NCBI RefSeq assembly: GCF_030770395.1
Contig: NZ_CP132480.1
Location: 5,069,478 to 5,133,477 of the forward strand
Source of the DNA: Telluria beijingensis
GTDB taxonomy: Bacteria > Pseudomonadota > Gammaproteobacteria > Burkholderiales > Burkholderiaceae_D
Length of the DNA: 64,000 bases
Direction: 5' to 3'
The position numbers and the translations under genes are program-made. Within the stretch, counting starts at the first letter, position 1. Each line of letters starts with the position of its first letter. The notes beneath the pieces were generated by a model. It was not told where the DNA came from and did no database searches. It saw only the letters and a program-made list of their open reading frames with translations. Positions 1 through 64,000 of the stretch are shown here, one piece after another.

Positions 1-234
1 CTGATGACCGGCAACGTGACCCAGTTGGTGATCGATACGGTCGACCGGGTGCGCGGGAGAGGCGACGCGGCGACGATTGCGCGCTGCAGCAAGTTCTTCT
101 GGCCGCTGTTCGGCTTCGCCATCGGCTGCGCGGCGGGCGCCCTGCTGTTTCTGGCGTTCGGCTTCGTGGCGCTGGCCGTGCCGGTGGCGCTCCTGGTGCT
201 GCACCTGCTGCGCCCAAGCCTGGGCCAGGCCTAG
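1..234 (+). CDS. DUF1275 (YoaK-like) membrane protein, C-terminal fragment
   Basis: The frame is already open at the first base, so only the C-terminal 77 residues are present. They begin LMTGNVTQL, the conserved motif of the DUF1275/YoaK family of multi-pass inner-membrane proteins. Two hydrophobic segments follow (about residues 31-48 and 50-68), then a short polar tail. The family has no firmly established biochemical role, and the fragment adds nothing to that. The stop lies 9 bases before the next gene on the same strand, so the two may be co-transcribed. Family assignment rests on the motif and the two transmembrane segments. Confidence 0.75.
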   Translation: MMTGNVTQLVIDTVDRVRGRGDAATIARCSKFFWPLFGFAIGCAAGALLFLAFGFVALAVPVALLVLHLLRPSLGQA

Positions 235-243
235 GAACCGGCC

Positions 244-795
244 ATGAAGAAGATCCGCCTGGAGGCGTTCAGCGACGGCGTGATCGCCGTCATCCTCACC
301 ATCATGGTGCTGGAGTTGACGCCGCCGCACGGGACGACGCTGGCCGACATGCTGGCCGTCGTCCCGGGCTGGCTGCGCTATGCTCTCAGCTTCGTCTACG
401 TCGGCATCTACTGGGTCAACCACCACGCGCTGTTCGAGCGCGTAGAGCGGGTCGACTGGGCCACGCTGTGGGCCAACCTGCACCTGCTGTTCTGGATGTC
501 GCTGATTCCATTCGTCACCGCCTGGGCGGCCGAGCATCCTATGGCGCCGGCGCCGGTCGCGCTGTATGGCGTGGTGCTGTTCCTGTGCTCGGTGTCCTTC
601 ATGCTGCTGTCGTGGCGGCTGGGCTTCCTGGCGGGACTGGACCATGCCCACGCCTGGCAGAACGCCAAGAACCGGCTGTCGCTGGCCATGTATGCGCTGG
701 CGGTGCTGGTCTCGCCGTGGCAGCCCTTGCTGGCGGCGCTGATCCACGTGCTGCTGGCGGCCCTGTGGCTGGTGCCGAACCGGCGCCAAGCCTGA
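244..795 (+). CDS. TMEM175-family (DUF1211) putative potassium channel
   Basis: A 183-residue integral membrane protein that opens with KIRLEAFSDGVIAVILTIMV. The FSDG motif in the first helix is the hallmark of bacterial TMEM175/DUF1211 proteins, some of which are potassium-permeable channels without the classical selectivity filter. About five to six hydrophobic segments can be counted across the length, close to the usual bacterial size of roughly 200 residues. A YWVNHH motif follows in helix 2. It begins 9 bases after the DUF1275 stop. Channel activity is inferred from the family only. Confidence 0.8.
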   Translation: MKKIRLEAFSDGVIAVILTIMVLELTPPHGTTLADMLAVVPGWLRYALSFVYVGIYWVNHHALFERVERVDWATLWANLHLLFWMSLIPFVTAWAAEHPMAPAPVALYGVVLFLCSVSFMLLSWRLGFLAGLDHAHAWQNAKNRLSLAMYALAVLVSPWQPLLAALIHVLLAALWLVPNRRQA

Positions 796-861
796 CTGGA
801 CGGCGCTCGCCCGGGCTGGCATGATGCCGCTCGTCGGCAGCAAGTAGAACAAAGGATCACT

Positions 862-1494
862 GTGAACAGTCAACAACGCACCATCGACGTCCTGATCGCC
901 GACGACCATCCCCTGATGCGCGAGGGGATCGCGGCCGTGATCGGCAGCCAGCCGGATATGCGGGTGGTCGGCGAAGCGTCCGACGGCAACGAGGCGGTCG
1001 AGCTGTACCGCCAGTTGCGGCCGCACGTGACGCTGATCGACCTGCAGATGCCGCACCTGAACGGCATGGACGCGATCGCCGCGATCCGCGCCGAATTCCC
1101 GCAGGCCTGCCTGGCCATCCTCACCACCTTTCGCGGCGACGCGCGCGCCATGCAGGCGATCAAGAGCGGGGCCCAGGGCTACCTGCTCAAGAGTTCATTG
1201 CGCAAGGAACTGACCGACGCCATCCGCGTACTGGCCGCCGGCCGCCGCTACATCCCGTCCGAGATCGCCGGCGAGCTGGCGCGCCACCTGGGCCAGGACA
1301 GCCTCACGGTGCGCGAATTGCAGGTGCTGGAGCTGATCGCGCGCGGCAACGGCAACAAGCAGATCGGCGCGGCGCTGAACCTGTCCGAAGACACGGTCAA
1401 GGGCCACCTGCGCAGCATCATGGAAAAGCTGGGGGCGAATAACCGCACGCATGCGGTGACCATCGGCATCGAGCGGGGTTTCCTGGAAATATAG
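862..1494 (+). CDS. NarL/FixJ-type response regulator
   Basis: A 210-residue two-domain regulator. The receiver domain (about 1-120) has the acidic pair D14-D15, the phosphoacceptor D60 in TLIDLQMP and the lysine in GYLLKSS. A LuxR-type helix-turn-helix follows (about 145-205), with LTVRELQVLELIARGNGNKQIG and the recognition-helix region DTVKGHLRSIM. The GTG start at 862 is supported by AAAGGA five bases upstream. No histidine kinase is adjacent, so its partner must be encoded elsewhere. The downstream AraC gene lies 117 bases away. Confidence 0.9.
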   Translation: MNSQQRTIDVLIADDHPLMREGIAAVIGSQPDMRVVGEASDGNEAVELYRQLRPHVTLIDLQMPHLNGMDAIAAIRAEFPQACLAILTTFRGDARAMQAIKSGAQGYLLKSSLRKELTDAIRVLAAGRRYIPSEIAGELARHLGQDSLTVRELQVLELIARGNGNKQIGAALNLSEDTVKGHLRSIMEKLGANNRTHAVTIGIERGFLEI

Positions 1495-1611
1495 GGTCGC
1501 CCCCCCACTTTCGTGTGGGTAGCCAGGCCCCCGATCTTGTCTGTGCAACATCTCCAGCTGGCCGCAACATGCTGTCCAGATCGTTCCGATCCGACAACCC
1601 TGGAGAGCACC

Positions 1612-2088
1612 ATGCAGACAGCGCCTTTGACACCGAGCCTGCCCGCGGCCGAGCGCCGCACCGCGCCGCCGTACCTTGGCGGCCTGCCGCGCTGGCAGGT
1701 CAGGCGGGTCACCGACTACATCGACGCCAACCTGGGCGCCACCCTGCGCACGGCCAGCCTGGCAGCCACCCTCGGCCTGAGCGTCAGCCATTTCACGCGC
1801 GCGTTCAAGCACAGCGTCGGCGTGCCGCCGCGCGTCTACGTGATCCGGCGCCGGCTGGCGGCCGCCTGCGAGGCGATGGTCACTTCAAACTTGCCGCTGA
1901 CCACCATCGCCCATGCCCACGGCTTTTGCGACCAGTCGCACTTCACCCGCACGTTCCACGAAGTCATCGGCCTGTCGCCGCATGTCTGGCGCTGCCGCAA
2001 TATGCCGGGCACGGCTGGCGCGGACGGCGATCCGTTCGCGAACGAACAGAAGTGCGAGACCGGACTGGATATGGTGGAGGCTGCCTAA
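1612..2088 (+). CDS. Short AraC-family transcriptional regulator
   Basis: A 158-residue protein made almost entirely of an AraC DNA-binding domain. Two helix-turn-helix units are visible: SLAATLGLSVSHFTRAFKHS, and then IAHAHGFCDQSHFTRTFHE, which carries the family signature around residues 105-130. There is no N-terminal effector domain, so by design it resembles small regulators such as SoxS or RamA, whose activity is set by abundance. The frame stays open upstream, but ATG 1612 is preferred because GGAGAG lies just before it. It is followed after 18 bases by the DedA gene. Targets cannot be read from the sequence. Confidence 0.85.
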   Translation: MQTAPLTPSLPAAERRTAPPYLGGLPRWQVRRVTDYIDANLGATLRTASLAATLGLSVSHFTRAFKHSVGVPPRVYVIRRRLAAACEAMVTSNLPLTTIAHAHGFCDQSHFTRTFHEVIGLSPHVWRCRNMPGTAGADGDPFANEQKCETGLDMVEAA

Positions 2089-2106
2089 ACCGACGGAGTG
2101 CCTCCC

Positions 2107-2715
2107 GTGTTCGACTTCATCACAGAATTCATGCAGAGCGGCGGCTACTTCGCCGTGTTCGCGCTGATGGCGCTGGAAAACATCTTTCCGCCGATACCGT
2201 CCGAACTGATCATGCCGTTCGCCGGCTTCGTCGCCGCGCGCGGCGACCTGAACGTGGTCGGGGTGCTGCTGGCCGGCACCGCCGGCTCGGTGGCCGGGGC
2301 CTTGCCCTGGTATTACGCCGGCAAGGTCTATGGCAAGGAGCGGCTGGAGGCCTTCGCCGACAAGCATGCGCGCTGGCTGACCGTGACCCACGGCGACATC
2401 GAGCATGCGATGGAATCGTTCGAGAAGCACGGGCGCAAGGTGGTGCTGTTCGGGCGCCTGATCCCGGCCATCCGCACACTGATCTCGGTCCCGGCCGGCC
2501 TCGCCTGCATGCCGATGGGGCAGTTCCTGCTGTATTCGACGGTCGGTTCGCTGGTCTGGACCGGCATTCTTACCGGCGCCGGTTACATGCTGGAAAGCCA
2601 GTATGAGCGGGTGGCCGAATACGTCGATCCGGTGTCGAAGGCGATCCTGATCGGGCTGCTGGGCTGGTACCTGTACCGGGTGGCCACCTTCAAGAAGCGC
2701 GCGAAAGCCCAGTAA
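2107..2715 (+). CDS. DedA-family inner-membrane protein
   Basis: A 202-residue membrane protein of the DedA/VTT superfamily, whose members act in membrane homeostasis and, in some cases, as lipid flippases (undecaprenyl phosphate or phosphatidylethanolamine). The diagnostic N-terminal ENIFPPIPSE motif and the GRLIPAIRTLISVPAG motif near residues 115-130 are both intact, with hydrophobic re-entrant and transmembrane segments around them. The GTG at 2107 is chosen over the in-frame GTG at 2098 because GGAG at 2095-2098 lies at the right distance from 2107 and overlaps 2098. Which lipid it handles cannot be said. Confidence 0.85.
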   Translation: MFDFITEFMQSGGYFAVFALMALENIFPPIPSELIMPFAGFVAARGDLNVVGVLLAGTAGSVAGALPWYYAGKVYGKERLEAFADKHARWLTVTHGDIEHAMESFEKHGRKVVLFGRLIPAIRTLISVPAGLACMPMGQFLLYSTVGSLVWTGILTGAGYMLESQYERVAEYVDPVSKAILIGLLGWYLYRVATFKKRAKAQ

Positions 2716-2728
2716 GTTCCTGATAACC

Positions 2729-3648
<920 letters not shown>

Positions 3649-3652
<4 letters not shown>

Positions 3653-4304
3653 TGGCTGTCTTCCAGGCTGAGGCTGAGATCGAGCTGCGTGGCCAGGGTG
3701 GCGAGGGGGGCCAGTGCCGCAGCATACTCGATCTCGGCCACGGCGCGCCGCACGCCATCGAGCGGGGCGTCGTACAGGTTGGCGTCCATGCTGGCCGCCA
3801 GCAGCGATTCGAGCTGCGCCAGGGCGTCCTCGGCGCGCGCGTCGTCGCTGCGCAGATAGCCTTCCAGGCGCGCCACTACCGCCGCCAGCGTGGCCGGGTC
3901 GGCCGGCGTCGGCAGGCTGGCGGCCGCCACCTGGGCCAGGCCGGCAAGCACCGTCTCGGCAGCGGCGACCAGGGCCGCCACCTGGACCCCGAGCCGGTCC
4001 GGCTGGCCGCCGCGCAGGTCCTGTTCGAGGCGCCCGGCGGCGCCGGCCAGCTCGAAGGCGCCGACGTAGGCGGCGCTCGACTTGAGGTTGTGCGCCAGCG
4101 CCTGCAGGCGCGGCTGGTCGCCGGCCGCCAGCGCCTCGCGCAGGATGCGCGGCGCCGACGCGTATTCGCGCACGAAGCTGCCGGCGCGCTTTTCGAGGCG
4201 CAGGCGCTGGCCGTCGACGTTGTCCAGCGCCAGGCGCCAGTCGATGCCGGGCACCGCCGGCAGGCTGGCGCCGGCGCCGGCCGCCGCTGCGTCCCGCCCG
4301 GACG
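3649..4304 (-). CDS. HPt phosphotransfer protein, N-terminally truncated at a breakpoint
   Basis: The frame ends in an ATGA overlap with the cyclase gene. It contains a histidine phosphotransfer domain: LQALAHNLKSSAAYVGAFEL holds the expected HxLKSSA histidine. The remaining 100 or so residues are a low-complexity helical tail. There is no convincing start. The frame runs upstream through an Ala/Gly-rich linker typical of the stretch before HPt domains in hybrid histidine kinases, and at 4304/4305 it hits the first codons of tuf. A GTG at 4254 could serve as start but has no ribosome site. I infer this is the C-terminal end of a larger sensor kinase whose front is missing. Confidence 0.7.
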
Positions 4305-4343
4305 CACGTGCGGCTTGGTCCGTTCGAATTTACCTTTTGCCAT
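4305..4343 (-). pseudogene. tuf: First 13 codons of tuf (elongation factor Tu), cut off
   Basis: Reading the minus strand from 4343 gives MAKGKFERTKPHV, the exact canonical N-terminus of EF-Tu. It is preceded by the strong ribosome site AAAGGA and sits 75 bases downstream of fusA, where tuf belongs in the str operon. After codon 13 the sequence stops resembling EF-Tu: the NVGTIGHVDHGKTT that should follow is absent, and the DNA becomes the HPt-encoding sequence in another frame. No other tuf copy lies in the window. This is either a genomic breakpoint or an assembly join. Confidence 0.9.
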
Positions 4344-4384
4344 TTCCTGATTCCTTTAAGAGAAACGATATATTTTGTTGAACT

Positions 4385-4410
4385 GGAGGGATGGGACATC
4401 CCATCCCTCC
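4385..4410 (-). other. Perfect 12-bp hairpin between fusA and tuf
   Basis: The arms at 4385-4396 and 4399-4410 are perfect reverse complements (GGAGGGATGGGA) separated by only two bases. The hairpin lies just after the fusA stop on the minus strand. It is not followed by a T-run, so it is not a classical terminator. A processing or attenuation element in the fusA-tuf interval is possible. Confidence 0.6.
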
Positions 4411-4418
4411 ATTATCTA

Positions 4419-6524
4419 TTACTTGGACTTCGCGGTGACGATGGCGTCAATCACGTGCTTCGGAGCTTCCGAATAGTGCTTGAATTCCATCGTGTAGGTC
4501 GCACGGCCCTGGGTCGCCGAACGCAGCGAGGTCGAGTAACCGAACATTTCCGACAGTGGCACTTCGGCCTTGATGATCTTGCCGCCGCCGCCTGGGATTT
4601 CGTCCATGCCCTGCACCATGCCGCGACGCGACGACAGGTCGCCCATCACCGAACCGGCGTAGTCTTCAGGCGTTTCCACTTCCACGGCCATCATCGGCTC
4701 GAGGATGACCGGATTCGCTTTACGGCAGCCGTCCTTGAACGCCATCGAGCCCGCCATGCGGAACGCGTTTTCGTTCGAGTCGACGTCGTGGTACGAACCG
4801 AAGGTCAGGGTGACTTTGACGTCAACCACTGGGTAACCAGCCAGCACGCCGGTGGTCAGGGTTTCGCGCACACCTTTTTCGACTGCAGGGATGTATTCGC
4901 GTGGAACCACACCGCCCTTGATCGCGTCGACGAACTCGAAGCCTTTACCTGGCTCTTGCGGCTCGATCGACAGGACTGCGTGACCGTACTGGCCACGACC
5001 GCCCGACTGCTTGACGAACTTGCCTTCGACGTCGGTGACTGCCTTGCGGATGGTTTCGCGGTATGCAACCTGTGGCTTGCCGACGGTCGCTTCCACGTTG
5101 AACTCACGCTTCATGCGGTCAACGATAATTTCCAGGTGCAGCTCGCCCATACCACCGATGATGGTCTGGCCCGATTCTTCGTCGGTACGCACGCGGAACG
5201 ATGGATCTTCCTGTGCCAGGCGGTTCAGCGCCAGGCCCATTTTTTCCTGGTCGGCCTTGGTTTTCGGCTCGACTGCCTGTTGAATCACTGGCTCAGGGAA
5301 GACCATCTTTTCCAGGGTGATGACAGCCGAAGGATCGCACAGGGTTTCGCCCGTGGTCGCTTCTTTCAGGCCGACCGCAGCGGCGATGTCGCCGGCGCGC
5401 ACTTCCTTGATTTCTTCGCGCTGGTTGGCGTGCATCTGCAGAATACGACCCAGGCGTTCTTTCTTGCCCTTGACCGGGTTGTAGACGGTGTCGCCCGAAT
5501 TGACCATGCCCGAGTAGACGCGGAAGAAGATCAGCTGGCCCACGAACGGGTCGGTCATGATCTTGAATGCCAGCGCCGAGAATTTCTCGTTGTCGTCAGC
5601 CTTGCGGGTGACTGGCTGGTCGTCTTCATCGGTACCGGCGACTGGTGGGATGTCCACTGGCGACGGCAGGTATTCGATGACGGCGTCCAGCATTGCCTGC
5701 ACACCTTTGTTCTTGAACGCGGTACCGCACATCATCGGCACGATTTCCGAAGCGATGGTGCGCTGGCGCAGGGCAGCCTTGATCTCGGCTTCCGACAGTT
5801 CGCCTTCTTCCAGGTACTTGTTCATCAGCTCTTCGCTGGCCTCAGCAGCGGTCTCGACCAGCTTTTCGCGCCACTCGTTGGCTTGATCGACCAGTTCCGC
5901 AGGGATGTCGCGGTAATCGAACTTCATGCCTTGCGAAGCGTCGTCCCAGATGATCGCTTTCATCTTGACCAGGTCGACCACGCCCAGGAAGTTCTCTTCC
6001 GCGCCGATCGGGATCTGCAGAGGGATCGGGTTCGCCTTCAGGCGAGCACGCATCTGCTCGTAGACCTTGAAGAAGTTCGCGCCGGTACGGTCCATCTTGT
6101 TGACGAAGGCCAGACGTGGAACTTTGTACTTGTTAGCCTGGCGCCACACGGTTTCCGACTGTGGCTGCACGCCGCCGACTGCGCAGTAAACCATGCAGGC
6201 GCCGTCGAGCACGCGCATCGAGCGTTCGACTTCGATGGTGAAGTCAACGTGGCCCGGGGTGTCGATGATGTTGATGTGGTGAGGCTCGAAGTTACCGGCC
6301 ATACCTTTCCAGAAGCAGGTCGTCGCTGCCGAGGTAATGGTAATGCCGCGCTCTTGCTCTTGCTCCATCCAGTCCATCGTCGCTGCGCCATCGTGCACTT
6401 CGCCGATCTTGTGGTTGACGCCCGTGTAGAACAGGACGCGTTCGGTGGTGGTGGTTTTACCAGCATCGATGTGAGCCGAAATACCGATATTGCGGTAGCG
6501 CTCGATGGGGGTCTTGCGTGCCAT
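4419..6524 (-). CDS. fusA: Translation elongation factor G
   Basis: A 701-residue full-length EF-G, the cytosolic GTPase that drives ribosomal translocation and, with RRF, ribosome recycling. The GTPase motifs are all present: [16 protein letters not shown] (G1), the RGITITSAA switch region, DTPGHVDF (G3), [10 protein letters not shown] (G4) and a [11 protein letters not shown] segment. Domains II-V follow at normal length, ending in the lysine-rich VTAKSK. The start is supported by AGGAAA upstream. It is third in the minus-strand operon rpsL-rpsG-fusA-tuf. The strand opposite carries a long spurious open frame that reflects codon bias only. Confidence 0.98.
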
Positions 6525-6619
6525 AATTTTTCCTAAATCTTTGAATGGACAAAACCGAGCAACATCTTGACGATCAAAATGAGCTCGGCCTGAACAACAG
6601 ATACTGCAGGGACCTCAGT

Positions 6620-6638
6620 TTGGGGCAAAAAGCCCCAA
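6620..6638 (-). other. Stem-loop between rpsG and fusA
   Basis: A seven-base stem (TTGGGGC / GCCCCAA) with a five-base loop sits in the 129-bp gap between rpsG and fusA. There is no T-run after it in the direction of transcription, so an mRNA-processing or stability hairpin is more likely than termination. Confidence 0.45.
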
Positions 6639-6653
6639 GCCAAGTCCTGATGC

Positions 6654-7124
6654 TTAGAAGCGGAAGTGCGAGAACGCCTTGTTCGCTTCTGCCATGCGGT
6701 GGACTTCGTCACGACGCTTCATCGCGCCGCCGCGGCCTTCAGCCGCTTCCAGCAGTTCACCACCCAGACGTTGCGGCATGGATTTTTCGCTGCGCTTGTT
6801 TGCGGCTTCGCGCAACCAACGCATGGACAGCGCCATACGACGAACCGGACGAACTTCCACTGGCACCTGGTAGTTGGCGCCACCGACACGGCGGGATTTG
6901 ACTTCCACCAGCGGTTTAGCGTTGTTGATCGCGGTCGTGAACACTTCCAGCGGGTCTTTGCCCGACTTGGATTGAATGTGTTCGAATGCACCGTAGATGA
7001 TGTTTTCTGCAACCGACTTCTTGCCGGACAGCATCAGAACGTTGACGAATTTGGCGACATCGGTGTTGCCGAATTTTGGATCCGGCAGGATCTCGCGCTT
7101 GGGTACTTCACGACGACGTGGCAT
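6654..7124 (-). CDS. rpsG: 30S ribosomal protein S7
   Basis: A 156-residue S7, the primary 16S rRNA-binding protein that nucleates assembly of the 30S head and contacts E-site tRNA. It starts [19 protein letters not shown] and contains the conserved [17 protein letters not shown], the [11 protein letters not shown] beta-hairpin region and the [21 protein letters not shown]-terminus. AAGGAATTG precedes the ATG. It lies second in the str operon. In enterobacteria S7 autoregulates this operon by binding the rpsL-rpsG spacer, and here that spacer is 138 bp with small inverted repeats. Such regulation is inferred, not shown. Confidence 0.98.
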
Positions 7125-7262
7125 TTCAATTCCTTCCTGTCTTCAGTTGAGTGCGGTGACCACACTCGCGAAAGGCCCTCATGACCCTTCACTTACTCGG
7201 CCTTACGGCCGGCTCAACTTATCTAATTAATGTGACGTGTCAATGACACACACGATCGAAGA

Positions 7263-7646
7263 TTACTTCTTCGCAGCCTTGGCACGCTTGGCGCCGTACT
7301 TCGAGCGCGCTTGCTTACGGTCTTTGACGCCCTGGGTATCCAGTGCACCGCGAACCATGTGGTAACGCACACCTGGCAAGTCTTTCACACGACCGCCGCG
7401 CAGCAGCACGACACTGTGTTCTTGCAGGTTGTGGCCTTCACCGCCGATGTACGAAATGACTTCGAAACCGTTGGTCAGACGCACTTTAGCGACTTTACGA
7501 AGCGCCGAGTTAGGCTTCTTCGGGGTGGTGGTGTACACACGGGTGCACACGCCACGTTTTTGCGGGCAGTTTTCCAGTGCCGGCGACTTGCTCTTCACAA
7601 CCGCGGCTTCACGCGGCTTGCGAATCAGTTGATTGATGGTTGGCAT
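7263..7646 (-). CDS. rpsL: 30S ribosomal protein S12
   Basis: A 127-residue S12, the decoding-site protein and first gene of the str operon. [14 protein letters not shown] at the N-terminus and the C-terminal [12 protein letters not shown] are typical. The lysines in [11 protein letters not shown] and [10 protein letters not shown], at which substitutions give streptomycin resistance, are the wild-type residues, so no resistance allele is present. The frame continues upstream, but the ATG at 7646 is chosen from homology and from TAGGAA eight bases before it. A strong promoter lies about 175 bases upstream. Confidence 0.98.
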
Positions 7647-7821
7647 CGTTCCTAATCCAACAAAATTGCTACTGAATTGACGACCCGAGACGGCAAACAT
7701 GCTGGCCCGGGGACTAAACCTAGTCCCGTAAGAACTGACAGCGGAGGCGACGAAAGCCACTCGACGAAAGGAGCGGCTGCGAATGCGTATACGATGTGCA
7801 GAATAAAAACGAGAACTCGCG

Positions 7822-7850
7822 AATATACGCTGAATGTGACGACGGGTCAA
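7822..7850 (-). promoter_or_regulatory. Sigma-70 promoter of the str operon
   Basis: Read on the minus strand: -35 TTGACC (7850-7845), a 17-base spacer, then -10 TATATT (7827-7822). The start site would be near 7815, giving a leader of about 170 bases before rpsL. Both boxes are near consensus with ideal spacing, as expected for a ribosomal protein operon. Confidence 0.8.
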
Positions 7851-7920
7851 CCGATTTGCTGCTCCGTCAAGCCGTCCCCGGATCCCCGGCCGGTAAACCG
7901 TGGCGAATGTGTCATCGCTG

Positions 7921-8694
7921 CTACAACCCGGCCCGGCCGTAGGGAATGCCTGCCTGGGCGGCGGCCATCGCCTCGGCGTCGGCGCCGGCCGGGATCCGCA
8001 TTGGCGCCGCCGGATCGGTCACCGCGCGCCAGACGGCTTGCACCACGTCCCCGGCATGGGTGACCGGGGCCGGGCCGCGCACGCCGGCAACCACGGACTC
8101 CATCAGCGACGCGTAGGCTTCGGGCATCTCGCCCTCCATGCGTGCCCGCGCATTGGCGCCGAACCGCGTTTCAGGTGCGCGGCCGGGCAGCACCAGGCGC
8201 AGGCGGATGCCGAGCGGCTCGAGTTCGAGCGCCAGCGACTCGGTGAACGCATTCACGGCCGCCTTGCTGGCGGTGTAGACCGACAGCAGCGGCAATGGCG
8301 TGAGCGTGACCGCCGAGCTGACGTTGACGATCACGCCCCCGCCCGTGGCGCGTAAACCAGGCAGCACGGCCTGCGTCATGGCGATCGTGCCGAGCGTATT
8401 GGTGTCGAACACGCCGCGCGCCGTGTCCATGGCGATGCCTTCCAGTGGATACAGCGCGCCGACGCCGGCATTGTTGACCAGCGCATCGATCGGCCCTGCG
8501 GCCTCGAGCGCCAAGCGGATGCTGGCGCCATCCGTCACGTCGAGCGCCAGCACCCGCAGCCGGTCGGAGGGCGGCAGGATGCCGGCGTCCGGCGTGCGCA
8601 TGGTGGCCACGACATTCCATTCGTGTTCGAGGAAATGGCGGGCGATCTCGAGGCCGAAGCCGGACGAGCAGCCGGTGATCAAAACGGTTTTCAT
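7921..8694 (-). CDS. Short-chain dehydrogenase/reductase
   Basis: A 257-residue classical SDR oxidoreductase using NAD(P)H. It has the Rossmann glycine motif [13 protein letters not shown] at residues 6-18, a DVTD motif near 53, LVNNAGVG near 88, a serine in [11 protein letters not shown] and the catalytic YTASK motif near 154-158. R33 in TMRTPD after the second strand suggests NADP(H) preference. AGGAG lies seven bases before the ATG. It diverges from an AraC-type regulator across a 99-bp gap, a common arrangement for a regulator and its target. The substrate cannot be read from the sequence. Confidence 0.88.
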
Positions 8695-8695
8695 G

Positions 8696-8791
8696 CTGGA
8701 CTCCTGTGGATGATGGTGGTGCCGCTACGATAGGCCGCCTCGACCGGACGCGCTACAATCGACAGTCCATATTACTTTCGCAGGAGTCCAG
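8696..8791. repeat. 11-bp inverted repeat spanning the SDR/AraC divergent spacer
   Basis: CTGGACTCCTG at 8696-8706 and its perfect reverse complement CAGGAGTCCAG at 8781-8791 bracket the divergent promoters. Each arm contains the ribosome-binding site of one of the two genes, so both mRNAs have the same eleven bases just before their start codons. It could be a shared operator of the AraC protein or a shared translational signal. Confidence 0.6.
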
Positions 8792-8793
8792 AC

Positions 8794-9702
8794 ATGAGCG
8801 ATCCGTTGGCCGAGGTGGTCGGCCTGCTGCGTCCGGGCGTGCGCATGACCAAGGTGGTCGCCGGCGCCGGACGCTGGGGCGTGCGGCGCGCCGAGACCGG
8901 CCAGCCCTCATACTGCATCGTCCTCGACGGCCGCTGCCGGCTGGCGATCGAAGGCTCTCCCGAACTCCTGCTCGAGTCGGGCGACTTCGTGCTCATCCCC
9001 GCCACCTGGAACTTCGCGATGTCGAGCCTGCAGGCGCCGCCGGCGCACGCCTTCGACACGCCACCCGTGGCGCAGGGCCCGGGCGAGTTCCGGCTCGGCG
9101 CGCAGGATGGCCCGCCGGAGGTGCGCTTCATCATCGGCCACTGCGTATTCGGTTCGCCCGACGCGTCCCTGCTGGTGTCGCTGCTGCCGCGCTTCATCCA
9201 TGTGCGCGGGGAGCCGCGCCTGGCCCTGCTGGCGCAACTGGTGGGCGACGAGTCGCGCGCACGGCGGCCGGCGCGCGAGGTCGTGATGGCGCGCCTGCTC
9301 GAGGTGCTGCTGATCGAGGCGCTGCGCTCCACAAGCACGACGGCGCCGGAGCCCGGCCTGGTGCGCGCCCTGGCCGACACCCGCCTGGCGCAGGCGCTGC
9401 GCCAACTGCACGCGGCGCCCGCGCGCGCCTGGACCATGGCCGAACTGGCGCAAGAGGCAGCACTGTCACGCTCGGCGTTCTTCGAGCGCTTCAGCCGCGC
9501 GGTCGGCAAGGCGCCGATGGAATACCTGCTGGCCTGGCGCATGGGGCTGGCGAGCGACCTGCTGCGGCGCGGCGGCGGCAGCATCGCCGAAGTCGCGCAG
9601 CAGGTCGGCTACAGCTCGGCCAGCACCTTCAGCGTCGCCTTCGCGCGCCACGTGGGCGTGCCGCCGGCCCGGTATGCGCGCGCGGCGGCCTCATATCACT
9701 AA
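8794..9702 (+). CDS. AraC-family regulator with cupin-type effector domain
   Basis: A 302-residue regulator. The N-terminal half (about 1-180) looks like the cupin_6/AraC_binding_2 sensor (KVVAGAGRWGVRRAETGQPSY, then CRLAIEGSP and LESGDFVLIPA). The C-terminal half is an AraC DNA-binding domain with MAELAQEAALSRSAFFERF and IAEVAQQVGYSSASTFSVAF. ATG 8794 has AGGAG eight bases upstream and a TACAAT -10-like box at 8754. It is divergent from the SDR gene, which it probably controls. Relatives commonly sense small aromatic or aldehyde compounds, but the ligand is unknown here. Its stop overlaps the metR stop by four bases. Confidence 0.88.
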   Translation: MSDPLAEVVGLLRPGVRMTKVVAGAGRWGVRRAETGQPSYCIVLDGRCRLAIEGSPELLLESGDFVLIPATWNFAMSSLQAPPAHAFDTPPVAQGPGEFRLGAQDGPPEVRFIIGHCVFGSPDASLLVSLLPRFIHVRGEPRLALLAQLVGDESRARRPAREVVMARLLEVLLIEALRSTSTTAPEPGLVRALADTRLAQALRQLHAAPARAWTMAELAQEAALSRSAFFERFSRAVGKAPMEYLLAWRMGLASDLLRRGGGSIAEVAQQVGYSSASTFSVAFARHVGVPPARYARAAASYH

Positions 9703-10580
9703 GCGCGGCGTGCGATCTCGATGAAGGCGTCGAGGTAGGCGGTGCCGGCGTCGACCTCGCGCGTGCCGAGGAAAATCTGCTTGAACACACCTTCCGGCCC
9801 GAGGCGCACCGGCGCCACCGCCATCCGGCCCGCGTATTCTTCCACCAGCCAGCGCGGCAGCGCCGCCACGCCGCGGCCGCTGGCCACCATCTGCAGCATG
9901 ATGTCGGTGGTCTCGATCGTCTTGCGCTGACGCGGCGCGCAGCCGGCCGGCAGGAAGAACTGGTTGTAGATGTCGAGCCGCTCGATATCGACCGGATAGG
10001 TGATGAGCACGTCGTCCGACAGGTCGGCCGGCTCGGCGTGGGTGCGCCCGGCCAGCGGATGGCTGCTCGCCACCACCAGCACCTGTTCGTAGTCGAACAC
10101 CGGCACGAACTTCAGGCCCGGCTTGAACAGCGGGTCGGGCGTGACCAGCAGGTCGATCTCGTAGCCGTGCAGGGCCTTGAGGCCGCCGAACTGGAAGCGC
10201 TGCTTGACGTCGACGTCGACCTCGGGCCAGGCCGCCAGGTAGGGATCCACCACTTTCAACAGCCACTGGTAGCAGGGATGGCATTCCATGCCGATGCGCA
10301 GGGTGCCGCGCTCGCCGCGCGCGTATTCGCGCATCAGGCGTTCGGCATGTTCGAGCTGCGGCAGCACCCGCTCGGCCAGCGCCAATAGGGATCGTCCGGC
10401 CTGGGTCAGGCGCAGCGAGCGGCCCTCGCGGGTCCAGACCGGCGTGCCCAGTTGCTGCTCCAGCTTTTTCACCGTGTGGCTCAGGGCCGATTGCGTCAGG
10501 CACAGCACGTCGGCGGCAGCGGTCAGCGAACCACGGCGGTCGACCTCGCGGATCAGCGACAGGTGGGTGCGTTCGATCAT
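9699..10580 (-). CDS. metR: LysR-type activator of methionine biosynthesis, MetR
   Basis: A 293-residue LysR-family protein. The winged helix-turn-helix is at 1-60 (LTAAADVLCLTQSALSHTVKKLEQQLG), followed by a periplasmic-binding-like effector domain containing RIGMECHPCYQWLLKVV, a stretch characteristic of MetR. In enterobacteria MetR uses homocysteine as co-effector and activates metE and related genes. It is divergent from metE, the classical arrangement. It converges with the AraC gene, overlapping it by four bases. Confidence 0.93.
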   Translation of the reverse strand: MIERTHLSLIREVDRRGSLTAAADVLCLTQSALSHTVKKLEQQLGTPVWTREGRSLRLTQAGRSLLALAERVLPQLEHAERLMREYARGERGTLRIGMECHPCYQWLLKVVDPYLAAWPEVDVDVKQRFQFGGLKALHGYEIDLLVTPDPLFKPGLKFVPVFDYEQVLVVASSHPLAGRTHAEPADLSDDVLITYPVDIERLDIYNQFFLPAGCAPRQRKTIETTDIMLQMVASGRGVAALPRWLVEEYAGRMAVAPVRLGPEGVFKQIFLGTREVDAGTAYLDAFIEIARRA

Positions 10581-10684
10581 GTCACATGAACTAAATTAAT
10601 GGATGGATGAAATCATACCAATTTTATTCATGAGTCAAGCGGCCTATCATCGACTCATCCATTGACGAACAGGCTGAACCCATC
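10581..10684. promoter_or_regulatory. metR-metE divergent regulatory region
   Basis: This AT-richer 104-bp spacer contains TGAACTAAATTAA at 10587-10599, a one-mismatch fit to the MetR site TGAA-N5-TTCA. A weaker half-site (TTCA at 10627-10630) lies about 35 bp further on. Homocysteine-dependent control by MetR is established for this gene pair in other bacteria. The exact -35/-10 boxes are not clear. Confidence 0.5.
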
Positions 10685-12967
10685 ATGACGACCACCCACA
10701 CCCTCGGCTTTCCGCGCATCGGCGCGCGCCGCGAACTGAAATTCGCCCTCGAGCGCTTCTGGAAGGGAGAAGCGACGGCCCAGGAACTCGGCGCCCAGGC
10801 AGCAAGCCTGCGCCAGCGCCACTGGCAGCAACAATCGAAACTCGATTTCGCCCCGGTTGGCGACTTCTCGCTGTACGACCAGGTGCTCGACATGAGCTTC
10901 ACGCTGGGGAACGTGCCCGAACGTGCCCACAGCCATGGCGGCGACGCGCTCGACGCCTATTTCCGTGTCGCGCGCGGCCGCAGTGCCGGCGACCATGACC
11001 ATGGCTGCGGCAGCGTCCACGCCGGCGAAATGACCAAGTGGTTCGACACCAACTACCACTACATCGTCCCCGAGTTCAGCGCCGACACCCAATTCAGGCT
11101 CGACACCGCGCGCCTCGACGAACAGCTGGCCCAGGCGCGCACGCTGGGCGTCAAGGCCAAGCCGGTGATCGTCGGCCCGCTGACCTATCTATGGCTGGGC
11201 AAGGCCAAGGATGGCAGCGACCGGCTCGACCTGCTGCCCCGCCTGCTGCCGGTGTATGCCGAGCTGCTGGCCTGGTTCGTCACACAAGGCATCGAGTGGG
11301 TGCAGGTCGACGAGCCGGCGCTGGTCACGGAACTCGATGCGCGCTGGCAGGCGGCGTTCGCCAGCGCCTATGACCTTCTGCAGCACAGCGGCGCGAAACT
11401 GCTGCTGGCGACCTATTTCGGGCGCCTGGAAGACAACCTGCCCCTCGCCTGCGCGCTGCCGGTCGACGGCCTGCACCTGGATGCGACCAGGGCGCGCGAC
11501 GAAATCGCGCCGGTCATCGCCGCGCTGGGCCACGACAAGATCCTGTCGCTGGGCGTGATCGACGGCCGCAATATCTGGAAGACCGACCTGCACGCGACCC
11601 TGGAATGGCTCGAGCCCATTCAGCGCCAGTTGCAGCAGCGCCTGTGGATCGCGCCATCGTGCTCGCTGCTGCACGTCCCGGTCGACCTGCAGAACGAACA
11701 GGCGCTGGATCCCGAGATCCGCTCCTGGCTGGCGTTCGCCGTGCAAAAGCTGGAGGAGTTGCGCATCCTCGCCCATGCGCTCGACCATGGCCGCTCGCAG
11801 GTGCAGCTGGAACTGGTCGAGAATGCCGCCGCGATCGACCGTCGCCGCGCCTCGAAGCGGGTATCGAACCCGCAGGTGGCGCAGGCACTGGCCGCGCTCA
11901 CGCCTGCACTGGGCCAGCGCGCCAGCAGCCACGCCGAGCGTAGCGCCAAGCAGGCCGCCCTGCTCCAATTGCCCAGCTACCCGACCACCACCATCGGTTC
12001 CTTCCCGCAGACGGCGGCGATCCGCCAGGCCCGCAACGCGTTCAAAAAGGGCGAGCTGGATGCGGCGGCCTACGAAGACGCGATGCGCGCCGAGATCGCG
12101 CGCTGTGTGCGCGAGCAGGAAGCGCTGGGGCTGGACGTGTTCGTGCACGGCGAGGCCGAGCGCAACGACATGGTCGAATACTTCGGCGAGCAGCTCGACG
12201 GCTATGCCTTCAGTCAGAACGGCTGGGTGCAATCCTACGGGTCGCGTTGCGTGAAGCCGCCGATCCTGTTCGGCGACGTGCGCCGCCCGCAGGCGATGAC
12301 GGTCAAGTGGACCACCTATGCGCAGTCGCTGACCGACAAACCGATGAAGGGCATGCTGACCGGCCCGGTGACGATCCTGAACTGGTCCTTCGTGCGCGAC
12401 GACCAGCCGCGCGCCGCCAGTTGCCGCCAGCTGGCGCTGGCGATCCGCGAGGAAGTGCTGGATCTGGAACGGGCCGGCGTGCGCGTGATCCAGATCGACG
12501 AGGCGGCGCTGCGCGAAGGCTTGCCGCTGCGGCGTTCGGAGTGGAAGGAATACCTGGACTGGGCGGTGGAGTCGTTCCGCATCACGGCCAACGGCGTCGC
12601 CGACGATACGCAGATCCACACCCATATGTGCTATTCGGAGTTCAACGACATCATCGCCGCGATCGCCGCCATGGATGCCGACGTGATCACGATCGAGACC
12701 TCACGCTCGGATATGGAACTGCTGGACGCCTTCGACGATTTCCAGTATCCGAACGAGATCGGCCCGGGCGTGTACGACATCCATTCGCCGAACATCCCGA
12801 GCCAGGACCACATCGTGGACCTGATGCGCAAGGCCGCCACCCGCATCCCGCCCGCGCGCCTGTGGATCAATCCGGACTGCGGCCTCAAGACCCGCAACTG
12901 GGAAGAAGTGCTGCCGGCGCTGCGCAATATGGTGGCGGCGGCGCATACGCTGCGCGCCGCAGCCTAG
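10685..12967 (+). CDS. metE: Cobalamin-independent methionine synthase
   Basis: A 760-residue MetE, which transfers a methyl group from 5-methyltetrahydropteroyltri-L-glutamate to homocysteine in the cytosol, the last step of methionine synthesis. It has the two-barrel layout: an N-terminal domain beginning [19 protein letters not shown], then a C-terminal catalytic domain from about residue 430 ([15 protein letters not shown]). The zinc ligands are in place: HMC in [12 protein letters not shown] near 648-650, the glutamate in [11 protein letters not shown] and the cysteine in NPDCGLKTR near 731. Length is normal. It is divergent from metR. Confidence 0.97.
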
Positions 12968-13923
12968 TTTGCAGCCGGCGCCGGCTTGTGCAGGAAGCCG
13001 GCCACCGCCTTCACCAGCAGGGGCGACACCGGCAGGGACGGATCGCTGTAGGCCGCCGCCTGCAGCGCCGGGTCGGCCCGCACGTGCTTGAACACGTGGT
13101 TCATGCCGGGAATGATGGACAGGGTCGCATCCGGTTTCGCGCGCTGCAGGCCATTGGCCTGGGCTACCTCCACCTGGATGTCGGTATTGCCCTGCACGAT
13201 CAGCACCGGCATGGCCAGGGCGGCGATGCGCTGCGCCGGCACGTACTTGAACCACGAGATCAGGTAGGGCTGGATGCTCGGGCGGTAGAGCGTCATCAGC
13301 GCGGGAGGAACCGGATCGACCGTGGTCCCGCTTTCAAGCGCCGCGAGAATGCGTTCGTTCTCGGGAACGAGATCCGGCGGCAGCTTGCCGGCCAGTTGCT
13401 TACGCAGGATATTCGAGGCGCCATCGGCGACACCGGCGATCGAGACGAAGGCAGCGGCGTCGGCCTGCTGCGCCGCCAGCATGCCGATCAGCGAGCCTTC
13501 GCTGTGACCGATCACGGCCACCGAACCGAAGCGCGGATCGGCCTTCAGCTTGCCGACCCAGGCCGCAGCGTCGTCCACGAAGGTCTCGAAGCGCAGATCG
13601 GATTCAGCCGGGCCTGCCGCCAGGCTCGCGCCGACGCCGCGCTTGTCATAGCGCACCGTGGCGATGCCCTCCCCGGCCAGCGCCACGGCCAGCATCCTGA
13701 GGCTGTCGTTGCGACCGGGGATCAGGCGGCTGTTGCCATCGCGGTCGGTCGGGCCGGAGCCGGCGATGATCAAGGCAACCCGGGGTTTATCCTGCGCGGC
13801 GGCCGGCAATTGCAGCGTGCCGGCGAGCTGGCCGGACGGCGTATCGAGGGCGATCTGCTCATCCCCCGTTTGTGCATGAGCAATGCCGGCGGCAAACGCC
13901 AATAACAGTGCAAGGAATTTCAT
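12964..13923 (-). CDS. Exported alpha/beta hydrolase
   Basis: A 319-residue protein with an N-terminal signal peptide ([17 protein letters not shown], cut after AHA). An alpha/beta-hydrolase fold follows: the oxyanion region [14 protein letters not shown], the nucleophile elbow [11 protein letters not shown] with the catalytic serine, an acid candidate in VQGNTDIQV and a histidine in [10 protein letters not shown]. It resembles periplasmic proteins annotated as serine aminopeptidase-like hydrolases. ATG 13923 is chosen because of the signal peptide and because it overlaps the stop of the small membrane gene upstream (ATGA). Its substrate is unknown. Its end overlaps the metE stop by four bases. 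Confidence 0.85.
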
Positions 13924-14150
13924 GTCCGCTCCACCGTGATCACCTTGGGCGCGACGATCAACACGGCCGTCCAGCCCAGCAGGGAAAAGCAGCGCCGCAA
14001 GCCCTCGAAACACAGGAACCAGACGGCCCACTGCGCAACATCGTAGTCGAACGGAGGCAACCCCGCCGCCGACATCAGGTACATCGTTGCGAGCGCGGCC
14101 AGCACGCCCACGATGGCGGAGAACCACCACTTCCTTTCAAGTTCGGACAT
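13920..14150 (-). CDS. Small two-helix membrane protein of unknown function
   Basis: About 76 residues starting MSELERKWWFSAIVG, with two hydrophobic segments (about 9-28 and 46-66) separated by a short aromatic loop. I do not recognise the family. The start at 14150 has GAGGGA just upstream; longer starts at 14162 and 14165 are possible. The stop overlaps the hydrolase start, so the two genes are translationally coupled. The next gene upstream ends 24 bases away, so three genes may form one unit. Confidence 0.6.
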   Translation of the reverse strand: MSELERKWWFSAIVGVLAALATMYLMSAAGLPPFDYDVAQWAVWFLCFEGLRRCFSLLGWTAVLIVAPKVITVERT

Positions 14151-14174
14151 TCGATCCCTCATCAATTATTATTT

Positions 14175-14666
14175 TCAGGCCGCCACGGCCACGCTGCGCT
14201 GCGCCAGGCAGAAGCCGTTGATGCGTTCCAGCGTGTCGTTCGCCGCCTGCTCGTCGAGCCCCGCCCCGAAATGGTAGCGATGGGTCGCGGTCTCGATCTC
14301 GATCCGGCCATGGCCGAAGCCCAGCGCCTCCCACTTGGCTTCGGGAGACCAGGCTTCCGGCGCCGGCAACAGCCGCACCGCGCGGATCTCGTCGAGCAGG
14401 AAGGCCAGCTCGATCGGCGGCAAGTCGCCTTCGCTGGCGATATACAGCTCGTCGCGGAACACGAAGTTGCGGTACAGCGCCCAGGCGGCCACGCTGACGA
14501 TGGCCAGCGCGCAGGCGGTGAACATGACGACGCCGGGCGACAGGTCGCGCCGCGCGCCGCTCGCCAGGCCGTAGGCCAGCAGGCAGACGAAGCAAAAGGA
14601 CATGCACGCGGCAAAGCCGCGCTTCTGGGTTGGACAGACGATGTGCAGGACCTGGCTGGCGCTCAT
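14175..14666 (-). CDS. Membrane protein with PH-like cytoplasmic domain, unknown function
   Basis: A 163-residue protein with two transmembrane segments near the N-terminus (about 19-37 and 45-63). A soluble C-terminal domain follows, with alternating strands (FRDELYIASEGDLPPIELAFLLDEIRAVRLLP, then RIEIETATHRYHFGAGLDE) and a last helix. This layout is seen in small membrane proteins with a pleckstrin-like domain. I cannot name a family. It precedes the small membrane gene and hydrolase on the same strand. Confidence 0.65.
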   Translation of the reverse strand: MSASQVLHIVCPTQKRGFAACMSFCFVCLLAYGLASGARRDLSPGVVMFTACALAIVSVAAWALYRNFVFRDELYIASEGDLPPIELAFLLDEIRAVRLLPAPEAWSPEAKWEALGFGHGRIEIETATHRYHFGAGLDEQAANDTLERINGFCLAQRSVAVAA

Positions 14667-14747
14667 TCCTTCTCTTCGAAAACGCTCTTGGTTGTGAAAG
14701 ATACCACTTCTCGAAGGGATGAATATGCGCGGATTGTCTCTTGTACC

Positions 14748-15797
14748 CTACAGTCCGGCCTCCAGCGCACCGGCGAACCAGCCCAGCTCACCGTCCAGCG
14801 CGGCCCGGATCGGCCCCGGCGTGAGGCCGGTCCAGCGCTTGAACGAGCGCCGGAAATTGGCGGCATCGTGAAAGCCCAGGTAGCGCGCGACTTCCTCGTT
14901 GTCGGCCCGCTCCACCTGGAACAGCCATAGCGCCACATGGGTGCGCACCTGGTCCAGCTCGGCCTGGAAGTGGGTGTGGTGGCGCAGCAGCTGGCGCTTG
15001 AAGGTGGCCGGGCTGACGCCGAAATCGCTTGCGGCGCGCTCCAGCGTCGGCGCGGTGCGCACCTCGGCCAGCAGGTAGTCGTACAGCGCGGCCAGGATGC
15101 CCGGCGCACGCGGCGCCTCCTGCTCGGCGGCCTGCAGCGCCAGGCGCGCCGCCATCTCGCTGGCGCGCGGCCACGGCCGGTCGAGCCAGTTCGAAGGCAG
15201 CAGCATGGCGTCGAGCTGGCAGCCGAAGCGCAGCTCGGTGCCCAGGTGGACGTGGTGCTGCTCGACGTGGCGCGGCGCGCCGCGGTTGAAGCAGAAGCGC
15301 CACGGCAGGCGCTCGCCGCCCAGCCAGCGGCACAGGGCCACCACCGCCGTCATGTGCATCTCGACCAGGGCCGGACGAATGCCCGGCGCGCCGTAGGCGT
15401 CGACCCAGTACAGCAACGCCACGTCGCCCCAGCTCTCGAAGCGCGGCCGCAGCAGCGGCGCCAGGCGCGCATGGAAGCGGCACAGCGTTTGCAGCAGCGC
15501 GCGCAGGCTGGGCGCCTGCACCAGCGCATGGCTGGCGGCGCCGTCGTGGCCCGGCAACAGCAACTGGCCCAGCATGAAGCTGGTGTCGGGACTGTCCAGG
15601 GTGCGCAGGGTGTTCGCCAGTTGCTGCAGGTATTGGGCCGGGGCGAGCAGGCCGTCGGGATCGAGGCCGGCCACCAGCCCCGTGTCATGCAACAGGTCGG
15701 CGTCGCCGGCGTCGCGCGAGCGGCCGTATTCCAGCGCCAGCGCGGGCTGCTGCCGCGCCGGGATCGATGGTTCTCCGGCTGGCTGCCAGGCGATCAC
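14748..15797 (-). CDS. AraC-family regulator with arabinose-binding-type N-terminal domain
   Basis: A 349-residue regulator. The N-terminal part (TGLVAGLDPDGLLAPAQYLQQLANTL onward) looks like the long Arabinose_bd domain shared with OruR/ArgR-type AraC proteins. The C-terminal AraC domain has ERAASDFGVSPATFKRQLLRH and VARYLGFHDAANFRRSFKRWTG. The GTG at 15797 is chosen because it overlaps the GGDEF stop as GTGA, showing translational coupling. A longer start would lie inside the upstream gene. The pair forms an operon that may be phosphate-regulated, given the PHO-like box upstream of the first gene. Confidence 0.85.
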   Translation of the reverse strand: MIAWQPAGEPSIPARQQPALALEYGRSRDAGDADLLHDTGLVAGLDPDGLLAPAQYLQQLANTLRTLDSPDTSFMLGQLLLPGHDGAASHALVQAPSLRALLQTLCRFHARLAPLLRPRFESWGDVALLYWVDAYGAPGIRPALVEMHMTAVVALCRWLGGERLPWRFCFNRGAPRHVEQHHVHLGTELRFGCQLDAMLLPSNWLDRPWPRASEMAARLALQAAEQEAPRAPGILAALYDYLLAEVRTAPTLERAASDFGVSPATFKRQLLRHHTHFQAELDQVRTHVALWLFQVERADNEEVARYLGFHDAANFRRSFKRWTGLTPGPIRAALDGELGWFAGALEAGL

Positions 15798-16690
15798 ACG
15801 GCGTCCATCCGGCGGCACAGGTCGGCCAGCAGCGCGTCCGGCGCGCCGCGCGCCGGCGCGCAGCCGTGGCGCAGGGAGATCCGCACCCGTCCATTGGGCG
15901 CATGGTGGCGCATCGACGACACCATGCGGCACAGGTGCTGGGCGGCGTCGCGCGCTTCAAACTCGTTCAGGCCCGGCATCAGCACCGCGAAGCGGTCGCC
16001 CGCGTAGCGGCACAGCAGGTCCTCGTTGCGCAGGTTCAGCAGCAGCATGTGCGCCACCGCCTGCAGCACGCGATCTCCCTCGGCCTGGCCGTGCTCGCGG
16101 TTGATGCGATGGAATTCGTCGATATCGAACAGCACCAGCGCGCTGGCGCCCTGGCCCTCCATGCGCCGGCTCTCCAGGCGCAGCTGCTCGCGCAGGTAGG
16201 CGGCATCGGCCAGCTGGGTGATGCGGTCGAAGGGGCGGTGGTTGCGGAACAGCCGCTCGCGCTTGCGCATGTGGTCGGACAGGGTGGCCTGCTCCAGGCG
16301 CCAGTAATACATGCCGACGGTAAGCACCAGCATGCCGAGCGGCAGCAGCGACTCGAGCGCGTTGTCCCACAGCGCGGCCTTGTCGACGTCGACCACCTCG
16401 TCCAGGCAGTCGGCCCAGGAGCCGAGCATGATGCAGGCCAGGCCGCCGGCCAGCAGGCGCGTCACCAGGCCATCGGGGCGGCTGGACAGCACGGTCAGGC
16501 ACCACAGCGCCGCCAGCAGCGAGGTGCCGCCCTCGCTGGCGATGTCGACCCAGTCCCACTCCGCCACCGGGATGCCGTTCCCGGCGCCGACGAACAGGAA
16601 GGCGAAGGCGCCGAGCAGCGCGCCGATCAACAGGGCATGGCGGATGACGTTGGACATAAGGGCGGCATTGGAGGTGGATCGTCGGAACAT
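15794..16690 (-). CDS. Membrane GGDEF-domain protein with degenerate active site
   Basis: A 298-residue protein. Four to five transmembrane helices occupy roughly residues 15-130 and carry a GGDEF domain from about 150. The active-site signature reads YAGDRFAVL, so GGDEF is changed to AGDRF: two of the five positions differ, including the metal-binding acidic pair. Cyclase activity is therefore doubtful, and it may bind c-di-GMP or GTP, or act as a partner protein. The start is uncertain. If the PHO-like promoter at 16686-16719 is used, translation would begin at ATG 16657 (MSNVIRHALL) instead of 16690. Confidence 0.8.
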   Translation of the reverse strand: MFRRSTSNAALMSNVIRHALLIGALLGAFAFLFVGAGNGIPVAEWDWVDIASEGGTSLLAALWCLTVLSSRPDGLVTRLLAGGLACIMLGSWADCLDEVVDVDKAALWDNALESLLPLGMLVLTVGMYYWRLEQATLSDHMRKRERLFRNHRPFDRITQLADAAYLREQLRLESRRMEGQGASALVLFDIDEFHRINREHGQAEGDRVLQAVAHMLLLNLRNEDLLCRYAGDRFAVLMPGLNEFEARDAAQHLCRMVSSMRHHAPNGRVRISLRHGCAPARGAPDALLADLCRRMDAV

Positions 16691-16719
16691 AGCGCAGCCA
16701 GATGACCGCCAGATGACAG
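16686..16719 (-). promoter_or_regulatory. Candidate PHO box and -10 for the GGDEF-AraC operon
   Basis: On the minus strand CTGTCAT (16719-16713) and CGGTCAT (16708-16702) are spaced 11 bp apart, matching the PhoB direct-repeat box with one mismatch in 14. Exactly 10 bp later comes TATGTT (16691-16686), the spacing seen in known pho promoters. Another TTGTCAT lies just upstream. The match is by eye. Confidence 0.5.
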
Positions 16720-16882
16720 GATGACAAACCGTCGCGCCGCGGCACAGGGTCCAAACGGCTCACGCGCGCATCGGCGCCCGCGCCGCCAGGGTCGCGCAAT
16801 GCATGGCGCCAGCGGCCGGCGCCGGGTCAATTCGGCTCATCCGGGCCCGGAATAGTCCGGGCGGCATGCCGGAAACCGGAAG

Positions 16883-16916
16883 TCGTCACCGATACGTCAC
16901 ATTCGGGCACCAGAAT
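16883..16916 (+). promoter_or_regulatory. Candidate PHO box and -10 for the receptor-phytase operon
   Basis: TCGTCAC (16883-16889) and ACGTCAC (16894-16900) form an 11-bp direct repeat with the GTCA core of a PhoB box. CAGAAT follows exactly 10 bp later (16911-16916) as a -10. The start site would be near 16923, about 24 bases before the receptor ATG. Control by phosphate starvation would suit a phytase operon. Confidence 0.5.
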
Positions 16917-16946
16917 CCGCCCCACTCCAACTATCTCCTTGCCCCC

Positions 16947-19469
16947 ATGCGCCATCTCGCCCTCCCCGCCATCACCGCCAGCCTGCTGGCCGCTGCCGGC
17001 GTCCATGCCGCTCCAGCGCCAGCCCCGGCCGTCGAATCCAGCGTGGTCGTCACCGGCCAGCGCGCCAGCCTGGCGCGCGCCATCGCGGCCCAGGAACAGG
17101 CCGACAATATCGTCAGCGTCGTCAGCAGCGACGACATCGGCCACCTGCCCGACAAGAACGCCGCCGAAGCGCTGGCGCGCGTACCGGGCCTCTCGGTCCA
17201 GCGCGACCAGGGCGAAGGCCGCTACGTGGTGGTGCGCGGCCTGGACGCCGACTACAACAGCGTGACCATCAACGGCGCCCTGGTGCCTTCGCCCGAGGCG
17301 ACGCGGCGCGCGGTGGCGCTCGACGTGCTGCCGGCCGGCCTGGTGCGCTCGCTGGAAGTGACCAAGTCGGCCACGCCCGACCAGGATGCCAACTCGCTGG
17401 GCGGCACGGTCGAAGTCAAGACCCTGTCGGCATTCGACCTGCCGGGCAGGCTGCTCAGCGTCGGCGTGGCGGGCAGCCACGACACCAACACCGACCAGAA
17501 CAGCCCGAGCGCCAACCTGCTGTGGGCCCAGCGCTTCTTGGACGGCAAACTGGGCATCGCGGCCGGCCTGTCGGGCGAGAAGCGCAAGTTCGGCTCGGAC
17601 AATGTGGAAACCGGCGGCGCCTGGGACGGCAATCGCCTGGAAGGCTTCGAGATGCGCGACTACCTGCCCACGCGCGAGCGCCGCGCCGGCGCCTTCAACC
17701 TCGACTACCGCCCCGACGCCACTACCAGCTACGCGCTGCGCGGCTTCATGAGCCGCTTCTCGGACGAAGAGTCGCGCGACCGCATGACCGTCGGCGACTT
17801 CGAGAATGACGACGAAAGCGTGGTGGAAGGCGAACTCGCCCCCGCCACCATCGAGCGCCGCCTGCGCCAGCGCAAGTACACGCAAGAGATCCGTTCGCTC
17901 ACCGGCACGATGGACCGTCGCTTCGGCGACAGCTGGAAAATGCACCTCGAGGCAGCCACCAGCCGCTCGACCGACAAGACCCCGAACGCGATCAGCGACG
18001 CGCGCTTCACCAATATCGAGAGCTTCGCCGACGTCGGCTTCACCAACACCCGTGCGCCGCACCTGATCGCACCGGCCGGCGTGGCCGACGCGGCCAACTA
18101 CGAACTCGATTCGTTCGCGATCGAGCGCGCCTATGCCAGGGACTCCAGCCACCAGCTGCGCCTGGACCTGCAGCGCGACTTCGACGCCGGCGACTGGAGC
18201 GGCGCGTTCAAGTTCGGCGCCAAGGCCACCCGCCGCGACAAGCGCACCGACACCGACGCCTGGGAATTCGGCAGCGACGATCCGGAAGACGGCGACTACT
18301 GGGGCCTTGGTGCGACCTCGATGGCGGACTTCGTCAATGGCAACCGGCTCGACTACCCGTTCGGCAACCTCGGCTATGCAATCGACCCGGGCCTGGTCCG
18401 CGCGCGCCTGGCGGGCCTGAACCGCGACGGCGCACGCGCGATCGTCGATTCGGCGCTGGACGACTTCAAGCTGCAGGAAGACATCGACGCCGCCTACCTG
18501 CAGGCCAGCCTGCGCCGCGGCGCCTGGTCGCTGCTGGCCGGCGTGCGCGCCGAGCGCACCCGCTTCAAGGCCGACGGTTCGCAGGTGACGGACGAAGAAG
18601 AGATCACGCCACGCGGCGCAAAACGTTCATATACCAACTGGCTGCCGGGCATGCACCTGCGCTACGACCTGGACCAGCACACCAGCGTCCGCGCCGCCTG
18701 GAGCAACTCGGTGGTGCGCGCCAACTTCGCCCAGCTGGCGCCGGGCGTCAGCCTGGATGGCGACGACGAAGCCACCATCGGCAACCCGGACCTGAATCCG
18801 CTGCGCTCGCACAACCTGGACCTGGGTATCGAGCGCACCATCGGCGGCGACGGCGTGCTGTCGGCCTATGTGTTCACCAAGGATATCAAGGACTTCACCT
18901 ATGCGACCGACCTGGCCGGCACCGGGGACTGGGCCGATTTTTCCAGCGCGATCTCGTACAAGAACGGCGAGAAGGCGCGCGTGCGCGGCATCGAACTGGC
19001 CTGGCAGCAGCCGCTGCGCATGCTGCCGGCGCCGTTCAACGGCCTGCTGATCGGCATCAACGGCGCCATCACCCACTCGCGTGCCGACATCGACAGCGCC
19101 GATGGCGACGGCGGGATCGGTGCACGCGAGATCCGCATGCCCGGCCAGTCGAACCGCATCGGCAACCTGATGGTGGGCTACGAAGCCGGTGGCTTCAGCG
19201 CGCGCCTGGCAATGAACTACAAGTCGCCCTACCTGCTGGAACTGGGCGAGGATGTGCTCGACGCCACCCAGGACCGCTACGTCGATACCCAGAAACAGCT
19301 GGACTTCTCGATGTCCTACCGGTTCGACAAGCGCTGGCAGCTGACCTTCGACGCCAGCAACCTGAACAACGAAAAATACTACGTCTACATGGGCGACAAG
19401 TCCCGTAATTCGCAACACGAACAATACGGCCGCACCTTCAAGATCGGCCTGAAAGCGAGCATCTTCTAA
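16947..19469 (+). CDS. TonB-dependent outer-membrane receptor (Xanthomonas/Caulobacter type), phytase-linked
   Basis: An 840-residue outer-membrane receptor. A signal peptide (to about residue 22) is followed by a TonB-box-like VVVTGQ, then a plug domain with DKNAAEALARVPGLSVQRDQGEGRYVVVRGL and a long beta-barrel ending in a terminal phenylalanine (KASIF). The plug sequence is typical of the TonB-Xanth-Caul group that imports organic substrates. The ATG at 16947 is chosen for the signal peptide; the frame continues upstream. The stop overlaps the phytase start (TAATG), so the receptor likely takes up products of phytate hydrolysis or phytate itself. Confidence 0.9.
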   Translation: MRHLALPAITASLLAAAGVHAAPAPAPAVESSVVVTGQRASLARAIAAQEQADNIVSVVSSDDIGHLPDKNAAEALARVPGLSVQRDQGEGRYVVVRGLDADYNSVTINGALVPSPEATRRAVALDVLPAGLVRSLEVTKSATPDQDANSLGGTVEVKTLSAFDLPGRLLSVGVAGSHDTNTDQNSPSANLLWAQRFLDGKLGIAAGLSGEKRKFGSDNVETGGAWDGNRLEGFEMRDYLPTRERRAGAFNLDYRPDATTSYALRGFMSRFSDEESRDRMTVGDFENDDESVVEGELAPATIERRLRQRKYTQEIRSLTGTMDRRFGDSWKMHLEAATSRSTDKTPNAISDARFTNIESFADVGFTNTRAPHLIAPAGVADAANYELDSFAIERAYARDSSHQLRLDLQRDFDAGDWSGAFKFGAKATRRDKRTDTDAWEFGSDDPEDGDYWGLGATSMADFVNGNRLDYPFGNLGYAIDPGLVRARLAGLNRDGARAIVDSALDDFKLQEDIDAAYLQASLRRGAWSLLAGVRAERTRFKADGSQVTDEEEITPRGAKRSYTNWLPGMHLRYDLDQHTSVRAAWSNSVVRANFAQLAPGVSLDGDDEATIGNPDLNPLRSHNLDLGIERTIGGDGVLSAYVFTKDIKDFTYATDLAGTGDWADFSSAISYKNGEKARVRGIELAWQQPLRMLPAPFNGLLIGINGAITHSRADIDSADGDGGIGAREIRMPGQSNRIGNLMVGYEAGGFSARLAMNYKSPYLLELGEDVLDATQDRYVDTQKQLDFSMSYRFDKRWQLTFDASNLNNEKYYVYMGDKSRNSQHEQYGRTFKIGLKASIF

Positions 19470-21298
19470 TGAAAAAAATCGTTTCCCTGATCGTTCTGGC
19501 GGCGCTGCACGGCGCTGCATCGGCTGCACCACACACTACGAAGGCCCCGGTCGATGCCGACGAACTGGCCGCCCTGCCCGGCGGCGCCTGGCTGGCACTG
19601 GACAAGCGCGGCCTGCGCCTGGTCGGCGCCGACGGCATCGACCGCGCCACCCTGGCCCTGCGTGGCGAGCGTCTCGACGTGCGGCCCGACGTTCACCCTT
19701 CTTCTGGCGGCGCGCTGGCGGTGATGGTCGACTCGAACCTCGAACAGGCCCAGCCCGTGCGCGTCGACCTGGCCGCCGGCACCCTGACCCGCCTGCCGGC
19801 CATCCCGAGCGCCGGCTTCGGCATCGAGGCGGCCTGCATGTACCGCGACGCCCAGAACCTCGACCACGTATTCCTGGTCGGCGCGGATGGCCAGGCGCAG
19901 CAATGGCTGCTGGGCGAACAGTACCGCATGGTGCGCCGCCTGGCGCTGCCGACCGGCGTCGAACACTGCCGCGTCGACGATGCCTACGCCACGCTCTTCG
20001 TGGCCGAGGAAGGCATGGGTGTGTGGGCCTATGGCGCCGACGCCGAAGGGCCGTCGGTGCGCACGCCGGTGGCCCTGCGTGCACCGTATGGAAAGCTGAA
20101 GGGAGAAGTCCAGGCGCTGGCCGTGCTGCCGGGCGGCGTGGCCGCCCTCGGCGAAAAGGGCGAGCTGTTGACCTGGCGCCGCACCGGCGCCACATGGCAA
20201 GAGCAGCCGGCGCGCGCACTGGGCGCCGAACAGCTGGTGGCGCTGGGTGGCAGTTCGCTCATGGTGCAAACGAAGAAGGGCTGGCAATCGCCGGCCCTGG
20301 CCTGGAAAGCCGGCAGCGCCCCGCCGCGCTCCCTGCCGATCGTAATGCCGCGCATGCAGACCGCGCCGGTGGCGCAGATGGGCGACGCGGCCGACGATCC
20401 GGCGATCTGGGTCAACCCGCAGGACGCCAGCAAATCGCGCATCCTCGGCTCCAACAAGAAGCAGGGCCTGCTGGTCTATGACCTGGAAGGCCGCCAGACC
20501 CAATTCCTGCCTTCCGGCCGCCTGAACAACGTCGATGTGCGCCAGGACCTGCGCTTCGGCGGCGAGCGCTTCGACCTGGCCCTGGCCACCCAGCGCGACG
20601 AACATGCGATGGTGCTGTACACGATCGACGCCCAGGGCGAACTGGCCGAAGCGGGGCGCCTGCCGACCGGCCTGGGCGACATCTACGGCACCTGCCTGTA
20701 CCGCACGCCCGAAGGCGGCCTGGATGCCTTCGTCAACGACAAGGACGGTCGCTACGAACACTGGCAGATCACCCGCGCCGGCGGCAAGTTCGGCGCCCGC
20801 CTGGCGCGCCAGTTCAAGGTCGCCACGCAACCCGAAGGCTGCGTGGCCGACGACCGCAGCGGCCTGCTGTTCGTGGGTGAAGAAGACAAGGCGCTGTGGG
20901 TGACCTCGGCCAGGGCCGACCAGCCGGCCACGCTCAAGATGGTGATGCCGGTAGGCGAATGGCTGCACGACGACATCGAAGGCATGGGCATCTACCACGG
21001 CGCCAGGCGCAGCTACCTGGTGGTGTCGAGCCAGGGCAATAGCAGCTATGTCGTGTTCGACGCGGCGCCGCCGTTCAAGGTGCGCGGCGCGTTCCGGGTC
21101 GGCATGGATCCGGTGGCCGGCATCGACGGCGCCTCGGAGACCGACGGCCTGGAAGTGAGCTCGGCCAACTTCGGCGGCCCGTATTCGCGCGGCATGCTGG
21201 TGGTGCACGACGGCTTCAAGCGCATGCCGGACGGCGCCCAGAACTACAAGGCGGTGGCGTGGGATGACATCGCCAGGGCCCTGAAGCTCGAAGACTAG
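19469..21298 (+). CDS. Beta-propeller phytase with extra N-terminal propeller-like half
   Basis: A 609-residue exported protein with signal peptide MKKIVSLIVLAALHGAASA. The C-terminal half (about 290-605) is a beta-propeller phytase. It has DAADDPAIWVNPQDASKSRI, GSNKKQGLLVYDL, QPEGCVADDRSG, a GEED motif, DDIEGMGIY, SSQGNSSYVVF and GIDGASETDGLEV, which hold the acidic calcium and phosphate ligands. These calcium-dependent enzymes cleave phosphates from phytate. The N-terminal half repeats parts of the same pattern (AACMYRD, EHCRVDDAYATLFVAEEGMG) in decayed form, a dual-domain layout known in some members. It overlaps the receptor gene by one base. Confidence 0.92.
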   Translation: MKKIVSLIVLAALHGAASAAPHTTKAPVDADELAALPGGAWLALDKRGLRLVGADGIDRATLALRGERLDVRPDVHPSSGGALAVMVDSNLEQAQPVRVDLAAGTLTRLPAIPSAGFGIEAACMYRDAQNLDHVFLVGADGQAQQWLLGEQYRMVRRLALPTGVEHCRVDDAYATLFVAEEGMGVWAYGADAEGPSVRTPVALRAPYGKLKGEVQALAVLPGGVAALGEKGELLTWRRTGATWQEQPARALGAEQLVALGGSSLMVQTKKGWQSPALAWKAGSAPPRSLPIVMPRMQTAPVAQMGDAADDPAIWVNPQDASKSRILGSNKKQGLLVYDLEGRQTQFLPSGRLNNVDVRQDLRFGGERFDLALATQRDEHAMVLYTIDAQGELAEAGRLPTGLGDIYGTCLYRTPEGGLDAFVNDKDGRYEHWQITRAGGKFGARLARQFKVATQPEGCVADDRSGLLFVGEEDKALWVTSARADQPATLKMVMPVGEWLHDDIEGMGIYHGARRSYLVVSSQGNSSYVVFDAAPPFKVRGAFRVGMDPVAGIDGASETDGLEVSSANFGGPYSRGMLVVHDGFKRMPDGAQNYKAVAWDDIARALKLED

Positions 21299-22842
21299 GC
21301 AGGTTCGGGCTGTGCGAGGTGGCTGCTCAACCAGCGCGCCACCTCGGCCGCCCGCCCTTCGATGCGCGCGCCGAAACCCTGGGTCGCCAGCAGGGCGATG
21401 CCGTTCGGGTTGCGCAACACGCCCGGTGTCAAGACCGGGCTGCCGCTGGCGGTGTCGATGAAGAACGGGTCCAGCCGTTCGCGCAGCAGCGGCGCCAGCA
21501 CCAGGTTGTGCGAGGACACCAGCACCAGGTCGCGCTCGGATAACTGTTCCAGCACCGCGCAGGCGGCCGATACCGACTCCAGGTGGTTGGTGCCGCGGAA
21601 CACCTCATCGATCAGGCAGATGCCCGGCGGCTGGCCGGCGGCGTCCAGCAATTCGCGCGCCCGCCGCAACTCCGACATGTACAGGCTCTCGCCGCCCAGC
21701 AGCGAATCCTCGTTCTGCATGCTGGCGCGCACCGGTACTGCCGGCAGGCAGGCCCGCGTGGCGTAGCAGAAGCCGAAGGCGCGCGCCGCGATCGCGTTCA
21801 GGCCCACCATGCGCAGGAAGGTGCTCTTGCCCGAGGCATTCTGGCCCGAGACGAAGGCGCCCCGCCCTTCCAATGCCACCGACAGCGCCACCGGCCGGTC
21901 CATCAGCGGATGGACGCCGCCCTCCAGCACCAGCGTGCGCGCATCGCCGCGCTCGGCCCAGCACCAGCGTTCCATCGAGGCCAGGTGGCGCACCAGGGCC
22001 ACGTCGGCTTCCAGGTTCGCGCAGGCCAGGTAGATCTCACGCAGGAAGACGCGCTCGGCGTGCACGATGCGTAGCGTCTTGAAATGGTAGACCACATTGG
22101 CCGCCGCGAACCAGTCGGCGTACTGGATCGCACCCGGGATCATGCGCAGGCTCAGCGAGCGGGCCAGGCGCAGGTGCAGGCGTTCCGCCCGGGCGCGCGC
22201 CGCCACGAACGGTTGCAGCAACGGTCCGCCCTGCCCGCCCAACAGGCTGGTGCTGCGCAGCAGCGCGTGCAGCGCGCGGATGGTCGCACGCCATTCCTCG
22301 AGCGGACGGTGAAGGCGCATCTGCAGCGCCATCAGGGGAGCCAGCGCCGTCAAGGTCAGCATCCAGCCCAACGGCAGGGTCGCCAGCGCGGCCAGCGATA
22401 ACAGCAGCACGAGCGGCAGCAGCGATAGCCAGCGTACCCAGAACGGGATCGCCGGCGCCGTGTCCCGGAACAGCAGGCTGGCCACCTCGGCATCCGCATG
22501 GCGCAAGGTAGACAGGCTGGCGTCGATCGCATCCAGCCGGGCCGGGTCGTCCATCAGCGCCTGCAGCCGCGCGCGCTGCGCGCTGCATGCCGCATTGTCG
22601 ATGCCGGCGCGCAGGCGCAGGTGCAGCACCTGGCGCGCGAAGATGCTGGCCTGCGGCGCCAATTTTTCTTCGAACGATTCGAGCAGCAAGTCGGTCCAGG
22701 TCTGGTCGTCGATGCCGGCGGCGCCATCGAGGCGGTACAGGCGAGCGACTTCGTCCGGGATGAAGAAGTGGCGGGGCGGCGGGGCGGATGGAACAAGCGC
22801 AAGGCTGCGCCACAGGTCTTGCAGGCGGTCGAACAACGACAC
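21295..22842 (-). CDS. MutS-like ATPase with membrane segments
   Basis: A 515-residue protein whose last 200 residues are a MutS domain V ATPase. Walker A is GQNASGKST, followed by NAIAARAFGFCYATRACLPAVP; the motif MQNEDSLLGGESLYMSEL is next; Walker B is ICLIDEVFRGTN, with the SSHNL switch after it. The N-terminal mismatch-recognition domain of true MutS is absent. Instead, two adjacent hydrophobic segments lie at about 190-235. It belongs to the MutS-like group of membrane-associated ATPases whose function is unknown, so a repair role should not be assumed. The GTG at 22842 is chosen; the frame is open further upstream. It converges with the phytase gene. Confidence 0.8.
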   Translation of the reverse strand: MSLFDRLQDLWRSLALVPSAPPPRHFFIPDEVARLYRLDGAAGIDDQTWTDLLLESFEEKLAPQASIFARQVLHLRLRAGIDNAACSAQRARLQALMDDPARLDAIDASLSTLRHADAEVASLLFRDTAPAIPFWVRWLSLLPLVLLLSLAALATLPLGWMLTLTALAPLMALQMRLHRPLEEWRATIRALHALLRSTSLLGGQGGPLLQPFVAARARAERLHLRLARSLSLRMIPGAIQYADWFAAANVVYHFKTLRIVHAERVFLREIYLACANLEADVALVRHLASMERWCWAERGDARTLVLEGGVHPLMDRPVALSVALEGRGAFVSGQNASGKSTFLRMVGLNAIAARAFGFCYATRACLPAVPVRASMQNEDSLLGGESLYMSELRRARELLDAAGQPPGICLIDEVFRGTNHLESVSAACAVLEQLSERDLVLVSSHNLVLAPLLRERLDPFFIDTASGSPVLTPGVLRNPNGIALLATQGFGARIEGRAAEVARWLSSHLAQPEPA

Positions 22843-23066
22843 GGATGGTCTTTCTGGAGAACCGGCGGCGCCGGGTGCCAGTCCAATATGTGACTGGATT
22901 GGCAACTTGCAAGATAGAAAACATTCTTTCCAAGAAATTACCCTGAGCGCATATGCACGCTTGAATCGGACAACGTACGTTTCCACACATACCGCGTTCC
23001 AAATCACTGGCACGATCTCCTGCGCAAGGCTCCCGACAACGACATCCAAGAAAGGCAGGCCCTCCA

Positions 23067-24845
23067 ATGAAACGCGCTTCGCTCGCAGCCGCGCTATGCC
23101 TGGCGTTCGGCTCCGCCACCGCCCAGCAGGGCGACGGCACCATGTTCTCCACCAAGATCAACGTCTGGAAACCCAACAAGTTGGAGGCCACGCCGGAGCG
23201 CATCGCCGCCCTGAAGGCGCCGCCGGGCTTCACGGTCAGCGCCTTCGCGACCGGCCTCAAGAACGCGCGCATCCTTGCGGTGGCGCCGAACGGCGACGTC
23301 TACGTGAGCCGGCGCGACCAGGGCGACGTGCTGCTGCTGCGTGACGCCAACGGCGACGGCCGCGCCGACGGCGCAGCGATCACCGTGGCCAACCGCGCCG
23401 GCGCCCACGGCCTGGCGATCCGCGACAACAAGCTGTACCTGGTCACGGTCAAGGAACTGTTCGTGGCCGACATCAAGGGCGACGGCCGCCTGGGCGAACT
23501 GAAGATGCTGATCGGCGACCTGCCGGATTCGGGCCAGCACCCCAATCGCACCATGGCCTTCGGCCCGGACGGCATGCTGTACCTGAGCGTCGGCAGCACC
23601 TGCAACACCTGCAACGAGAGCAATGTGGAAAACGCCACCATCCTGCGCATTTCCCCGGACGGCAAGAGCCGCAGCATCTTTGCCAGCGGCCTGCGCAACA
23701 CGATCGGCTTCGGCTGGCATCCGACCACGGGCGAATTGTGGGGCTTCGACCATGGCATCGACTTCCTGGGCGACGACGTCCAGCCCGAAGAGATCAACAA
23801 GATCGAACTCGGTAAACAATATGGCTGGCCTCATGTGTACGGGGCCGGCGAGATCTACCCGCAAAGCACGCCGCAGGGCGAGATCTCCAAGGAGCAGTGG
23901 AAGGCGCGCAGCACGCCGATGGTGCTGGGCTATACCGCCCACGCGGCGCCGATGCAGTGGGTATGGGGCGCCGGCAGCGCCTTCCCGGCGGAGTATCAGG
24001 GCGACGCTTTCGTGACCATGCGCGGTTCGTGGAACCGGGTGCCGGCGTCGGGCTACGAGATCGTACGCGTGCGGTACGAGAACGGCCAGCCGAAGTCGGT
24101 CGAGCCGTTCGTCACCGGCTTCCTGACGGACGGTGGCAAGACCCATATCGCGCGCCCGGTCGGGCTGGCGCTGGCCAAGGATGGCTCGCTGCTGATGGCG
24201 GACGATGCCAATGGCGTCATCTACCGTATCGCCCACAGCGGCGCCAAGTCGGCCGCGGCGACGCCGCCGAAGGCACCGGCCGGCCCCATGGAACAGCAGG
24301 CCAACAAGGGCAACAACGTCCCGCTGGCGAACAAGCGACCCGAGACGGACGCCAAGGGCCAGCTCAGCGTGTCGTCGTCGAGCTTCGCCAGCAACGCCAT
24401 GATGGACGACCGCTACACCGAGTACGCGGACGGCGTTTCGCCGGCGCTGGCGTGGAAAGCCGTGGCGGGCGCCAAGTCGTACGCCATCATCATGGAAGAC
24501 CCGGACGCCAAGCCGGTTACCCCCTTCGTGCATTGGGTGATGTGGAACATCCCGGCCAATATCACCAGCGTGCCGGAAGGCGTGCAGGAGCAGGCGCGCC
24601 TGTCCGATCCGGACGGTGTGCTGCAGGGCCGCACCACGCGCGGCGCGCCCGGCTACTACGGTCCCAAGCCGCCCGTCGGCGAGCCGGCGCACCGCTACCA
24701 CTTCCAGGTCTATGCGCTGGACAGGATGCTCGACGTGCCGTTCGGCGCCGACCGCGACCAGGTGCTGCAGGCGATGAAGGGCCATGTGCTGGCCAAGGGT
24801 GAAATCGTCGGCAAGTACGGGCAAAAGCAGCAGCCGCAGAAGTGA
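23067..24845 (+). CDS. Exported PQQ-type sugar (sorbosone) dehydrogenase fused to a YbhB/PEBP domain
   Basis: A 592-residue protein with signal peptide (to about residue 20). Residues about 35-400 form a GDH/sorbosone-dehydrogenase beta-propeller: PPGFTVSAFATGLKNARILAV, HPNRTMAFGPDGMLYLSVGSTC, LRNTIGFGWHP, the KQYGWPHVYG segment and GLALAKDGSLLMADD. These enzymes oxidise sugars or aldoses in the periplasm using PQQ. A linker rich in Ala, Pro, Gln and Asn leads to a YbhB/YbcL-type PEBP domain (about 430-590) with MEDPDAKPVTPFVHWVMWNIP and APGYYGPKPP. The gene is monocistronic. Whether the fusion couples redox chemistry to ligand binding is unknown. Confidence 0.85.
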   Translation: MKRASLAAALCLAFGSATAQQGDGTMFSTKINVWKPNKLEATPERIAALKAPPGFTVSAFATGLKNARILAVAPNGDVYVSRRDQGDVLLLRDANGDGRADGAAITVANRAGAHGLAIRDNKLYLVTVKELFVADIKGDGRLGELKMLIGDLPDSGQHPNRTMAFGPDGMLYLSVGSTCNTCNESNVENATILRISPDGKSRSIFASGLRNTIGFGWHPTTGELWGFDHGIDFLGDDVQPEEINKIELGKQYGWPHVYGAGEIYPQSTPQGEISKEQWKARSTPMVLGYTAHAAPMQWVWGAGSAFPAEYQGDAFVTMRGSWNRVPASGYEIVRVRYENGQPKSVEPFVTGFLTDGGKTHIARPVGLALAKDGSLLMADDANGVIYRIAHSGAKSAAATPPKAPAGPMEQQANKGNNVPLANKRPETDAKGQLSVSSSSFASNAMMDDRYTEYADGVSPALAWKAVAGAKSYAIIMEDPDAKPVTPFVHWVMWNIPANITSVPEGVQEQARLSDPDGVLQGRTTRGAPGYYGPKPPVGEPAHRYHFQVYALDRMLDVPFGADRDQVLQAMKGHVLAKGEIVGKYGQKQQPQK

Positions 24846-24874
24846 GCTGACGTTCGCTACTGCCACTGCATATG

Positions 24875-24906
24875 CACGTCGTTCCCGCGCAGGCGGGAAC
24901 GACGTG
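24875..24906. repeat. REP-like palindrome, copy 1
   Basis: The 14-base arms CACGTCGTTCCCGC and GCGGGAACGACGTG are separated by four bases. The same core (GTTCCCGCG-AGGCGGGAAC) recurs at 56662-56747 and 62795-62827. It lies after the dehydrogenase stop and may end or stabilise that transcript. Confidence 0.75.
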
Positions 24907-24925
24907 TTAATGGTGGTGGCACATG

Positions 24926-25010
24926 CGGACAGCCCTTCCCTCGCGGCTATGCCCGCGTACGTCCGCGTAAAGACCGGACGGACGCCGCGGACAGCGTTGT
25001 CCGTCCGGAC
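24926..25010 (+). promoter_or_regulatory. CGGACA/TGTCCG operator sites upstream of the ABC exporter promoter
   Basis: Half-sites CGGACA occur at 24926 and 24988, and TGTCCG at 24998. The last two form the inverted pair CGGACA-GCGT-TGTCCG. This is nested in a larger palindrome with arms CCGGACGGAC (24974-24983) and GTCCGTCCGG (24999-25008). The sites lie about 55-140 bp upstream of the predicted sigma-54 start, where enhancer-binding proteins normally sit. Confidence 0.65.
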
Positions 25011-25039
25011 ACCTCTTTATGAATCAATGACTTAAACGC

Positions 25040-25055
25040 TGGCACGGATCATGCA
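25040..25055 (+). promoter_or_regulatory. Sigma-54 promoter of the ABC exporter operon
   Basis: TGGCAC-GGATC-ATGCA: the invariant GG (25041-25042) and GC (25053-25054) are exactly 10 bases apart, and nine of ten consensus positions match. The start site falls near 25066, about 25 bases before the adaptor ATG. Confidence 0.8.
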
Positions 25056-25090
25056 TTAACGACAGGAAACCCGTCGTTACTGGACACCAC

Positions 25091-26359
25091 ATGATCCGCG
25101 ATACATCCCAACAAGACGCCGTCGTCACCCCGCCGGCCAGCCACAAGATCAAGCGCCGCGCGCTGCTGATCGGCGGCGCCGCCGCCCTGGTCGCCGTCAG
25201 CGCCAGCCTGTACGCCGCCTGGAGCGGCAGCGAGCAATCCGTCTCCGCCAGCCGCGTGCGCATCGCCGAAGTCGGCCGCGGCACCCTGGTGCGCGACGCC
25301 GCCGTCAACGGCCGCGTGGTGGCCGCCGTCAGCCCGACCCTGTATTCCACCGCCCCCGCCACCGTCAACCTGAAGGTCGCCGCCGGCGACACGGTGAAAA
25401 AGGGCGACGTGCTGGCGGTGCTGGAATCGCCCGACCTGACCGATGCACTCAAGCGCGAAGTCTCGACCTACGAGCAGCTCAAGGCCGAAGTGGCGCGCCA
25501 GCAGATCCTGGCCAGCAAGCAGAAGCTGCTGGCCAAGCGCGAGGCCGACACCGCCGAGATCGAACGCCTGTCGGCTCAGCGCACCGTGGAGCGCTACGAC
25601 AGCGTGGGCGTGGTCGGCATCATCGCCAAGATCGACTACCAGAAAGCCCAGGATGCGCTGAACTCGGCCGGCATCCGCGCCAGGCATGCGGCGCAAGCCG
25701 CCGCGCTCGAAGGCGACGACGTCCAGCTGGCGATCCGCACCAAGACCAATGAGATGGAACGCGCGCGCCTGTCGATGGCCAATGCCCAGCGCCGGGTCGA
25801 CGAACTGACCGTGCGCGCGCCGGTCGACGGTTTCATCGGCACCCTGAACGTCCAGAACCGCATGGTGGTCATCGCCAATGCGCCGCTGATGACGCTGGTC
25901 GACCTGTCCAAGCTCGAAGTCGAGGTCGAGGTGCCCGAGACCTATGCCGGCGACCTGGGCCTGGGCATGAGCGCCGAGATCACCCTGCCCACCGGCCGCG
26001 CCACCGGCAAGCTGTCGGCGCTGTCGCCCGAAGTGGTCAAGAACCAGGTGCTGGCGCGGGTGCGCTTCGACGGCGAACAGCCCAAGGGCCTGCGCCAGAG
26101 CCAGCGCGTGAGCGCGCGCCTTTTGATCGAGGAAAAGCCGAACGTGCTGATGGTGCAGCGCGGCCCGTTCCTGGAAAACGAAGGCGGACGCCACGCCTAC
26201 GTAGTGCGCGATGGGATCGCCGTGCGCACGCCGATCCAGGTCGGCGCCACCAGCATCTCGGCGGTCGAGATCCTGTCCGGCCTGAAGCCGGGCGACAAGG
26301 TGGTGGTGGCCGGCACCGACGCCTTCGACAATGCCAACACCGTATCGATCAACCAGTAA
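25091..26359 (+). CDS. Periplasmic adaptor (HlyD/MacA-like) of an ABC exporter
   Basis: A 422-residue membrane-fusion protein. One N-terminal transmembrane anchor (about 22-42, ALLIGGAAALVAVSASLYAAW) is followed by a lipoyl-like half (VNLKVAAGDTVKKGDVLAVLESPDL), a long coiled-coil hairpin (about 120-230, with repeated QKLLAKREADTAEIERL-type heptads), the second lipoyl half (LTVRAPVDGFIGTLNV) and beta-barrel domains. It should link the inner-membrane ABC transporter to an outer-membrane channel, which is not encoded nearby. It is the first gene behind the sigma-54 promoter and is followed after 26 bases by the ATPase gene. Confidence 0.88.
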   Translation: MIRDTSQQDAVVTPPASHKIKRRALLIGGAAALVAVSASLYAAWSGSEQSVSASRVRIAEVGRGTLVRDAAVNGRVVAAVSPTLYSTAPATVNLKVAAGDTVKKGDVLAVLESPDLTDALKREVSTYEQLKAEVARQQILASKQKLLAKREADTAEIERLSAQRTVERYDSVGVVGIIAKIDYQKAQDALNSAGIRARHAAQAAALEGDDVQLAIRTKTNEMERARLSMANAQRRVDELTVRAPVDGFIGTLNVQNRMVVIANAPLMTLVDLSKLEVEVEVPETYAGDLGLGMSAEITLPTGRATGKLSALSPEVVKNQVLARVRFDGEQPKGLRQSQRVSARLLIEEKPNVLMVQRGPFLENEGGRHAYVVRDGIAVRTPIQVGATSISAVEILSGLKPGDKVVVAGTDAFDNANTVSINQ

Positions 26360-26385
26360 TCGCCATCCAATTCGAGGAGCCATCC

Positions 26386-27099
26386 ATGCTGCGCATGACC
26401 AACCTGAGCAAGGTGTACCGCACCCACATGATCGAGACCCACGCGCTGCGCGGCTTCGAGATCCACGTCCGGCAGGGCGAATTCGTCACCGTGACCGGTC
26501 CGTCCGGCTCGGGCAAGACCAGCTTCCTGAACATCGCAGGCCTGCTCGAGGAATTTACCTCGGGCGAATACGTGCTCGACGGCGTCAATGTACAAGGCCT
26601 GGACGACGCGGCCCGCTCGCGCCTGCGCAACGAAAAGCTGGGCTTCATCTTCCAGGGCTTCAACCTGATCCCCGACCTGAACCTGTTCGACAACGTCGAC
26701 GTGCCACTGCGCTATCGCGGCTTCAATGCGCGCGAACGCAAGGAGCGCATCGAGGACGCGCTATCCAAGGTCGGCCTGGCCTCGCGCATGAAGCATTACC
26801 CGGCCGAGCTGTCGGGCGGCCAGCAGCAGCGCGTGGCGATCGCGCGCGCGCTGGCCGGCAGTCCCAAGCTGTTGCTGGCCGACGAACCGACCGGTAACCT
26901 CGATACGCAGATGGCGCGCGGCGTGATGGAGCTGCTCGAAGAAATCAATGCCGCCGGCACCACCATCCTGATGGTGACCCACGACCCCGAGCTGGCGGTG
27001 CGCACCCACCGCAACGTGCACATCATCGACGGCCAGGTGTCCGACCTGGTGCGGCGCGCGCCGACGCTGGTGGATGAGCACAACCAGGCAACCGCATAA
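26386..27099 (+). CDS. ABC exporter ATPase (MacB/LolD-like)
   Basis: A 237-residue ABC ATPase with Walker A GPSGSGKTS, Q-loop FQGFNLIPDL, signature LSGGQQQRVAIARAL, Walker B LLLADEPTGNLD and the H-loop VTHDPE. The sequence is of the MacB/LolD/FtsE-type family that works with FtsX-like permeases. As a separate soluble subunit it should energise the two permeases encoded next. GAGGAG lies before the ATG. The gap to the first permease gene is 9 bases. Confidence 0.92.
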   Translation: MLRMTNLSKVYRTHMIETHALRGFEIHVRQGEFVTVTGPSGSGKTSFLNIAGLLEEFTSGEYVLDGVNVQGLDDAARSRLRNEKLGFIFQGFNLIPDLNLFDNVDVPLRYRGFNARERKERIEDALSKVGLASRMKHYPAELSGGQQQRVAIARALAGSPKLLLADEPTGNLDTQMARGVMELLEEINAAGTTILMVTHDPELAVRTHRNVHIIDGQVSDLVRRAPTLVDEHNQATA

Positions 27100-27108
27100 G
27101 GAGCGGCC

Positions 27109-28419
27109 ATGTTCGGCTATTACTTCAAGCTCGGCGTGCGCAGCCTGCGCCGCAACCGCTATCTCACCGCGCTGATGGTGCTGACCCTGGCCATCGGCGT
27201 GGCGGCCAGCGTGTCGACGCTCACCATCCTGCACGTGATGTCGGGCGACCCGATTCCGTCGAAGAGCGACCGCCTGTTCGTGCCGCAGTTCGACATCGGC
27301 CAGAAGGACGACTACATCCCCGGCGCCGACCCCGACGATCTGCAGATGACCTACAAGGATGCGGTCAACATGCTCAGGAGTGGCCAGGGCGAGCGGCGCA
27401 CGGCGGTGTTCGGCATCGCCTTGCCGGTCGAACCGCCGCGCAGCGACATTCCTGCCTTCCGCGCCATCGGCCTGGCGCCGACGCGCGATTTCTTCGCCAT
27501 GTTCGACGTGCCGTTCCTGCACGGGCAGGCATGGAGCGAGCAGGACGATGCGCGCGGCGCCAACGTCGTGGTGCTGGGCCGCGAGATCGCCGAAAAGCTG
27601 TTCGGCACGGCCAGCCCGGTCGGCAAGTCGCTGCGGGTCGGCGGCCAGCCCTTCACCGTGGCCGGGGTGATCGACAACTGGGCGCCGGTCACGCGCTATT
27701 ACAAGCTGGTGGGCGGCGGACGTGCATCGACCGGCGAGGAAATCATGATTCCCTTCTCCACCGCGATCGCCCAGGAGCTGAGCGTGTACGGCAGCCTCAG
27801 TTGCAGTGCCTCGCGCGACGCCGGCTTCGCCGGCCTGCTGGCGTCGGAGTGCACCTGGATCCAGTTCTGGTTCGAGACGCGGTCCAGCCTCGATCGCGCC
27901 GAGCTGCAGAACTTCATCGACAACTATGCCAGCGAGCAGCGCAAGCTCGGACGCCTGCAGCGCGCCGCGCCGAACATGCTGTACGACGTCATGGGATGGA
28001 TGGAAAAGCAGAAGGTCGTCGGCAACGATACCCGCCTGTCGGCCTGGCTGGCCTTCGGTTTCCTGGTCCTGTGCCTGGTGAATACCATCGGCCTGCTGCT
28101 GGCGAAATTCTCGGTGCGCGCCTCCGAAGTCGGCATCCGGCGCGCGCTGGGCGCCTCGCGCCGCGACATCTTCGGCCAGTTCCTGGTCGAATCCGGCGTG
28201 ATCGGCCTGGCCGGCGGCGTGATGGGACTCGCATTGGCGTTCGGCGCCCTGGCCCTGATCGGCATGCAGAGCGACGCCACGGCGGCCGCGGCGCGCATGG
28301 ACTGGCAGATGCTGGCGCTGACCTTCGTGATGTCGGTCGCCGCTGCCGTGGTCGCGGGCCTGCTGCCGACCTGGCGCGCCTGCCAGGTCACGCCCGCCAT
28401 CCAGCTCAAATCACAATAA
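27109..28419 (+). CDS. ABC exporter permease, FtsX/MacB type (first)
   Basis: A 436-residue permease with one transmembrane helix near residues 21-42, a large periplasmic MacB core domain (about 45-320), and three helices at the C-terminus. The last include SEVGIRRALGASRRDIFGQFLVES, the coupling motif of FtsX-like proteins. Such transporters move peptides, lipids or antibiotics from the periplasm by a mechanotransmission cycle. It probably forms a heterodimer with the next gene product, since the two differ in sequence. A ribosome site AAGGAG precedes the ATG. Confidence 0.9.
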   Translation: MFGYYFKLGVRSLRRNRYLTALMVLTLAIGVAASVSTLTILHVMSGDPIPSKSDRLFVPQFDIGQKDDYIPGADPDDLQMTYKDAVNMLRSGQGERRTAVFGIALPVEPPRSDIPAFRAIGLAPTRDFFAMFDVPFLHGQAWSEQDDARGANVVVLGREIAEKLFGTASPVGKSLRVGGQPFTVAGVIDNWAPVTRYYKLVGGGRASTGEEIMIPFSTAIAQELSVYGSLSCSASRDAGFAGLLASECTWIQFWFETRSSLDRAELQNFIDNYASEQRKLGRLQRAAPNMLYDVMGWMEKQKVVGNDTRLSAWLAFGFLVLCLVNTIGLLLAKFSVRASEVGIRRALGASRRDIFGQFLVESGVIGLAGGVMGLALAFGALALIGMQSDATAAAARMDWQMLALTFVMSVAAAVVAGLLPTWRACQVTPAIQLKSQ

Positions 28420-28437
28420 GCTCCTGGGAGAAGCATC

Positions 28438-29670
28438 ATGGAAATCCGCCCGATTCTATCGAGCCTGCTGCGCAACAAGACCGGCCCGATCCTGGTCGCG
28501 ATGCAGGTCGCGCTCAGCCTGGCGATCCTGGCCAATGCCCTGCACGTGGTCAACGAGCGGCGCACGGTCGCCGCGCGGCCGTCCGGCATGCAGGACGAAA
28601 CCGCCGTATTCCACCTCGCCGTGCGCAGCCTGAAGACGGACACGCCCGAGCAGATGCTGGCCGACCTCAAGCGCGAACTCGACGTGCTGCGCGCGGTGCC
28701 CGGCGTGGTGTCGGCATCGCAGACGTCGCAGATGCCGCTGTCCCGCAGCGGCAACAACAGCAGCATCTCGATCGACCGCCGCCAGCAGCGCGAGAGCGGC
28801 TACGCATCCACGTACAGCGCCGACGATGCGCTGGTCAAGACCCTGGGGCTGAAGCTGGTCGAGGGCCGCGATTTCCAGCCGCACGAAGTCCTCGATATCG
28901 ACGAAACCAAGACCCGCGAACGCCCGCGCATCGCGATCATCAGCAAGCCGATGGGCGACAAGCTGTGGCCCGGCGAATCGGCGGTCGGCAAGACCTTCTA
29001 CTTCGGCACCGGCGACGGCGCGGAAGAAGTGCAGGTGATCGGCGTCGTCGATCGCCTGCAGACCCCGCACGCGCTGGTGGGCGACGAAGGCGAATTCTCG
29101 GTCATCGAGCCGGCGCGCTACTATGGCCTGCCCGGCAACCTGTACGCGGTGCGCGCCGAAACCGGCCAGCGCGACCGCGTGATGAAGGAAGCCGAGGCCG
29201 CACTGCGCCAGGCCTCGGCCACGCCCATGCTGCTGCAGGCTCGCACCACCGAAGAAGACCGCCAGCGCCGCTACCGCGCCGATGTGTCGCTGTCGTGGAT
29301 GCTGATCACGGTGAGCGTGCTGCTGCTGCTGGTAACCTGCAGCGGCATCGTCGGCATGGCCAGCCTGTGGGTGACCCAGCGCCGCAAGCAGATCGGGGTG
29401 CGGCGCGCGCTCGGCGCGCGCAAGATCGACATCCTGCGCTACTTCATCGTCGAGAATGTCATGATCACCAGCGGCGGCGTGCTGGGCGGCGTGCTGCTGG
29501 GCGTCGGCCTGAACCAGCTATTGGTGAGCAAGCTGGAGATGACGCGCCTGCCGCTGGTGTACCTGGTCGGCGGCGCCTTCCTGTTCTGGGCGATCGGCAT
29601 CCTCGCGGCCTATGGGCCGGCATGGCGCGCGGCCAGCATCTCGCCGGCGATGGCGACCCGCAGCACCTGA
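28438..29670 (+). CDS. ABC exporter permease, FtsX/MacB type (second)
   Basis: A 410-residue permease of the same architecture as its neighbour: a first helix at about 18-35, a periplasmic domain, and three C-terminal helices with RRKQIGVRRALGARKIDILRYFIVEN. Having two unlike FtsX-type subunits with a separate ATPase and adaptor marks the four-gene heterodimeric layout rather than a fused MacB. It follows the first permease by 18 bases and is followed by an exported peptidase 25 bases on. The substrate is unknown; a peptide or membrane-active compound is my inference. Confidence 0.9.
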   Translation: MEIRPILSSLLRNKTGPILVAMQVALSLAILANALHVVNERRTVAARPSGMQDETAVFHLAVRSLKTDTPEQMLADLKRELDVLRAVPGVVSASQTSQMPLSRSGNNSSISIDRRQQRESGYASTYSADDALVKTLGLKLVEGRDFQPHEVLDIDETKTRERPRIAIISKPMGDKLWPGESAVGKTFYFGTGDGAEEVQVIGVVDRLQTPHALVGDEGEFSVIEPARYYGLPGNLYAVRAETGQRDRVMKEAEAALRQASATPMLLQARTTEEDRQRRYRADVSLSWMLITVSVLLLLVTCSGIVGMASLWVTQRRKQIGVRRALGARKIDILRYFIVENVMITSGGVLGGVLLGVGLNQLLVSKLEMTRLPLVYLVGGAFLFWAIGILAAYGPAWRAASISPAMATRST

Positions 29671-29695
29671 TACTGGGGCCCCGATCCTGAACACC

Positions 29696-31558
29696 ATGTC
29701 CAACCATGCGGGGTTGCTGGCTGCGGTACTGGTCCTTGCATGCACGCCAGCGCACGCCGAGAAGCAGGCATTTTCCGGCGTCGTGCAACTGGCGGTCGAC
29801 GCGACCGACGTCGACCGGCAAATCTTCAACGTCCGCCAATCGATCCCCGTCCAGCGCTCCGGCGCGCTGACGCTCCTGTACCCGCAGTGGGAAGTCGGCA
29901 GCCATGCGCCGACGGCCAGCGTCACCGAAATGGCGGGCTTGCGGATCCAGGCCGACGGCAAGCCGCTCGCCTGGCGCCGCGATGCACGGGCCCCGCATGC
30001 CTTCCACCTGGTCGTGCCGAGTGGCGCACGCGCGATCACGGTCGATTTCCAGTACCTGGCGCCGCAGCGCCAGGCGCTGCTGAAGCCTGACCTGGTCTCG
30101 CTGCCCTGGCACCGCCTGTTGCTGTACCCGGCCGGCTGGCCCACCGGCACGATCCCGGTCCGGGTCGCGCTGACAGTGCCGCCAGGGCTGGCGCTGGCCG
30201 GCGCGCTCGATGTGGAGCGGCAGGACGGCGGCAAGATCGCCCTGCGCACCACCTCGCTGGAGGCGCTGGTCGATGCGCCGGCCTACGCAGCGCGCCACCG
30301 GCGCGTGATTCCGCTGTCGTCACCACAAGGCAAACCGGTGGTACTCGACATCGTCAGCCGCGACCCGCGCGGCCTGGCGGTGCCCGGGGACGAAATCGCG
30401 CGCCTGCAGGCGCTGGTCGAGGAGACCGGCCTGGTGTTCGGGCCGGCGCCGTTCCGGCGCTACCATGCGCTCGCAATCCTGGACGACGATACCGCCGGCG
30501 GCGGGATCGAGCACCTCGAGCAGGGAGAGAACTTCCTGCCGGCGGATTACTTCACCGCGCTCGACCGGCAACTGCCGAACCGCGACCTGATCGCGCATGA
30601 ATACGTGCACGCCTGGAACGGACGCTTCCGCCTTCCCGCCGACATGCACGTCGCCGACTACAACACCGCCGTCGACGGCAGCCTGCTGTGGCTGTACGAA
30701 GGCCAGACCGAATTATGGGGGCGGATCCTGGCCGCGCGCGCCGGACAGCGCAGCCTGGAACACACGCTCGACCGGCTGGCGATCGATGCCGCGCTGGTGG
30801 CGAATCGCAGTGCGCGCGCCTGGAAGACCCTGCGCGACAGCACCAACGACCCGCTGTTCATGTCCGGCCGCCCGGTCGAATGGCGCGACTGGCAGCGCCG
30901 CCAGGATTATTACTTCGAAGGCGCCCTGCTCTGGCTGCACGTCGAAGCGCGCCTGCGCGAACTGACCGGCGGCCAGCGCGGCCTGGACGATTTCGCGCGC
31001 CGCTTCTTCGCGACCGACGGCCGTCCGGCGCCGGTGCCGTACGACATGGACGAGATCGTGAACACGCTCGATGCCCTGGCGCCGAACGACTGGCGCGCCT
31101 TCCTCGACCGCCACCTGGACACCCATGACGACGCCGAAGCGCTGGCCGGCCTGGCGCGCAGCGGCTGGCGCCTGGCCTGGCGCGCCACGCCCAGCGCCAG
31201 CTGGCAACAGGAAGAGCAGATCGACGGTGTCAGCAACCTCGATCATTCGATCGGTGTGCAGGTCCGTCGCAACGGCAGCCTGCGCTCGGTGACGTGGGAC
31301 AGCCCCGCCTTCCGGGTCGGCCTGGCGCCAGGCGCGAAGATCGTGTCGGTCGACGGCGCGCCGTTCGACATCGACCTGCTCGTGCGGCGCGTCGCCGCAG
31401 CGCACTCCGCGCCGATCACCCTCGAAGTCGAGGCCCAAGGCCGCCGGCGCAGCGTGGAACTCGATTACCGCGGCACGCTGCGCTACCCGTACATCGAGCG
31501 CATTCCCGGCGTCCCCGACCGCCTGACACCCCTGCTCGCCGCCCGCCGCCAGCGCTGA
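29696..31558 (+). CDS. Exported M61-family metallopeptidase with PDZ domain
   Basis: A 620-residue peptidase of the glycyl-aminopeptidase (M61) family. A signal peptide (to about AHA at 21) is followed by an N-terminal beta domain, then a gluzincin catalytic domain with GGGIEHLEQGENF and the zinc motif HEYVHAW near residue 301. The third ligand is presumably E in LYEGQTE. A C-terminal PDZ-like domain (about 530-600, VQVRRNGSLRSVTWDSPAFRVGLAPGAKIVSVDG) ends the protein. ATG 29696 is chosen for the signal peptide. Its position inside an exporter-plus-regulator operon suggests periplasmic processing or destruction of peptides handled by the exporter. Confidence 0.88.
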   Translation: MSNHAGLLAAVLVLACTPAHAEKQAFSGVVQLAVDATDVDRQIFNVRQSIPVQRSGALTLLYPQWEVGSHAPTASVTEMAGLRIQADGKPLAWRRDARAPHAFHLVVPSGARAITVDFQYLAPQRQALLKPDLVSLPWHRLLLYPAGWPTGTIPVRVALTVPPGLALAGALDVERQDGGKIALRTTSLEALVDAPAYAARHRRVIPLSSPQGKPVVLDIVSRDPRGLAVPGDEIARLQALVEETGLVFGPAPFRRYHALAILDDDTAGGGIEHLEQGENFLPADYFTALDRQLPNRDLIAHEYVHAWNGRFRLPADMHVADYNTAVDGSLLWLYEGQTELWGRILAARAGQRSLEHTLDRLAIDAALVANRSARAWKTLRDSTNDPLFMSGRPVEWRDWQRRQDYYFEGALLWLHVEARLRELTGGQRGLDDFARRFFATDGRPAPVPYDMDEIVNTLDALAPNDWRAFLDRHLDTHDDAEALAGLARSGWRLAWRATPSASWQQEEQIDGVSNLDHSIGVQVRRNGSLRSVTWDSPAFRVGLAPGAKIVSVDGAPFDIDLLVRRVAAAHSAPITLEVEAQGRRRSVELDYRGTLRYPYIERIPGVPDRLTPLLAARRQR

Positions 31559-31596
31559 CGGCAAATCAATCACGCGCCAATGCTATGCTAGCGACC

Positions 31597-32928
31597 ATGC
31601 CCACAGTTCTCATCATCGACGACAACGCCGCTGTCGCCATGGCGCTCGACGTGCTGTTCTCGCTGCACGACATCGCCTCCCTGCGCGCGGCCTCGCCCGA
31701 GGAGGGCCTGGCCCTGCTCGCGACAGAACCGGTCGACCTGGTAATCCAGGACATGAACTTCACGGCCGACACCACCTCGGGCGAGGAAGGCGTGGCCCTG
31801 TTCCGCGAGATCCGCCTGCGCCATCCCGACCTGCCGGTCATCCTGCTCACCGCCTGGACCCACCTCGATGCGGCGGTCGACCTGGTCAAGCTGGGCGCCG
31901 CCGACTACCTGTCCAAGCCGTGGAACGACGAGCGCCTGCTGGCCACGGTCAGCAACCTGATCGAACTGGGCCAGTCCAACCGGCTGCTTGCCAGCCGCCT
32001 GCAGCGCGAACGCAAGGCGAAAAGCGAGCTCGAACAGAACTTCGACCTGCGCGGCCTGGTGTGGCAAGACCCGGCTACCGAACGCGTGCTGCACCTGGCC
32101 TGCCAGGTGGCGCGCGCCGATGTGCCGGTCTTGATCACGGGCCCGAACGGCACCGGCAAGGAGCGCATCGCCGAGATCATCAAGGCCAATTCGACGGTGG
32201 CCGCCGGTCCCTTCGTGGTGCTCAACTGCGGCGCCCTGCCGTCCGAGCTGATCGAGGCCGAGCTGTTCGGCGCCGATGCCGGCGCCTATACCGGCGCCTC
32301 GAAGGCGCGCGAAGGCAAGTTCGAGGCGGCCGACGGCGGCACGCTCTTCCTCGATGAGATCGGCAACCTGCCGCTGGCCGGGCAGATGAAACTGCTGCGG
32401 GTGCTGGAAACCGGCCGCTTCGAGCGGCTCGGCTCGAACCGCGAGCGGCAGGTGAAGGTGCGCGTGATCAGCGCCACCAATGCCGACCTGGCGGCGATGA
32501 TCCGCGCCGGGACCTTCCGCGAAGACCTGTTCTACCGCCTGAACGTGATCGAACTGCGCCTGCCGCCTTTGAGCGCCCGTCCAGGCGACATCCTGCCGCT
32601 GGCGCGCTCGTTCCTGGCGCCCGGCAAGACCCTGCATCCCGCGAGCGAAGCGGCATTGACGGCCCACGCCTGGCCCGGCAATGTGCGCGAGCTGAAGAAC
32701 GTGATGGCGCGCGCCAACCTGCTCTCCAGCGGCGACACCATCAAGGTGGCGGACCTCGGCCTGCCGGCCGCCAGCCTGCCGGCCCAGGAGTCGGAGCCCG
32801 ACCGCGAGGCCATCGTGGGGGCGCTGGCGCGCGCCGGCGGCGTGGTGGCGCAGGCGGCGAACGAGCTTGGCCTGTCGCGCCAGGCGCTGTACCGCCGCAT
32901 GGAGCGACTAGGGATCGCCCGCCCATGA
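31597..32928 (+). CDS. Sigma-54-dependent NtrC-type response regulator
   Basis: A 443-residue enhancer-binding protein. The receiver domain has IIDDNAA, phosphoacceptor D in LVIQDMNF and K in YLSKPW. The AAA+ domain has Walker A GPNGTGKE, the sigma-54-contacting loop GAYTGA (usually GAFTGA, the Y variant is functional elsewhere) and Walker [12 protein letters not shown] Fis-type helix-turn-helix closes the protein ([19 protein letters not shown]). ATG 31597 is preferred; 31585 is in frame and possible. The gene overlaps that of its kinase (ATGA). It should activate the sigma-54 promoter at 25040 in the same operon and, by shared operator half-sites, perhaps the one at 59908. Confidence 0.92.
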
Positions 32929-34292
32929 ACCAGGCGCCGGCCAAGACCAGGTTTTCGCTGGTCACGCGCCTGTCGGCGCTGGTCGGCACCCTGCTGGCGC
33001 TCGGCATGCTGTCCGCGCTCGGCCTCGACGCTCTGTTCCCAGGCCGGCCGGTACTGGTCGCGGGCCTGTGCCTGCTCGGCCTGCTGCCGGTCGCGATCAT
33101 CACCCTGCGCACCCAGGTCCAGCCCATCCTGTCGCTGTTTCGCGCGCTGGAAGGCACGGTGGACAGCTACCGCGACGGCGACTTCTCGTTCAGCCTCCAC
33201 TGGCCGCACAACGACGAGTTGAGCGACCTGATCGCGGCCCACAACCGGCTCGGCGCCGTGCTGCGCGAGCAGCGCCTGGGCCTGGCACAGCGCGAACTGC
33301 TGCTCGATTCGATGGTGCAGAACACGCCGGTGGCGATGCTGCTGGTGGCCGATTCCAACGCCCACGCCCAGGACGGCGTCATCGTCTACGCCAACGTCGC
33401 CGCGCGCCAGTTGCTGTCGCATGGCCGCAAACTGGAAGGCCATGCGCTGCGCGCGGTGCTCGACGAGGCGACGCCGGCGCTGCGCGACGCACTGGCGCGT
33501 GGTGGCGACGGCCTGTTCAACACCGGCGAAGGCGAAAACGAAGAGGTCTACCACCTGGCGCGCAGCACCTTCAACCTTAATGGACGGCGCCACGAGCTGC
33601 TGCTGCTGCGCCACCTGACGGTGGAATTGCGGCGCCAGGAAGTGCAGACCTGGAAGAAGGTGATCCGCGTGATCAGCCATGAACTCAACAACTCGCTGGC
33701 GCCGCTCGCCTCGCTCGCCCATTCGGGCGCCGAACTGGTGCGGCGCGGCCAGGTCGAGCGCCTGCCGCAGATCCTCTCGACCATCGGCGAGCGTACCCGC
33801 CACCTGGAGACCTTCATCCTCGGCTATGCGCGCTTCGCCAAGCTGCCGTCGCCGCGCCTGGAAGCCTGTCCGTGGCCGGAACTGGTCGCGCGCCTGGCCG
33901 GCCAGGTCGATTTCAGGGTCGAGGGCGAGCTGCCGCTTGACGCGGCCTGGGTCGACGCCGCCCAGTTCGAGCAGGCGCTCCTGAACCTGCTCAAGAATGC
34001 GCACGAATCGGGCTCGAAGCCCGAGGATGTCGTGCTGCAGGTGCGGCGCGTGCAGGACCAGTTGCGCATCGACGTGCTCGATCGCGGCAGCGGCATGAGC
34101 GAGACGGTGCTGACCCAGGCCCTGGTGCCCTTCTATTCGACCAAGCGCAGCGGCACCGGCCTGGGGCTGGCGCTGGCGCGCGAGATCGCCGAAGCCCACG
34201 GCGGCCGCATCCTGCTCGCTAACCGCGACGGCGGCGGCCTGGCGGTGACGCTGTTCCTGCCGGCGCTGCCGACGCCTTCTCCATCCTCCTGA
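32925..34292 (+). CDS. Membrane sensor histidine kinase, partner of the NtrC-type regulator
   Basis: A 455-residue kinase. Two transmembrane helices (about 20-38 and 43-60) are separated by a very short periplasmic loop, so the signal is likely sensed in the membrane or from a partner. A HAMP-like stretch and a PAS-like domain (about 120-230) follow. The phosphoacceptor H is in VISHELNNSLAPL, and the catalytic domain has NLLKNAHES (N box), DRGSGM (G1) and GTGLGLALAREI (G2). The near absence of a periplasmic domain suits a sensor of membrane state or of transporter activity. It overlaps the regulator gene by four bases. Confidence 0.92.
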   Translation: MNQAPAKTRFSLVTRLSALVGTLLALGMLSALGLDALFPGRPVLVAGLCLLGLLPVAIITLRTQVQPILSLFRALEGTVDSYRDGDFSFSLHWPHNDELSDLIAAHNRLGAVLREQRLGLAQRELLLDSMVQNTPVAMLLVADSNAHAQDGVIVYANVAARQLLSHGRKLEGHALRAVLDEATPALRDALARGGDGLFNTGEGENEEVYHLARSTFNLNGRRHELLLLRHLTVELRRQEVQTWKKVIRVISHELNNSLAPLASLAHSGAELVRRGQVERLPQILSTIGERTRHLETFILGYARFAKLPSPRLEACPWPELVARLAGQVDFRVEGELPLDAAWVDAAQFEQALLNLLKNAHESGSKPEDVVLQVRRVQDQLRIDVLDRGSGMSETVLTQALVPFYSTKRSGTGLGLALAREIAEAHGGRILLANRDGGGLAVTLFLPALPTPSPSS

Positions 34293-34301
34293 AAGGACAG
34301 C

Positions 34302-34901
34302 ATGCTGACCGTCATCGGCAAGGCCACCTCGATCAATGTACGCAAGGTGCTGTGGACCTGCACCGAACTCGGACTGCCGTTAGTGCGCGAAGACTGGCGC
34401 GACGGCCACGCCGCGCTGAACCCGAACCGCATGGTGCCGGTGCTGGTCGACGACGGCTTCGTGCTGTGGGAATCGAACACCATTTGCCGCTACCTGTGCG
34501 AGCAGCACGGCGGCGCTGCGCTGCTGCCGCTTGATGCCCAGGCGCGGGCCCGCGTGAGCCAGTGGATGGACTGGCAGGCGACCGAATTGAACACCGCCTG
34601 GCGCTACGCCTTCATGGCGCTGGTGCGGGGCAGTCCAGCGCATCGGGACCCGGCGCTGATCGAAGCCGGCGTCGCAGGATGGAACCGCCACGTCGGCCTG
34701 CTCGACGCCCACCTGGCGACGCATGGCCCCTGGGTCGCCGGGGAGGATTTCTCGCTGGCCGACATCGTGCTCGGCCTGTCGGTCAACCGCTGGCTGATGA
34801 CGCCGATGGCGCGGCCCGACTATCCGCACCTGGCGGCCTGGTACGCGCGCCTCGGCGAGCGTCCCGGCTTCGCCGCCTGGTGCGGCAACGGCGTGCCGTG
34901 A
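34302..34901 (+). CDS. Glutathione S-transferase
   Basis: A 199-residue GST. The N-terminal thioredoxin-like domain has the active-site region TSINVRKVLWTCTELGL, the cis-proline motif NRMVPVLVDDG and WESNTICRYLC, which binds the glutamyl end of glutathione. An all-helical C-terminal domain includes GEDFSLADIVLGLSVNRW. It conjugates or reduces electrophiles with glutathione in the cytosol. AAAGGA precedes the ATG, 9 bases after the kinase stop, so it is probably read with the exporter operon. The substrate cannot be inferred. Confidence 0.9.
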   Translation: MLTVIGKATSINVRKVLWTCTELGLPLVREDWRDGHAALNPNRMVPVLVDDGFVLWESNTICRYLCEQHGGAALLPLDAQARARVSQWMDWQATELNTAWRYAFMALVRGSPAHRDPALIEAGVAGWNRHVGLLDAHLATHGPWVAGEDFSLADIVLGLSVNRWLMTPMARPDYPHLAAWYARLGERPGFAAWCGNGVP

Positions 34902-34944
34902 ACGGTCTCTGGTAAGATCGGCTTTGCCTGAAGTCCGTCCCGCC

Positions 34945-35715
34945 ATGCCGCCATCCGCCATCGATCCCCGTTTCGCCCAGCCCGGCCATCCGCCCGCCAC
35001 CATCGACGAATTCGAGGGCGTGCGCTTCCTGCACCTCGGCACCTCCTGGGTGCAAGGGGCGATGCGCATCGCGAAGCCGGACACGATCGAGCTCGAATAC
35101 GTGCAGATGATGATGATGTGGACGCTGTTCCAGCGGGCGCCGCGCCATATCGCCCAGCTCGGGCTGGGCAGCGCCGCGCTGACCCGCTTCTGCCACGCGC
35201 GCTTTCCGGACGCGCGCGTCACGGCGGTCGAACTCAATCCGAATGTGATCGCGATCTGCCGCGCCCTGTTCGGCCTGCCCGACGACGACGCCCGCCTGAC
35301 GGTGCGCGAGATGAACGCGCTCGACTTCGTGCTCGACCCGGCCAACCACGGCACGCTCGACGTGCTGCAGGTCGACCTGTACGACCAGGACGCGCGCGGC
35401 CCGGTGCTCGATTCGGTCGAGTTCTACCAGGGCTGCCACGATTGCCTGGCGCCGGGCGGCATCATGACCGCCAATGTGTTCGGCGACTACGGCAACTACG
35501 ACAAGAACTTCCTGCACATGGATCAGGTGTTCGACGCCGTCGTCTGGCTGCCCGAGGTGCACGATGCGAACGTGGTGGTGCTGGCCTTCAAGGATGCGCC
35601 CGAGATCGACTTCGCGGTGCTGTACGAACGCGCCGGCGAGATCAGGCGGCGCCTGAACCTGCCGGCCAGGAACTGGGTCAACGGCCTGAAAGAGTGGATG
35701 CGCGACCACGCGTGA
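34945..35715 (+). CDS. Spermidine-synthase-like SAM-binding protein
   Basis: A 256-residue protein with the Rossmann core of the spermidine synthase family: HIAQLGLGSAALTRFCHARFP (nucleotide loop), VTAVELNPNVIAICRALFGLP, MNALDFV and LDVLQVDLYDQDARGP. The N-terminal beta domain typical of true SpeE is shortened, so polyamine synthesis cannot be assumed. Many such proteins are of unknown function. ATG 34945 is used; a TTG at 34924 is in frame. It is the last gene of the plus-strand run and overlaps the end of the convergent gene by 38 bases. Confidence 0.8.
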   Translation: MPPSAIDPRFAQPGHPPATIDEFEGVRFLHLGTSWVQGAMRIAKPDTIELEYVQMMMMWTLFQRAPRHIAQLGLGSAALTRFCHARFPDARVTAVELNPNVIAICRALFGLPDDDARLTVREMNALDFVLDPANHGTLDVLQVDLYDQDARGPVLDSVEFYQGCHDCLAPGGIMTANVFGDYGNYDKNFLHMDQVFDAVVWLPEVHDANVVVLAFKDAPEIDFAVLYERAGEIRRRLNLPARNWVNGLKEWMRDHA

Positions 35716-36187
35716 GTTTATGGCGCGGCGTTGGAGGCTGGCGCCCCGGCCGGTGGCCATCCACGCCCAGCTCCGAAGCCGGTACCGGCGCGCCGAGCAC
35801 CGCGAACACCGCGCCGCCGGGTTCGCGTTCCAGCGCCAGCACCGGAAACACCCGCTCCAGGTTGGCATACTTGGCCCAGGCCCCGGCGCCGCGCGATTCG
35901 GTCGGCGGGATCGACATCGCGGCATAGCCGCGCGCGCCCTCTTCCACCGCCGCGATGCTGCGCACGCGGGCATCGTGCGCTTCTTCGCTGGCGCCTTCGC
36001 CGTCGGCGGCATGGGAGCAAAGCACCCGCAGCTGCGCACCGGGCAGCGGATGGTCGTGGATCTTCTGATTGGGAGCGTGCCAGAGCTGCATCAGCACGAT
36101 GCCGGTCGGCCCGTGGGCGTCCCAGGCGCTTTCGAGGCTGCCGTGATGTTCCAGGCCGTAGCGCTTGCATAGCTGGGTGATATTCAT
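35678..36187 (-). CDS. Hypothetical protein
   Basis: A 169-residue soluble protein beginning MNITQLCKRYGLEHHGSLESAWDAHG, with GIVLMQLWHAPNQKIHDHPLPG and YANLERVFPVLALEREPGGAVFAVLG. There is no signal peptide or membrane segment, and I do not recognise the family. Its start directly abuts the stop of the small gene upstream (TAGATG), so the two are likely co-translated. The last dozen codons overlap the convergent spermidine-synthase-like gene. Confidence 0.65.
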   Translation of the reverse strand: MNITQLCKRYGLEHHGSLESAWDAHGPTGIVLMQLWHAPNQKIHDHPLPGAQLRVLCSHAADGEGASEEAHDARVRSIAAVEEGARGYAAMSIPPTESRGAGAWAKYANLERVFPVLALEREPGGAVFAVLGAPVPASELGVDGHRPGRQPPTPRHKLTRGRASTLSGR

Positions 36188-36385
36188 CTAGTCGTTCCGT
36201 TGCCGTTGGCGCCGCTCGCCGCGGCGGCGGGCGGCGGGATCCTGGATGGCGCGCAGCAGGATCCCTCGTGAGACATTGCAGCTCTCCAGATACACCAGCC
36301 CGGCCGACACGCCGCGCGTCTCGGCCAGGAACAACGCATATTCGGTTGCGAGCGCGGTCCGCTCGTCGATTCGTCGTTGGATCAT
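36188..36385 (-). CDS. Small hypothetical protein
   Basis: A 65-residue protein starting MIQRRIDERTALATEYALFLAETRGV and ending in a strongly basic tail (RRRGERRQRQRND). The helical body carries a single cysteine. The frame is open upstream to 36487, but the ATG at 36385 begins the plausible helix. It sits directly before the hypothetical gene at 36187, forming a two-gene unit. Function unknown. Confidence 0.55.
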   Translation of the reverse strand: MIQRRIDERTALATEYALFLAETRGVSAGLVYLESCNVSRGILLRAIQDPAARRRGERRQRQRND

Positions 36386-36704
36386 GATGTGGCTGCCTAC
36401 GATGTGCGGCGAAAGCGCCGGCTTCAAACCCCATGCTATAGCCCTACGGCAGCGCACCATTGGAAATCTTGTTAAAGAACGTAACAATCCAGCAAACAGT
36501 TGCTAGAACATTTCTCAGCAAAAACTTCTTTACGCTCAGCGCATTACCCGACACTCATGAAAATGTTATGAAGAACGATTGTCCGTAGCTTTTTGGAGAC
36601 GTTTCCTCAAAATTTCACGATCGTATTTACTTAATTCAATTGCTTCGTATTTTCTTTCCAAAACCCATTGCTAAGATCAAATGACACTCGAATGACAGAG
36701 TGAC
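36386..36704. other. AT-rich intergenic region before the second TonB receptor
   Basis: About 320 bp without a supported gene, clearly richer in A+T than its surroundings. A weak plus-strand promoter may be TTTACT (36626) with TATTTT (36648). Just before the receptor, ATGACA repeats occur at 36681 and 36692 (11 bp apart); on the minus strand they read CTGTCAT-TCGA-GTGTCAT, a near-consensus PHO box. No -10 box lies at the expected place on either strand, so its use is unclear. Confidence 0.5.
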
Positions 36705-39170
36705 ATGACAAACATCAACGCAGGGGATATGGGAATGAGAATGAGGATGACCAGGAACACACTGCCGCGCCGCGCCCTGCTGGCGTCGGCCCTGATGGCG
36801 GCGCTCGCGCCCGCCGGCGCCCAGCAAACCGACGACGGCATGTCGCAAGTCGTGGTGCTCGGCTCGCGCACCCAGGCCAAGACCGCGCTCGATACCGCGG
36901 TCCCGGTAGGCCTGATCAACAGCAAGGACCTGCAAACCGCCGGCACGCTCGAACTGGGCAAGGTGCTGCAAAACCTCGACCCGTCGTTCAACTTCACCTC
37001 CACGTTCGTCAGCGACGGCACCGACATCATCCGCCCCGCCACCCTGCGCGGCCTGGGCCCGGACCAGTTGCTGGTGCTCGTCAACGGCAAGCGCCGCCAC
37101 CAGCAGGCCCTGGTCAACGTGCAGCAGACCATCGGCCGCGGCTCGGCCGGCACCGACATCAATGCGATCCCGCTGTCGGCGATCCAGTCGATCGAAGTGC
37201 TGCGCGACGGCGCCGCGGCCCAGTACGGATCCGATGCGATCGCAGGCGTGATCAACATCATCCTCAAGAAGGGCGCCGCCAACGGGTCCCTGAGCGCCAG
37301 CGCCGGCACCACCGATGAAGGCGACGGCGACAACTACTCGGCCAGCGCCAACCGCGGCTTCGCGCTGGGCCAGGATGGCGGCTACCTGAACCTGTCGGTC
37401 GAGGCGCGCAAGCGCGACGAAACCAACCGCGCCGGTCCCGACACCCTGCGCGTCAACCCGCCTCGCGTCACCCAGCGCCTCGGCGACAGCAATGCCAAGG
37501 ACTATTACCTGTGGATGAATTCGGCCCTGCCGACCGCCGGCGGCGAGCTGTATGCCTTCGGTGGCGCCTCGAAGCGCAAGGGCGATTCGGGCGGCTTCTT
37601 CCGCCCCGCGGAAGACTCGCGCAACGTGCCGGCCGTGTATCCGAACGGCTTCCTGCCGAACATCGTGACCACCGTGCAGGATGCCTCGCTGGCGGTCGGC
37701 TACCGCCACGACCTGCCGAACGGCTGGAGCGCGGACGCCAGCGTCAACCACGGCCGCAGCCAGTTGAAATTCCACGAACGGAACTCGATCAACGTCAGCT
37801 ACTGGTACGAGAACGGCGCGTCGCCGACGTCGGCCGATACCGGCACGCTCAAGTTCGAGCAGACCACCTTCAACCTCGACTTCAAGGGACCGGTGAACGT
37901 GCTGGGCGGAGAACTGTTCGTCGCCGCCGGCTTCGAATGGCGGCGCGACAACTACGAGATCGAGGCCGGCGACCCGGTCTCGTACCAGTACGGCCGCACC
38001 AATAATCCGGCCATCATCATTCGCGACCAGAACGGCGGCATCGCGGCCTCCGGCATCCAGGGCTTCCCCGGCTATACACCGGCCACCGCGGTCGACGATG
38101 GCCGCCACAACACGGCCTATTACCTCGACCTGGAGCGCAGGTTCGGCGACAGCGTCACGCTCGGCGCGGCAGCGCGCCACGAACGTTATTCGGACTTCGG
38201 CAACACCACCATCGGCAAGCTGAGCCTGCGCTGGGACCCGAGCCGCACGGTCGGTGTGCGCGCCAGCGCCTCGACCGGCTTCCGGGCGCCGGGCGTGCAA
38301 CAAAAGTTCTACAGCTCGGTCTCGACCAACCTGAACGCGGCCGGGGTTCTGACCGAAACCCTTACCGCGCGCGAAGACAGCGCCGTCACGCGCGCCTTCG
38401 GCATCGCCCCGCTGAAGGAAGAGACCTCGAAGAGCGCCAGCATCGGCATGATCCTGCGCCCGACCCAGGGCTTCTCGGTGACGGCCGACGTGTACCGCAC
38501 GCAGATCGACGACCGCATCGTCTTCTCGAGCAATATCGCGCCCGAGTCCGGCCCTTGCCCGACGCCGGCCTCCTGCCCGATCCGCTCCATCCTCGATCCG
38601 CTGCGCGTGGGCCAGGCCCAGTTCTTCACCAATGCGATCGACACCACCACCACCGGTTTCGACCTGGTGGCGCAGCAGACGATCAAAGGCCAGGGCTCGA
38701 CCCTGGTGCTGTCGGGCCAGCTGGGCTTCAACAAGACCGAGGTCGACGCCCGCAATTCGCAGTCGCCGGTGCTCACCGGCGCCCAGCTGTTCGACGATGC
38801 GCAGGTGACGCTGATCGAACGCGGCCAGCCGCGCAAGCACCACGTGGTGTCGGCCGACTACACCACCGGGCCGTGGAACGTAACCGCCCGCGCCAACTAC
38901 TTCGGCGAGGTGCAGGGGCAAGGCTTCACGGCGCCGTTCGTGCAGACCTGGGAGGCAAAATGGATCGTCGACCTGACCGGCCGCTATGCCTTCAACAAGC
39001 AGCTGTCGCTGTCGGCCGGCGTGAACAACCTGTTCGACACCTATCCGAAGCGCTGGGATCCGGTGCGCGCCGCGCCGTTCCCGCAGATGGGCTTCACGCA
39101 CTGCTGGGAGACCTGCCCGTTCGGCATGAATGGCCGTTCGGCGTACGTGAAGGCGGACTATACGTTCTGA
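36705..39170 (+). CDS. TonB-dependent outer-membrane receptor
   Basis: An 821-residue receptor. The signal peptide ends near PAGAQQ (residue 41 from the first ATG). A TonB-box-like VVVLGSRTQ, a plug domain (LRGLGPDQLLVLVNGKRRHQQALVN, IPLSAIQSIEVLRDGAAAQYGSDAIAGVINI) and a barrel ending in YTF follow. The plug is of the common type whose members import siderophores, B12 or carbohydrates; the substrate is not evident. Starts at 36705, 36729 and 36735 are all possible, and the later ones give a more usual signal peptide. It stands alone, upstream of the convergent CHAT gene. Confidence 0.9.
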   Translation: MTNINAGDMGMRMRMTRNTLPRRALLASALMAALAPAGAQQTDDGMSQVVVLGSRTQAKTALDTAVPVGLINSKDLQTAGTLELGKVLQNLDPSFNFTSTFVSDGTDIIRPATLRGLGPDQLLVLVNGKRRHQQALVNVQQTIGRGSAGTDINAIPLSAIQSIEVLRDGAAAQYGSDAIAGVINIILKKGAANGSLSASAGTTDEGDGDNYSASANRGFALGQDGGYLNLSVEARKRDETNRAGPDTLRVNPPRVTQRLGDSNAKDYYLWMNSALPTAGGELYAFGGASKRKGDSGGFFRPAEDSRNVPAVYPNGFLPNIVTTVQDASLAVGYRHDLPNGWSADASVNHGRSQLKFHERNSINVSYWYENGASPTSADTGTLKFEQTTFNLDFKGPVNVLGGELFVAAGFEWRRDNYEIEAGDPVSYQYGRTNNPAIIIRDQNGGIAASGIQGFPGYTPATAVDDGRHNTAYYLDLERRFGDSVTLGAAARHERYSDFGNTTIGKLSLRWDPSRTVGVRASASTGFRAPGVQQKFYSSVSTNLNAAGVLTETLTAREDSAVTRAFGIAPLKEETSKSASIGMILRPTQGFSVTADVYRTQIDDRIVFSSNIAPESGPCPTPASCPIRSILDPLRVGQAQFFTNAIDTTTTGFDLVAQQTIKGQGSTLVLSGQLGFNKTEVDARNSQSPVLTGAQLFDDAQVTLIERGQPRKHHVVSADYTTGPWNVTARANYFGEVQGQGFTAPFVQTWEAKWIVDLTGRYAFNKQLSLSAGVNNLFDTYPKRWDPVRAAPFPQMGFTHCWETCPFGMNGRSAYVKADYTF

Positions 39171-39192
39171 CCCGGGATGGGCCGGTCGCCGC

Positions 39193-42100
39193 TCAAGTGC
39201 CGAGCAGCGTGAATCCGGCCCAGTAATACGGATGGCCGTAGGAAGGCTTATCTACCGGTTCATCGATGGCTTTCAGGCCGCGCGCGGCGCCGCCAGGCGC
39301 TGCACGGCGGATCTGGCGCACCTGGGCCGCGCGCAGCGCCTCCGGCTTGCCGGCGCCGCGGCCCAGCTCCCCATAGAAATCGGTCATCAGCGCGGCGGTG
39401 GAGCGGTCGGATACGCGCCACAGGCTGGCCAGCACGTGGCGCGCGCCGCGCTCGCGGGCCAGCCAGGCCAGGCCGGCCAGTTCGCGGCCGCTGGCGTCGA
39501 CACCGGCCGGCACCGCCGTTTCGCAGGCCGACAGCGTCAGCAGGTCCAGCCCGGCGAAACTGAAGCGCGCCTGCGCCAGTTGCGCCAGGCTCAGTTGCTG
39601 CCCGTTCCCCAGCACCAGGTAGGAGCCGTCGTCGCGTCCCGGGCGCAGCACGAAGTGGCTGGCGATGTGCACCATGCTGCTCTGTTGCAGGGCGCGCTCC
39701 AGGGCATCGGCGGTGAAGCCGGCATCGAGGTAGGTCGTGCTGGAAATCCGCTCTGTCTTGCCGATCGTTTCCACCGCCTGCAGCTCGCGCGCGACGAATG
39801 GCAGGGCCGGAAGCTCGCCGCTGGCCTGGCTTTGCCCGAACAGGGCCACCGACCTTGGCCGCGCCGAAGCCGGCGTCCCTGCCGCTGCGGCGTCGAGATC
39901 GGCGCTACCCGTCACCTGCAGCGGCAGGCGCTCGACCAGCCACTGGCGGCCATCGTGCAGCATGGCGAACGGCAGGTAGCGCAGCACGCCGTTCAGCGAC
40001 AGCGTCAGGGTGCGCGCCTGCGCCAGTTCCGGCAGCACCGGTGCGAGCAATTGGCTGAACAGGCGCTGCGCCTGCGCCCGCGGATCCCTGCCGGGGTTCT
40101 GGGCCAGGCTGCGCAACCGGGCGATATCGCGCACCAGGTCGGCCTCATTGATGTCGAGCGTCACGACGCGCGCAATGCTGTCGTGCTGGACCACCAGGCG
40201 GATGCGCTGTTCGCCCACCAGGTAGGTCAGGTGCAGGCGGCCCGGCGCCAGCGTGGCGCGTCCCGGGCTGGCCCACGCCTTTTCCCTCGCCGCGGCGGCC
40301 GCCACCCCGACTGGCTGCGCCGGCCCGCCCCACTCCAGCGTGGCCTGGTCCAGCAAGTCCTGCATGGCTGCCTGCGCCGCCGCCAGTTCGCCCGGCCCGT
40401 CGGCGCTGCCCTGCGCCTGGCGCGCCCTGGCCTGGGCCAGCGCCTGCGCGGCCTGCTCCAGCGCGCGTGCGCGCAGGGCGAACCGGCGTTCGGGGGCCGC
40501 GTCGATGCCGTCGAAACGCAGGCGCACGACGCGTGCATCCTGCTCGCCCGCGGTATCGGCGCTGCGCACCAGGTCGTGGAATTCGTTGTCCTCCACCATC
40601 GCCAGCACGCGCTCGGCCTCGCCGATGCGGCGCCGGTCGAGCAACTGGTCGACCAGGCGCTGGTACGCCTCTTTCTTCAGCTGGACGAAGCTGTGCTGCT
40701 GCTCGACCGGCAGGCCGGTCGTGTTCTCGCGCGCCGCCTGCAAGGCATTGACGGCCACCTTGCCGAGGAAGACGGCGTGTTCGCCCCCGTCGAGTTCGCT
40801 CAGCTGGGCCGCGGCCCGGGCCTGCAGCAGCGTGGCGTGGTTGGCCAGGCCGATCGCCATGGCGCGCGCGCTGTGCGCACGTGCCAGCGCCCGGTCGGGA
40901 CCGCGCGCATTGAGCGCGGCGGCATCGAGCAGCGCGCTGGCATACGCCGGGTTGGACAAGCCGCGCTGCTCGCCCACCTGCTGCGCCAGCGCGCTGCTGC
41001 GTGCGGCCAGCGCGGCCAGGTCGGCGCCGCCCCGTTCGGCGCGCACCGCATCGAGCGCCAGCGCGATCTCGAACTGGCCGTTGGCGGCTGGATCGGGCAG
41101 CGCGTCCACCCGCCGGCCCAGCTCGGCGAGGGCCCGCTCGGCGTCGTCCTGGCGCCCCAGTGCGCGCAGCGCCTGCGCACCGAGCATGATGGCGCTGCGT
41201 TCGTCGCCATCGAGCTCGCCGTGGCTGCGCGCCAGCGTCGCGGCGCGTTCGGTTTCAACCAGCGCCGCGCCGGCCTGGCCCAGCGCCAGCAGCGCCCGGG
41301 CATGATCGAGCTGGTGGGCCACGCACGAGGCGGCAACGGCGCCCGGCATGGCCAGGCAGGCCCGCATCGCCGCCTGCGCCGCCGCTGCCGAGCGGCCCAG
41401 GCGGTTGTTGGCGAGCTGGGTCTTGGCGACATCCTGCCAGGCGTTCACGGTCTGGGCGTTGTGCTCGCCCAGCGCCGTGCGGCGCAGGTGCAGCACCCGT
41501 TCGGCCTCGCTGGCCGCCTGCGCGGTCTCGCCCAGGCGCAGGTGGATGCGGGCCACGCGCGACAGGGCGTAGCTGATGTCCACCGCATCGGGACCGAAGC
41601 GCCGGATCGCGCTGGCCAGGCCCAGTTCGGCATAGCCCAGCGCGGCGGCGTCGTTGCCGGCCTGCGTATGCCAGGCCGCCATGTCCTGGACGCTGGTCTG
41701 GGTTTCGGTGCGGTCCGGGCCGAATGCCGCCAGGCGGATCCGGTAGGCCCGCTCCAGGTAGTGATACGACTCCTGCATCTTGCCCTGCCCGAGCAGCAAT
41801 ACACCGACGTCGCGCATGCCCCAGGCGTGGTCGGTGCTGTCGGTGCCGGAGGTGCCCTCCCAGATGTCCATGGCTTCGCGCGCATACGGCAGGCCGCGCG
41901 CATATTCGCGCGTGATCATGGCGATGCCGGACATATTCGACAGGGTGGTGCCGTAGGAGCTGGCCTTGGTGCCAATCAGGCTGGCCTTGGCGCGCAGCGC
42001 CTTCTCGCCCCACTCCCAGGCGAGGTCGTAGCGGCTCCACTGGCGGTACAGGTACATCAGCTCGGACGGGTAGTACATGCGCTCGCGTTCCGGATCGTCG

Positions 42101-42441
42101 GGCTCCGGGCCGCTGCTCAGTTGCTGGCGCAGCGCCCAGCCTTCCAGCAGGGCGGCCTCGCTCTCGGCATACCGGTGCACGTGGTGCAGGGTCGAACCGA
42201 ACCTGAGCAGGCTGGCCGAGATGCCGTGCCGGTCGCCGGCCGCGCGGCACAGGCGCAGCGCCTGTTCGTACAAGTCGACCGCCTCCGGGTAGCGTGCCTT
42301 GTTGAAGGCCTGCAAGCCCTGTTCGATCAGCGCGCCGGCAGCGGGCTGGCAGCTGGCGGCGATGGCCGGCGGCGCCACGCACAGCCACGCCACCAGTCCC
42401 AGCGTGCGCACGCCGGCGCCGAACGAGATACGCCGCTTCAT
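39193..42441 (-). CDS. Exported TPR-CHAT protein (putative cysteine peptidase)
   Basis: A 1082-residue protein. The signal peptide (MKRRISFGAGVRTLGLVAWL..PAIAA) is followed by a long array of tetratricopeptide-like helices (about 35-700; e.g. GLQAFNKARYPEAVDLYEQALRLCR), then a C-terminal CHAT domain from about 790. The clan-CD dyad is intact: histidine in MVHIASHF near residue 924 and cysteine in LTLSACETA near 974. CHAT domains are caspase-like proteases, many activated through their TPR part. Its ATG overlaps the stop of the caspase gene (ATGA), so the two peptidases are coupled. Both carry signal peptides, pointing to a periplasmic or cell-surface site. Confidence 0.85.
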   Translation of the reverse strand: MKRRISFGAGVRTLGLVAWLCVAPPAIAASCQPAAGALIEQGLQAFNKARYPEAVDLYEQALRLCRAAGDRHGISASLLRFGSTLHHVHRYAESEAALLEGWALRQQLSSGPEPDDPERERMYYPSELMYLYRQWSRYDLAWEWGEKALRAKASLIGTKASSYGTTLSNMSGIAMITREYARGLPYAREAMDIWEGTSGTDSTDHAWGMRDVGVLLLGQGKMQESYHYLERAYRIRLAAFGPDRTETQTSVQDMAAWHTQAGNDAAALGYAELGLASAIRRFGPDAVDISYALSRVARIHLRLGETAQAASEAERVLHLRRTALGEHNAQTVNAWQDVAKTQLANNRLGRSAAAAQAAMRACLAMPGAVAASCVAHQLDHARALLALGQAGAALVETERAATLARSHGELDGDERSAIMLGAQALRALGRQDDAERALAELGRRVDALPDPAANGQFEIALALDAVRAERGGADLAALAARSSALAQQVGEQRGLSNPAYASALLDAAALNARGPDRALARAHSARAMAIGLANHATLLQARAAAQLSELDGGEHAVFLGKVAVNALQAARENTTGLPVEQQHSFVQLKKEAYQRLVDQLLDRRRIGEAERVLAMVEDNEFHDLVRSADTAGEQDARVVRLRFDGIDAAPERRFALRARALEQAAQALAQARARQAQGSADGPGELAAAQAAMQDLLDQATLEWGGPAQPVGVAAAAAREKAWASPGRATLAPGRLHLTYLVGEQRIRLVVQHDSIARVVTLDINEADLVRDIARLRSLAQNPGRDPRAQAQRLFSQLLAPVLPELAQARTLTLSLNGVLRYLPFAMLHDGRQWLVERLPLQVTGSADLDAAAAGTPASARPRSVALFGQSQASGELPALPFVARELQAVETIGKTERISSTTYLDAGFTADALERALQQSSMVHIASHFVLRPGRDDGSYLVLGNGQQLSLAQLAQARFSFAGLDLLTLSACETAVPAGVDASGRELAGLAWLARERGARHVLASLWRVSDRSTAALMTDFYGELGRGAGKPEALRAAQVRQIRRAAPGGAARGLKAIDEPVDKPSYGHPYYWAGFTLLGT

Positions 42442-44234
42442 TGTCCACCTCCGTTTGCTACCTGCCAGCTGACGCGCGCCACCTGCGCCGCCTCGGGACG
42501 ACGGCCGCCCGCCAGCGCCGCGCCGCGTTCGGCCTCCTGGCTTGCAGGATCGCGCAGCGCGTCGAACAGGGCGAAGCGGCGCGGCATGGCGCCATTGGAC
42601 GCCGGCGCGGCCACCAGCACCAGCCATTCCGGCGCCGCGGCCGCGTCTTGCGCGGTGACCTCGAACGCGCGCTCGAAACGGCCAGAGTGCGGCGGCAGGC
42701 GGTTGCTGTCGCCTTCGAAACGGGGAAACACGCGGGTGGCAGGCCCGGTCAGCGGCAGGTGCACGATGCCGGCATCGGCCGGGTTTTCTCCGCCATTCTC
42801 CACGATCACGCGCAGGCGCGTACCGGGCGCCAGCGGCCCCAGGTCGCGGTCGACGAAGGGCAGGCTGACGGCCAGGCCCTGCCCGGGCGGCGTGACCTCG
42901 ATGCGCGCCTGCAGCAGCGGGGCTGCTGCCGCCGTCGACGGCAGCGCCAGCACGGTGGCGATGCTTGTGGCGCGGGCGCGCAGGGCGGGCACTTCTTCAT
43001 CCGGCACGCGCAGGCGTAGCGAGGCCTGGCCAGGCAGCGACAGGTCGACCGTGCTCGCGCCGCGGCGTCGCTCCAGCACGGAAAATGCCGGCACCTGGGC
43101 CGGTGCAGGCAGGCGCCTGGCCCAGCCGGCGGTGGCCTGGCCGGACGCCGCCAGCCGCGCCTCGTTCCAGCCTACCCCGGTCACGCGCCAGGCGTCGGCG
43201 CCGCGCTGCAGGACGTCGTCCACCCGCAGGCCGTCGAGACGGCCATACGGCACGTACCAGCCGCGCCCATCCTGGCGCACCGGCCAGGATGCCGGCGATA
43301 CGGCGGCCGTCCACAGCGCATGTTCCAGCGCGCCGGCGTAGACCGGCGACGGACGCGCGCTGGGCGGTAGCTGGCGCTCGTCGAAGGCCTGGCGGTAGTA
43401 GGCGCTGGTGAGGCTGGCCCAGGCCAGGTAGCTGGCCGGATTGTCGCGCAGGCCGGCGATCAGGGCGCGCGTGAAAATGCCGCGCGCCTGGCCGGGATGG
43501 TCGCTGGCGAGCGCCTCGGCGCTGCGCTGCAGCGATTCGGCGGCGAAGAAGCCAATGAATAGCGGCCTTTCGCGCGGCCCGGCCGCGGATGCCGGCGGCG
43601 ACGTGCTCGCGCCGGATGCCGGCCGGCCCGCTACGCTCATCGCCCGTGGCGAGGTGCGCAGCACGGGGCTGGCCAGGCCGCGCCAGGCCAGGCCGGCGTC
43701 GCCGCGGGTACTGGCGGCCGCATGGCAGGTGTCGAACATGGCCACGACCTGGACCCGGCGCGCCGCCAGGGCGTCGATCGCATGGCCGATGTCGGCGCTG
43801 CTGACGGTACCCGTGAGCTGGTGGTTGCGGCCATCGACGCGGGCATCCTGCGCCAGCAGGCGCACCTGCTGGCCGAACGGCGTCTGCCACAGGCTGGGCC
43901 GGCCCGGCATCAGGAGCCCGTGACCGGACCAGTAGATGACCAGCACGTCGTCCGCCTGCAGCGTCTTGGCGTAATGCGCCAGCCGGGCCAGGATGGCATC
44001 ACGGGTGGGCGCCGCCGCGCCGTCGACGCCATCGGCCAGGCTCACGATGCGCGACGCCGCGAAGCCTTGCGCCTGCAAGGCATTGCGCATGGCCGGGACG
44101 TCATGGCGCGGTCCGTCCAGCCAGGCGCTGCGCGGCAGCGCCGGCGGGCTCGATACCCCGACCAGGAGTGCGTGGCGCTCGGACGCGCCGGCCGCGCCGG
44201 CAACCCACGCCAGGACCAGGAGCCAGCGGCGCAT
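42438..44234 (-). CDS. Exported caspase-domain (C14) protein
   Basis: A 598-residue protein. The signal peptide MRRWLLVLAWVAGAAGASE precedes a caspase domain (about 20-260) with catalytic H105 in YWSGHGL and C170 in MFDTCHAA. The C-terminal 300 residues are beta-rich (VSLPFVDRDLGPLAPGTRLRVIVENGG, a DUF4384-like segment) and may bind a partner. Prokaryotic caspases of this type (orthocaspase/metacaspase-like) cut after basic residues in known cases. ATG 44234 is chosen for the signal peptide. It is followed, with overlap, by the TPR-CHAT gene; divergent from it lies a membrane protein and lipoprotein operon. Confidence 0.87.
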   Translation of the reverse strand: MRRWLLVLAWVAGAAGASERHALLVGVSSPPALPRSAWLDGPRHDVPAMRNALQAQGFAASRIVSLADGVDGAAAPTRDAILARLAHYAKTLQADDVLVIYWSGHGLLMPGRPSLWQTPFGQQVRLLAQDARVDGRNHQLTGTVSSADIGHAIDALAARRVQVVAMFDTCHAAASTRGDAGLAWRGLASPVLRTSPRAMSVAGRPASGASTSPPASAAGPRERPLFIGFFAAESLQRSAEALASDHPGQARGIFTRALIAGLRDNPASYLAWASLTSAYYRQAFDERQLPPSARPSPVYAGALEHALWTAAVSPASWPVRQDGRGWYVPYGRLDGLRVDDVLQRGADAWRVTGVGWNEARLAASGQATAGWARRLPAPAQVPAFSVLERRRGASTVDLSLPGQASLRLRVPDEEVPALRARATSIATVLALPSTAAAAPLLQARIEVTPPGQGLAVSLPFVDRDLGPLAPGTRLRVIVENGGENPADAGIVHLPLTGPATRVFPRFEGDSNRLPPHSGRFERAFEVTAQDAAAAPEWLVLVAAPASNGAMPRRFALFDALRDPASQEAERGAALAGGRRPEAAQVARVSWQVANGGGQ

Positions 44235-44463
44235 CAGGACTTGGCGCCGGCGTCGGACAGCGTTGTGGGGGCGGGTGTGGTGACCATAAGAAAGATTATG
44301 AGTCCGCCGGTCGGGTTTTGTCGACCGCGAAGTCGCAAAGCATGCACAGTGAATATTTTTGAAGAATTTCTGAAAAACATGCACACGGCTGCGTTCTGGC
44401 CAGTGAATCACACAGCGACAGACTGCGCTCGCAGTACGGCAAACCAGAAGAGGGATCACCATC

Positions 44464-45264
44464 ATGACTCATCGCGGCAAGATTTTGCGAGACACCAACG
44501 CCGGACCCGGCCTGCTCAGCAGCGGCGGCAACCAGCATCCATTCACCCTGGAGTCGCACTGGAAATCCGACCAGCCCCCCAGGGTCGGCATGGTGGTCGA
44601 TGTGTCGCTCGATGAAGCGGGCAGCCTGGCCGCGGTGATGCCGGTGGCCGACGCGCAACTGGCCAAGGAGCAGGCCGACCTGGCCCTGCAGGCAGCCAAG
44701 GCCAAGGGCGGCGCCCTGGCGGCGGGCTTGAGCGCGCGCTTCGGCATGCCGACCCTGGTGGCGATGGGCGTGCTGCTGGTGGGCTGGTTCTTCTTGAACA
44801 CCATCGCGGTCCAAGTGTCGTCCCAGTATAGCGTCGGCATGTCGCTGTGGAAGCTGCTCGGCGTGCTCAATTCTCCGGCCGGGCTGATGAGTGGGCTCAG
44901 CGGCGGCGGCGCCAGCAGCGGCATCTACGGCTTCCTGTGCATCGTCGCGCTGCTCGGCCCGCTGTTGCCGCAGGTCTGGGCCGACAAGCGCGCGCATCTG
45001 GGCGGCCTGCTGCCGCTGGCCTTCATGCTGCTGGTCGTGCTGATGTTCTATGTCGGCATCAACGACGGCGTCAAGCAGGCCCAGGGCGCGGCCGGCATCT
45101 TCGGGGGCGCACAGGCCGCACAAATGGCCGAGAGCGTCAGCAGCATGATGCTGCGCGAAGCCATGCGCGCCATTTCCTTCGGCGCCGGCGCCTGGCTGTC
45201 GCTGTTCGCCAGCCTCTACCTGGCCGGCCGCGGCCTCATGAAATTCCTGGCCGCCAAGGCCTGA
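44464..45264 (+). CDS. OB-fold plus four-helix membrane protein, unknown function
   Basis: A 266-residue protein. The first 60 residues (RGKILRDTNAGPGLLSSGG...FTLESHW...PPRVGMVVDVSLDE) look like a cold-shock/OB-fold domain. A linker and about four hydrophobic segments (about 95-115, 155-175, 185-205, 235-260) follow, with glycine-rich loops between. The arrangement suggests a cytoplasmic nucleic-acid- or ligand-binding head on a membrane anchor. GAGGGATC precedes the ATG. It starts a three-gene unit with two lipoproteins and is divergent from the caspase-CHAT operon, with 229 bp between. Confidence 0.7.
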   Translation: MTHRGKILRDTNAGPGLLSSGGNQHPFTLESHWKSDQPPRVGMVVDVSLDEAGSLAAVMPVADAQLAKEQADLALQAAKAKGGALAAGLSARFGMPTLVAMGVLLVGWFFLNTIAVQVSSQYSVGMSLWKLLGVLNSPAGLMSGLSGGGASSGIYGFLCIVALLGPLLPQVWADKRAHLGGLLPLAFMLLVVLMFYVGINDGVKQAQGAAGIFGGAQAAQMAESVSSMMLREAMRAISFGAGAWLSLFASLYLAGRGLMKFLAAKA

Positions 45265-45295
45265 ACCAACCCGATCATTCTTATCAAGGAACATC

Positions 45296-46078
45296 ATGTC
45301 CCACCACGCACTCCCGTTCGTCCGCCGTCCACTCGCCACGCTGCTGGCCATCGCCCTGCTGGCCGGCCTGGCCGCATGCAAGGACAAGGCCCCGGCCGAT
45401 GGCGCGGCCACGCCGAACCTGGCCGACGCCGCCCAACCTGCCGTGATGGCGGAACAGGCAAAGGAAGAAACAAGGAAACAGGCGCTCGCCAGCCTGCCCA
45501 AGGGCGATCCGAACACGCCGGCCAGCAGCTATGTCGAACTCGATAGCGGCAACCAGATCATGTTTGCCTACCTGGGCATCGCCGGCATGCCGATCGATTA
45601 CAACGAGGTGGCCACCGTCTATTCGCGCGACTACCGCTCGGCCTCGGACGAGTTCAAGAAAAACGACCTGCTCACGGCACTGAAAGGAAAGATCGACGCC
45701 GGCGTGGCGCAAGCGGCCCAGCAGCGTTACGTGAAGCTGGAAATCGCCGACTCGATCCAGAAGTACGACTTCGAGCAGAAGGGCTTTCCGCTCGATTCCT
45801 CGGTGTGGGAAAAAGGCTCGTATCGCTACTTCAATGACAACAGCAGCTACAAGCTCGGCTTCAACAACGGCGCCGACTTCCGTTACCTCGGCGTTCCGGA
45901 AGAAGACAAGGCGCGCGTGATCGAAGGCTTGCGCAGCAAGTATGAATCGCCACGCACGGTGGTCTATGGCTTCGTGCAGGAGGCCGACGTCAGCAACAAG
46001 ACGGTGCTGGCGCAGATCCTGAAAATCGAACTGGTCGACCGCAAGGGCAATGTGCTCGCTACCCAGACCATGCGGTAA
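45296..46078 (+). CDS. Lipoprotein, possibly DUF4852 family
   Basis: A 260-residue lipoprotein with signal peptide and lipobox LAGLAAC (cysteine near residue 28), so it should be attached to a membrane facing the periplasm. The mature part has SSYVELDSGNQIMFAYLGIAGMPIDYNEVATVYSRDY and a C-terminal YGFVQEADVSNKTVLAQILKIELVD. I think it resembles DUF4852 but cannot confirm this. It follows the OB-fold membrane gene by 31 bases and shares its direction. Function unknown. Confidence 0.7.
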   Translation: MSHHALPFVRRPLATLLAIALLAGLAACKDKAPADGAATPNLADAAQPAVMAEQAKEETRKQALASLPKGDPNTPASSYVELDSGNQIMFAYLGIAGMPIDYNEVATVYSRDYRSASDEFKKNDLLTALKGKIDAGVAQAAQQRYVKLEIADSIQKYDFEQKGFPLDSSVWEKGSYRYFNDNSSYKLGFNNGADFRYLGVPEEDKARVIEGLRSKYESPRTVVYGFVQEADVSNKTVLAQILKIELVDRKGNVLATQTMR

Positions 46079-46148
46079 GACGCGCGGTAACACTTTCCAG
46101 GGCGGTATTCCGCCCTGCTTCCATCACTTGAATGACCTTCTCATCATC

Positions 46149-46454
46149 ATGAAAAAAACCATCCTGACCCTCGCCTGCCTGTCCAGCCTGGCCATGCTCG
46201 CCGCCTGCACCACCATGCAGTCGAATACCATCCGTGAAGTCAGCGACAGCAATGTCAAGCAATGCCGGTCGCTGGGCGAGGTCCATGGTTCCGATGCCGT
46301 GTTCGTCGGCCTGAGCGCCAGCGTCGGCTCCAAGAACGCCAAGGCGCGGGCCATGAACGACGCCGTACGGCTCCAGGCAACCGACGTGGTGTGGTCGCAG
46401 CGCGGCACCAGCATGACCAACGAATGGGTGGGCAAGGCCTACGCCTGCAAGTAA
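46149..46454 (+). CDS. Small lipoprotein, DUF4156-like
   Basis: A 101-residue lipoprotein. MKKTILTLACLSSLAMLAAC gives a signal peptide with lipobox LAAC. The mature part VKQCRSLGEVHGSDAVFVGLSASVGSKNAKARAMNDAVRLQATDVVW fits the small DUF4156 lipoproteins, with a second conserved cysteine in QC and a last one in AYACK. The frame extends upstream, but the lipobox fixes the start at 46149. It is the last gene of the three-gene plus-strand unit and ends 2 bases before the convergent gene. Confidence 0.75.
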   Translation: MKKTILTLACLSSLAMLAACTTMQSNTIREVSDSNVKQCRSLGEVHGSDAVFVGLSASVGSKNAKARAMNDAVRLQATDVVWSQRGTSMTNEWVGKAYACK

Positions 46455-46456
46455 TC

Positions 46457-48013
46457 TCAGCGCCGTTCGCGCCACCACAGCATCAGCATCGCGGCCGCAA
46501 ACGCCAGCGCGAACGGCCAGGCCGGCATGGGGCGTGTCGGTCCTTGTCCAGGAGTGAGAGGGGTGCGTGCAGCGTAGCGCTGTGTGGCATCCCGTTGTTG
46601 CATCGCCTGCCATTGCGGCCAGTCGGCCCGGTCGTACACGTAGACGGCATGCGCACCGGCCTTGCTGTCTTCCATCCTCAACCAACCGGGTCTCTGCGGC
46701 CACAGCGCGACGCACGATGCGTCGACACGGTCCGCGCGTTGCTGCCAGCGCAAGGCCTGCTTCAATTCCGGGAAGACGACGTCGCCGGCGACGCCGCGCG
46801 CGCACACCTCGAGGCGCTGGCCAGGCAGCGGCATCTCCGCCGGCGCCAGCCATTCGGTGTCCTGGTCCAGCGTCACGCCGACACGGTCGAGCACACCCTG
46901 CCACCACAGCGCCAGCGCGCGCGGTTCGGCGATCGCATGGCGGTGCCACTCGCTCACGCCCAGCCAGGCGATGCGGCCTTTTTTCCAGTCGCGGGTCCAG
47001 ACCATGTCGTCCGAACCCTGCCACGGACCGGCCGCGCGCGATGTCGGCAGCAGCGGCGGCAGCAGCGGCGCCAGCGGCATCTCCAGCGGTTTATCGAGCT
47101 TGCCACCCAGCGGCTGGACGCGCAGCGGCAGTTGCAGCGTGCGCGACCAGATGCCGGGATCGTTCGCATTCCCGCCCAGCACCAGCAGCGGCATGCCGTC
47201 GGCCACGCGTCCCAGCAAGGCCGCGCGCTCGCCAGCGCCCATGCGTTCGAAGCGGGCGGCATCTAACACCATCAGGTTCGGCGCCGTCATCTCTTCGCGC
47301 GGCGCTTCGGTACGGGTGATGTCGCGGCCCAGCGTGACCTGCCAGTCGAGCAGCGCGCCGCTGCCGGCCATCAGCTCGTTGAGCACGCGCAGGTCGAACG
47401 ATGGCGCGCCGAAGCGGCCGACGACCTGCAGCGGGACCGGCTCGTGCACGGTGAACGGGATCGGCCCCTCGGCGATCACCTTGTCTTTCGCGTCCAGCAG
47501 GCGCGCCTTGAGCACGACGCGTTCGGCCACCGGCGGCATCCATTCGACGGCGAGCGTGCCCGCGCCGCTGGCCTGGGCGATACGCTGGCCGTTCTCGGCC
47601 AGCAGTTCCAGGCGTGCTTCACTCTTGTCTTCGCGCTCGACACGCAGGGTGAACACGCGGCCCAGCGCTAGCTGATGCGGAAAATCGAGGCGTAGTGCCC
47701 CGCCCTTTGGTGCTTGCCAGGTCAGCGGCAAGGCCGGCAAATCGTTCCATGCGGCGGCGCGCAGGCCATCGCCTGTCACGCTCAGGGCATTCACGCCCTC
47801 CAGCGAGGTGGGCAACAAGCGCGGCGCCGCCGGGTCGATCGCGAGCGTGCGGCCCGCCTCGCCCGGCACGCGCAGGTCGGCCCCGAACAGGCCCAGGGCG
47901 ATGGCGGCGGCGGCGACCAGCAGCGCGTCGAGCCACTGGCGCCGGCGCAGGTACAGCGCCGCGCTGACCACGCCCGCCAGGGCGATGGCGGCAAGGATCA
48001 GCTGCTGGTTCAT
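46457..48013 (-). CDS. Membrane protein of the MoxR-TldD cluster, GATase-like periplasmic domain
   Basis: A 518-residue protein. Two hydrophobic segments at the N-terminus (about 5-20 and 28-44) and one at the C-terminus (AWPFALAFAAAMLMLWW) flank a large periplasmic region. That region contains NLMVLDAARFERMGAGERAALLGRVADGMPLLVLGG, which resembles the amidotransferase-like fold of aerotolerance-type membrane proteins. ATG 48013 overlaps the stop of the gene upstream (ATGA). It is the last gene of the ten-gene minus-strand operon. Exact function unknown; a membrane partner of the MoxR/DUF58 pair is my inference. Confidence 0.7.
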   Translation of the reverse strand: MNQQLILAAIALAGVVSAALYLRRRQWLDALLVAAAAIALGLFGADLRVPGEAGRTLAIDPAAPRLLPTSLEGVNALSVTGDGLRAAAWNDLPALPLTWQAPKGGALRLDFPHQLALGRVFTLRVEREDKSEARLELLAENGQRIAQASGAGTLAVEWMPPVAERVVLKARLLDAKDKVIAEGPIPFTVHEPVPLQVVGRFGAPSFDLRVLNELMAGSGALLDWQVTLGRDITRTEAPREEMTAPNLMVLDAARFERMGAGERAALLGRVADGMPLLVLGGNANDPGIWSRTLQLPLRVQPLGGKLDKPLEMPLAPLLPPLLPTSRAAGPWQGSDDMVWTRDWKKGRIAWLGVSEWHRHAIAEPRALALWWQGVLDRVGVTLDQDTEWLAPAEMPLPGQRLEVCARGVAGDVVFPELKQALRWQQRADRVDASCVALWPQRPGWLRMEDSKAGAHAVYVYDRADWPQWQAMQQRDATQRYAARTPLTPGQGPTRPMPAWPFALAFAAAMLMLWWRERR

Positions 48014-50094
48014 GGCGCGCCCGCCTCGCGCCAGTTGCGCGCGAACGGGGTCTCGACTTTCGGCGTCGCCTGCAGCAGCACCTGGCCTTCGCCGGCGCCG
48101 CTGCGCAGCCAGGCGCGCAGCACCGGGCGGCAAGCGATGCAGCCGTCGGCCACGTCCTGGATCGCGCGCTGGGCGGCCAGGCGCTGCTCGTCGTCCTTCA
48201 GGCGGGTACGGACCCAGTCGTTGGCGGTGCGCGTCCACAGGGCGGGCAACACGGCTTCGCCGGACAGCGCCTGTACCAGCGTGCGCAACTCTTCCGGCAG
48301 CGGCGCGTCCTGGCCTGCCTGTTCGCGGCGGTAGCTGGCGGCGCCCGCCATCTCGCCGGTCATGCGCTTTTCTTCCTTGATCGGCGGCGGGGTGAAGGCG
48401 GTCTTGTGCAGGTAGATGCGCTCGGCCTGCTGCAATTCCTTGATCGCCTCCAGCGCCTTGTGCTCGGGCGGCAGCGCGGTCTTCGGCGCGATGGCGCGCA
48501 GCGACTTCTCGGCATCCCACATGGCCACCAGCGCGCGCCGCAGCACCTTCTTGGTGCCTTCGTCGTACATGGTCGCGTTCTCGGCCTCGTCGTGCGCGTG
48601 GCCATAGGTTTCGAGGATGTGCTGGGTCTGGTTGACGATGGCGCTGCGGCGGGTGTTCTGGCTGCCGTGGTCGTGGCCGTGGCCTTCCTCGTGCGGATGC
48701 TCGCCGGGGGCGTGGTCATGGCCTTCGTGGTCGTCTTCCTTTTGTGCACCGCCGGTGCCGGATCCGGCATTGTCGGCGAACAGCGTCGACTCCTCGCCCA
48801 GGAACTGGCCATAGCGGCGGCGCAGCTGCGCCTGGTCGTTGGCGATGCGTTCGCTGCGGTCGCGCACGACGTCCGCCGCGATCCTGGTAGAGCGCATATC
48901 GGCCACCAGCTGTTCGGTATCGATGATGATCTGGCGCTGGCTGCGCAGCGAAGCCGGCTTGACCAGCGACGGCATCGCCATGCTTTCCTCTTCCGCTTCC
49001 TGTTCCGGCGCCGGGCGGCGCACGGTGTAGGTCGGCGATTGCACGGTCTGGGGACGGCCGGCATTGTCGGTTGCGCGCACGAAGAAATACAGCTCGTCGC
49101 CCGGTTCCAGCTCCAGCTCGGCCAGCGACCATTGCTTCGACCAGTTGCGCTGCTTCGGGTCGGTCGACGCCGGCAACGGCATTTCGCGGTCGGTGAATTT
49201 CACGTTCTCGCCGCTGCCGCGCGCCAGCGTCATGTGCAGGGTGGCGCGCCGGATCGCGTAATCGTCGCGCACCTGCACCGCCATCGTGGTGCTGGTGGCA
49301 TTGTCGCGCAGGTCCTGGATCATCTGGGTCGGCGCGGTGATCGTGATCTCGGGCGGCTGGTCGGGGATCACCCGCAGCGTGTGACGTTGTCCGCGCCAAC
49401 GCCAGACCACCGACTCGGTGGCGGTCCAGCGCGCGCATTCCTTGCCCGGCTCGAGCACTTCGCCGTTGCCCAGTTCGATCCTGTTGTCGCCTGCGGTACC
49501 GTCCTTCAGGCACCAGCTGACGACGGTCTGTTCCGGCGCCTGCAGGTCGCGCGGGCTTGATTCGGATGCCGCGATGCCGGTATAGGCCGGCGGCGCCAGT
49601 TTGACGGTGAGCTGTGCCAGCGTGGCGGCGGTGGCGCTGCCCACCGGGCTTGCCGGGGTCACGCCGCCCGCTTCCGATGGCCGCGTGGTGGCATACCACA
49701 CCATCCCCGCCAGCACGGCGCTGACCAGAATGATCGGATAGCCGGCCGAGACATGCTGAGCGACGATCCGGCGCAGCTGGGCCGGCGAGACGACGGCGTC
49801 CAGGCGGTCGAACAGGCGCTGCTGCTGGAGGCGGGCGATCGGCGAATCGGCCTGGTCGAGCAGGGCCGCGCTGTCTTCCATCTCCGGCACGGCGCCGTCC
49901 AGCCAGGCGGTCCATTCGAAGGTGACGCGGCGGCGCAGCTTGACCCAGTCCAGCGCGCACCAGCCGGCCCAGGCCAGCAGGCCCGGCCCCGACGGAATCG
50001 CCAGCCACGGCAAGGCGCCGCCTATCCACAGCGGCAGGCGGCGCAATTGCGCTGCGCGCCATACCCGTTTGGTGATCTCAACGCCTCCGTGCAT
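48010..50094 (-). CDS. DUF4175-like membrane protein with His-rich segment
   Basis: A 694-residue protein. Two N-terminal hydrophobic regions (about 19-46 and 120-137) are followed by a large periplasmic part with immunoglobulin-like strands (LAPPAYTG, VIPDQPPEITITAPTQMIQDL) and long helical stretches. At about 450-476 lies a histidine/acid-rich tract (EDDHEGHDHAPGEHPHEEGH...) typical of metal binding. The fold and context fit DUF4175. ATG 50094 is used, overlapping the BatA-like stop by 17 bases. A CxxC (DGCIACRP) near residue 664 could also bind metal. The role is unknown. Confidence 0.7.
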   Translation of the reverse strand: MHGGVEITKRVWRAAQLRRLPLWIGGALPWLAIPSGPGLLAWAGWCALDWVKLRRRVTFEWTAWLDGAVPEMEDSAALLDQADSPIARLQQQRLFDRLDAVVSPAQLRRIVAQHVSAGYPIILVSAVLAGMVWYATTRPSEAGGVTPASPVGSATAATLAQLTVKLAPPAYTGIAASESSPRDLQAPEQTVVSWCLKDGTAGDNRIELGNGEVLEPGKECARWTATESVVWRWRGQRHTLRVIPDQPPEITITAPTQMIQDLRDNATSTTMAVQVRDDYAIRRATLHMTLARGSGENVKFTDREMPLPASTDPKQRNWSKQWSLAELELEPGDELYFFVRATDNAGRPQTVQSPTYTVRRPAPEQEAEEESMAMPSLVKPASLRSQRQIIIDTEQLVADMRSTRIAADVVRDRSERIANDQAQLRRRYGQFLGEESTLFADNAGSGTGGAQKEDDHEGHDHAPGEHPHEEGHGHDHGSQNTRRSAIVNQTQHILETYGHAHDEAENATMYDEGTKKVLRRALVAMWDAEKSLRAIAPKTALPPEHKALEAIKELQQAERIYLHKTAFTPPPIKEEKRMTGEMAGAASYRREQAGQDAPLPEELRTLVQALSGEAVLPALWTRTANDWVRTRLKDDEQRLAAQRAIQDVADGCIACRPVLRAWLRSGAGEGQVLLQATPKVETPFARNWREAGAP

Positions 50095-51061
50095 GCGTGA
50101 GACTCCTTTCCAGTACAAAGAGTGCGGCCAGGATGGCCAGCAGGATGCTGCGCAGCGCGCCACCCGGCGCAGGTGCGTCTGCCTTATCGTCCGCGGCGAA
50201 GGCCTGCGACCGCATCATGTAAGGGCGCGGCCCGATGTGCAACTGCTGCCAATCGTCGAGCAGCGCGCGCGCCGCATCGGCATCGCGCGGTGGCCAATCG
50301 GCATGATGCCACAGGCGGCCGCGCGCGCTGTCGGCGTAGCGCAGTCCATCCACCGTGCGCGCCCTGACCAGTTCGGGGAAGGCGGATGGCTGAGTGATCC
50401 ACCACAATGAGGCGCGCAGAGAAGCCGGCGGCGCCTCTGCGCGGTCCCAAACGATCAGGGTCGTGGCAGCGCCCGGCGTCTCATCCACGACGAATTTCTC
50501 AGGGCCGCCCTGCACGGCGAACATGCGGCGCCATTCGGCCGCGCGTTCGCTGGCAATGTAGACGTGGCGCTCGACCTGGGCCGGAGCGGCAGCCTGGGTG
50601 CGCACCTCGACCGGGCGTCCGAACGCTGGCTTCGAGGCCGGCATCGGCACATCGCCCAGCACCAGGAGGCGTGCGTCACGCTGCCATTCGCGCTCATGCG
50701 TGTGGACCCAGCCCAGCGCCTGCGCGGCGGGCAAAACGACGCGCTCGGCGTTCGCGAGGCCCGCTTGCGTCGCTTCGCGCTCGACCCAGGCAGGATCGGC
50801 CCCTTGCGTTACCACGACCGTATCGCCACGGAAGGGATACACCGGATTGGCCAGCCAGGCGATGAGCGCCACCAGCAACAGGCAGCGCACCAGCAGCAGG
50901 AGAGGATCGCTCCAGCGCCAGATGCGGGTCTGGCGCGGTTCGGTGCGCGGCAGGAAGCGCGCGGTCGCCATCGGCGCCGCCTTGTTCTGCACGCGCTTGC
51001 GGCGATGCCACCAGACCGGCAGCAACAGGATGGGCAGCGTAAGCCACCAGAGTGCACTCAT
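50078..51061 (-). CDS. BatA-like (aerotolerance N-terminal domain) membrane protein
   Basis: A 327-residue protein. MSALWWLTLPILLLPVWWHRR is the typical first helix of the BatA domain, with a second helix at about 53-71 and a C-terminal one (ILLAILAALFVLERSL). The middle is periplasmic, and I see no MIDAS motif. Such proteins are found with MoxR ATPases and DUF58 proteins as a membrane complex. It starts 4 bases after the DUF58 stop and overlaps the next gene. Confidence 0.8.
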   Translation of the reverse strand: MSALWWLTLPILLLPVWWHRRKRVQNKAAPMATARFLPRTEPRQTRIWRWSDPLLLLVRCLLLVALIAWLANPVYPFRGDTVVVTQGADPAWVEREATQAGLANAERVVLPAAQALGWVHTHEREWQRDARLLVLGDVPMPASKPAFGRPVEVRTQAAAPAQVERHVYIASERAAEWRRMFAVQGGPEKFVVDETPGAATTLIVWDRAEAPPASLRASLWWITQPSAFPELVRARTVDGLRYADSARGRLWHHADWPPRDADAARALLDDWQQLHIGPRPYMMRSQAFAADDKADAPAPGGALRSILLAILAALFVLERSLTHARRR

Positions 51062-51065
51062 GACT

Positions 51066-51950
51066 TCACCTTCCCGGGCGCCGCAGCCAGCGCCGCAGCA
51101 CGTCGATTGGCGACTGCTCGATCGCGGCCAGCGTCAGCGGCATATCGTTCTTGCGGCACTGGGCCGTGACCGCGCCAAAGTGCGCCTCGCGGTTGCGGCG
51201 ATAGCCTTCCCGCAGGTCGGCGCCGAAGCGGAACACGCCCTCTTCCTGTTCCGGATCGCGGTAGGCCAGCTCGCTGGAAAAGCTGGCGTCGACCTCGGCC
51301 TGGGTCTGCAGGCCCAGCACGCGCACGTCGTGGCGCATCTGGCGCAGCCGGGTCAAGGCGATCGACAGCGGCGACGGCCAGTCGAGCAGGTCGCTGGCGG
51401 CGTAGATCGCGCTGGGCGACTGGGCGAAGTGCAGGCTGGCCTTCAGGGTTTCGGTATCGGGCAGGCTGCCTTCCGGTGTGGCGCGCTGCAGCTGGGACAG
51501 CACGCGCTGCAGGTGGCGCGGTCCGCGCAAGGCCGGCGTAAACGCCACCTTGCCAGCGCCCAGCACCACCAGGCCGAAGGCATCGCCCTGGCGCTGCGCG
51601 ATCGCGGCGACGCAGCCGAGCAAGGCGCGGGCGTAGGCCAGCTTGTCGAGTCCCTCGACGCTGCGGCTCGGTTCTGCCATCGAGGCGCTGGCGTCCAGCA
51701 CCAGCCAGACCGCCACATGGCTGTCGCGCTCGGCCTCGCGCACGAAATAGCGGTCGGCGCGTGCGGCCAGTTTCCAGTCGACCCGGCGCCACTCGTCGCC
51801 CGGCACATAGGCGCGGTATTCCGAGAACTCGACGCCGGCCCCGCGCTCGCGCCCGGCGTGGATGCCGTGCCCGAGGCCGGCCAGCACGTGGCGGATCACC
51901 AGGTCGAGTTTCCGGGTGTGCGCGATCAGCGCGGTATTCGCTAACGACAT
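51066..51950 (-). CDS. DUF58 protein with von Willebrand A-type domain
   Basis: A 294-residue soluble protein. The DUF58 hallmark GRERGAGVEFSEYRAYVPGDEWRRVDWKLAARADRYFVRE is at about 33-73, followed by a VWA domain whose MIDAS motif is LDASASM near residue 86. DUF58/VWA proteins pair with MoxR AAA+ ATPases in complexes that mature or activate other proteins, often by metal insertion. The spacing to moxR upstream is 14 bases. Its client is not known; the TldD peptidases of the same operon are candidates. Confidence 0.9.
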   Translation of the reverse strand: MSLANTALIAHTRKLDLVIRHVLAGLGHGIHAGRERGAGVEFSEYRAYVPGDEWRRVDWKLAARADRYFVREAERDSHVAVWLVLDASASMAEPSRSVEGLDKLAYARALLGCVAAIAQRQGDAFGLVVLGAGKVAFTPALRGPRHLQRVLSQLQRATPEGSLPDTETLKASLHFAQSPSAIYAASDLLDWPSPLSIALTRLRQMRHDVRVLGLQTQAEVDASFSSELAYRDPEQEEGVFRFGADLREGYRRNREAHFGAVTAQCRKNDMPLTLAAIEQSPIDVLRRWLRRPGR

Positions 51951-51964
51951 GATGCAAGCGCCCT

Positions 51965-52969
<1,005 letters not shown>

Positions 52970-52972
52970 TGC

Positions 52973-53596
52973 TCATGCTCCCAACGCATATTGAATGATG
53001 TTCACCGCGAAGCGGGTGTTGTCGACCGCAAGAAAACGCTTGTTGCGGAAGTCGTAATCCCATTCGCAGCCATAGTCCTTGTTCGAGTACAGCACGCGCA
53101 ACCGTCCGCCAATCTCGATCGCCTTCAGGTACTCGTGCACCAGGTCGTCGCCCCAGCCATTGAGTTCCATCGACGTCGTCGGCGGCCCGTCCTCGAACTT
53201 GAAGAAGCACGAGTACAGCGGGTGGTTGTTCGGGATCTTCTTCAGGGCCTGCGGCCCGAAGATCCTGGCCATCTCGGCCTCGAACGACTTGGCGAACAGG
53301 CCGTCGATATCGTGGTTGCAGTCGTCCACGAACACGAAGCCGCCGCCGCGCACGTACTTCTCGAAATTGCTCCGTTCCGCCGGGGTGAACTGCACCAGCT
53401 TGTGGCCGGCCAGGTAGCAGAACGGGGCCTGCAGCATCTTCGGATCCGACAGGGCCACCATGCGCTCCGTCGTATCCACCCGCAACGTGGTGTACTCCAC
53501 CAGGGAGTTCAGCACGTTGCTGGGCATGCGGACATCCACGTCCCAGTTGCCCGATTCATACATCAGGCGCGTGAAGTAGAAGTCAAAACTGGCCAT
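52973..53596 (-). CDS. DUF4159 protein
   Basis: A 207-residue protein beginning MASFDFYFTRLMYESGNWDVD, a start typical of DUF4159, with the GATase-like core ERSNFEKYVRGGGFVFVDDCNHDIDG and a WGDDLVHEYLKAIEIGGRLRVLYSNKDYGCEWDYDF segment. There is no signal peptide, whereas many family members are exported. Function is unknown. It lies 16 bases after the second PmbA gene and just before moxR, linking the two halves of the operon. Confidence 0.8.
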   Translation of the reverse strand: MASFDFYFTRLMYESGNWDVDVRMPSNVLNSLVEYTTLRVDTTERMVALSDPKMLQAPFCYLAGHKLVQFTPAERSNFEKYVRGGGFVFVDDCNHDIDGLFAKSFEAEMARIFGPQALKKIPNNHPLYSCFFKFEDGPPTTSMELNGWGDDLVHEYLKAIEIGGRLRVLYSNKDYGCEWDYDFRNKRFLAVDNTRFAVNIIQYALGA

Positions 53597-53612
53597 GTCG
53601 ATCTACAGCCAA

Positions 53613-54950
53613 TTACACCGCGTCGGACAGCGAGGTGAAGTTGAAGTCGCGCACCTTCATCGGCGGCAGCACCATCTGGAACGGCACTTCGTCGCCGCCG
53701 ATGATCTGCGGCTTGCCCAGTTCGTCGATATTGTTCAGGATCGTGACCGGGCTCTCGTTGAAGCGGAAGTTCTTGAGCGGGTACTTGATCTTGCCGTTCT
53801 CGACATAGAAGGTGCCGTCGCGGGTCAGGCCGGTGAGCAGCAGCGACTGCGGATCGACCATGCGGATATACCAGGTGCGGGTGACCACGATGCCCTTCTT
53901 GGTGCCCGCGATCAGCTCTTCCAGCGACTTGGTGCCCCCCGCCATGATCATATTGCCGTGGCCCGCGGTGGCCTGCTTGCCGGTCTTCTGAGCCCAGTAG
54001 CGCGAGTAGTCGAGCGAGGCGATGCGGCCATCCTTGACCAGCTGGGTGCGTTCGCGCGCCAGCAGCGACTCGTTGTCCCACGGCGCGACCGGCACGTCCT
54101 TGTCCCACGGGTCGGCCCAGATGTTCACCTGGCTGTCGAACAGCTTGTCGCCCAGGCGGTTCTTGCCGCCGGCTTTCGACAGGAAGCTGCGGCCTTCGTC
54201 GGCCGAGCGGGCGTCGAAGGAGCTGAACATATTGCCGAGGATTTCCGAGGTCGCCGCCGGTTCCAGGATCACGGTATAGCGGCCCGGCTCGAGGGCGCGC
54301 GCCTCGACCGAACGCAGCGCCTTCTCGATCGCGACTTCCGACGCTTCGCGCGCGTCGAAGCGCGCGGCGTCGACCGCCGAGCGGGTCACCCAGCCCGAAC
54401 CGCGGCCGTCTTCGGTGCGCGCGGTCAGCGTGAACGACAGGTCGGTGAAGTCCTGGTGTCCGAACACGCCGTTCGAGTTGGCGATGGTCGAGAAGCGGGT
54501 GCTGTCGACGAAATAGCCGGCCGTGACCAGCTTGTTCTTGCGCGCCAGCTCGATGCTGGTGGCCGCGACCTGGGCCCGGAAGTCCGGGTCGATCGACGCC
54601 GTGGCCGGCACGAAGGTCTTGGTGGCGCGGTATTCCTGCTTCGCGATCGCCGGCATGAATTCCGGATTCTCCGGCGCCAGCCTGGCCAGCTCCTCGGCGC
54701 GGCGCACCGCTTTTTCCAGCGATTTGTCGTCGAACTCGTTGACCATGGCGGTGCCGCTGCGCTTGCCGAAGGCCACGCGCACGACCAGCTGCATGTCTTC
54801 GGTCAGGCCGGCGGTCGACACGCTATTGCGCGCGAAGCGCACGTTGCCGACACGGCTGCCTTCGATCTGCACCGTGCACTCGTCGGCTTTCGACAGCGAC
54901 AGTACGCGATCGGTGATTTTCTTTGCTTGTTCCTGGTTCAGGGTCTTCAT
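53613..54950 (-). CDS. PmbA/TldE-like protein (second copy)
   Basis: A 445-residue protein of the TldE/PmbA half of the TldD-TldE peptidase. It contains FARNSVSTAGLTEDMQLVVRVAFGKRSG and VILEPAATSEILGNMFSSFDARSADEGRSFL, and lacks the zinc motif, as expected for the non-catalytic subunit. In E. coli TldD-TldE is a heterodimeric zinc protease that matures microcin B17 and degrades CcdA. No signal peptide is present, although the partner TldD has one. It starts 10 bases after tldD copy 2. Confidence 0.88.
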   Translation of the reverse strand: MKTLNQEQAKKITDRVLSLSKADECTVQIEGSRVGNVRFARNSVSTAGLTEDMQLVVRVAFGKRSGTAMVNEFDDKSLEKAVRRAEELARLAPENPEFMPAIAKQEYRATKTFVPATASIDPDFRAQVAATSIELARKNKLVTAGYFVDSTRFSTIANSNGVFGHQDFTDLSFTLTARTEDGRGSGWVTRSAVDAARFDAREASEVAIEKALRSVEARALEPGRYTVILEPAATSEILGNMFSSFDARSADEGRSFLSKAGGKNRLGDKLFDSQVNIWADPWDKDVPVAPWDNESLLARERTQLVKDGRIASLDYSRYWAQKTGKQATAGHGNMIMAGGTKSLEELIAGTKKGIVVTRTWYIRMVDPQSLLLTGLTRDGTFYVENGKIKYPLKNFRFNESPVTILNNIDELGKPQIIGGDEVPFQMVLPPMKVRDFNFTSLSDAV

Positions 54951-54960
54951 CCTGGTCTCC

Positions 54961-56598
54961 TTATCCGATCTTGCGTGCGGTGTTGATGACGTTGATGCCG
55001 TTGAAGCGCGTGGTGCTCGATCCGTGCGACACCGCGCTCACCTGGCTCGGCTGGCCCTTGCCGTCGAAGAAGGAGCCGCCCATGCGCCAGTCGCGCTCGT
55101 CGCAGATGGCCGAGCAGGCATTCCAGAATTCCTGGGTATTGGCCTGGTAGGCCACGTCTTCCAATGGACCGGTGATCTTGCCGTTCTTGATCTCGTAGTA
55201 CAGCGTGCCGCCGAACTGGAAGTTGTAGCGCTGCTGGTCGATCGAGTAGGAACCGCGGCCCAGGATGTAGATGCCCTTCTTGACGTCCTGGACCATTTCG
55301 TCCGGAGTCAGGCGCGCTTTGCCCGGTTCCAGCGAGACGTTCGGCATGCGCTGGAACTGCACCGTGCTCCAGCTGTCGGCATACGAGCAGCCGTGCGATT
55401 CCTTCTCGCCGATGATGTGGGCCTGGTCGCGCGTGGCCTGGTAGTTGACCAGGATGCCGTCGCGGATGATGTCCCACTTCTTGGCCGGCACACCTTCGTC
55501 GTCGTAGCCGATGAGGCCCAGCGAGCCAGGCGTGGTACGGTCTGCAACAAAATTGACGCGCTCGGCGCCGTACTTGAATTTCTTCGTCTGCCACTTGTCG
55601 AGGCCCGCGAAGCTGGTGCCGGCGTAGTTGGCTTCGTAGCCGAGCACGCGGTCCAGTTCCGTCGGGTGGCCGACGTTTTCGTGGATGGTGAGGAACAGGT
55701 GTTCGGGCGACAGCACCAGGTCGTACTTGCCCGGCTCGACCGACTTGGCGGTCAGCTTTTCGCGCGCCTGCTTGCCGGCCAACCGCGCGTCTTCCACGAT
55801 GTCGTAGGAGCGGGTGTACAGCGTGGTGACGCCGCCTGCTGCGCGCACCTTGTCCGCGGCCTTGGCGTCGAAATATTCATAGCCCATCGACGCCGGGGCG
55901 CCCAGGCCGCCGCGCGAGCGGAACTTGCCGGTCTTCTGGTCGACGGCGGTGGCATTGATCGGAGCCCACAGGCGGTGGATGTCCTGGTCGATGTAGGAGC
56001 CGTCGGTGGAGGCGAAGTATTTTTGCTGGTTGATCTGGAATAGCGAGGCGGTCATGAAGTTCGCGCCCGCATCCAGGCCGGCCTTGTTGGCGGCGATCAG
56101 CATGTCGGCCTTTTCCTTGACCGGCAGGGTGCGCCAATCCTTGACGATCGGCGTGGCCCACGCCACTTCGCCGACGCCCTTCACCGGCGCCAGGCGTACC
56201 GGTTCGGTCTGGAGCTTGGCATTGGCCTTGGCGATGGCCACCGCCTGGCGCGCGGCCTGGGCGATGCCATCCGGGGTCATGCTGTTGGTCGACGCGAAAC
56301 CGTAGGCGCCATCGGCGATCACGCGGATCCCGACGCCGCTCGACTCGGTATTGTTGATGCTCTCGACGTTCAGGTCGCGCGTGATGATGAACTGGTTCAG
56401 GTAGCGGCCGATGCGCACATCGCAGTACGACGCGCCGGCCTGCGTGGCCGCGCCCATCGCGGTATCGGCCAGGACCTTCTTGGCGCTCGCCGCCATCGGC
56501 TTGAGCAGGTCTTCGGCCGCGATCGCGTTGCCGAATACCGGAATGAGCATGGCGCCGGCAGTGCCAGCGCCAATTTGCAGGAATTTACGACGTTCCAT
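54961..56598 (-). CDS. TldD-like zinc metallopeptidase with Tat-type signal (second copy)
   Basis: A 545-residue TldD homologue. The catalytic HENVGHPTELDR supplies H306, E307 and H311 of the HExxxH motif, and a cysteine in SAICDERDW is the likely third zinc ligand. The N-terminus MERRKFLQIGAGTAGAMLIP...AIAA is a twin-arginine signal with an AxA site, unlike cytosolic E. coli TldD, so export in folded form is predicted. Its copy 1 is close in sequence (duplication). The operon is interrupted upstream by a 169-bp spacer holding two REP palindromes. Confidence 0.88.
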   Translation of the reverse strand: MERRKFLQIGAGTAGAMLIPVFGNAIAAEDLLKPMAASAKKVLADTAMGAATQAGASYCDVRIGRYLNQFIITRDLNVESINNTESSGVGIRVIADGAYGFASTNSMTPDGIAQAARQAVAIAKANAKLQTEPVRLAPVKGVGEVAWATPIVKDWRTLPVKEKADMLIAANKAGLDAGANFMTASLFQINQQKYFASTDGSYIDQDIHRLWAPINATAVDQKTGKFRSRGGLGAPASMGYEYFDAKAADKVRAAGGVTTLYTRSYDIVEDARLAGKQAREKLTAKSVEPGKYDLVLSPEHLFLTIHENVGHPTELDRVLGYEANYAGTSFAGLDKWQTKKFKYGAERVNFVADRTTPGSLGLIGYDDEGVPAKKWDIIRDGILVNYQATRDQAHIIGEKESHGCSYADSWSTVQFQRMPNVSLEPGKARLTPDEMVQDVKKGIYILGRGSYSIDQQRYNFQFGGTLYYEIKNGKITGPLEDVAYQANTQEFWNACSAICDERDWRMGGSFFDGKGQPSQVSAVSHGSSTTRFNGINVINTARKIG

Positions 56599-56661
56599 GT
56601 GTGTTATCCGTTTGCGTTGCAGGTGCTCGCGTTGGCGCTCGCACTTGCGTTAGCGTTTGCA

Positions 56662-56747
56662 CGTCGTTCCCGCGAAGGCGGGAACCTAAGTTTGCATGAG
56701 CAGCCACTGCGCTGAGAAACTTGGGTTCCCGCCTGCGCGGGAACGAC
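56662..56747. repeat. Inverted pair of REP palindromes (copies 2 and 3) inside the operon
   Basis: Copy 2 (56662-56693) and copy 3 (56717-56747) are reverse complements of each other over about 30 bases, each with the GTTCCCGC / GCGGGAAC palindrome, separated by some 23 bases. The pair would fold into one long hairpin in the mRNA between pmbA copy 1 and tldD copy 2, which could adjust the expression of the two halves. Confidence 0.75.
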
Positions 56748-56767
56748 GGGGCCGAGGCTGCAGGTGC

Positions 56768-58102
56768 TTAGACCGCGTCCGACAGCGACGTGAAGTTGAA
56801 GTCGCGGATCTTCATCGACGGGATCAGCATCGAGTAGCGCGCTTCGTCGGCGCCGATGACCACCGGCTTGCCGATTTCCTCGATATTGTTCAGCATCGAG
56901 ACCGGGCTTTCATTGAAGCGGAAGTTCTTGATCGGATGCTTGATCTTGCCGTTCTCGACGTAGAAGGTGCCGTCGCGGGTCAGGCCGGTCAGCAGCACCG
57001 ATTGCGGGTCGACCATGCGGATATACCAGGTGCGGGTCACCAGCACGCCCTTCTTGGTGTTGGCGATCAGCTCTTCGGTGGTCTTGTTGGTGCCAGCCAT
57101 GATGATGTTGCCGGCCGCGCCCACCGCGCGCTGGTTCTTCTGCTGCGCCCAGAAGCGCGAGTAGTCGAGGGCATTGATCTTGCCGTCCTTGACCAGTTCC
57201 ACGCGTTCGCGCGGCAGCATGTTCTCGTCCCACGGCAGCACGGCGACGTCCTTGTCCCACGGGTCGGACCAGATATTGACCTGGCTGTCGAACAGCTTGT
57301 CGCCCAGGCGGTTCTTGCCGCCGGCCTTCGACAGGAAGCTGCGGCCCTCGTCGGCGCGGCGCGCGTCGAAACCGCCCAGCATGAACGACAGCAGGTCCGA
57401 GGTCGCGGCCGGCTCCATGATCACGGTGTAGCGGCCCGGCTCCAGCGCCTTGGCGTCGACCGAGCGCAATGCCTTCTCGATCGCGATCTCGGCCGCTTCG
57501 CGCGGGTCGAACTTGCTCACGTCGCGCGCCGAGCGCTTGACCCAGCCCGAACCGCGGCCGTCTTCGGTGCGCACGGTCAGGGTGAAGTCGAGCGAGGTCG
57601 AGGCCTGGTGCCCGAACAGGCCATTCGAGTTGGCGACCGTCTCGAAACTGGTGCGGTCGGTGAAGAAGCCGGCCGAGACCAGGCCGCGCTTGCGGCAGCC
57701 TTCGATCGCATACGCCGCGGCTTGCGCGCGGTATTCGGGATCGATGTCGGCGGTCTTCTGCACGAAGGTGTCGGACGGCTTGTACGCGGTCTTGGCGATC
57801 GCCGGGATGAATTCCGGATTGTCCGGCGCCAGCTTGGCCAGGTCTTCGGCGCGGCGCACGGCGCGTTCGATCGACTTGTCGTCGAACTCGTTGATGGTGG
57901 CCGTGCCCTGCTTCTTGCCGAAGGCGACCTGCACCTGCACGCGGGTGTCGTCGGCCAGGCCGGCGGTCGAGACGGCGTTGCGGGCGAAGCGGATATTGCC
58001 GATGGTGCTGCCTTCGATATTGACGATGCACTCGTCGGCCTTGGTCAGCGACATCACGCGGTCGCTGATCTTCTTGGTTTGTTCCTGGGTCAGGATGCTC
58101 AT
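56768..58102 (-). CDS. PmbA/TldE-like protein (first copy)
   Basis: A 444-residue homologue of the copy at 53613, with FARNAVSTAGLADDTRVQVQVAFGKKQG and VIMEPAATSDLLSFMLGGFDARRADEGRSFL. It is the non-catalytic partner of the TldD encoded 9 bases upstream. No signal peptide is seen, so if the pair acts outside the cytoplasm it must be carried across with TldD. The two PmbA copies are clearly similar along their whole length, showing that the pair, not the single gene, was duplicated. Confidence 0.88.
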   Translation of the reverse strand: MSILTQEQTKKISDRVMSLTKADECIVNIEGSTIGNIRFARNAVSTAGLADDTRVQVQVAFGKKQGTATINEFDDKSIERAVRRAEDLAKLAPDNPEFIPAIAKTAYKPSDTFVQKTADIDPEYRAQAAAYAIEGCRKRGLVSAGFFTDRTSFETVANSNGLFGHQASTSLDFTLTVRTEDGRGSGWVKRSARDVSKFDPREAAEIAIEKALRSVDAKALEPGRYTVIMEPAATSDLLSFMLGGFDARRADEGRSFLSKAGGKNRLGDKLFDSQVNIWSDPWDKDVAVLPWDENMLPRERVELVKDGKINALDYSRFWAQQKNQRAVGAAGNIIMAGTNKTTEELIANTKKGVLVTRTWYIRMVDPQSVLLTGLTRDGTFYVENGKIKHPIKNFRFNESPVSMLNNIEEIGKPVVIGADEARYSMLIPSMKIRDFNFTSLSDAV

Positions 58103-58111
58103 GGTCGTCCC

Positions 58112-59746
<1,635 letters not shown>

Positions 59747-59893
59747 GTGTTCTCCTGAAGGATCTACTCCGGGCAGCGGTTCCGCAAACAGCTCGGCGCC
59801 GCTCTTGTATGTACATCGCTATTGTTGTGATTTTTGCCGGTGCGAGACGCGGCAAACCTCTCAACCATAGCAGCAACTAAACGTTTTGAATAG

Positions 59894-59908
59894 GCAATCT
59901 TTGTGCCA
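59894..59908 (-). promoter_or_regulatory. Sigma-54 promoter of the TldD-MoxR operon
   Basis: Minus strand TGGCAC-AAAGA-TTGC: every conserved position of the sigma-54 consensus fits, and the GG and GC are 10 bases apart. The start site is near 59882, leaving about 135 bases of leader before tldD copy 1. An operator array lies 60-146 bp upstream. Confidence 0.85.
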
Positions 59909-59942
59909 GCTCAATGTACTAATCGCTGCGTGTGTTTAGCAG

Positions 59943-60028
59943 TGTCCGCAGGGTGTCCGGGCGGTGTCCGGGCGGTGTCCGGGTGTCCGCCGCGGACAGT
60001 CAATACGGGAACAATGCTTGACTGTCCG
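59943..60028. promoter_or_regulatory. TGTCCG/CGGACA operator array between the TldD operon and the methyltransferase gene
   Basis: TGTCCG occurs at 59943, 59954, 59965, 59976 and 59984, mostly 11 bp apart (one DNA turn). CGGACA at 59993 makes the perfect palindrome TGTCCGC-C-GCGGACA with the last. A further 11-bp inverted repeat joins CGGACAGTCAA (59993-60003) with TTGACTGTCCG (60018-60028). The sites share the half-site seen before the ABC exporter. They lie at the right distance for an enhancer-binding protein acting on the sigma-54 promoter at 59908. Confidence 0.7.
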
Positions 60029-60046
60029 GCTTGCCTGTTCGATCAT
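60018..60046 (+). promoter_or_regulatory. Candidate sigma-70 promoter of the methyltransferase gene
   Basis: TTGACT (60018-60023), 17 bases, GATCAT (60041-60046). The -35 box lies in the right arm of the inverted repeat, so a protein bound there would block this promoter. Confidence 0.5.
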
Positions 60047-60105
60047 CTGCGCGGCGACGGCGGCGCTTCGACCAGCCGTCTACCCCACCATGGAGACCTC
60101 GCACG

Positions 60106-60888
60106 ATGAAACGACTGATCCTGGCCGCGATGCTGGCAACCGGCATCGCCGGCGCCGCCCACGCGGACGACGCCCTCAAATCCGCCATCGCCGGCGAACA
60201 CCGCGCCGCCGCCAACAAGGCCCGCGACACCTACCGCCACCCCTATGAAACATTGACCTTCTTCGGCATCAAGCCGACCATGAAGGTGATCGAGCTGTCG
60301 CCGGGCGGCGGCTGGTACACCGAGATCCTGGCGCCCTACCTGCGCGACCAGGGCAAGCTGTATGGCGCCGTACCGGACGCCGAGAGCCGCGGCGGCAAGG
60401 CGTTCCGCGAGCGCCTGGCGGCCAATGGCGCCGTGTACGGCAAGGTGACCCCGGTGCTGTTCGCGCCGCCGACTGGCTTCGAGCTGGGCGCCCCGAACAG
60501 CGTCGACATGGTGGTCACCTTCCGCAACCTGCACAACTGGCTGGGCAACGGCGACGACGCCGTGCTCGCCGTGCTGAAGGAAGCGCACAAGGTGCTCAAG
60601 CCGGGCGGCGTGCTGGGCGTGGTCGAGCACCGCCTGCCGGCGAAAATGCAGCAGGACGCGAAAGCCTCGAGCGGCTACGTGCACGAAGCCTATGTGATCC
60701 GCATGGCCGAACGCGCCGGCTTCAAGCTGGCCGCCAAGTCGGAAATCAACGCCAACCCGAAGGACACCGCCGACTATGAAAAAGGCGTGTGGACCCTGCC
60801 GCCGGTGCTGACCAACAAGGACCAGGACCGCGAGAAGTACCTCGCCATCGGCGAGAGCGACCGCATGACGCTGAAATTCGTCAAGTAA
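60106..60888 (+). CDS. Exported class I methyltransferase-fold protein
   Basis: A 260-residue protein with signal peptide MKRLILAAMLATGIAGAAHA. The mature part has a SAM-dependent methyltransferase fold: VIELSPGGGWYTEILAPYLRD (motif I), VDMVVTFRNLHNW and VLKPGGVLGVVEHRLP. SAM is not known in the periplasm, so the exported protein may bind another ligand, or the fold may be re-used; similar proteins occur in related bacteria. ATG 60106 is chosen for the signal peptide. It diverges from the TldD operon across the operator array and ends at a hairpin. Confidence 0.82.
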   Translation: MKRLILAAMLATGIAGAAHADDALKSAIAGEHRAAANKARDTYRHPYETLTFFGIKPTMKVIELSPGGGWYTEILAPYLRDQGKLYGAVPDAESRGGKAFRERLAANGAVYGKVTPVLFAPPTGFELGAPNSVDMVVTFRNLHNWLGNGDDAVLAVLKEAHKVLKPGGVLGVVEHRLPAKMQQDAKASSGYVHEAYVIRMAERAGFKLAAKSEINANPKDTADYEKGVWTLPPVLTNKDQDREKYLAIGESDRMTLKFVK

Positions 60889-60903
60889 TCGGCATCGCTG
60901 CCC

Positions 60904-60938
60904 CGTCACGAAGGCAGGCAACGCCCTCCTTCGTGACG
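60904..60938 (+). terminator. Hairpin after the methyltransferase gene
   Basis: Perfect 11-base arms CGTCACGAAGG (60904-60914) and CCTTCGTGACG (60928-60938) with a 13-base loop, 15 bases after the stop. No T-run follows, so termination is possible but not certain. Confidence 0.4.
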
Positions 60939-61013
60939 ATCCACGTATTTCCTTTTGCGGCGGGCGTGTATATTCTTCCGGTTGCATCCTGAATCGTCCA
61001 ACCGAAGGAAACC

Positions 61014-62630
61014 ATGAAGACTCTGCCGACATTGCGACTGGCCGCCCTCCTCCTTGGCGCCTGCGGCGCCGCGCACGCCCAGGATACCGTGCCGCCCGAG
61101 GTCCCGGCCATGCCCGCACCAGCCACCGCCCCCTCGACCGCTACCGTCCCCGCGCCTGCCGTGGCGGCGCCAAGCGCCGCCAAGAGCGCCGTGCCCGCGC
61201 CGGTGCTGCCCGCGGTCGAGAACTCGGTCGTCAAGATCTTCGCCACCATCCGCCGCCCCGAACCCTATAAACCCTGGACCAAGGCGGCGCCCAGCCCGGT
61301 CACCGGTTCCGGCGTCATCATCGAGGGCAAGCGCATCCTGACCAATGCCCACGTGGTCGGCTATGCGAGCCAGGTCGAGGTGCAGGCCAGCCAGTCGGGC
61401 GACAAGGTCGCGGCCAAGGTGATCGCGCTGGCGCGCGGCATCGACCTCGCCGTGCTCGAACTCGAAGACCCGTCCTTCTTCGACAAGCGCCCGCCGGTAT
61501 CGCGCGCGCCGGTGCTGCCCGACGTGCGCCAGCAGGTGTTCGCCTACGGCTATCCGGTCGGCGGCAATTCGCTGTCGACCACCACCGGCATCGTCTCGCG
61601 GGTGGAGTTCGTCAACTACGGCGCCTTCAGCTCGGGCCTGCGGATCCAGATCGACGCCCCGATCAATCCCGGCAACAGCGGCGGCCCGGTGGTGTCGGGC
61701 GACCGCATGATCGGCCTGGCCTTCGCCGGCGCGGCCAATGCGCAGAACATCGGCTACGTGATCCCGAACGAAGAGATCGAACTGTTCCTGCGCGACGTGG
61801 CCGATGGCCGCTACGACGGCAAGCCGCTGCTGCACGACAGCGTGCAGACGCTGGAGAATCCGGCTCTGCGCCAGTTCCTCAAGCTCGAGCGCTCGGTCGA
61901 AGGCGCGGTGGTGCACCGGCCATACAAGGTCGATGCCAGCTGGCCGCTGAAGGAGTGGGACGTGATCACCCATATCGGCGAACACGCGATCGACAACCAG
62001 GGCATGGTCAAGCTGGGTTCGAACCTGCGCGTGCGCTTCCAGTACCGCGTCCAGCAGGTGGCGAAGAACGGCAAGGTGCCGATGACGATCGTCCGCGGCG
62101 GCAAGACGATGAAGGTCGAGGTGCCGGCCACGGGGCCGCGTCCGCTGCTGATCTCGGACCTCGATGGCGGCTACCCGTCCTACTTCATCTACGGCCCGAT
62201 GACCTTCTCGCGCGCCACCAGCGAATTCATGAGCTTCGTCGCCGGCAGCGCGCCGGGGATGAACGCCTATGCCTTCAACGCCAGCCCGCTGGTGACCCAG
62301 CGCGGCGATTCGCCGACGCCCGAGCGCGAGGAACTGGTGGTGATCAGCGCGCCGTTCTTCCCGCACAAGCTGGTGAGCGGCTACAACAACCGCTTCGGTT
62401 CGGTGGTGGAGTCGGTGAACGGCCAGCACGTGCGCAGCCTGCAGCATCTGGTGGAACTGCTGCGCGACCTGAAGGACGAGCAACTGGTGCTGCGCTTCGA
62501 CCAGCGCTACGGCGAAACCATGATCCTGCCGCGCAAGGCGACGCTGGATGCGACCGAATCGGTCCTGTCGGATAACGGGATCAGGATGCAGGGGTCGGAA
62601 GACATGATGAAGGTGTGGGAGCGTAAATAG
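61014..62630 (+). CDS. Exported Deg-type (HtrA-like) trypsin-like serine protease
   Basis: A 538-residue protein. A signal peptide (to about AHAQ) and a Pro/Ala-rich linker (about 25-65) precede a trypsin-like domain. The triad is histidine in LTNAHVVG, aspartate in IDLAVLEL and serine in NPGNSGGPVV. A PDZ-like region follows (VEGAVVHRPYKVDASWPLKEWDVITHIGE), then a C-terminal beta domain with a second PDZ-like segment. The layout resembles DEG9-like proteases more than DegP. GAAGGAAA precedes the ATG. A bidirectional terminator follows after the repeats. Confidence 0.88.
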   Translation: MKTLPTLRLAALLLGACGAAHAQDTVPPEVPAMPAPATAPSTATVPAPAVAAPSAAKSAVPAPVLPAVENSVVKIFATIRRPEPYKPWTKAAPSPVTGSGVIIEGKRILTNAHVVGYASQVEVQASQSGDKVAAKVIALARGIDLAVLELEDPSFFDKRPPVSRAPVLPDVRQQVFAYGYPVGGNSLSTTTGIVSRVEFVNYGAFSSGLRIQIDAPINPGNSGGPVVSGDRMIGLAFAGAANAQNIGYVIPNEEIELFLRDVADGRYDGKPLLHDSVQTLENPALRQFLKLERSVEGAVVHRPYKVDASWPLKEWDVITHIGEHAIDNQGMVKLGSNLRVRFQYRVQQVAKNGKVPMTIVRGGKTMKVEVPATGPRPLLISDLDGGYPSYFIYGPMTFSRATSEFMSFVAGSAPGMNAYAFNASPLVTQRGDSPTPEREELVVISAPFFPHKLVSGYNNRFGSVVESVNGQHVRSLQHLVELLRDLKDEQLVLRFDQRYGETMILPRKATLDATESVLSDNGIRMQGSEDMMKVWERK

Positions 62631-62651
62631 CGCTTGTGGTGTGCGTATTGA

Positions 62652-62681
62652 CTTGGGTCCCCGCCTTCGCGGGGACGACGT
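62652..62681. repeat. REP-like palindrome, copy 4
   Basis: A divergent copy with core CCCCGCC-TTCGC-GGGG preceded by CTTGGGT, inverted relative to the copy at 62795. Its right end grades into the tandem repeat that follows. Confidence 0.65.
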
Positions 62682-62762
62682 ACGAGCATGAGCGGGGACG
62701 ACGTACGAGCATGAGAGGGGACGACGTACGAGCATGAGCGGCGACGACGTGCAAGCATGGAT
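62671..62762. repeat. 23-bp tandem repeat (four units)
   Basis: Units start at 62671, 62694, 62717 and 62740. The first three read GGGGACGACGTACGAGCATG with only a change in the last bases; the fourth is diverged. The unit appears to have grown from the right flank of REP copy 4. There are no spacers, so it is not CRISPR. Confidence 0.85.
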
Positions 62763-62794
62763 CGGCAGGAGTACGTTACTGGCCTGCTACCCAT

Positions 62795-62827
62795 GCACGT
62801 CGTTCCCGCGAAGGCGGGAACCCAAGT
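62795..62827. repeat. REP-like palindrome, copy 5
   Basis: CACGTCGTTCCCGCG-AAGGCGGGAACCCAAGT: same sequence and flank as copy 2 at 56662, inverted relative to copy 4, with the tandem repeat between them. Confidence 0.75.
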
Positions 62828-62859
62828 CATGTGCGTCGCCAGAAGTGCAACTGCACAAG

Positions 62860-62889
62860 AAAAACGCCCGCAGACCAGCGGGCGTTTTT
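62860..62889. terminator. Bidirectional Rho-independent terminator
   Basis: Stem AACGCCCGC (62863-62871) and GCGGGCGTT (62878-62886) with loop AGACCA, flanked by an A-run on the left and a T-run on the right. It serves the protease gene on the plus strand and the hydrolase gene ending at 62892 on the minus strand. Confidence 0.9.
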
Positions 62890-62891
62890 TC

Positions 62892-64000
62892 TTATTTCGC
62901 CTTTTTCACGGGCGTGAACAGCAGATCCTGGAAGTCATAGCTGAAGTCCGTCTCGGTCGATATCGGCTTCATGCGCAGCCGCTCGATCGAGCCGTCGTGG
63001 TCCAGCGAGAACGTCGCATAGGCGTCGGCATTGAAGTTGCGCTCCTTCCAGCGCACGACGAAGGTGTCGTGCTGGAAGTGCTCCATCTCCCCGGTCAGGT
63101 CGGGCGTGCGCGAGAACGACATCACCAGCTTGCTGCCCTGGCGCTTGATCGTGACCTTGCCATACCAGGCGTCTTCGTACTCGCCTTCGTAGTCCCACAG
63201 CGCCAGCGACGGCTTCGAGGCCTTGGCGCGGGTCGCGGTCTCGGTCTTCAGCCGCGCGGCTTCCTTGTCCTGCGCTTCCTGGGCGACAGCGGCGATGCGG
63301 CCGATCCAATCTACCGGCGCCACGCCCAGGTACTGGTCCAGCAGGCGGTATTGCAGCGCATTGAGCGAGGGACCGCTTTCGGCATTGGTGAAGATCGCGA
63401 TGCCCAGCCTGGCCTCCGGCACCAGCAGCACGCGCGAGTAGAAGCCCTGCAGCGCGCCACCGTGCATCGCCACCAGCTTGCCCTGGTAGTCGCGCAACTG
63501 GAAGCCCAGGCCATAGGCGAAGAAGTTCGGCTTGGTGGCCGCCAGCGGCGGACGCGGCTCGTTGATCTTCATCGGCGTCTGCGCGGTCCACATCTCGCGC
63601 GCCTGTTTGTCGGACCACAGGCGCACTTCCTTGCCGTCGGCGCCTTGCGCAATACGTCCGTTATCGAGCAGCACATTCATCCAGCGCGCGATGTCCTCGG
63701 CATTGGTATTGATGCCCACCGCGCCGATCGCGTTCGCCACCGGCATCGGCTTCACGACCGCCGCCTTGCCGGCGATCTTGCTGTGCGGCGCCGACACGTT
63801 CATGCCCGGCTTGTGCTCATCCAGGCTGGTGGTGGTGGCGCGCATGCCGACTGGATCGAGGATCCACTCGCGCATCGTCGCGCCCCAGTCCTTGCCCGAT
63901 TTCTGGGCGATGATCTTGCCGGCCACGATGTACAGCAGGTTATCGTAGGCGTAGCTGTTGCGGAAGCTCGTCGCCGGCTTGATGTAGCGGAGGTTGTGGA
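62892..64000 (-). CDS. Beta-lactamase-family serine hydrolase, C-terminal part
   Basis: About 369 residues are present; the N-terminus with the SxxK motif lies beyond the window. Near the edge the frame reads SFRNSYAYDNLLYIVAGKII, with a Y-x-N-type motif of class C beta-lactamase/penicillin-binding-like enzymes. VAMHGGALQGFYSRVLLVPEARLGIAIFTNAE carries the HGG motif equivalent to KTG. A C-terminal DUF3471-like beta domain (about the last 110 residues, LWDYEGEYEDAWYGKVTIKRQG) follows. Such proteins are mostly D-amino-acid peptidases or esterases, rarely true beta-lactamases. Confidence 0.88.
   Translation of the reverse strand, partial: HNLRYIKPATSFRNSYAYDNLLYIVAGKIIAQKSGKDWGATMREWILDPVGMRATTTSLDEHKPGMNVSAPHSKIAGKAAVVKPMPVANAIGAVGINTNAEDIARWMNVLLDNGRIAQGADGKEVRLWSDKQAREMWTAQTPMKINEPRPPLAATKPNFFAYGLGFQLRDYQGKLVAMHGGALQGFYSRVLLVPEARLGIAIFTNAESGPSLNALQYRLLDQYLGVAPVDWIGRIAAVAQEAQDKEAARLKTETATRAKASKPSLALWDYEGEYEDAWYGKVTIKRQGSKLVMSFSRTPDLTGEMEHFQHDTFVVRWKERNFNADAYATFSLDHDGSIERLRMKPISTETDFSYDFQDLLFTPVKKAK

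Follow-up and report, generated by a model that had tools for sequence, protein, structure and literature searches.

A putative Tat-exported TldD/TldE peptidase encoded with a MoxR/VWA module in Telluria beijingensis and its relatives

Introduction

The activity of MoxR-VWA modules and the identity of their client proteins are questions raised directly by a locus of Telluria beijingensis in which a candidate client is encoded in the same operon. This candidate belongs to a family of known enzyme activity and is present in the operon in all of the roughly 100 loci examined, which makes the questions directly testable. If our reading of the locus is correct, TldD/TldE, known in E. coli as a peptidase without an export signal, would be extended to the periplasm, and DUF4159 and DUF4175-like proteins would gain a first functional link.

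The window analysed here is a 64,000-nucleotide stretch of contig NZ_CP132480.1 (positions 5,069,478 to 5,133,477, forward strand). A first-pass annotation had described within it a sigma-54-driven cluster of ten genes, arranged as one unit and encoding two exported TldD/PmbA pairs. Searches of the full-text literature, in which subscription papers are mostly absent, returned nothing on TldD with DUF4159, DUF4159 with MoxR, TldD with a Tat signal, or DUF4159 alone. A search pairing TldD with twin-arginine led to a single hot-spring survey, available in part.

Results

Gene content and order

All ten genes were found at the place first described, on the minus strand between 46457 and 59746, in the product order TldD1, TldE1, TldD2, TldE2, DUF4159, MoxR, DUF58, BatA, DUF4175-like and GATase-like:

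58112-59746, minus strand: TldD1, 544 aa, Tat-like N-terminus MERRTFLNL, HExxxH, Asp replacing the Cys metal ligand
56768-58102, minus strand: TldE1 (PmbA-like), 444 aa, without export signal and without HExxxH
56662-56748, unstranded: REP-like inverted repeat separating the two TldD/TldE pairs, 32-nt arms, 94%
54961-56598, minus strand: TldD2, 545 aa, Tat-like N-terminus MERRKFLQI, HExxxH
53613-54950, minus strand: TldE2 (PmbA-like), 445 aa
52973-53596, minus strand: stand-alone DUF4159 protein, 207 aa, profile match to the solved structure 4i66
51965-52969, minus strand: MoxR AAA+ ATPase, 334 aa, with Walker A
51066-51950, minus strand: DUF58/VWA protein, 294 aa, MIDAS-like DASAS
50078-51061, minus strand: BatA-like membrane protein, 327 aa
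48010-50094, minus strand: DUF4175-like protein, 694 aa from the ATG at 50094, with N-terminal helices, a His/Asp-rich loop, and GHxHD and CxxC motifs
46457-48013, minus strand: membrane-anchored last protein, 518 aa, with an Ig/FN3-like region and a GATase1/ThuA-like domain (residues 193-381)

Neighbouring genes are separated by 3-16 bp or overlap, with the sole exception of a 169 bp gap between TldE1 and TldD2, all of these distances depending on the start codon assumed for each gene. The gap contains the REP-like hairpin, further copies of which occur elsewhere in the window. We rejected the hairpin as the end of the operon: a terminator scan listed no minus-strand site in this gap, and the corresponding gap, measured from match ends, is only 2-34 nt in ten of 17 relatives (42-133 nt in the other seven). 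The description of the cluster as one unit, which is conserved in relatives, is supported. Rfam and tRNA scans of the window gave no matches.

The TldD and TldE proteins

All four proteins contain PmbA/TldD domains 1-3 (Pfam), and the second pair resembles the first closely (77% identity between the TldD copies, 71% between the TldE copies). Among 163 TldD open reading frames collected across loci, 162 start with a Tat-like RRxF motif (as RRxF[LMIV]) and 162 contain HExxxH; the single exceptional copy (locus L153) is frame-shifted and partly masked. HExxxH occurs in none of 122 TldE frames. Hydrophobic N-termini (mean hydropathy above 1.3) were found in 158 of the 163 TldD and none of the 122 TldE proteins, and the strict Tat pattern including AxA in 129 TldD. 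The genome encodes TatC, and the starts of its other TldD (L003) and PmbA (L002) are free of the twin-arginine motif. Export of the pairs, as claimed in the first-pass annotation, is supported for the TldD subunits, which have the Tat-like signal, and not for TldE, which has none.

The third metal ligand of TldD/TldE, a Cys, is replaced by Asp: F[FS]DGKGQ stands in place of CGKxGQ in 162 of the 163 TldD, CGKxGQ is found in none, and matches to the E. coli-type NCBIfam models fall below their cut-offs. Because Asp can stand in for the Cys ligand in some TldD members (PMC5810440, partial text), we regard this as a variant rather than as grounds for exclusion from the family. New here are the Tat-like RRxF start on TldD beside a TldE without a signal, and the Asp in the position of the Cys ligand. 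The best reading of TldD is as a Tat-exported periplasmic metallopeptidase, both its peptidase activity and its Tat dependence being predictions.

The MoxR module and the membrane proteins

Pfam matches were obtained for DUF4159 (E-value 4.9e-51), MoxR (AAA_3, 7.4e-65), DUF58 (4e-31) and BatA (1.8e-06); the gene in the BatA position also matches BatA in all three distant loci tested (L093, L098, L118). Walker A is present in 102 of 102 MoxR matches and DxSxS in 66 of 98 DUF58 matches, the six exceptions displayed all reading DATAS, so that a Walker-A MoxR adjoins a DUF58/VWA protein with a MIDAS, as in a MoxR-VWA pair. Phage defence, for which the sole hint was that MoxR marginally matched mad8 (E 5e-4, in a search without TldE1 and TldD1), was rejected.

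Neither the DUF4175-like protein nor the last protein itself matches any Pfam family, although 12 of the 35 proteins aligned for the DUF4175-like set do match DUF4175 (best 1.9e-15). GHxHD is conserved in 94 of 95 DUF4175-like frames, the remaining one being truncated by a contig end. The preceding His-rich loop is variable, with at least five His per 30 residues before GHxHD in 36 of 94 proteins and 0-2 in 12 of 94. This conserved motif, often following a His-rich loop, is new here, and together with the loop in part of the family it would fit a metal role for the DUF4175-like protein. Its predicted model, weak at a pTM of 0.39, cannot be relied on near the His-rich loop, and neither solved-structure nor fold searches with this protein were informative. 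The model of the last protein contains a GATase1/ThuA-like domain, though related glycosidase domains score equally and Foldseek TM-scores are low across the whole chain.

Conservation and co-occurrence

The first-pass interpretation of the cluster as one machine depended on co-occurrence of TldD with the MoxR module, and when we searched for it, order and co-occurrence held in all samples. The TldD/TldE-DUF4159-MoxR order was found in 18/18 family relatives, 5/5 distant genomes and 80/80 named loci, these last having been chosen as the top matches of a distant DUF4159 query and not at random, with L159 and L069, at a nearly identical place on contigs of equal length, probably one record. TldE precedes and MoxR follows DUF4159 on one strand in those loci, except that one of the 80 breaks off ahead of MoxR. 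Gene order is conserved across Sphingomonadales, Caulobacterales, Lysobacteraceae and Massilia-type genomes. Of 116 family genomes, 19 encode exported TldD, and these are exactly the 19 that encode DUF4159; each has two TldD, all near DUF4159. Exported TldD copies lie beside DUF4159 in 38 of 38 cases in the family sample and seven of seven in the class sample, which scored at most three candidates per genome; both samples include the window's own two TldD. DUF4159 occurs without TldD in loci L072-L084, L087 and L088, and in one relative (L061) TldE1 is reduced to a remnant.

Promoter, regulator and nearby exporter

Upstream of TldD1 and at a nearby exporter operon, the window contains the following elements and genes:

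59894-59908, minus strand: near-perfect sigma-54 -24/-12 site TGGCACAAAGATTGC, located some 150 bp ahead of TldD1
59984-59998, minus strand: palindrome TGTCCGCGGCGGACA, first in a CGGACA half-site array (about 59940-59998), proposed activator sites
24998-25011: CGGACA palindrome of the exporter promoter, with an IHF-like site between it and the sigma-54 site
25040-25054, plus strand: sigma-54 site of the exporter operon TGGCACGGATCATGC, one mismatch
25091-29670, plus strand: HlyD, ABC ATPase and two MacB/FtsX permease genes
31585-32928, plus strand: NtrC-type response regulator
32925-34292, plus strand: histidine-kinase-type protein adjoining the regulator (pair 31585-34292)
36705-39170, plus strand: TonB-dependent receptor, encoded between the exporter and TldD operons

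With up to two mismatches allowed, the window contains 15 sigma-54 matches where 40.6 would be expected, no excess over chance; despite this, the site at 59894-59908 is itself conserved in relatives. TGGCAC-N5-TTGC with 0-1 mismatch lies at -86 to -176 in 11 of 17 assessable Massilia-type relatives, accompanied in ten of those 11 by 4-5 half-sites. The remaining six lack a sigma-54 site with half-site array nearby; the regulator is retained in four of them. Outside Massilia-type genomes, a match with 0 or 1 mismatch was found in only 3/82 assessed loci, so the description of the operon as sigma-54-driven is supported for the Massilia-type lineage and not more widely.

The CGGACA half-sites are proposed to bind the sigma-54 activator. 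As a regulon marker the palindrome alone was rejected, with six occurrences against 11 in the reversed control in the genome itself and 40 against 42 across 19 genomes (one strand each). The signal stands out only in combination with sigma-54: in 16 genomes the combined pattern occurs at 27 distinct places, against ten rows in the reversed control, and 18 of the 27 precede TldD1 or HlyD genes (nine others). The exporter promoters combine a sigma-54-like site with CGGACA in 17/17 cases. Of 19 genomes, 17 have an orthologue of the regulator, which in 15 of them shares a contig with DUF4159 at a distance of 9.5-20 kb. In the flanks of non-Massilia-type loci the exporter was not found, save for a weak ABC match in L148, and flanking frames read by eye in six such loci had no common theme.

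CGGACA and a putative sigma-54 site common to the TldD operon and the nearby HlyD-ABC-FtsX exporter in Massilia-type genomes are a further new feature. The operon seems to be switched on together with an efflux pump, and its predicted promoter control ties it to a MacB/FtsX-type exporter and not to any general stress response.

Discussion

We give an even chance to the reading in which the operon encodes a Tat-exported, periplasmic, peptide-degrading TldD/TldE with its own MoxR/VWA assembly machine, switched on together with the exporter in Massilia-type genomes. TldD would fold with TldE in the cytoplasm and be exported by the Tat system, the signal-less TldE hitch-hiking out with it, and a His-His-Asp rather than His-His-Cys metal site would suit an oxidising compartment. 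MoxR and DUF58 would act as an ATP-driven chaperone pair in the cytoplasm, while BatA, the DUF4175-like protein (GHxHD) and the GATase-like protein may make up a scaffold in the membrane, with domains in the periplasm, which passes on metal or keeps hold of the peptidase. In Massilia-type genomes the NtrC-type two-component regulator would bind CGGACA and, with sigma-54, activate operon and exporter together; from this co-activation, the likely task would be the handling of foreign or toxic peptides in the envelope.

Tat substrates are generally loaded ahead of export, which leaves no obvious need for a periplasmic loader. Any need for a metal loader is also argued against by E. coli TldD, which acquired Zn or Fe when cells overproduced it, and whose apoenzyme was restored by metal addition (PMC5810440, partial text), all without a MoxR machine. 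Further points against the main reading are the variable His-rich loop, the Massilia-type relatives without sigma-54 site and half-sites, the rarity of sigma-54 matches and of any flanking exporter elsewhere, the DUF4159 loci without TldD, the TldE1 remnant in L061 and the weak DUF4175-like model. We are doubtful of a broader version, made less probable by the variable loop, in which a whole class of Tat-exported, Asp-ligand TldD/TldE with hitch-hiking partners would depend on its own MoxR-DUF58-BatA-DUF4175 machine for metallation or assembly, and peptidase, HlyD-ABC-FtsX exporter, TonB receptor and NtrC-type system would form one peptide-defence island in Massilia-type genomes.

General envelope quality control, with a Bat-like MoxR/VWA machine and TldD/TldE as its housekeeping protease, clearing misfolded or leftover peptides and unconnected with foreign ones, is in our view unlikely. 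The cluster is indeed widespread without the exporter, Bat proteins have been investigated in oxidative stress (PMC3557215, partial text), and some genes of a similar Stenotrophomonas maltophilia operon were lowered in all isolates of a biofilm study (PMC7688217, partial text); yet the Massilia-type promoter pattern is common to an exporter that adjoins its own two-component system.

That common pattern would suit peptide maturation, in which the exported TldD/TldE works in the periplasm to cut the leader off a secreted ribosomal peptide, whose mature form leaves through the linked exporter. E. coli TldD/TldE cleaves the modified microcin B17 precursor (PMC5810440, partial text), and the literature mentioning TldD, TldE and peptide, seen in part, includes several titles on peptide biosynthesis. 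We nevertheless consider maturation distinctly improbable: the cluster is equally conserved in Sphingomonadales and Lysobacteraceae, where no exporter was found in the flanks beyond the weak ABC match, and a general function therefore fits better than one product. A mere neighbourhood of TldD pairs and MoxR module, each with its own function, is scarcely credible, for although MoxR, DUF58 and DUF4159 stand close together without TldD in five loci (L072, L073, L079, L087, L088), every exported TldD copy found adjoins DUF4159 and the order is preserved across all four groups, a co-occurrence on which we rejected this explanation.

One of the closest known systems is S. maltophilia NIPOLPBK_01784-01792, called an operon by its authors and given no function in the available part of the paper, with two TldD, a MoxR-like ATPase, a membrane protein, a putative protease and three hypothetical proteins (PMC7688217). 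BatA-DUF4159 fusion clusters in other classes of the phylum place MoxR and DUF58 near DUF4159 (L087, L088), with BatA and DUF4159 fused in a single 988-aa frame in L088, but no TldD/TldE was found in either locus. Bat modules share MoxR, DUF58 and a BatA-type double-anchor protein in that order, to which the operon described here adds peptidase genes, DUF4159 and DUF4175-like proteins. With E. coli TldD/TldE (PmbA) the proteins have in common the three Pfam domains, HExxxH in TldD only and a sequence match to 5nj5; they differ in the Tat-like signal on TldD, the Asp third ligand, the duplicated pair and the MoxR/VWA operon. Finally, in the mxaRSACKL genes for methanol dehydrogenase maturation, a MoxR/DUF58/VWA module is thought to insert metal into an exported enzyme, whereas the client here would be a peptidase.

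Gene content and conservation of the cluster

The genome is a single contig of 6.0 Mb, of which the window spans 5069478–5133477. The ten minus-strand genes of the operon run TldD1–TldE1–TldD2–TldE2–DUF4159–MoxR–DUF58–BatA–DUF4175-like–GATase-like and are bounded by:

58112–59746, minus strand, TldD1, first of the ten genes
46457–48013, minus strand, GATase-like membrane protein, last of the ten genes

A Pfam search backed the family assignments of the operon proteins. PF13779 (DUF4175) was matched by 12 of 35 members of an aligned set, hence the name 'DUF4175-like'; the window's own protein had no PF13779 match in Pfam. Identity is 77% between TldD1 and TldD2 and 71% between TldE1 and TldE2. 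Past the operon end lies a gene for a caspase-like (Peptidase_C14) protein (42438–44375, minus strand), and a divergent gene (60106–60888, plus strand) encodes a protein that resembles methyltransferases and apparently has a signal peptide. A REP-like element has copies at 24877, 56662, 56725, 62657 and 62798.

The window's DUF4159 protein has its nearest named relatives in Massilia and Telluria; DUF4159 served as the anchor for testing whether the genes form a unit. It was present in 56 of 249 genomes in the phylum sample, 11 of 369 in the class sample (ten above the curated cut-off) and 19 of 116 in the family sample (hereafter Massilia-type genomes, window included). The first-pass annotation had treated the TldD pairs and the MoxR module as one unit, and they do co-occur elsewhere: gene order around DUF4159 is kept in all 18 family relatives, five distant genomes (L069–L071, L085, L086) are arranged in this way, with TldD present once or twice, and TldE lies upstream and MoxR downstream of DUF4159 on one strand in 80/80 loci from named genomes (counting L135, where the contig ends before MoxR). 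All ten genes were seen in 17 of the 18 relatives; in the exception, L061, TldE1 is a 144-nt remnant (11994–12153) between two full TldD genes, or there is an assembly fault.

An alignment of eight DUF4159 proteins, used as query, matched at least 585 stretches of named genomes. The 80 named loci are the best of these matches and are by title chiefly Sphingomonadales, Caulobacterales and Lysobacteraceae. Among them we detected TldD and TldE in 80, MoxR in 79, DUF58 in 75, the DUF4175-like gene in 71 and the GATase-like gene in 54. Nine lack MoxR, DUF58 or DUF4175-like genes and have a contig end within 2.9 kb; in 17 more, the GATase-like gene alone went undetected. One record labelled Bacillus subtilis (L139) carries a Lysobacteraceae-like cluster and is probably contamination. 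BatA was found in 18 of 103 loci, with no tblastn match outside Massilia-type loci; the gene in its place matched Pfam BatA in all three non-Massilia-type loci tested.

Searching with TldD2 (E 1e-60) recovered exported TldD in 19 of 116 family genomes, exactly those that carry DUF4159, and in four of 369 class genomes, all four with DUF4159 close by. TldD was not found by tblastn near DUF4159 in 13 class loci (L072–L084) or in L087 and L088 from other classes, some of these contigs being short.

Export signals and metal site

The 103 loci and the window, 104 sequences in all, contained 163 TldD and 122 TldE open frames with 380 codons or more; in three loci no TldD frame reached this length. 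The motif RRxF[LMIV] is N-terminal in 162 of 163 TldD (at residues 3–4 in 156), the sole exception being a frame-shifted and partly masked copy in L153. At one cut-off, a hydrophobic N-terminal stretch was present in 158/163 TldD versus 0/122 TldE; in the 'exported TldD/PmbA pairs' first proposed, TldD carries an export signal and its partner does not. A strict export-signal pattern including AxA was matched by 129 of 163 TldD. The N-termini of the genome's other TldD (L003) and PmbA (L002) have no RRxF motif.

Passages of PMC5810440 give the metal ligands of Escherichia coli TldD as His262, His267 and Cys454, state that Asp is able to replace the Cys ligand, and report activity solely together with TldE. 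The E. coli CGKEGQ aligns with FDGKGQ in the window's TldD; F[FS]DGKGQ occurs in 162 of 163 TldD copies and CGKxGQ in none of the 163.

A tree built with 71 TldD, drawn from 41 of these 104 sequences, traces Massilia-type TldD1 and TldD2 to a single duplication (support 1.0 for the group, 0.92 and 0.94 for the two copies) that is distinct from the TldD duplication in Lysobacteraceae.

A promoter pattern in common with an exporter operon

The region upstream of TldD1 carries TGGCACAAAGATTGC and arrayed CGGACA half-sites. Upstream sequence sufficed for a judgement in 17 relatives, all but L061; 11 of the 17 have a sigma-54 site with 0–1 mismatch at −86 to −176, and of these 11, ten have 4–5 half-sites and L057 has one. 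The six relatives without a nearby site have 0 or 1 half-site each; in one of them, L068, a match with one mismatch lies at −325. An IHF-like WATCAANNNNTTR comes after seven of the arrays. Outside Massilia-type genomes, sigma-54 matches had 0 mismatches in one of 82 loci and one mismatch in two.

CGGACA, IHF-like and sigma-54 elements also precede the HlyD–ABC–FtsX–FtsX operon in the window. After this operon come genes for an M61 peptidase (29612–31558), for a response regulator that combines sigma-54 and Fis-type domains, and for a kinase-type protein. The M61 gene, which separates the second FtsX gene from the regulator gene, was not detected at that place in the 16 relatives examined. Upstream of the exporter HlyD, a sigma-54-like site (0–2 mismatches, 48–52 nt before the HlyD match) and 1–7 CGGACA half-sites were present in 17/17 genomes, and an IHF-like site in 10/17. 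The combined CGGACA and sigma-54 pattern gave 29 rows in 16 of 19 Massilia-type genomes, against ten rows for the reversed control. The 29 rows stand for 27 distinct places: nine before TldD1, three before window-type HlyD, six before a second type of HlyD accompanied by a divergent NtrC-type regulator, and nine elsewhere. The window's own genome has it solely before TldD1, the exporter HlyD and the second HlyD type, with no reversed match. The second HlyD-type gene (L009/L020; 3735883–3735955 in that genome), with its divergent regulator, shares the CGGACA palindrome, and its sigma-54 site is perfect. Further perfect sigma-54 sites (L013, L014) lie ahead of two genes, one pilin-like and the other with an end that resembles PEP-CTERM.

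The regulator beside the exporter has an orthologue (81–90% identity) in 16 of 18 relatives, at 9.5–20 kb from DUF4159 in 15 of 17 genomes (window counted) and on another contig in two. The TldD1 array and its nearby sigma-54 site are missing from both genomes without the regulator (G676, G625), but also from four genomes that have it. We infer that the CGGACA sites are the targets bound by this neighbouring regulator.

In ten of 16 relatives examined, the TonB-dependent receptor of the window is found between the TldD and exporter operons or next to them, and homologues (56–57% identity) lie upstream of TldD in Lysobacter loci L138 and L146.

Proposed function and comparison with known systems

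DUF4159 was not mentioned by name in the full-text literature searched. Stenotrophomonas maltophilia (PMC7688217, in part) is the source of a similar, uncharacterised operon. E. coli TldD/E degrades unfolded peptides, binding them independently of sequence (PMC5810440, in part). An exported TldD/E that has its promoter pattern in common with a MacB/FtsX-type exporter, and an outer-membrane receptor at its flank, would most simply handle peptides in the periplasm. Since GHxHD and His-rich loops adjoin a metallopeptidase, it is a reasonable guess, not a result, that the operon handles metal; MoxR has been postulated to place a metal ion in Bat proteins (PMC3557215, in part).
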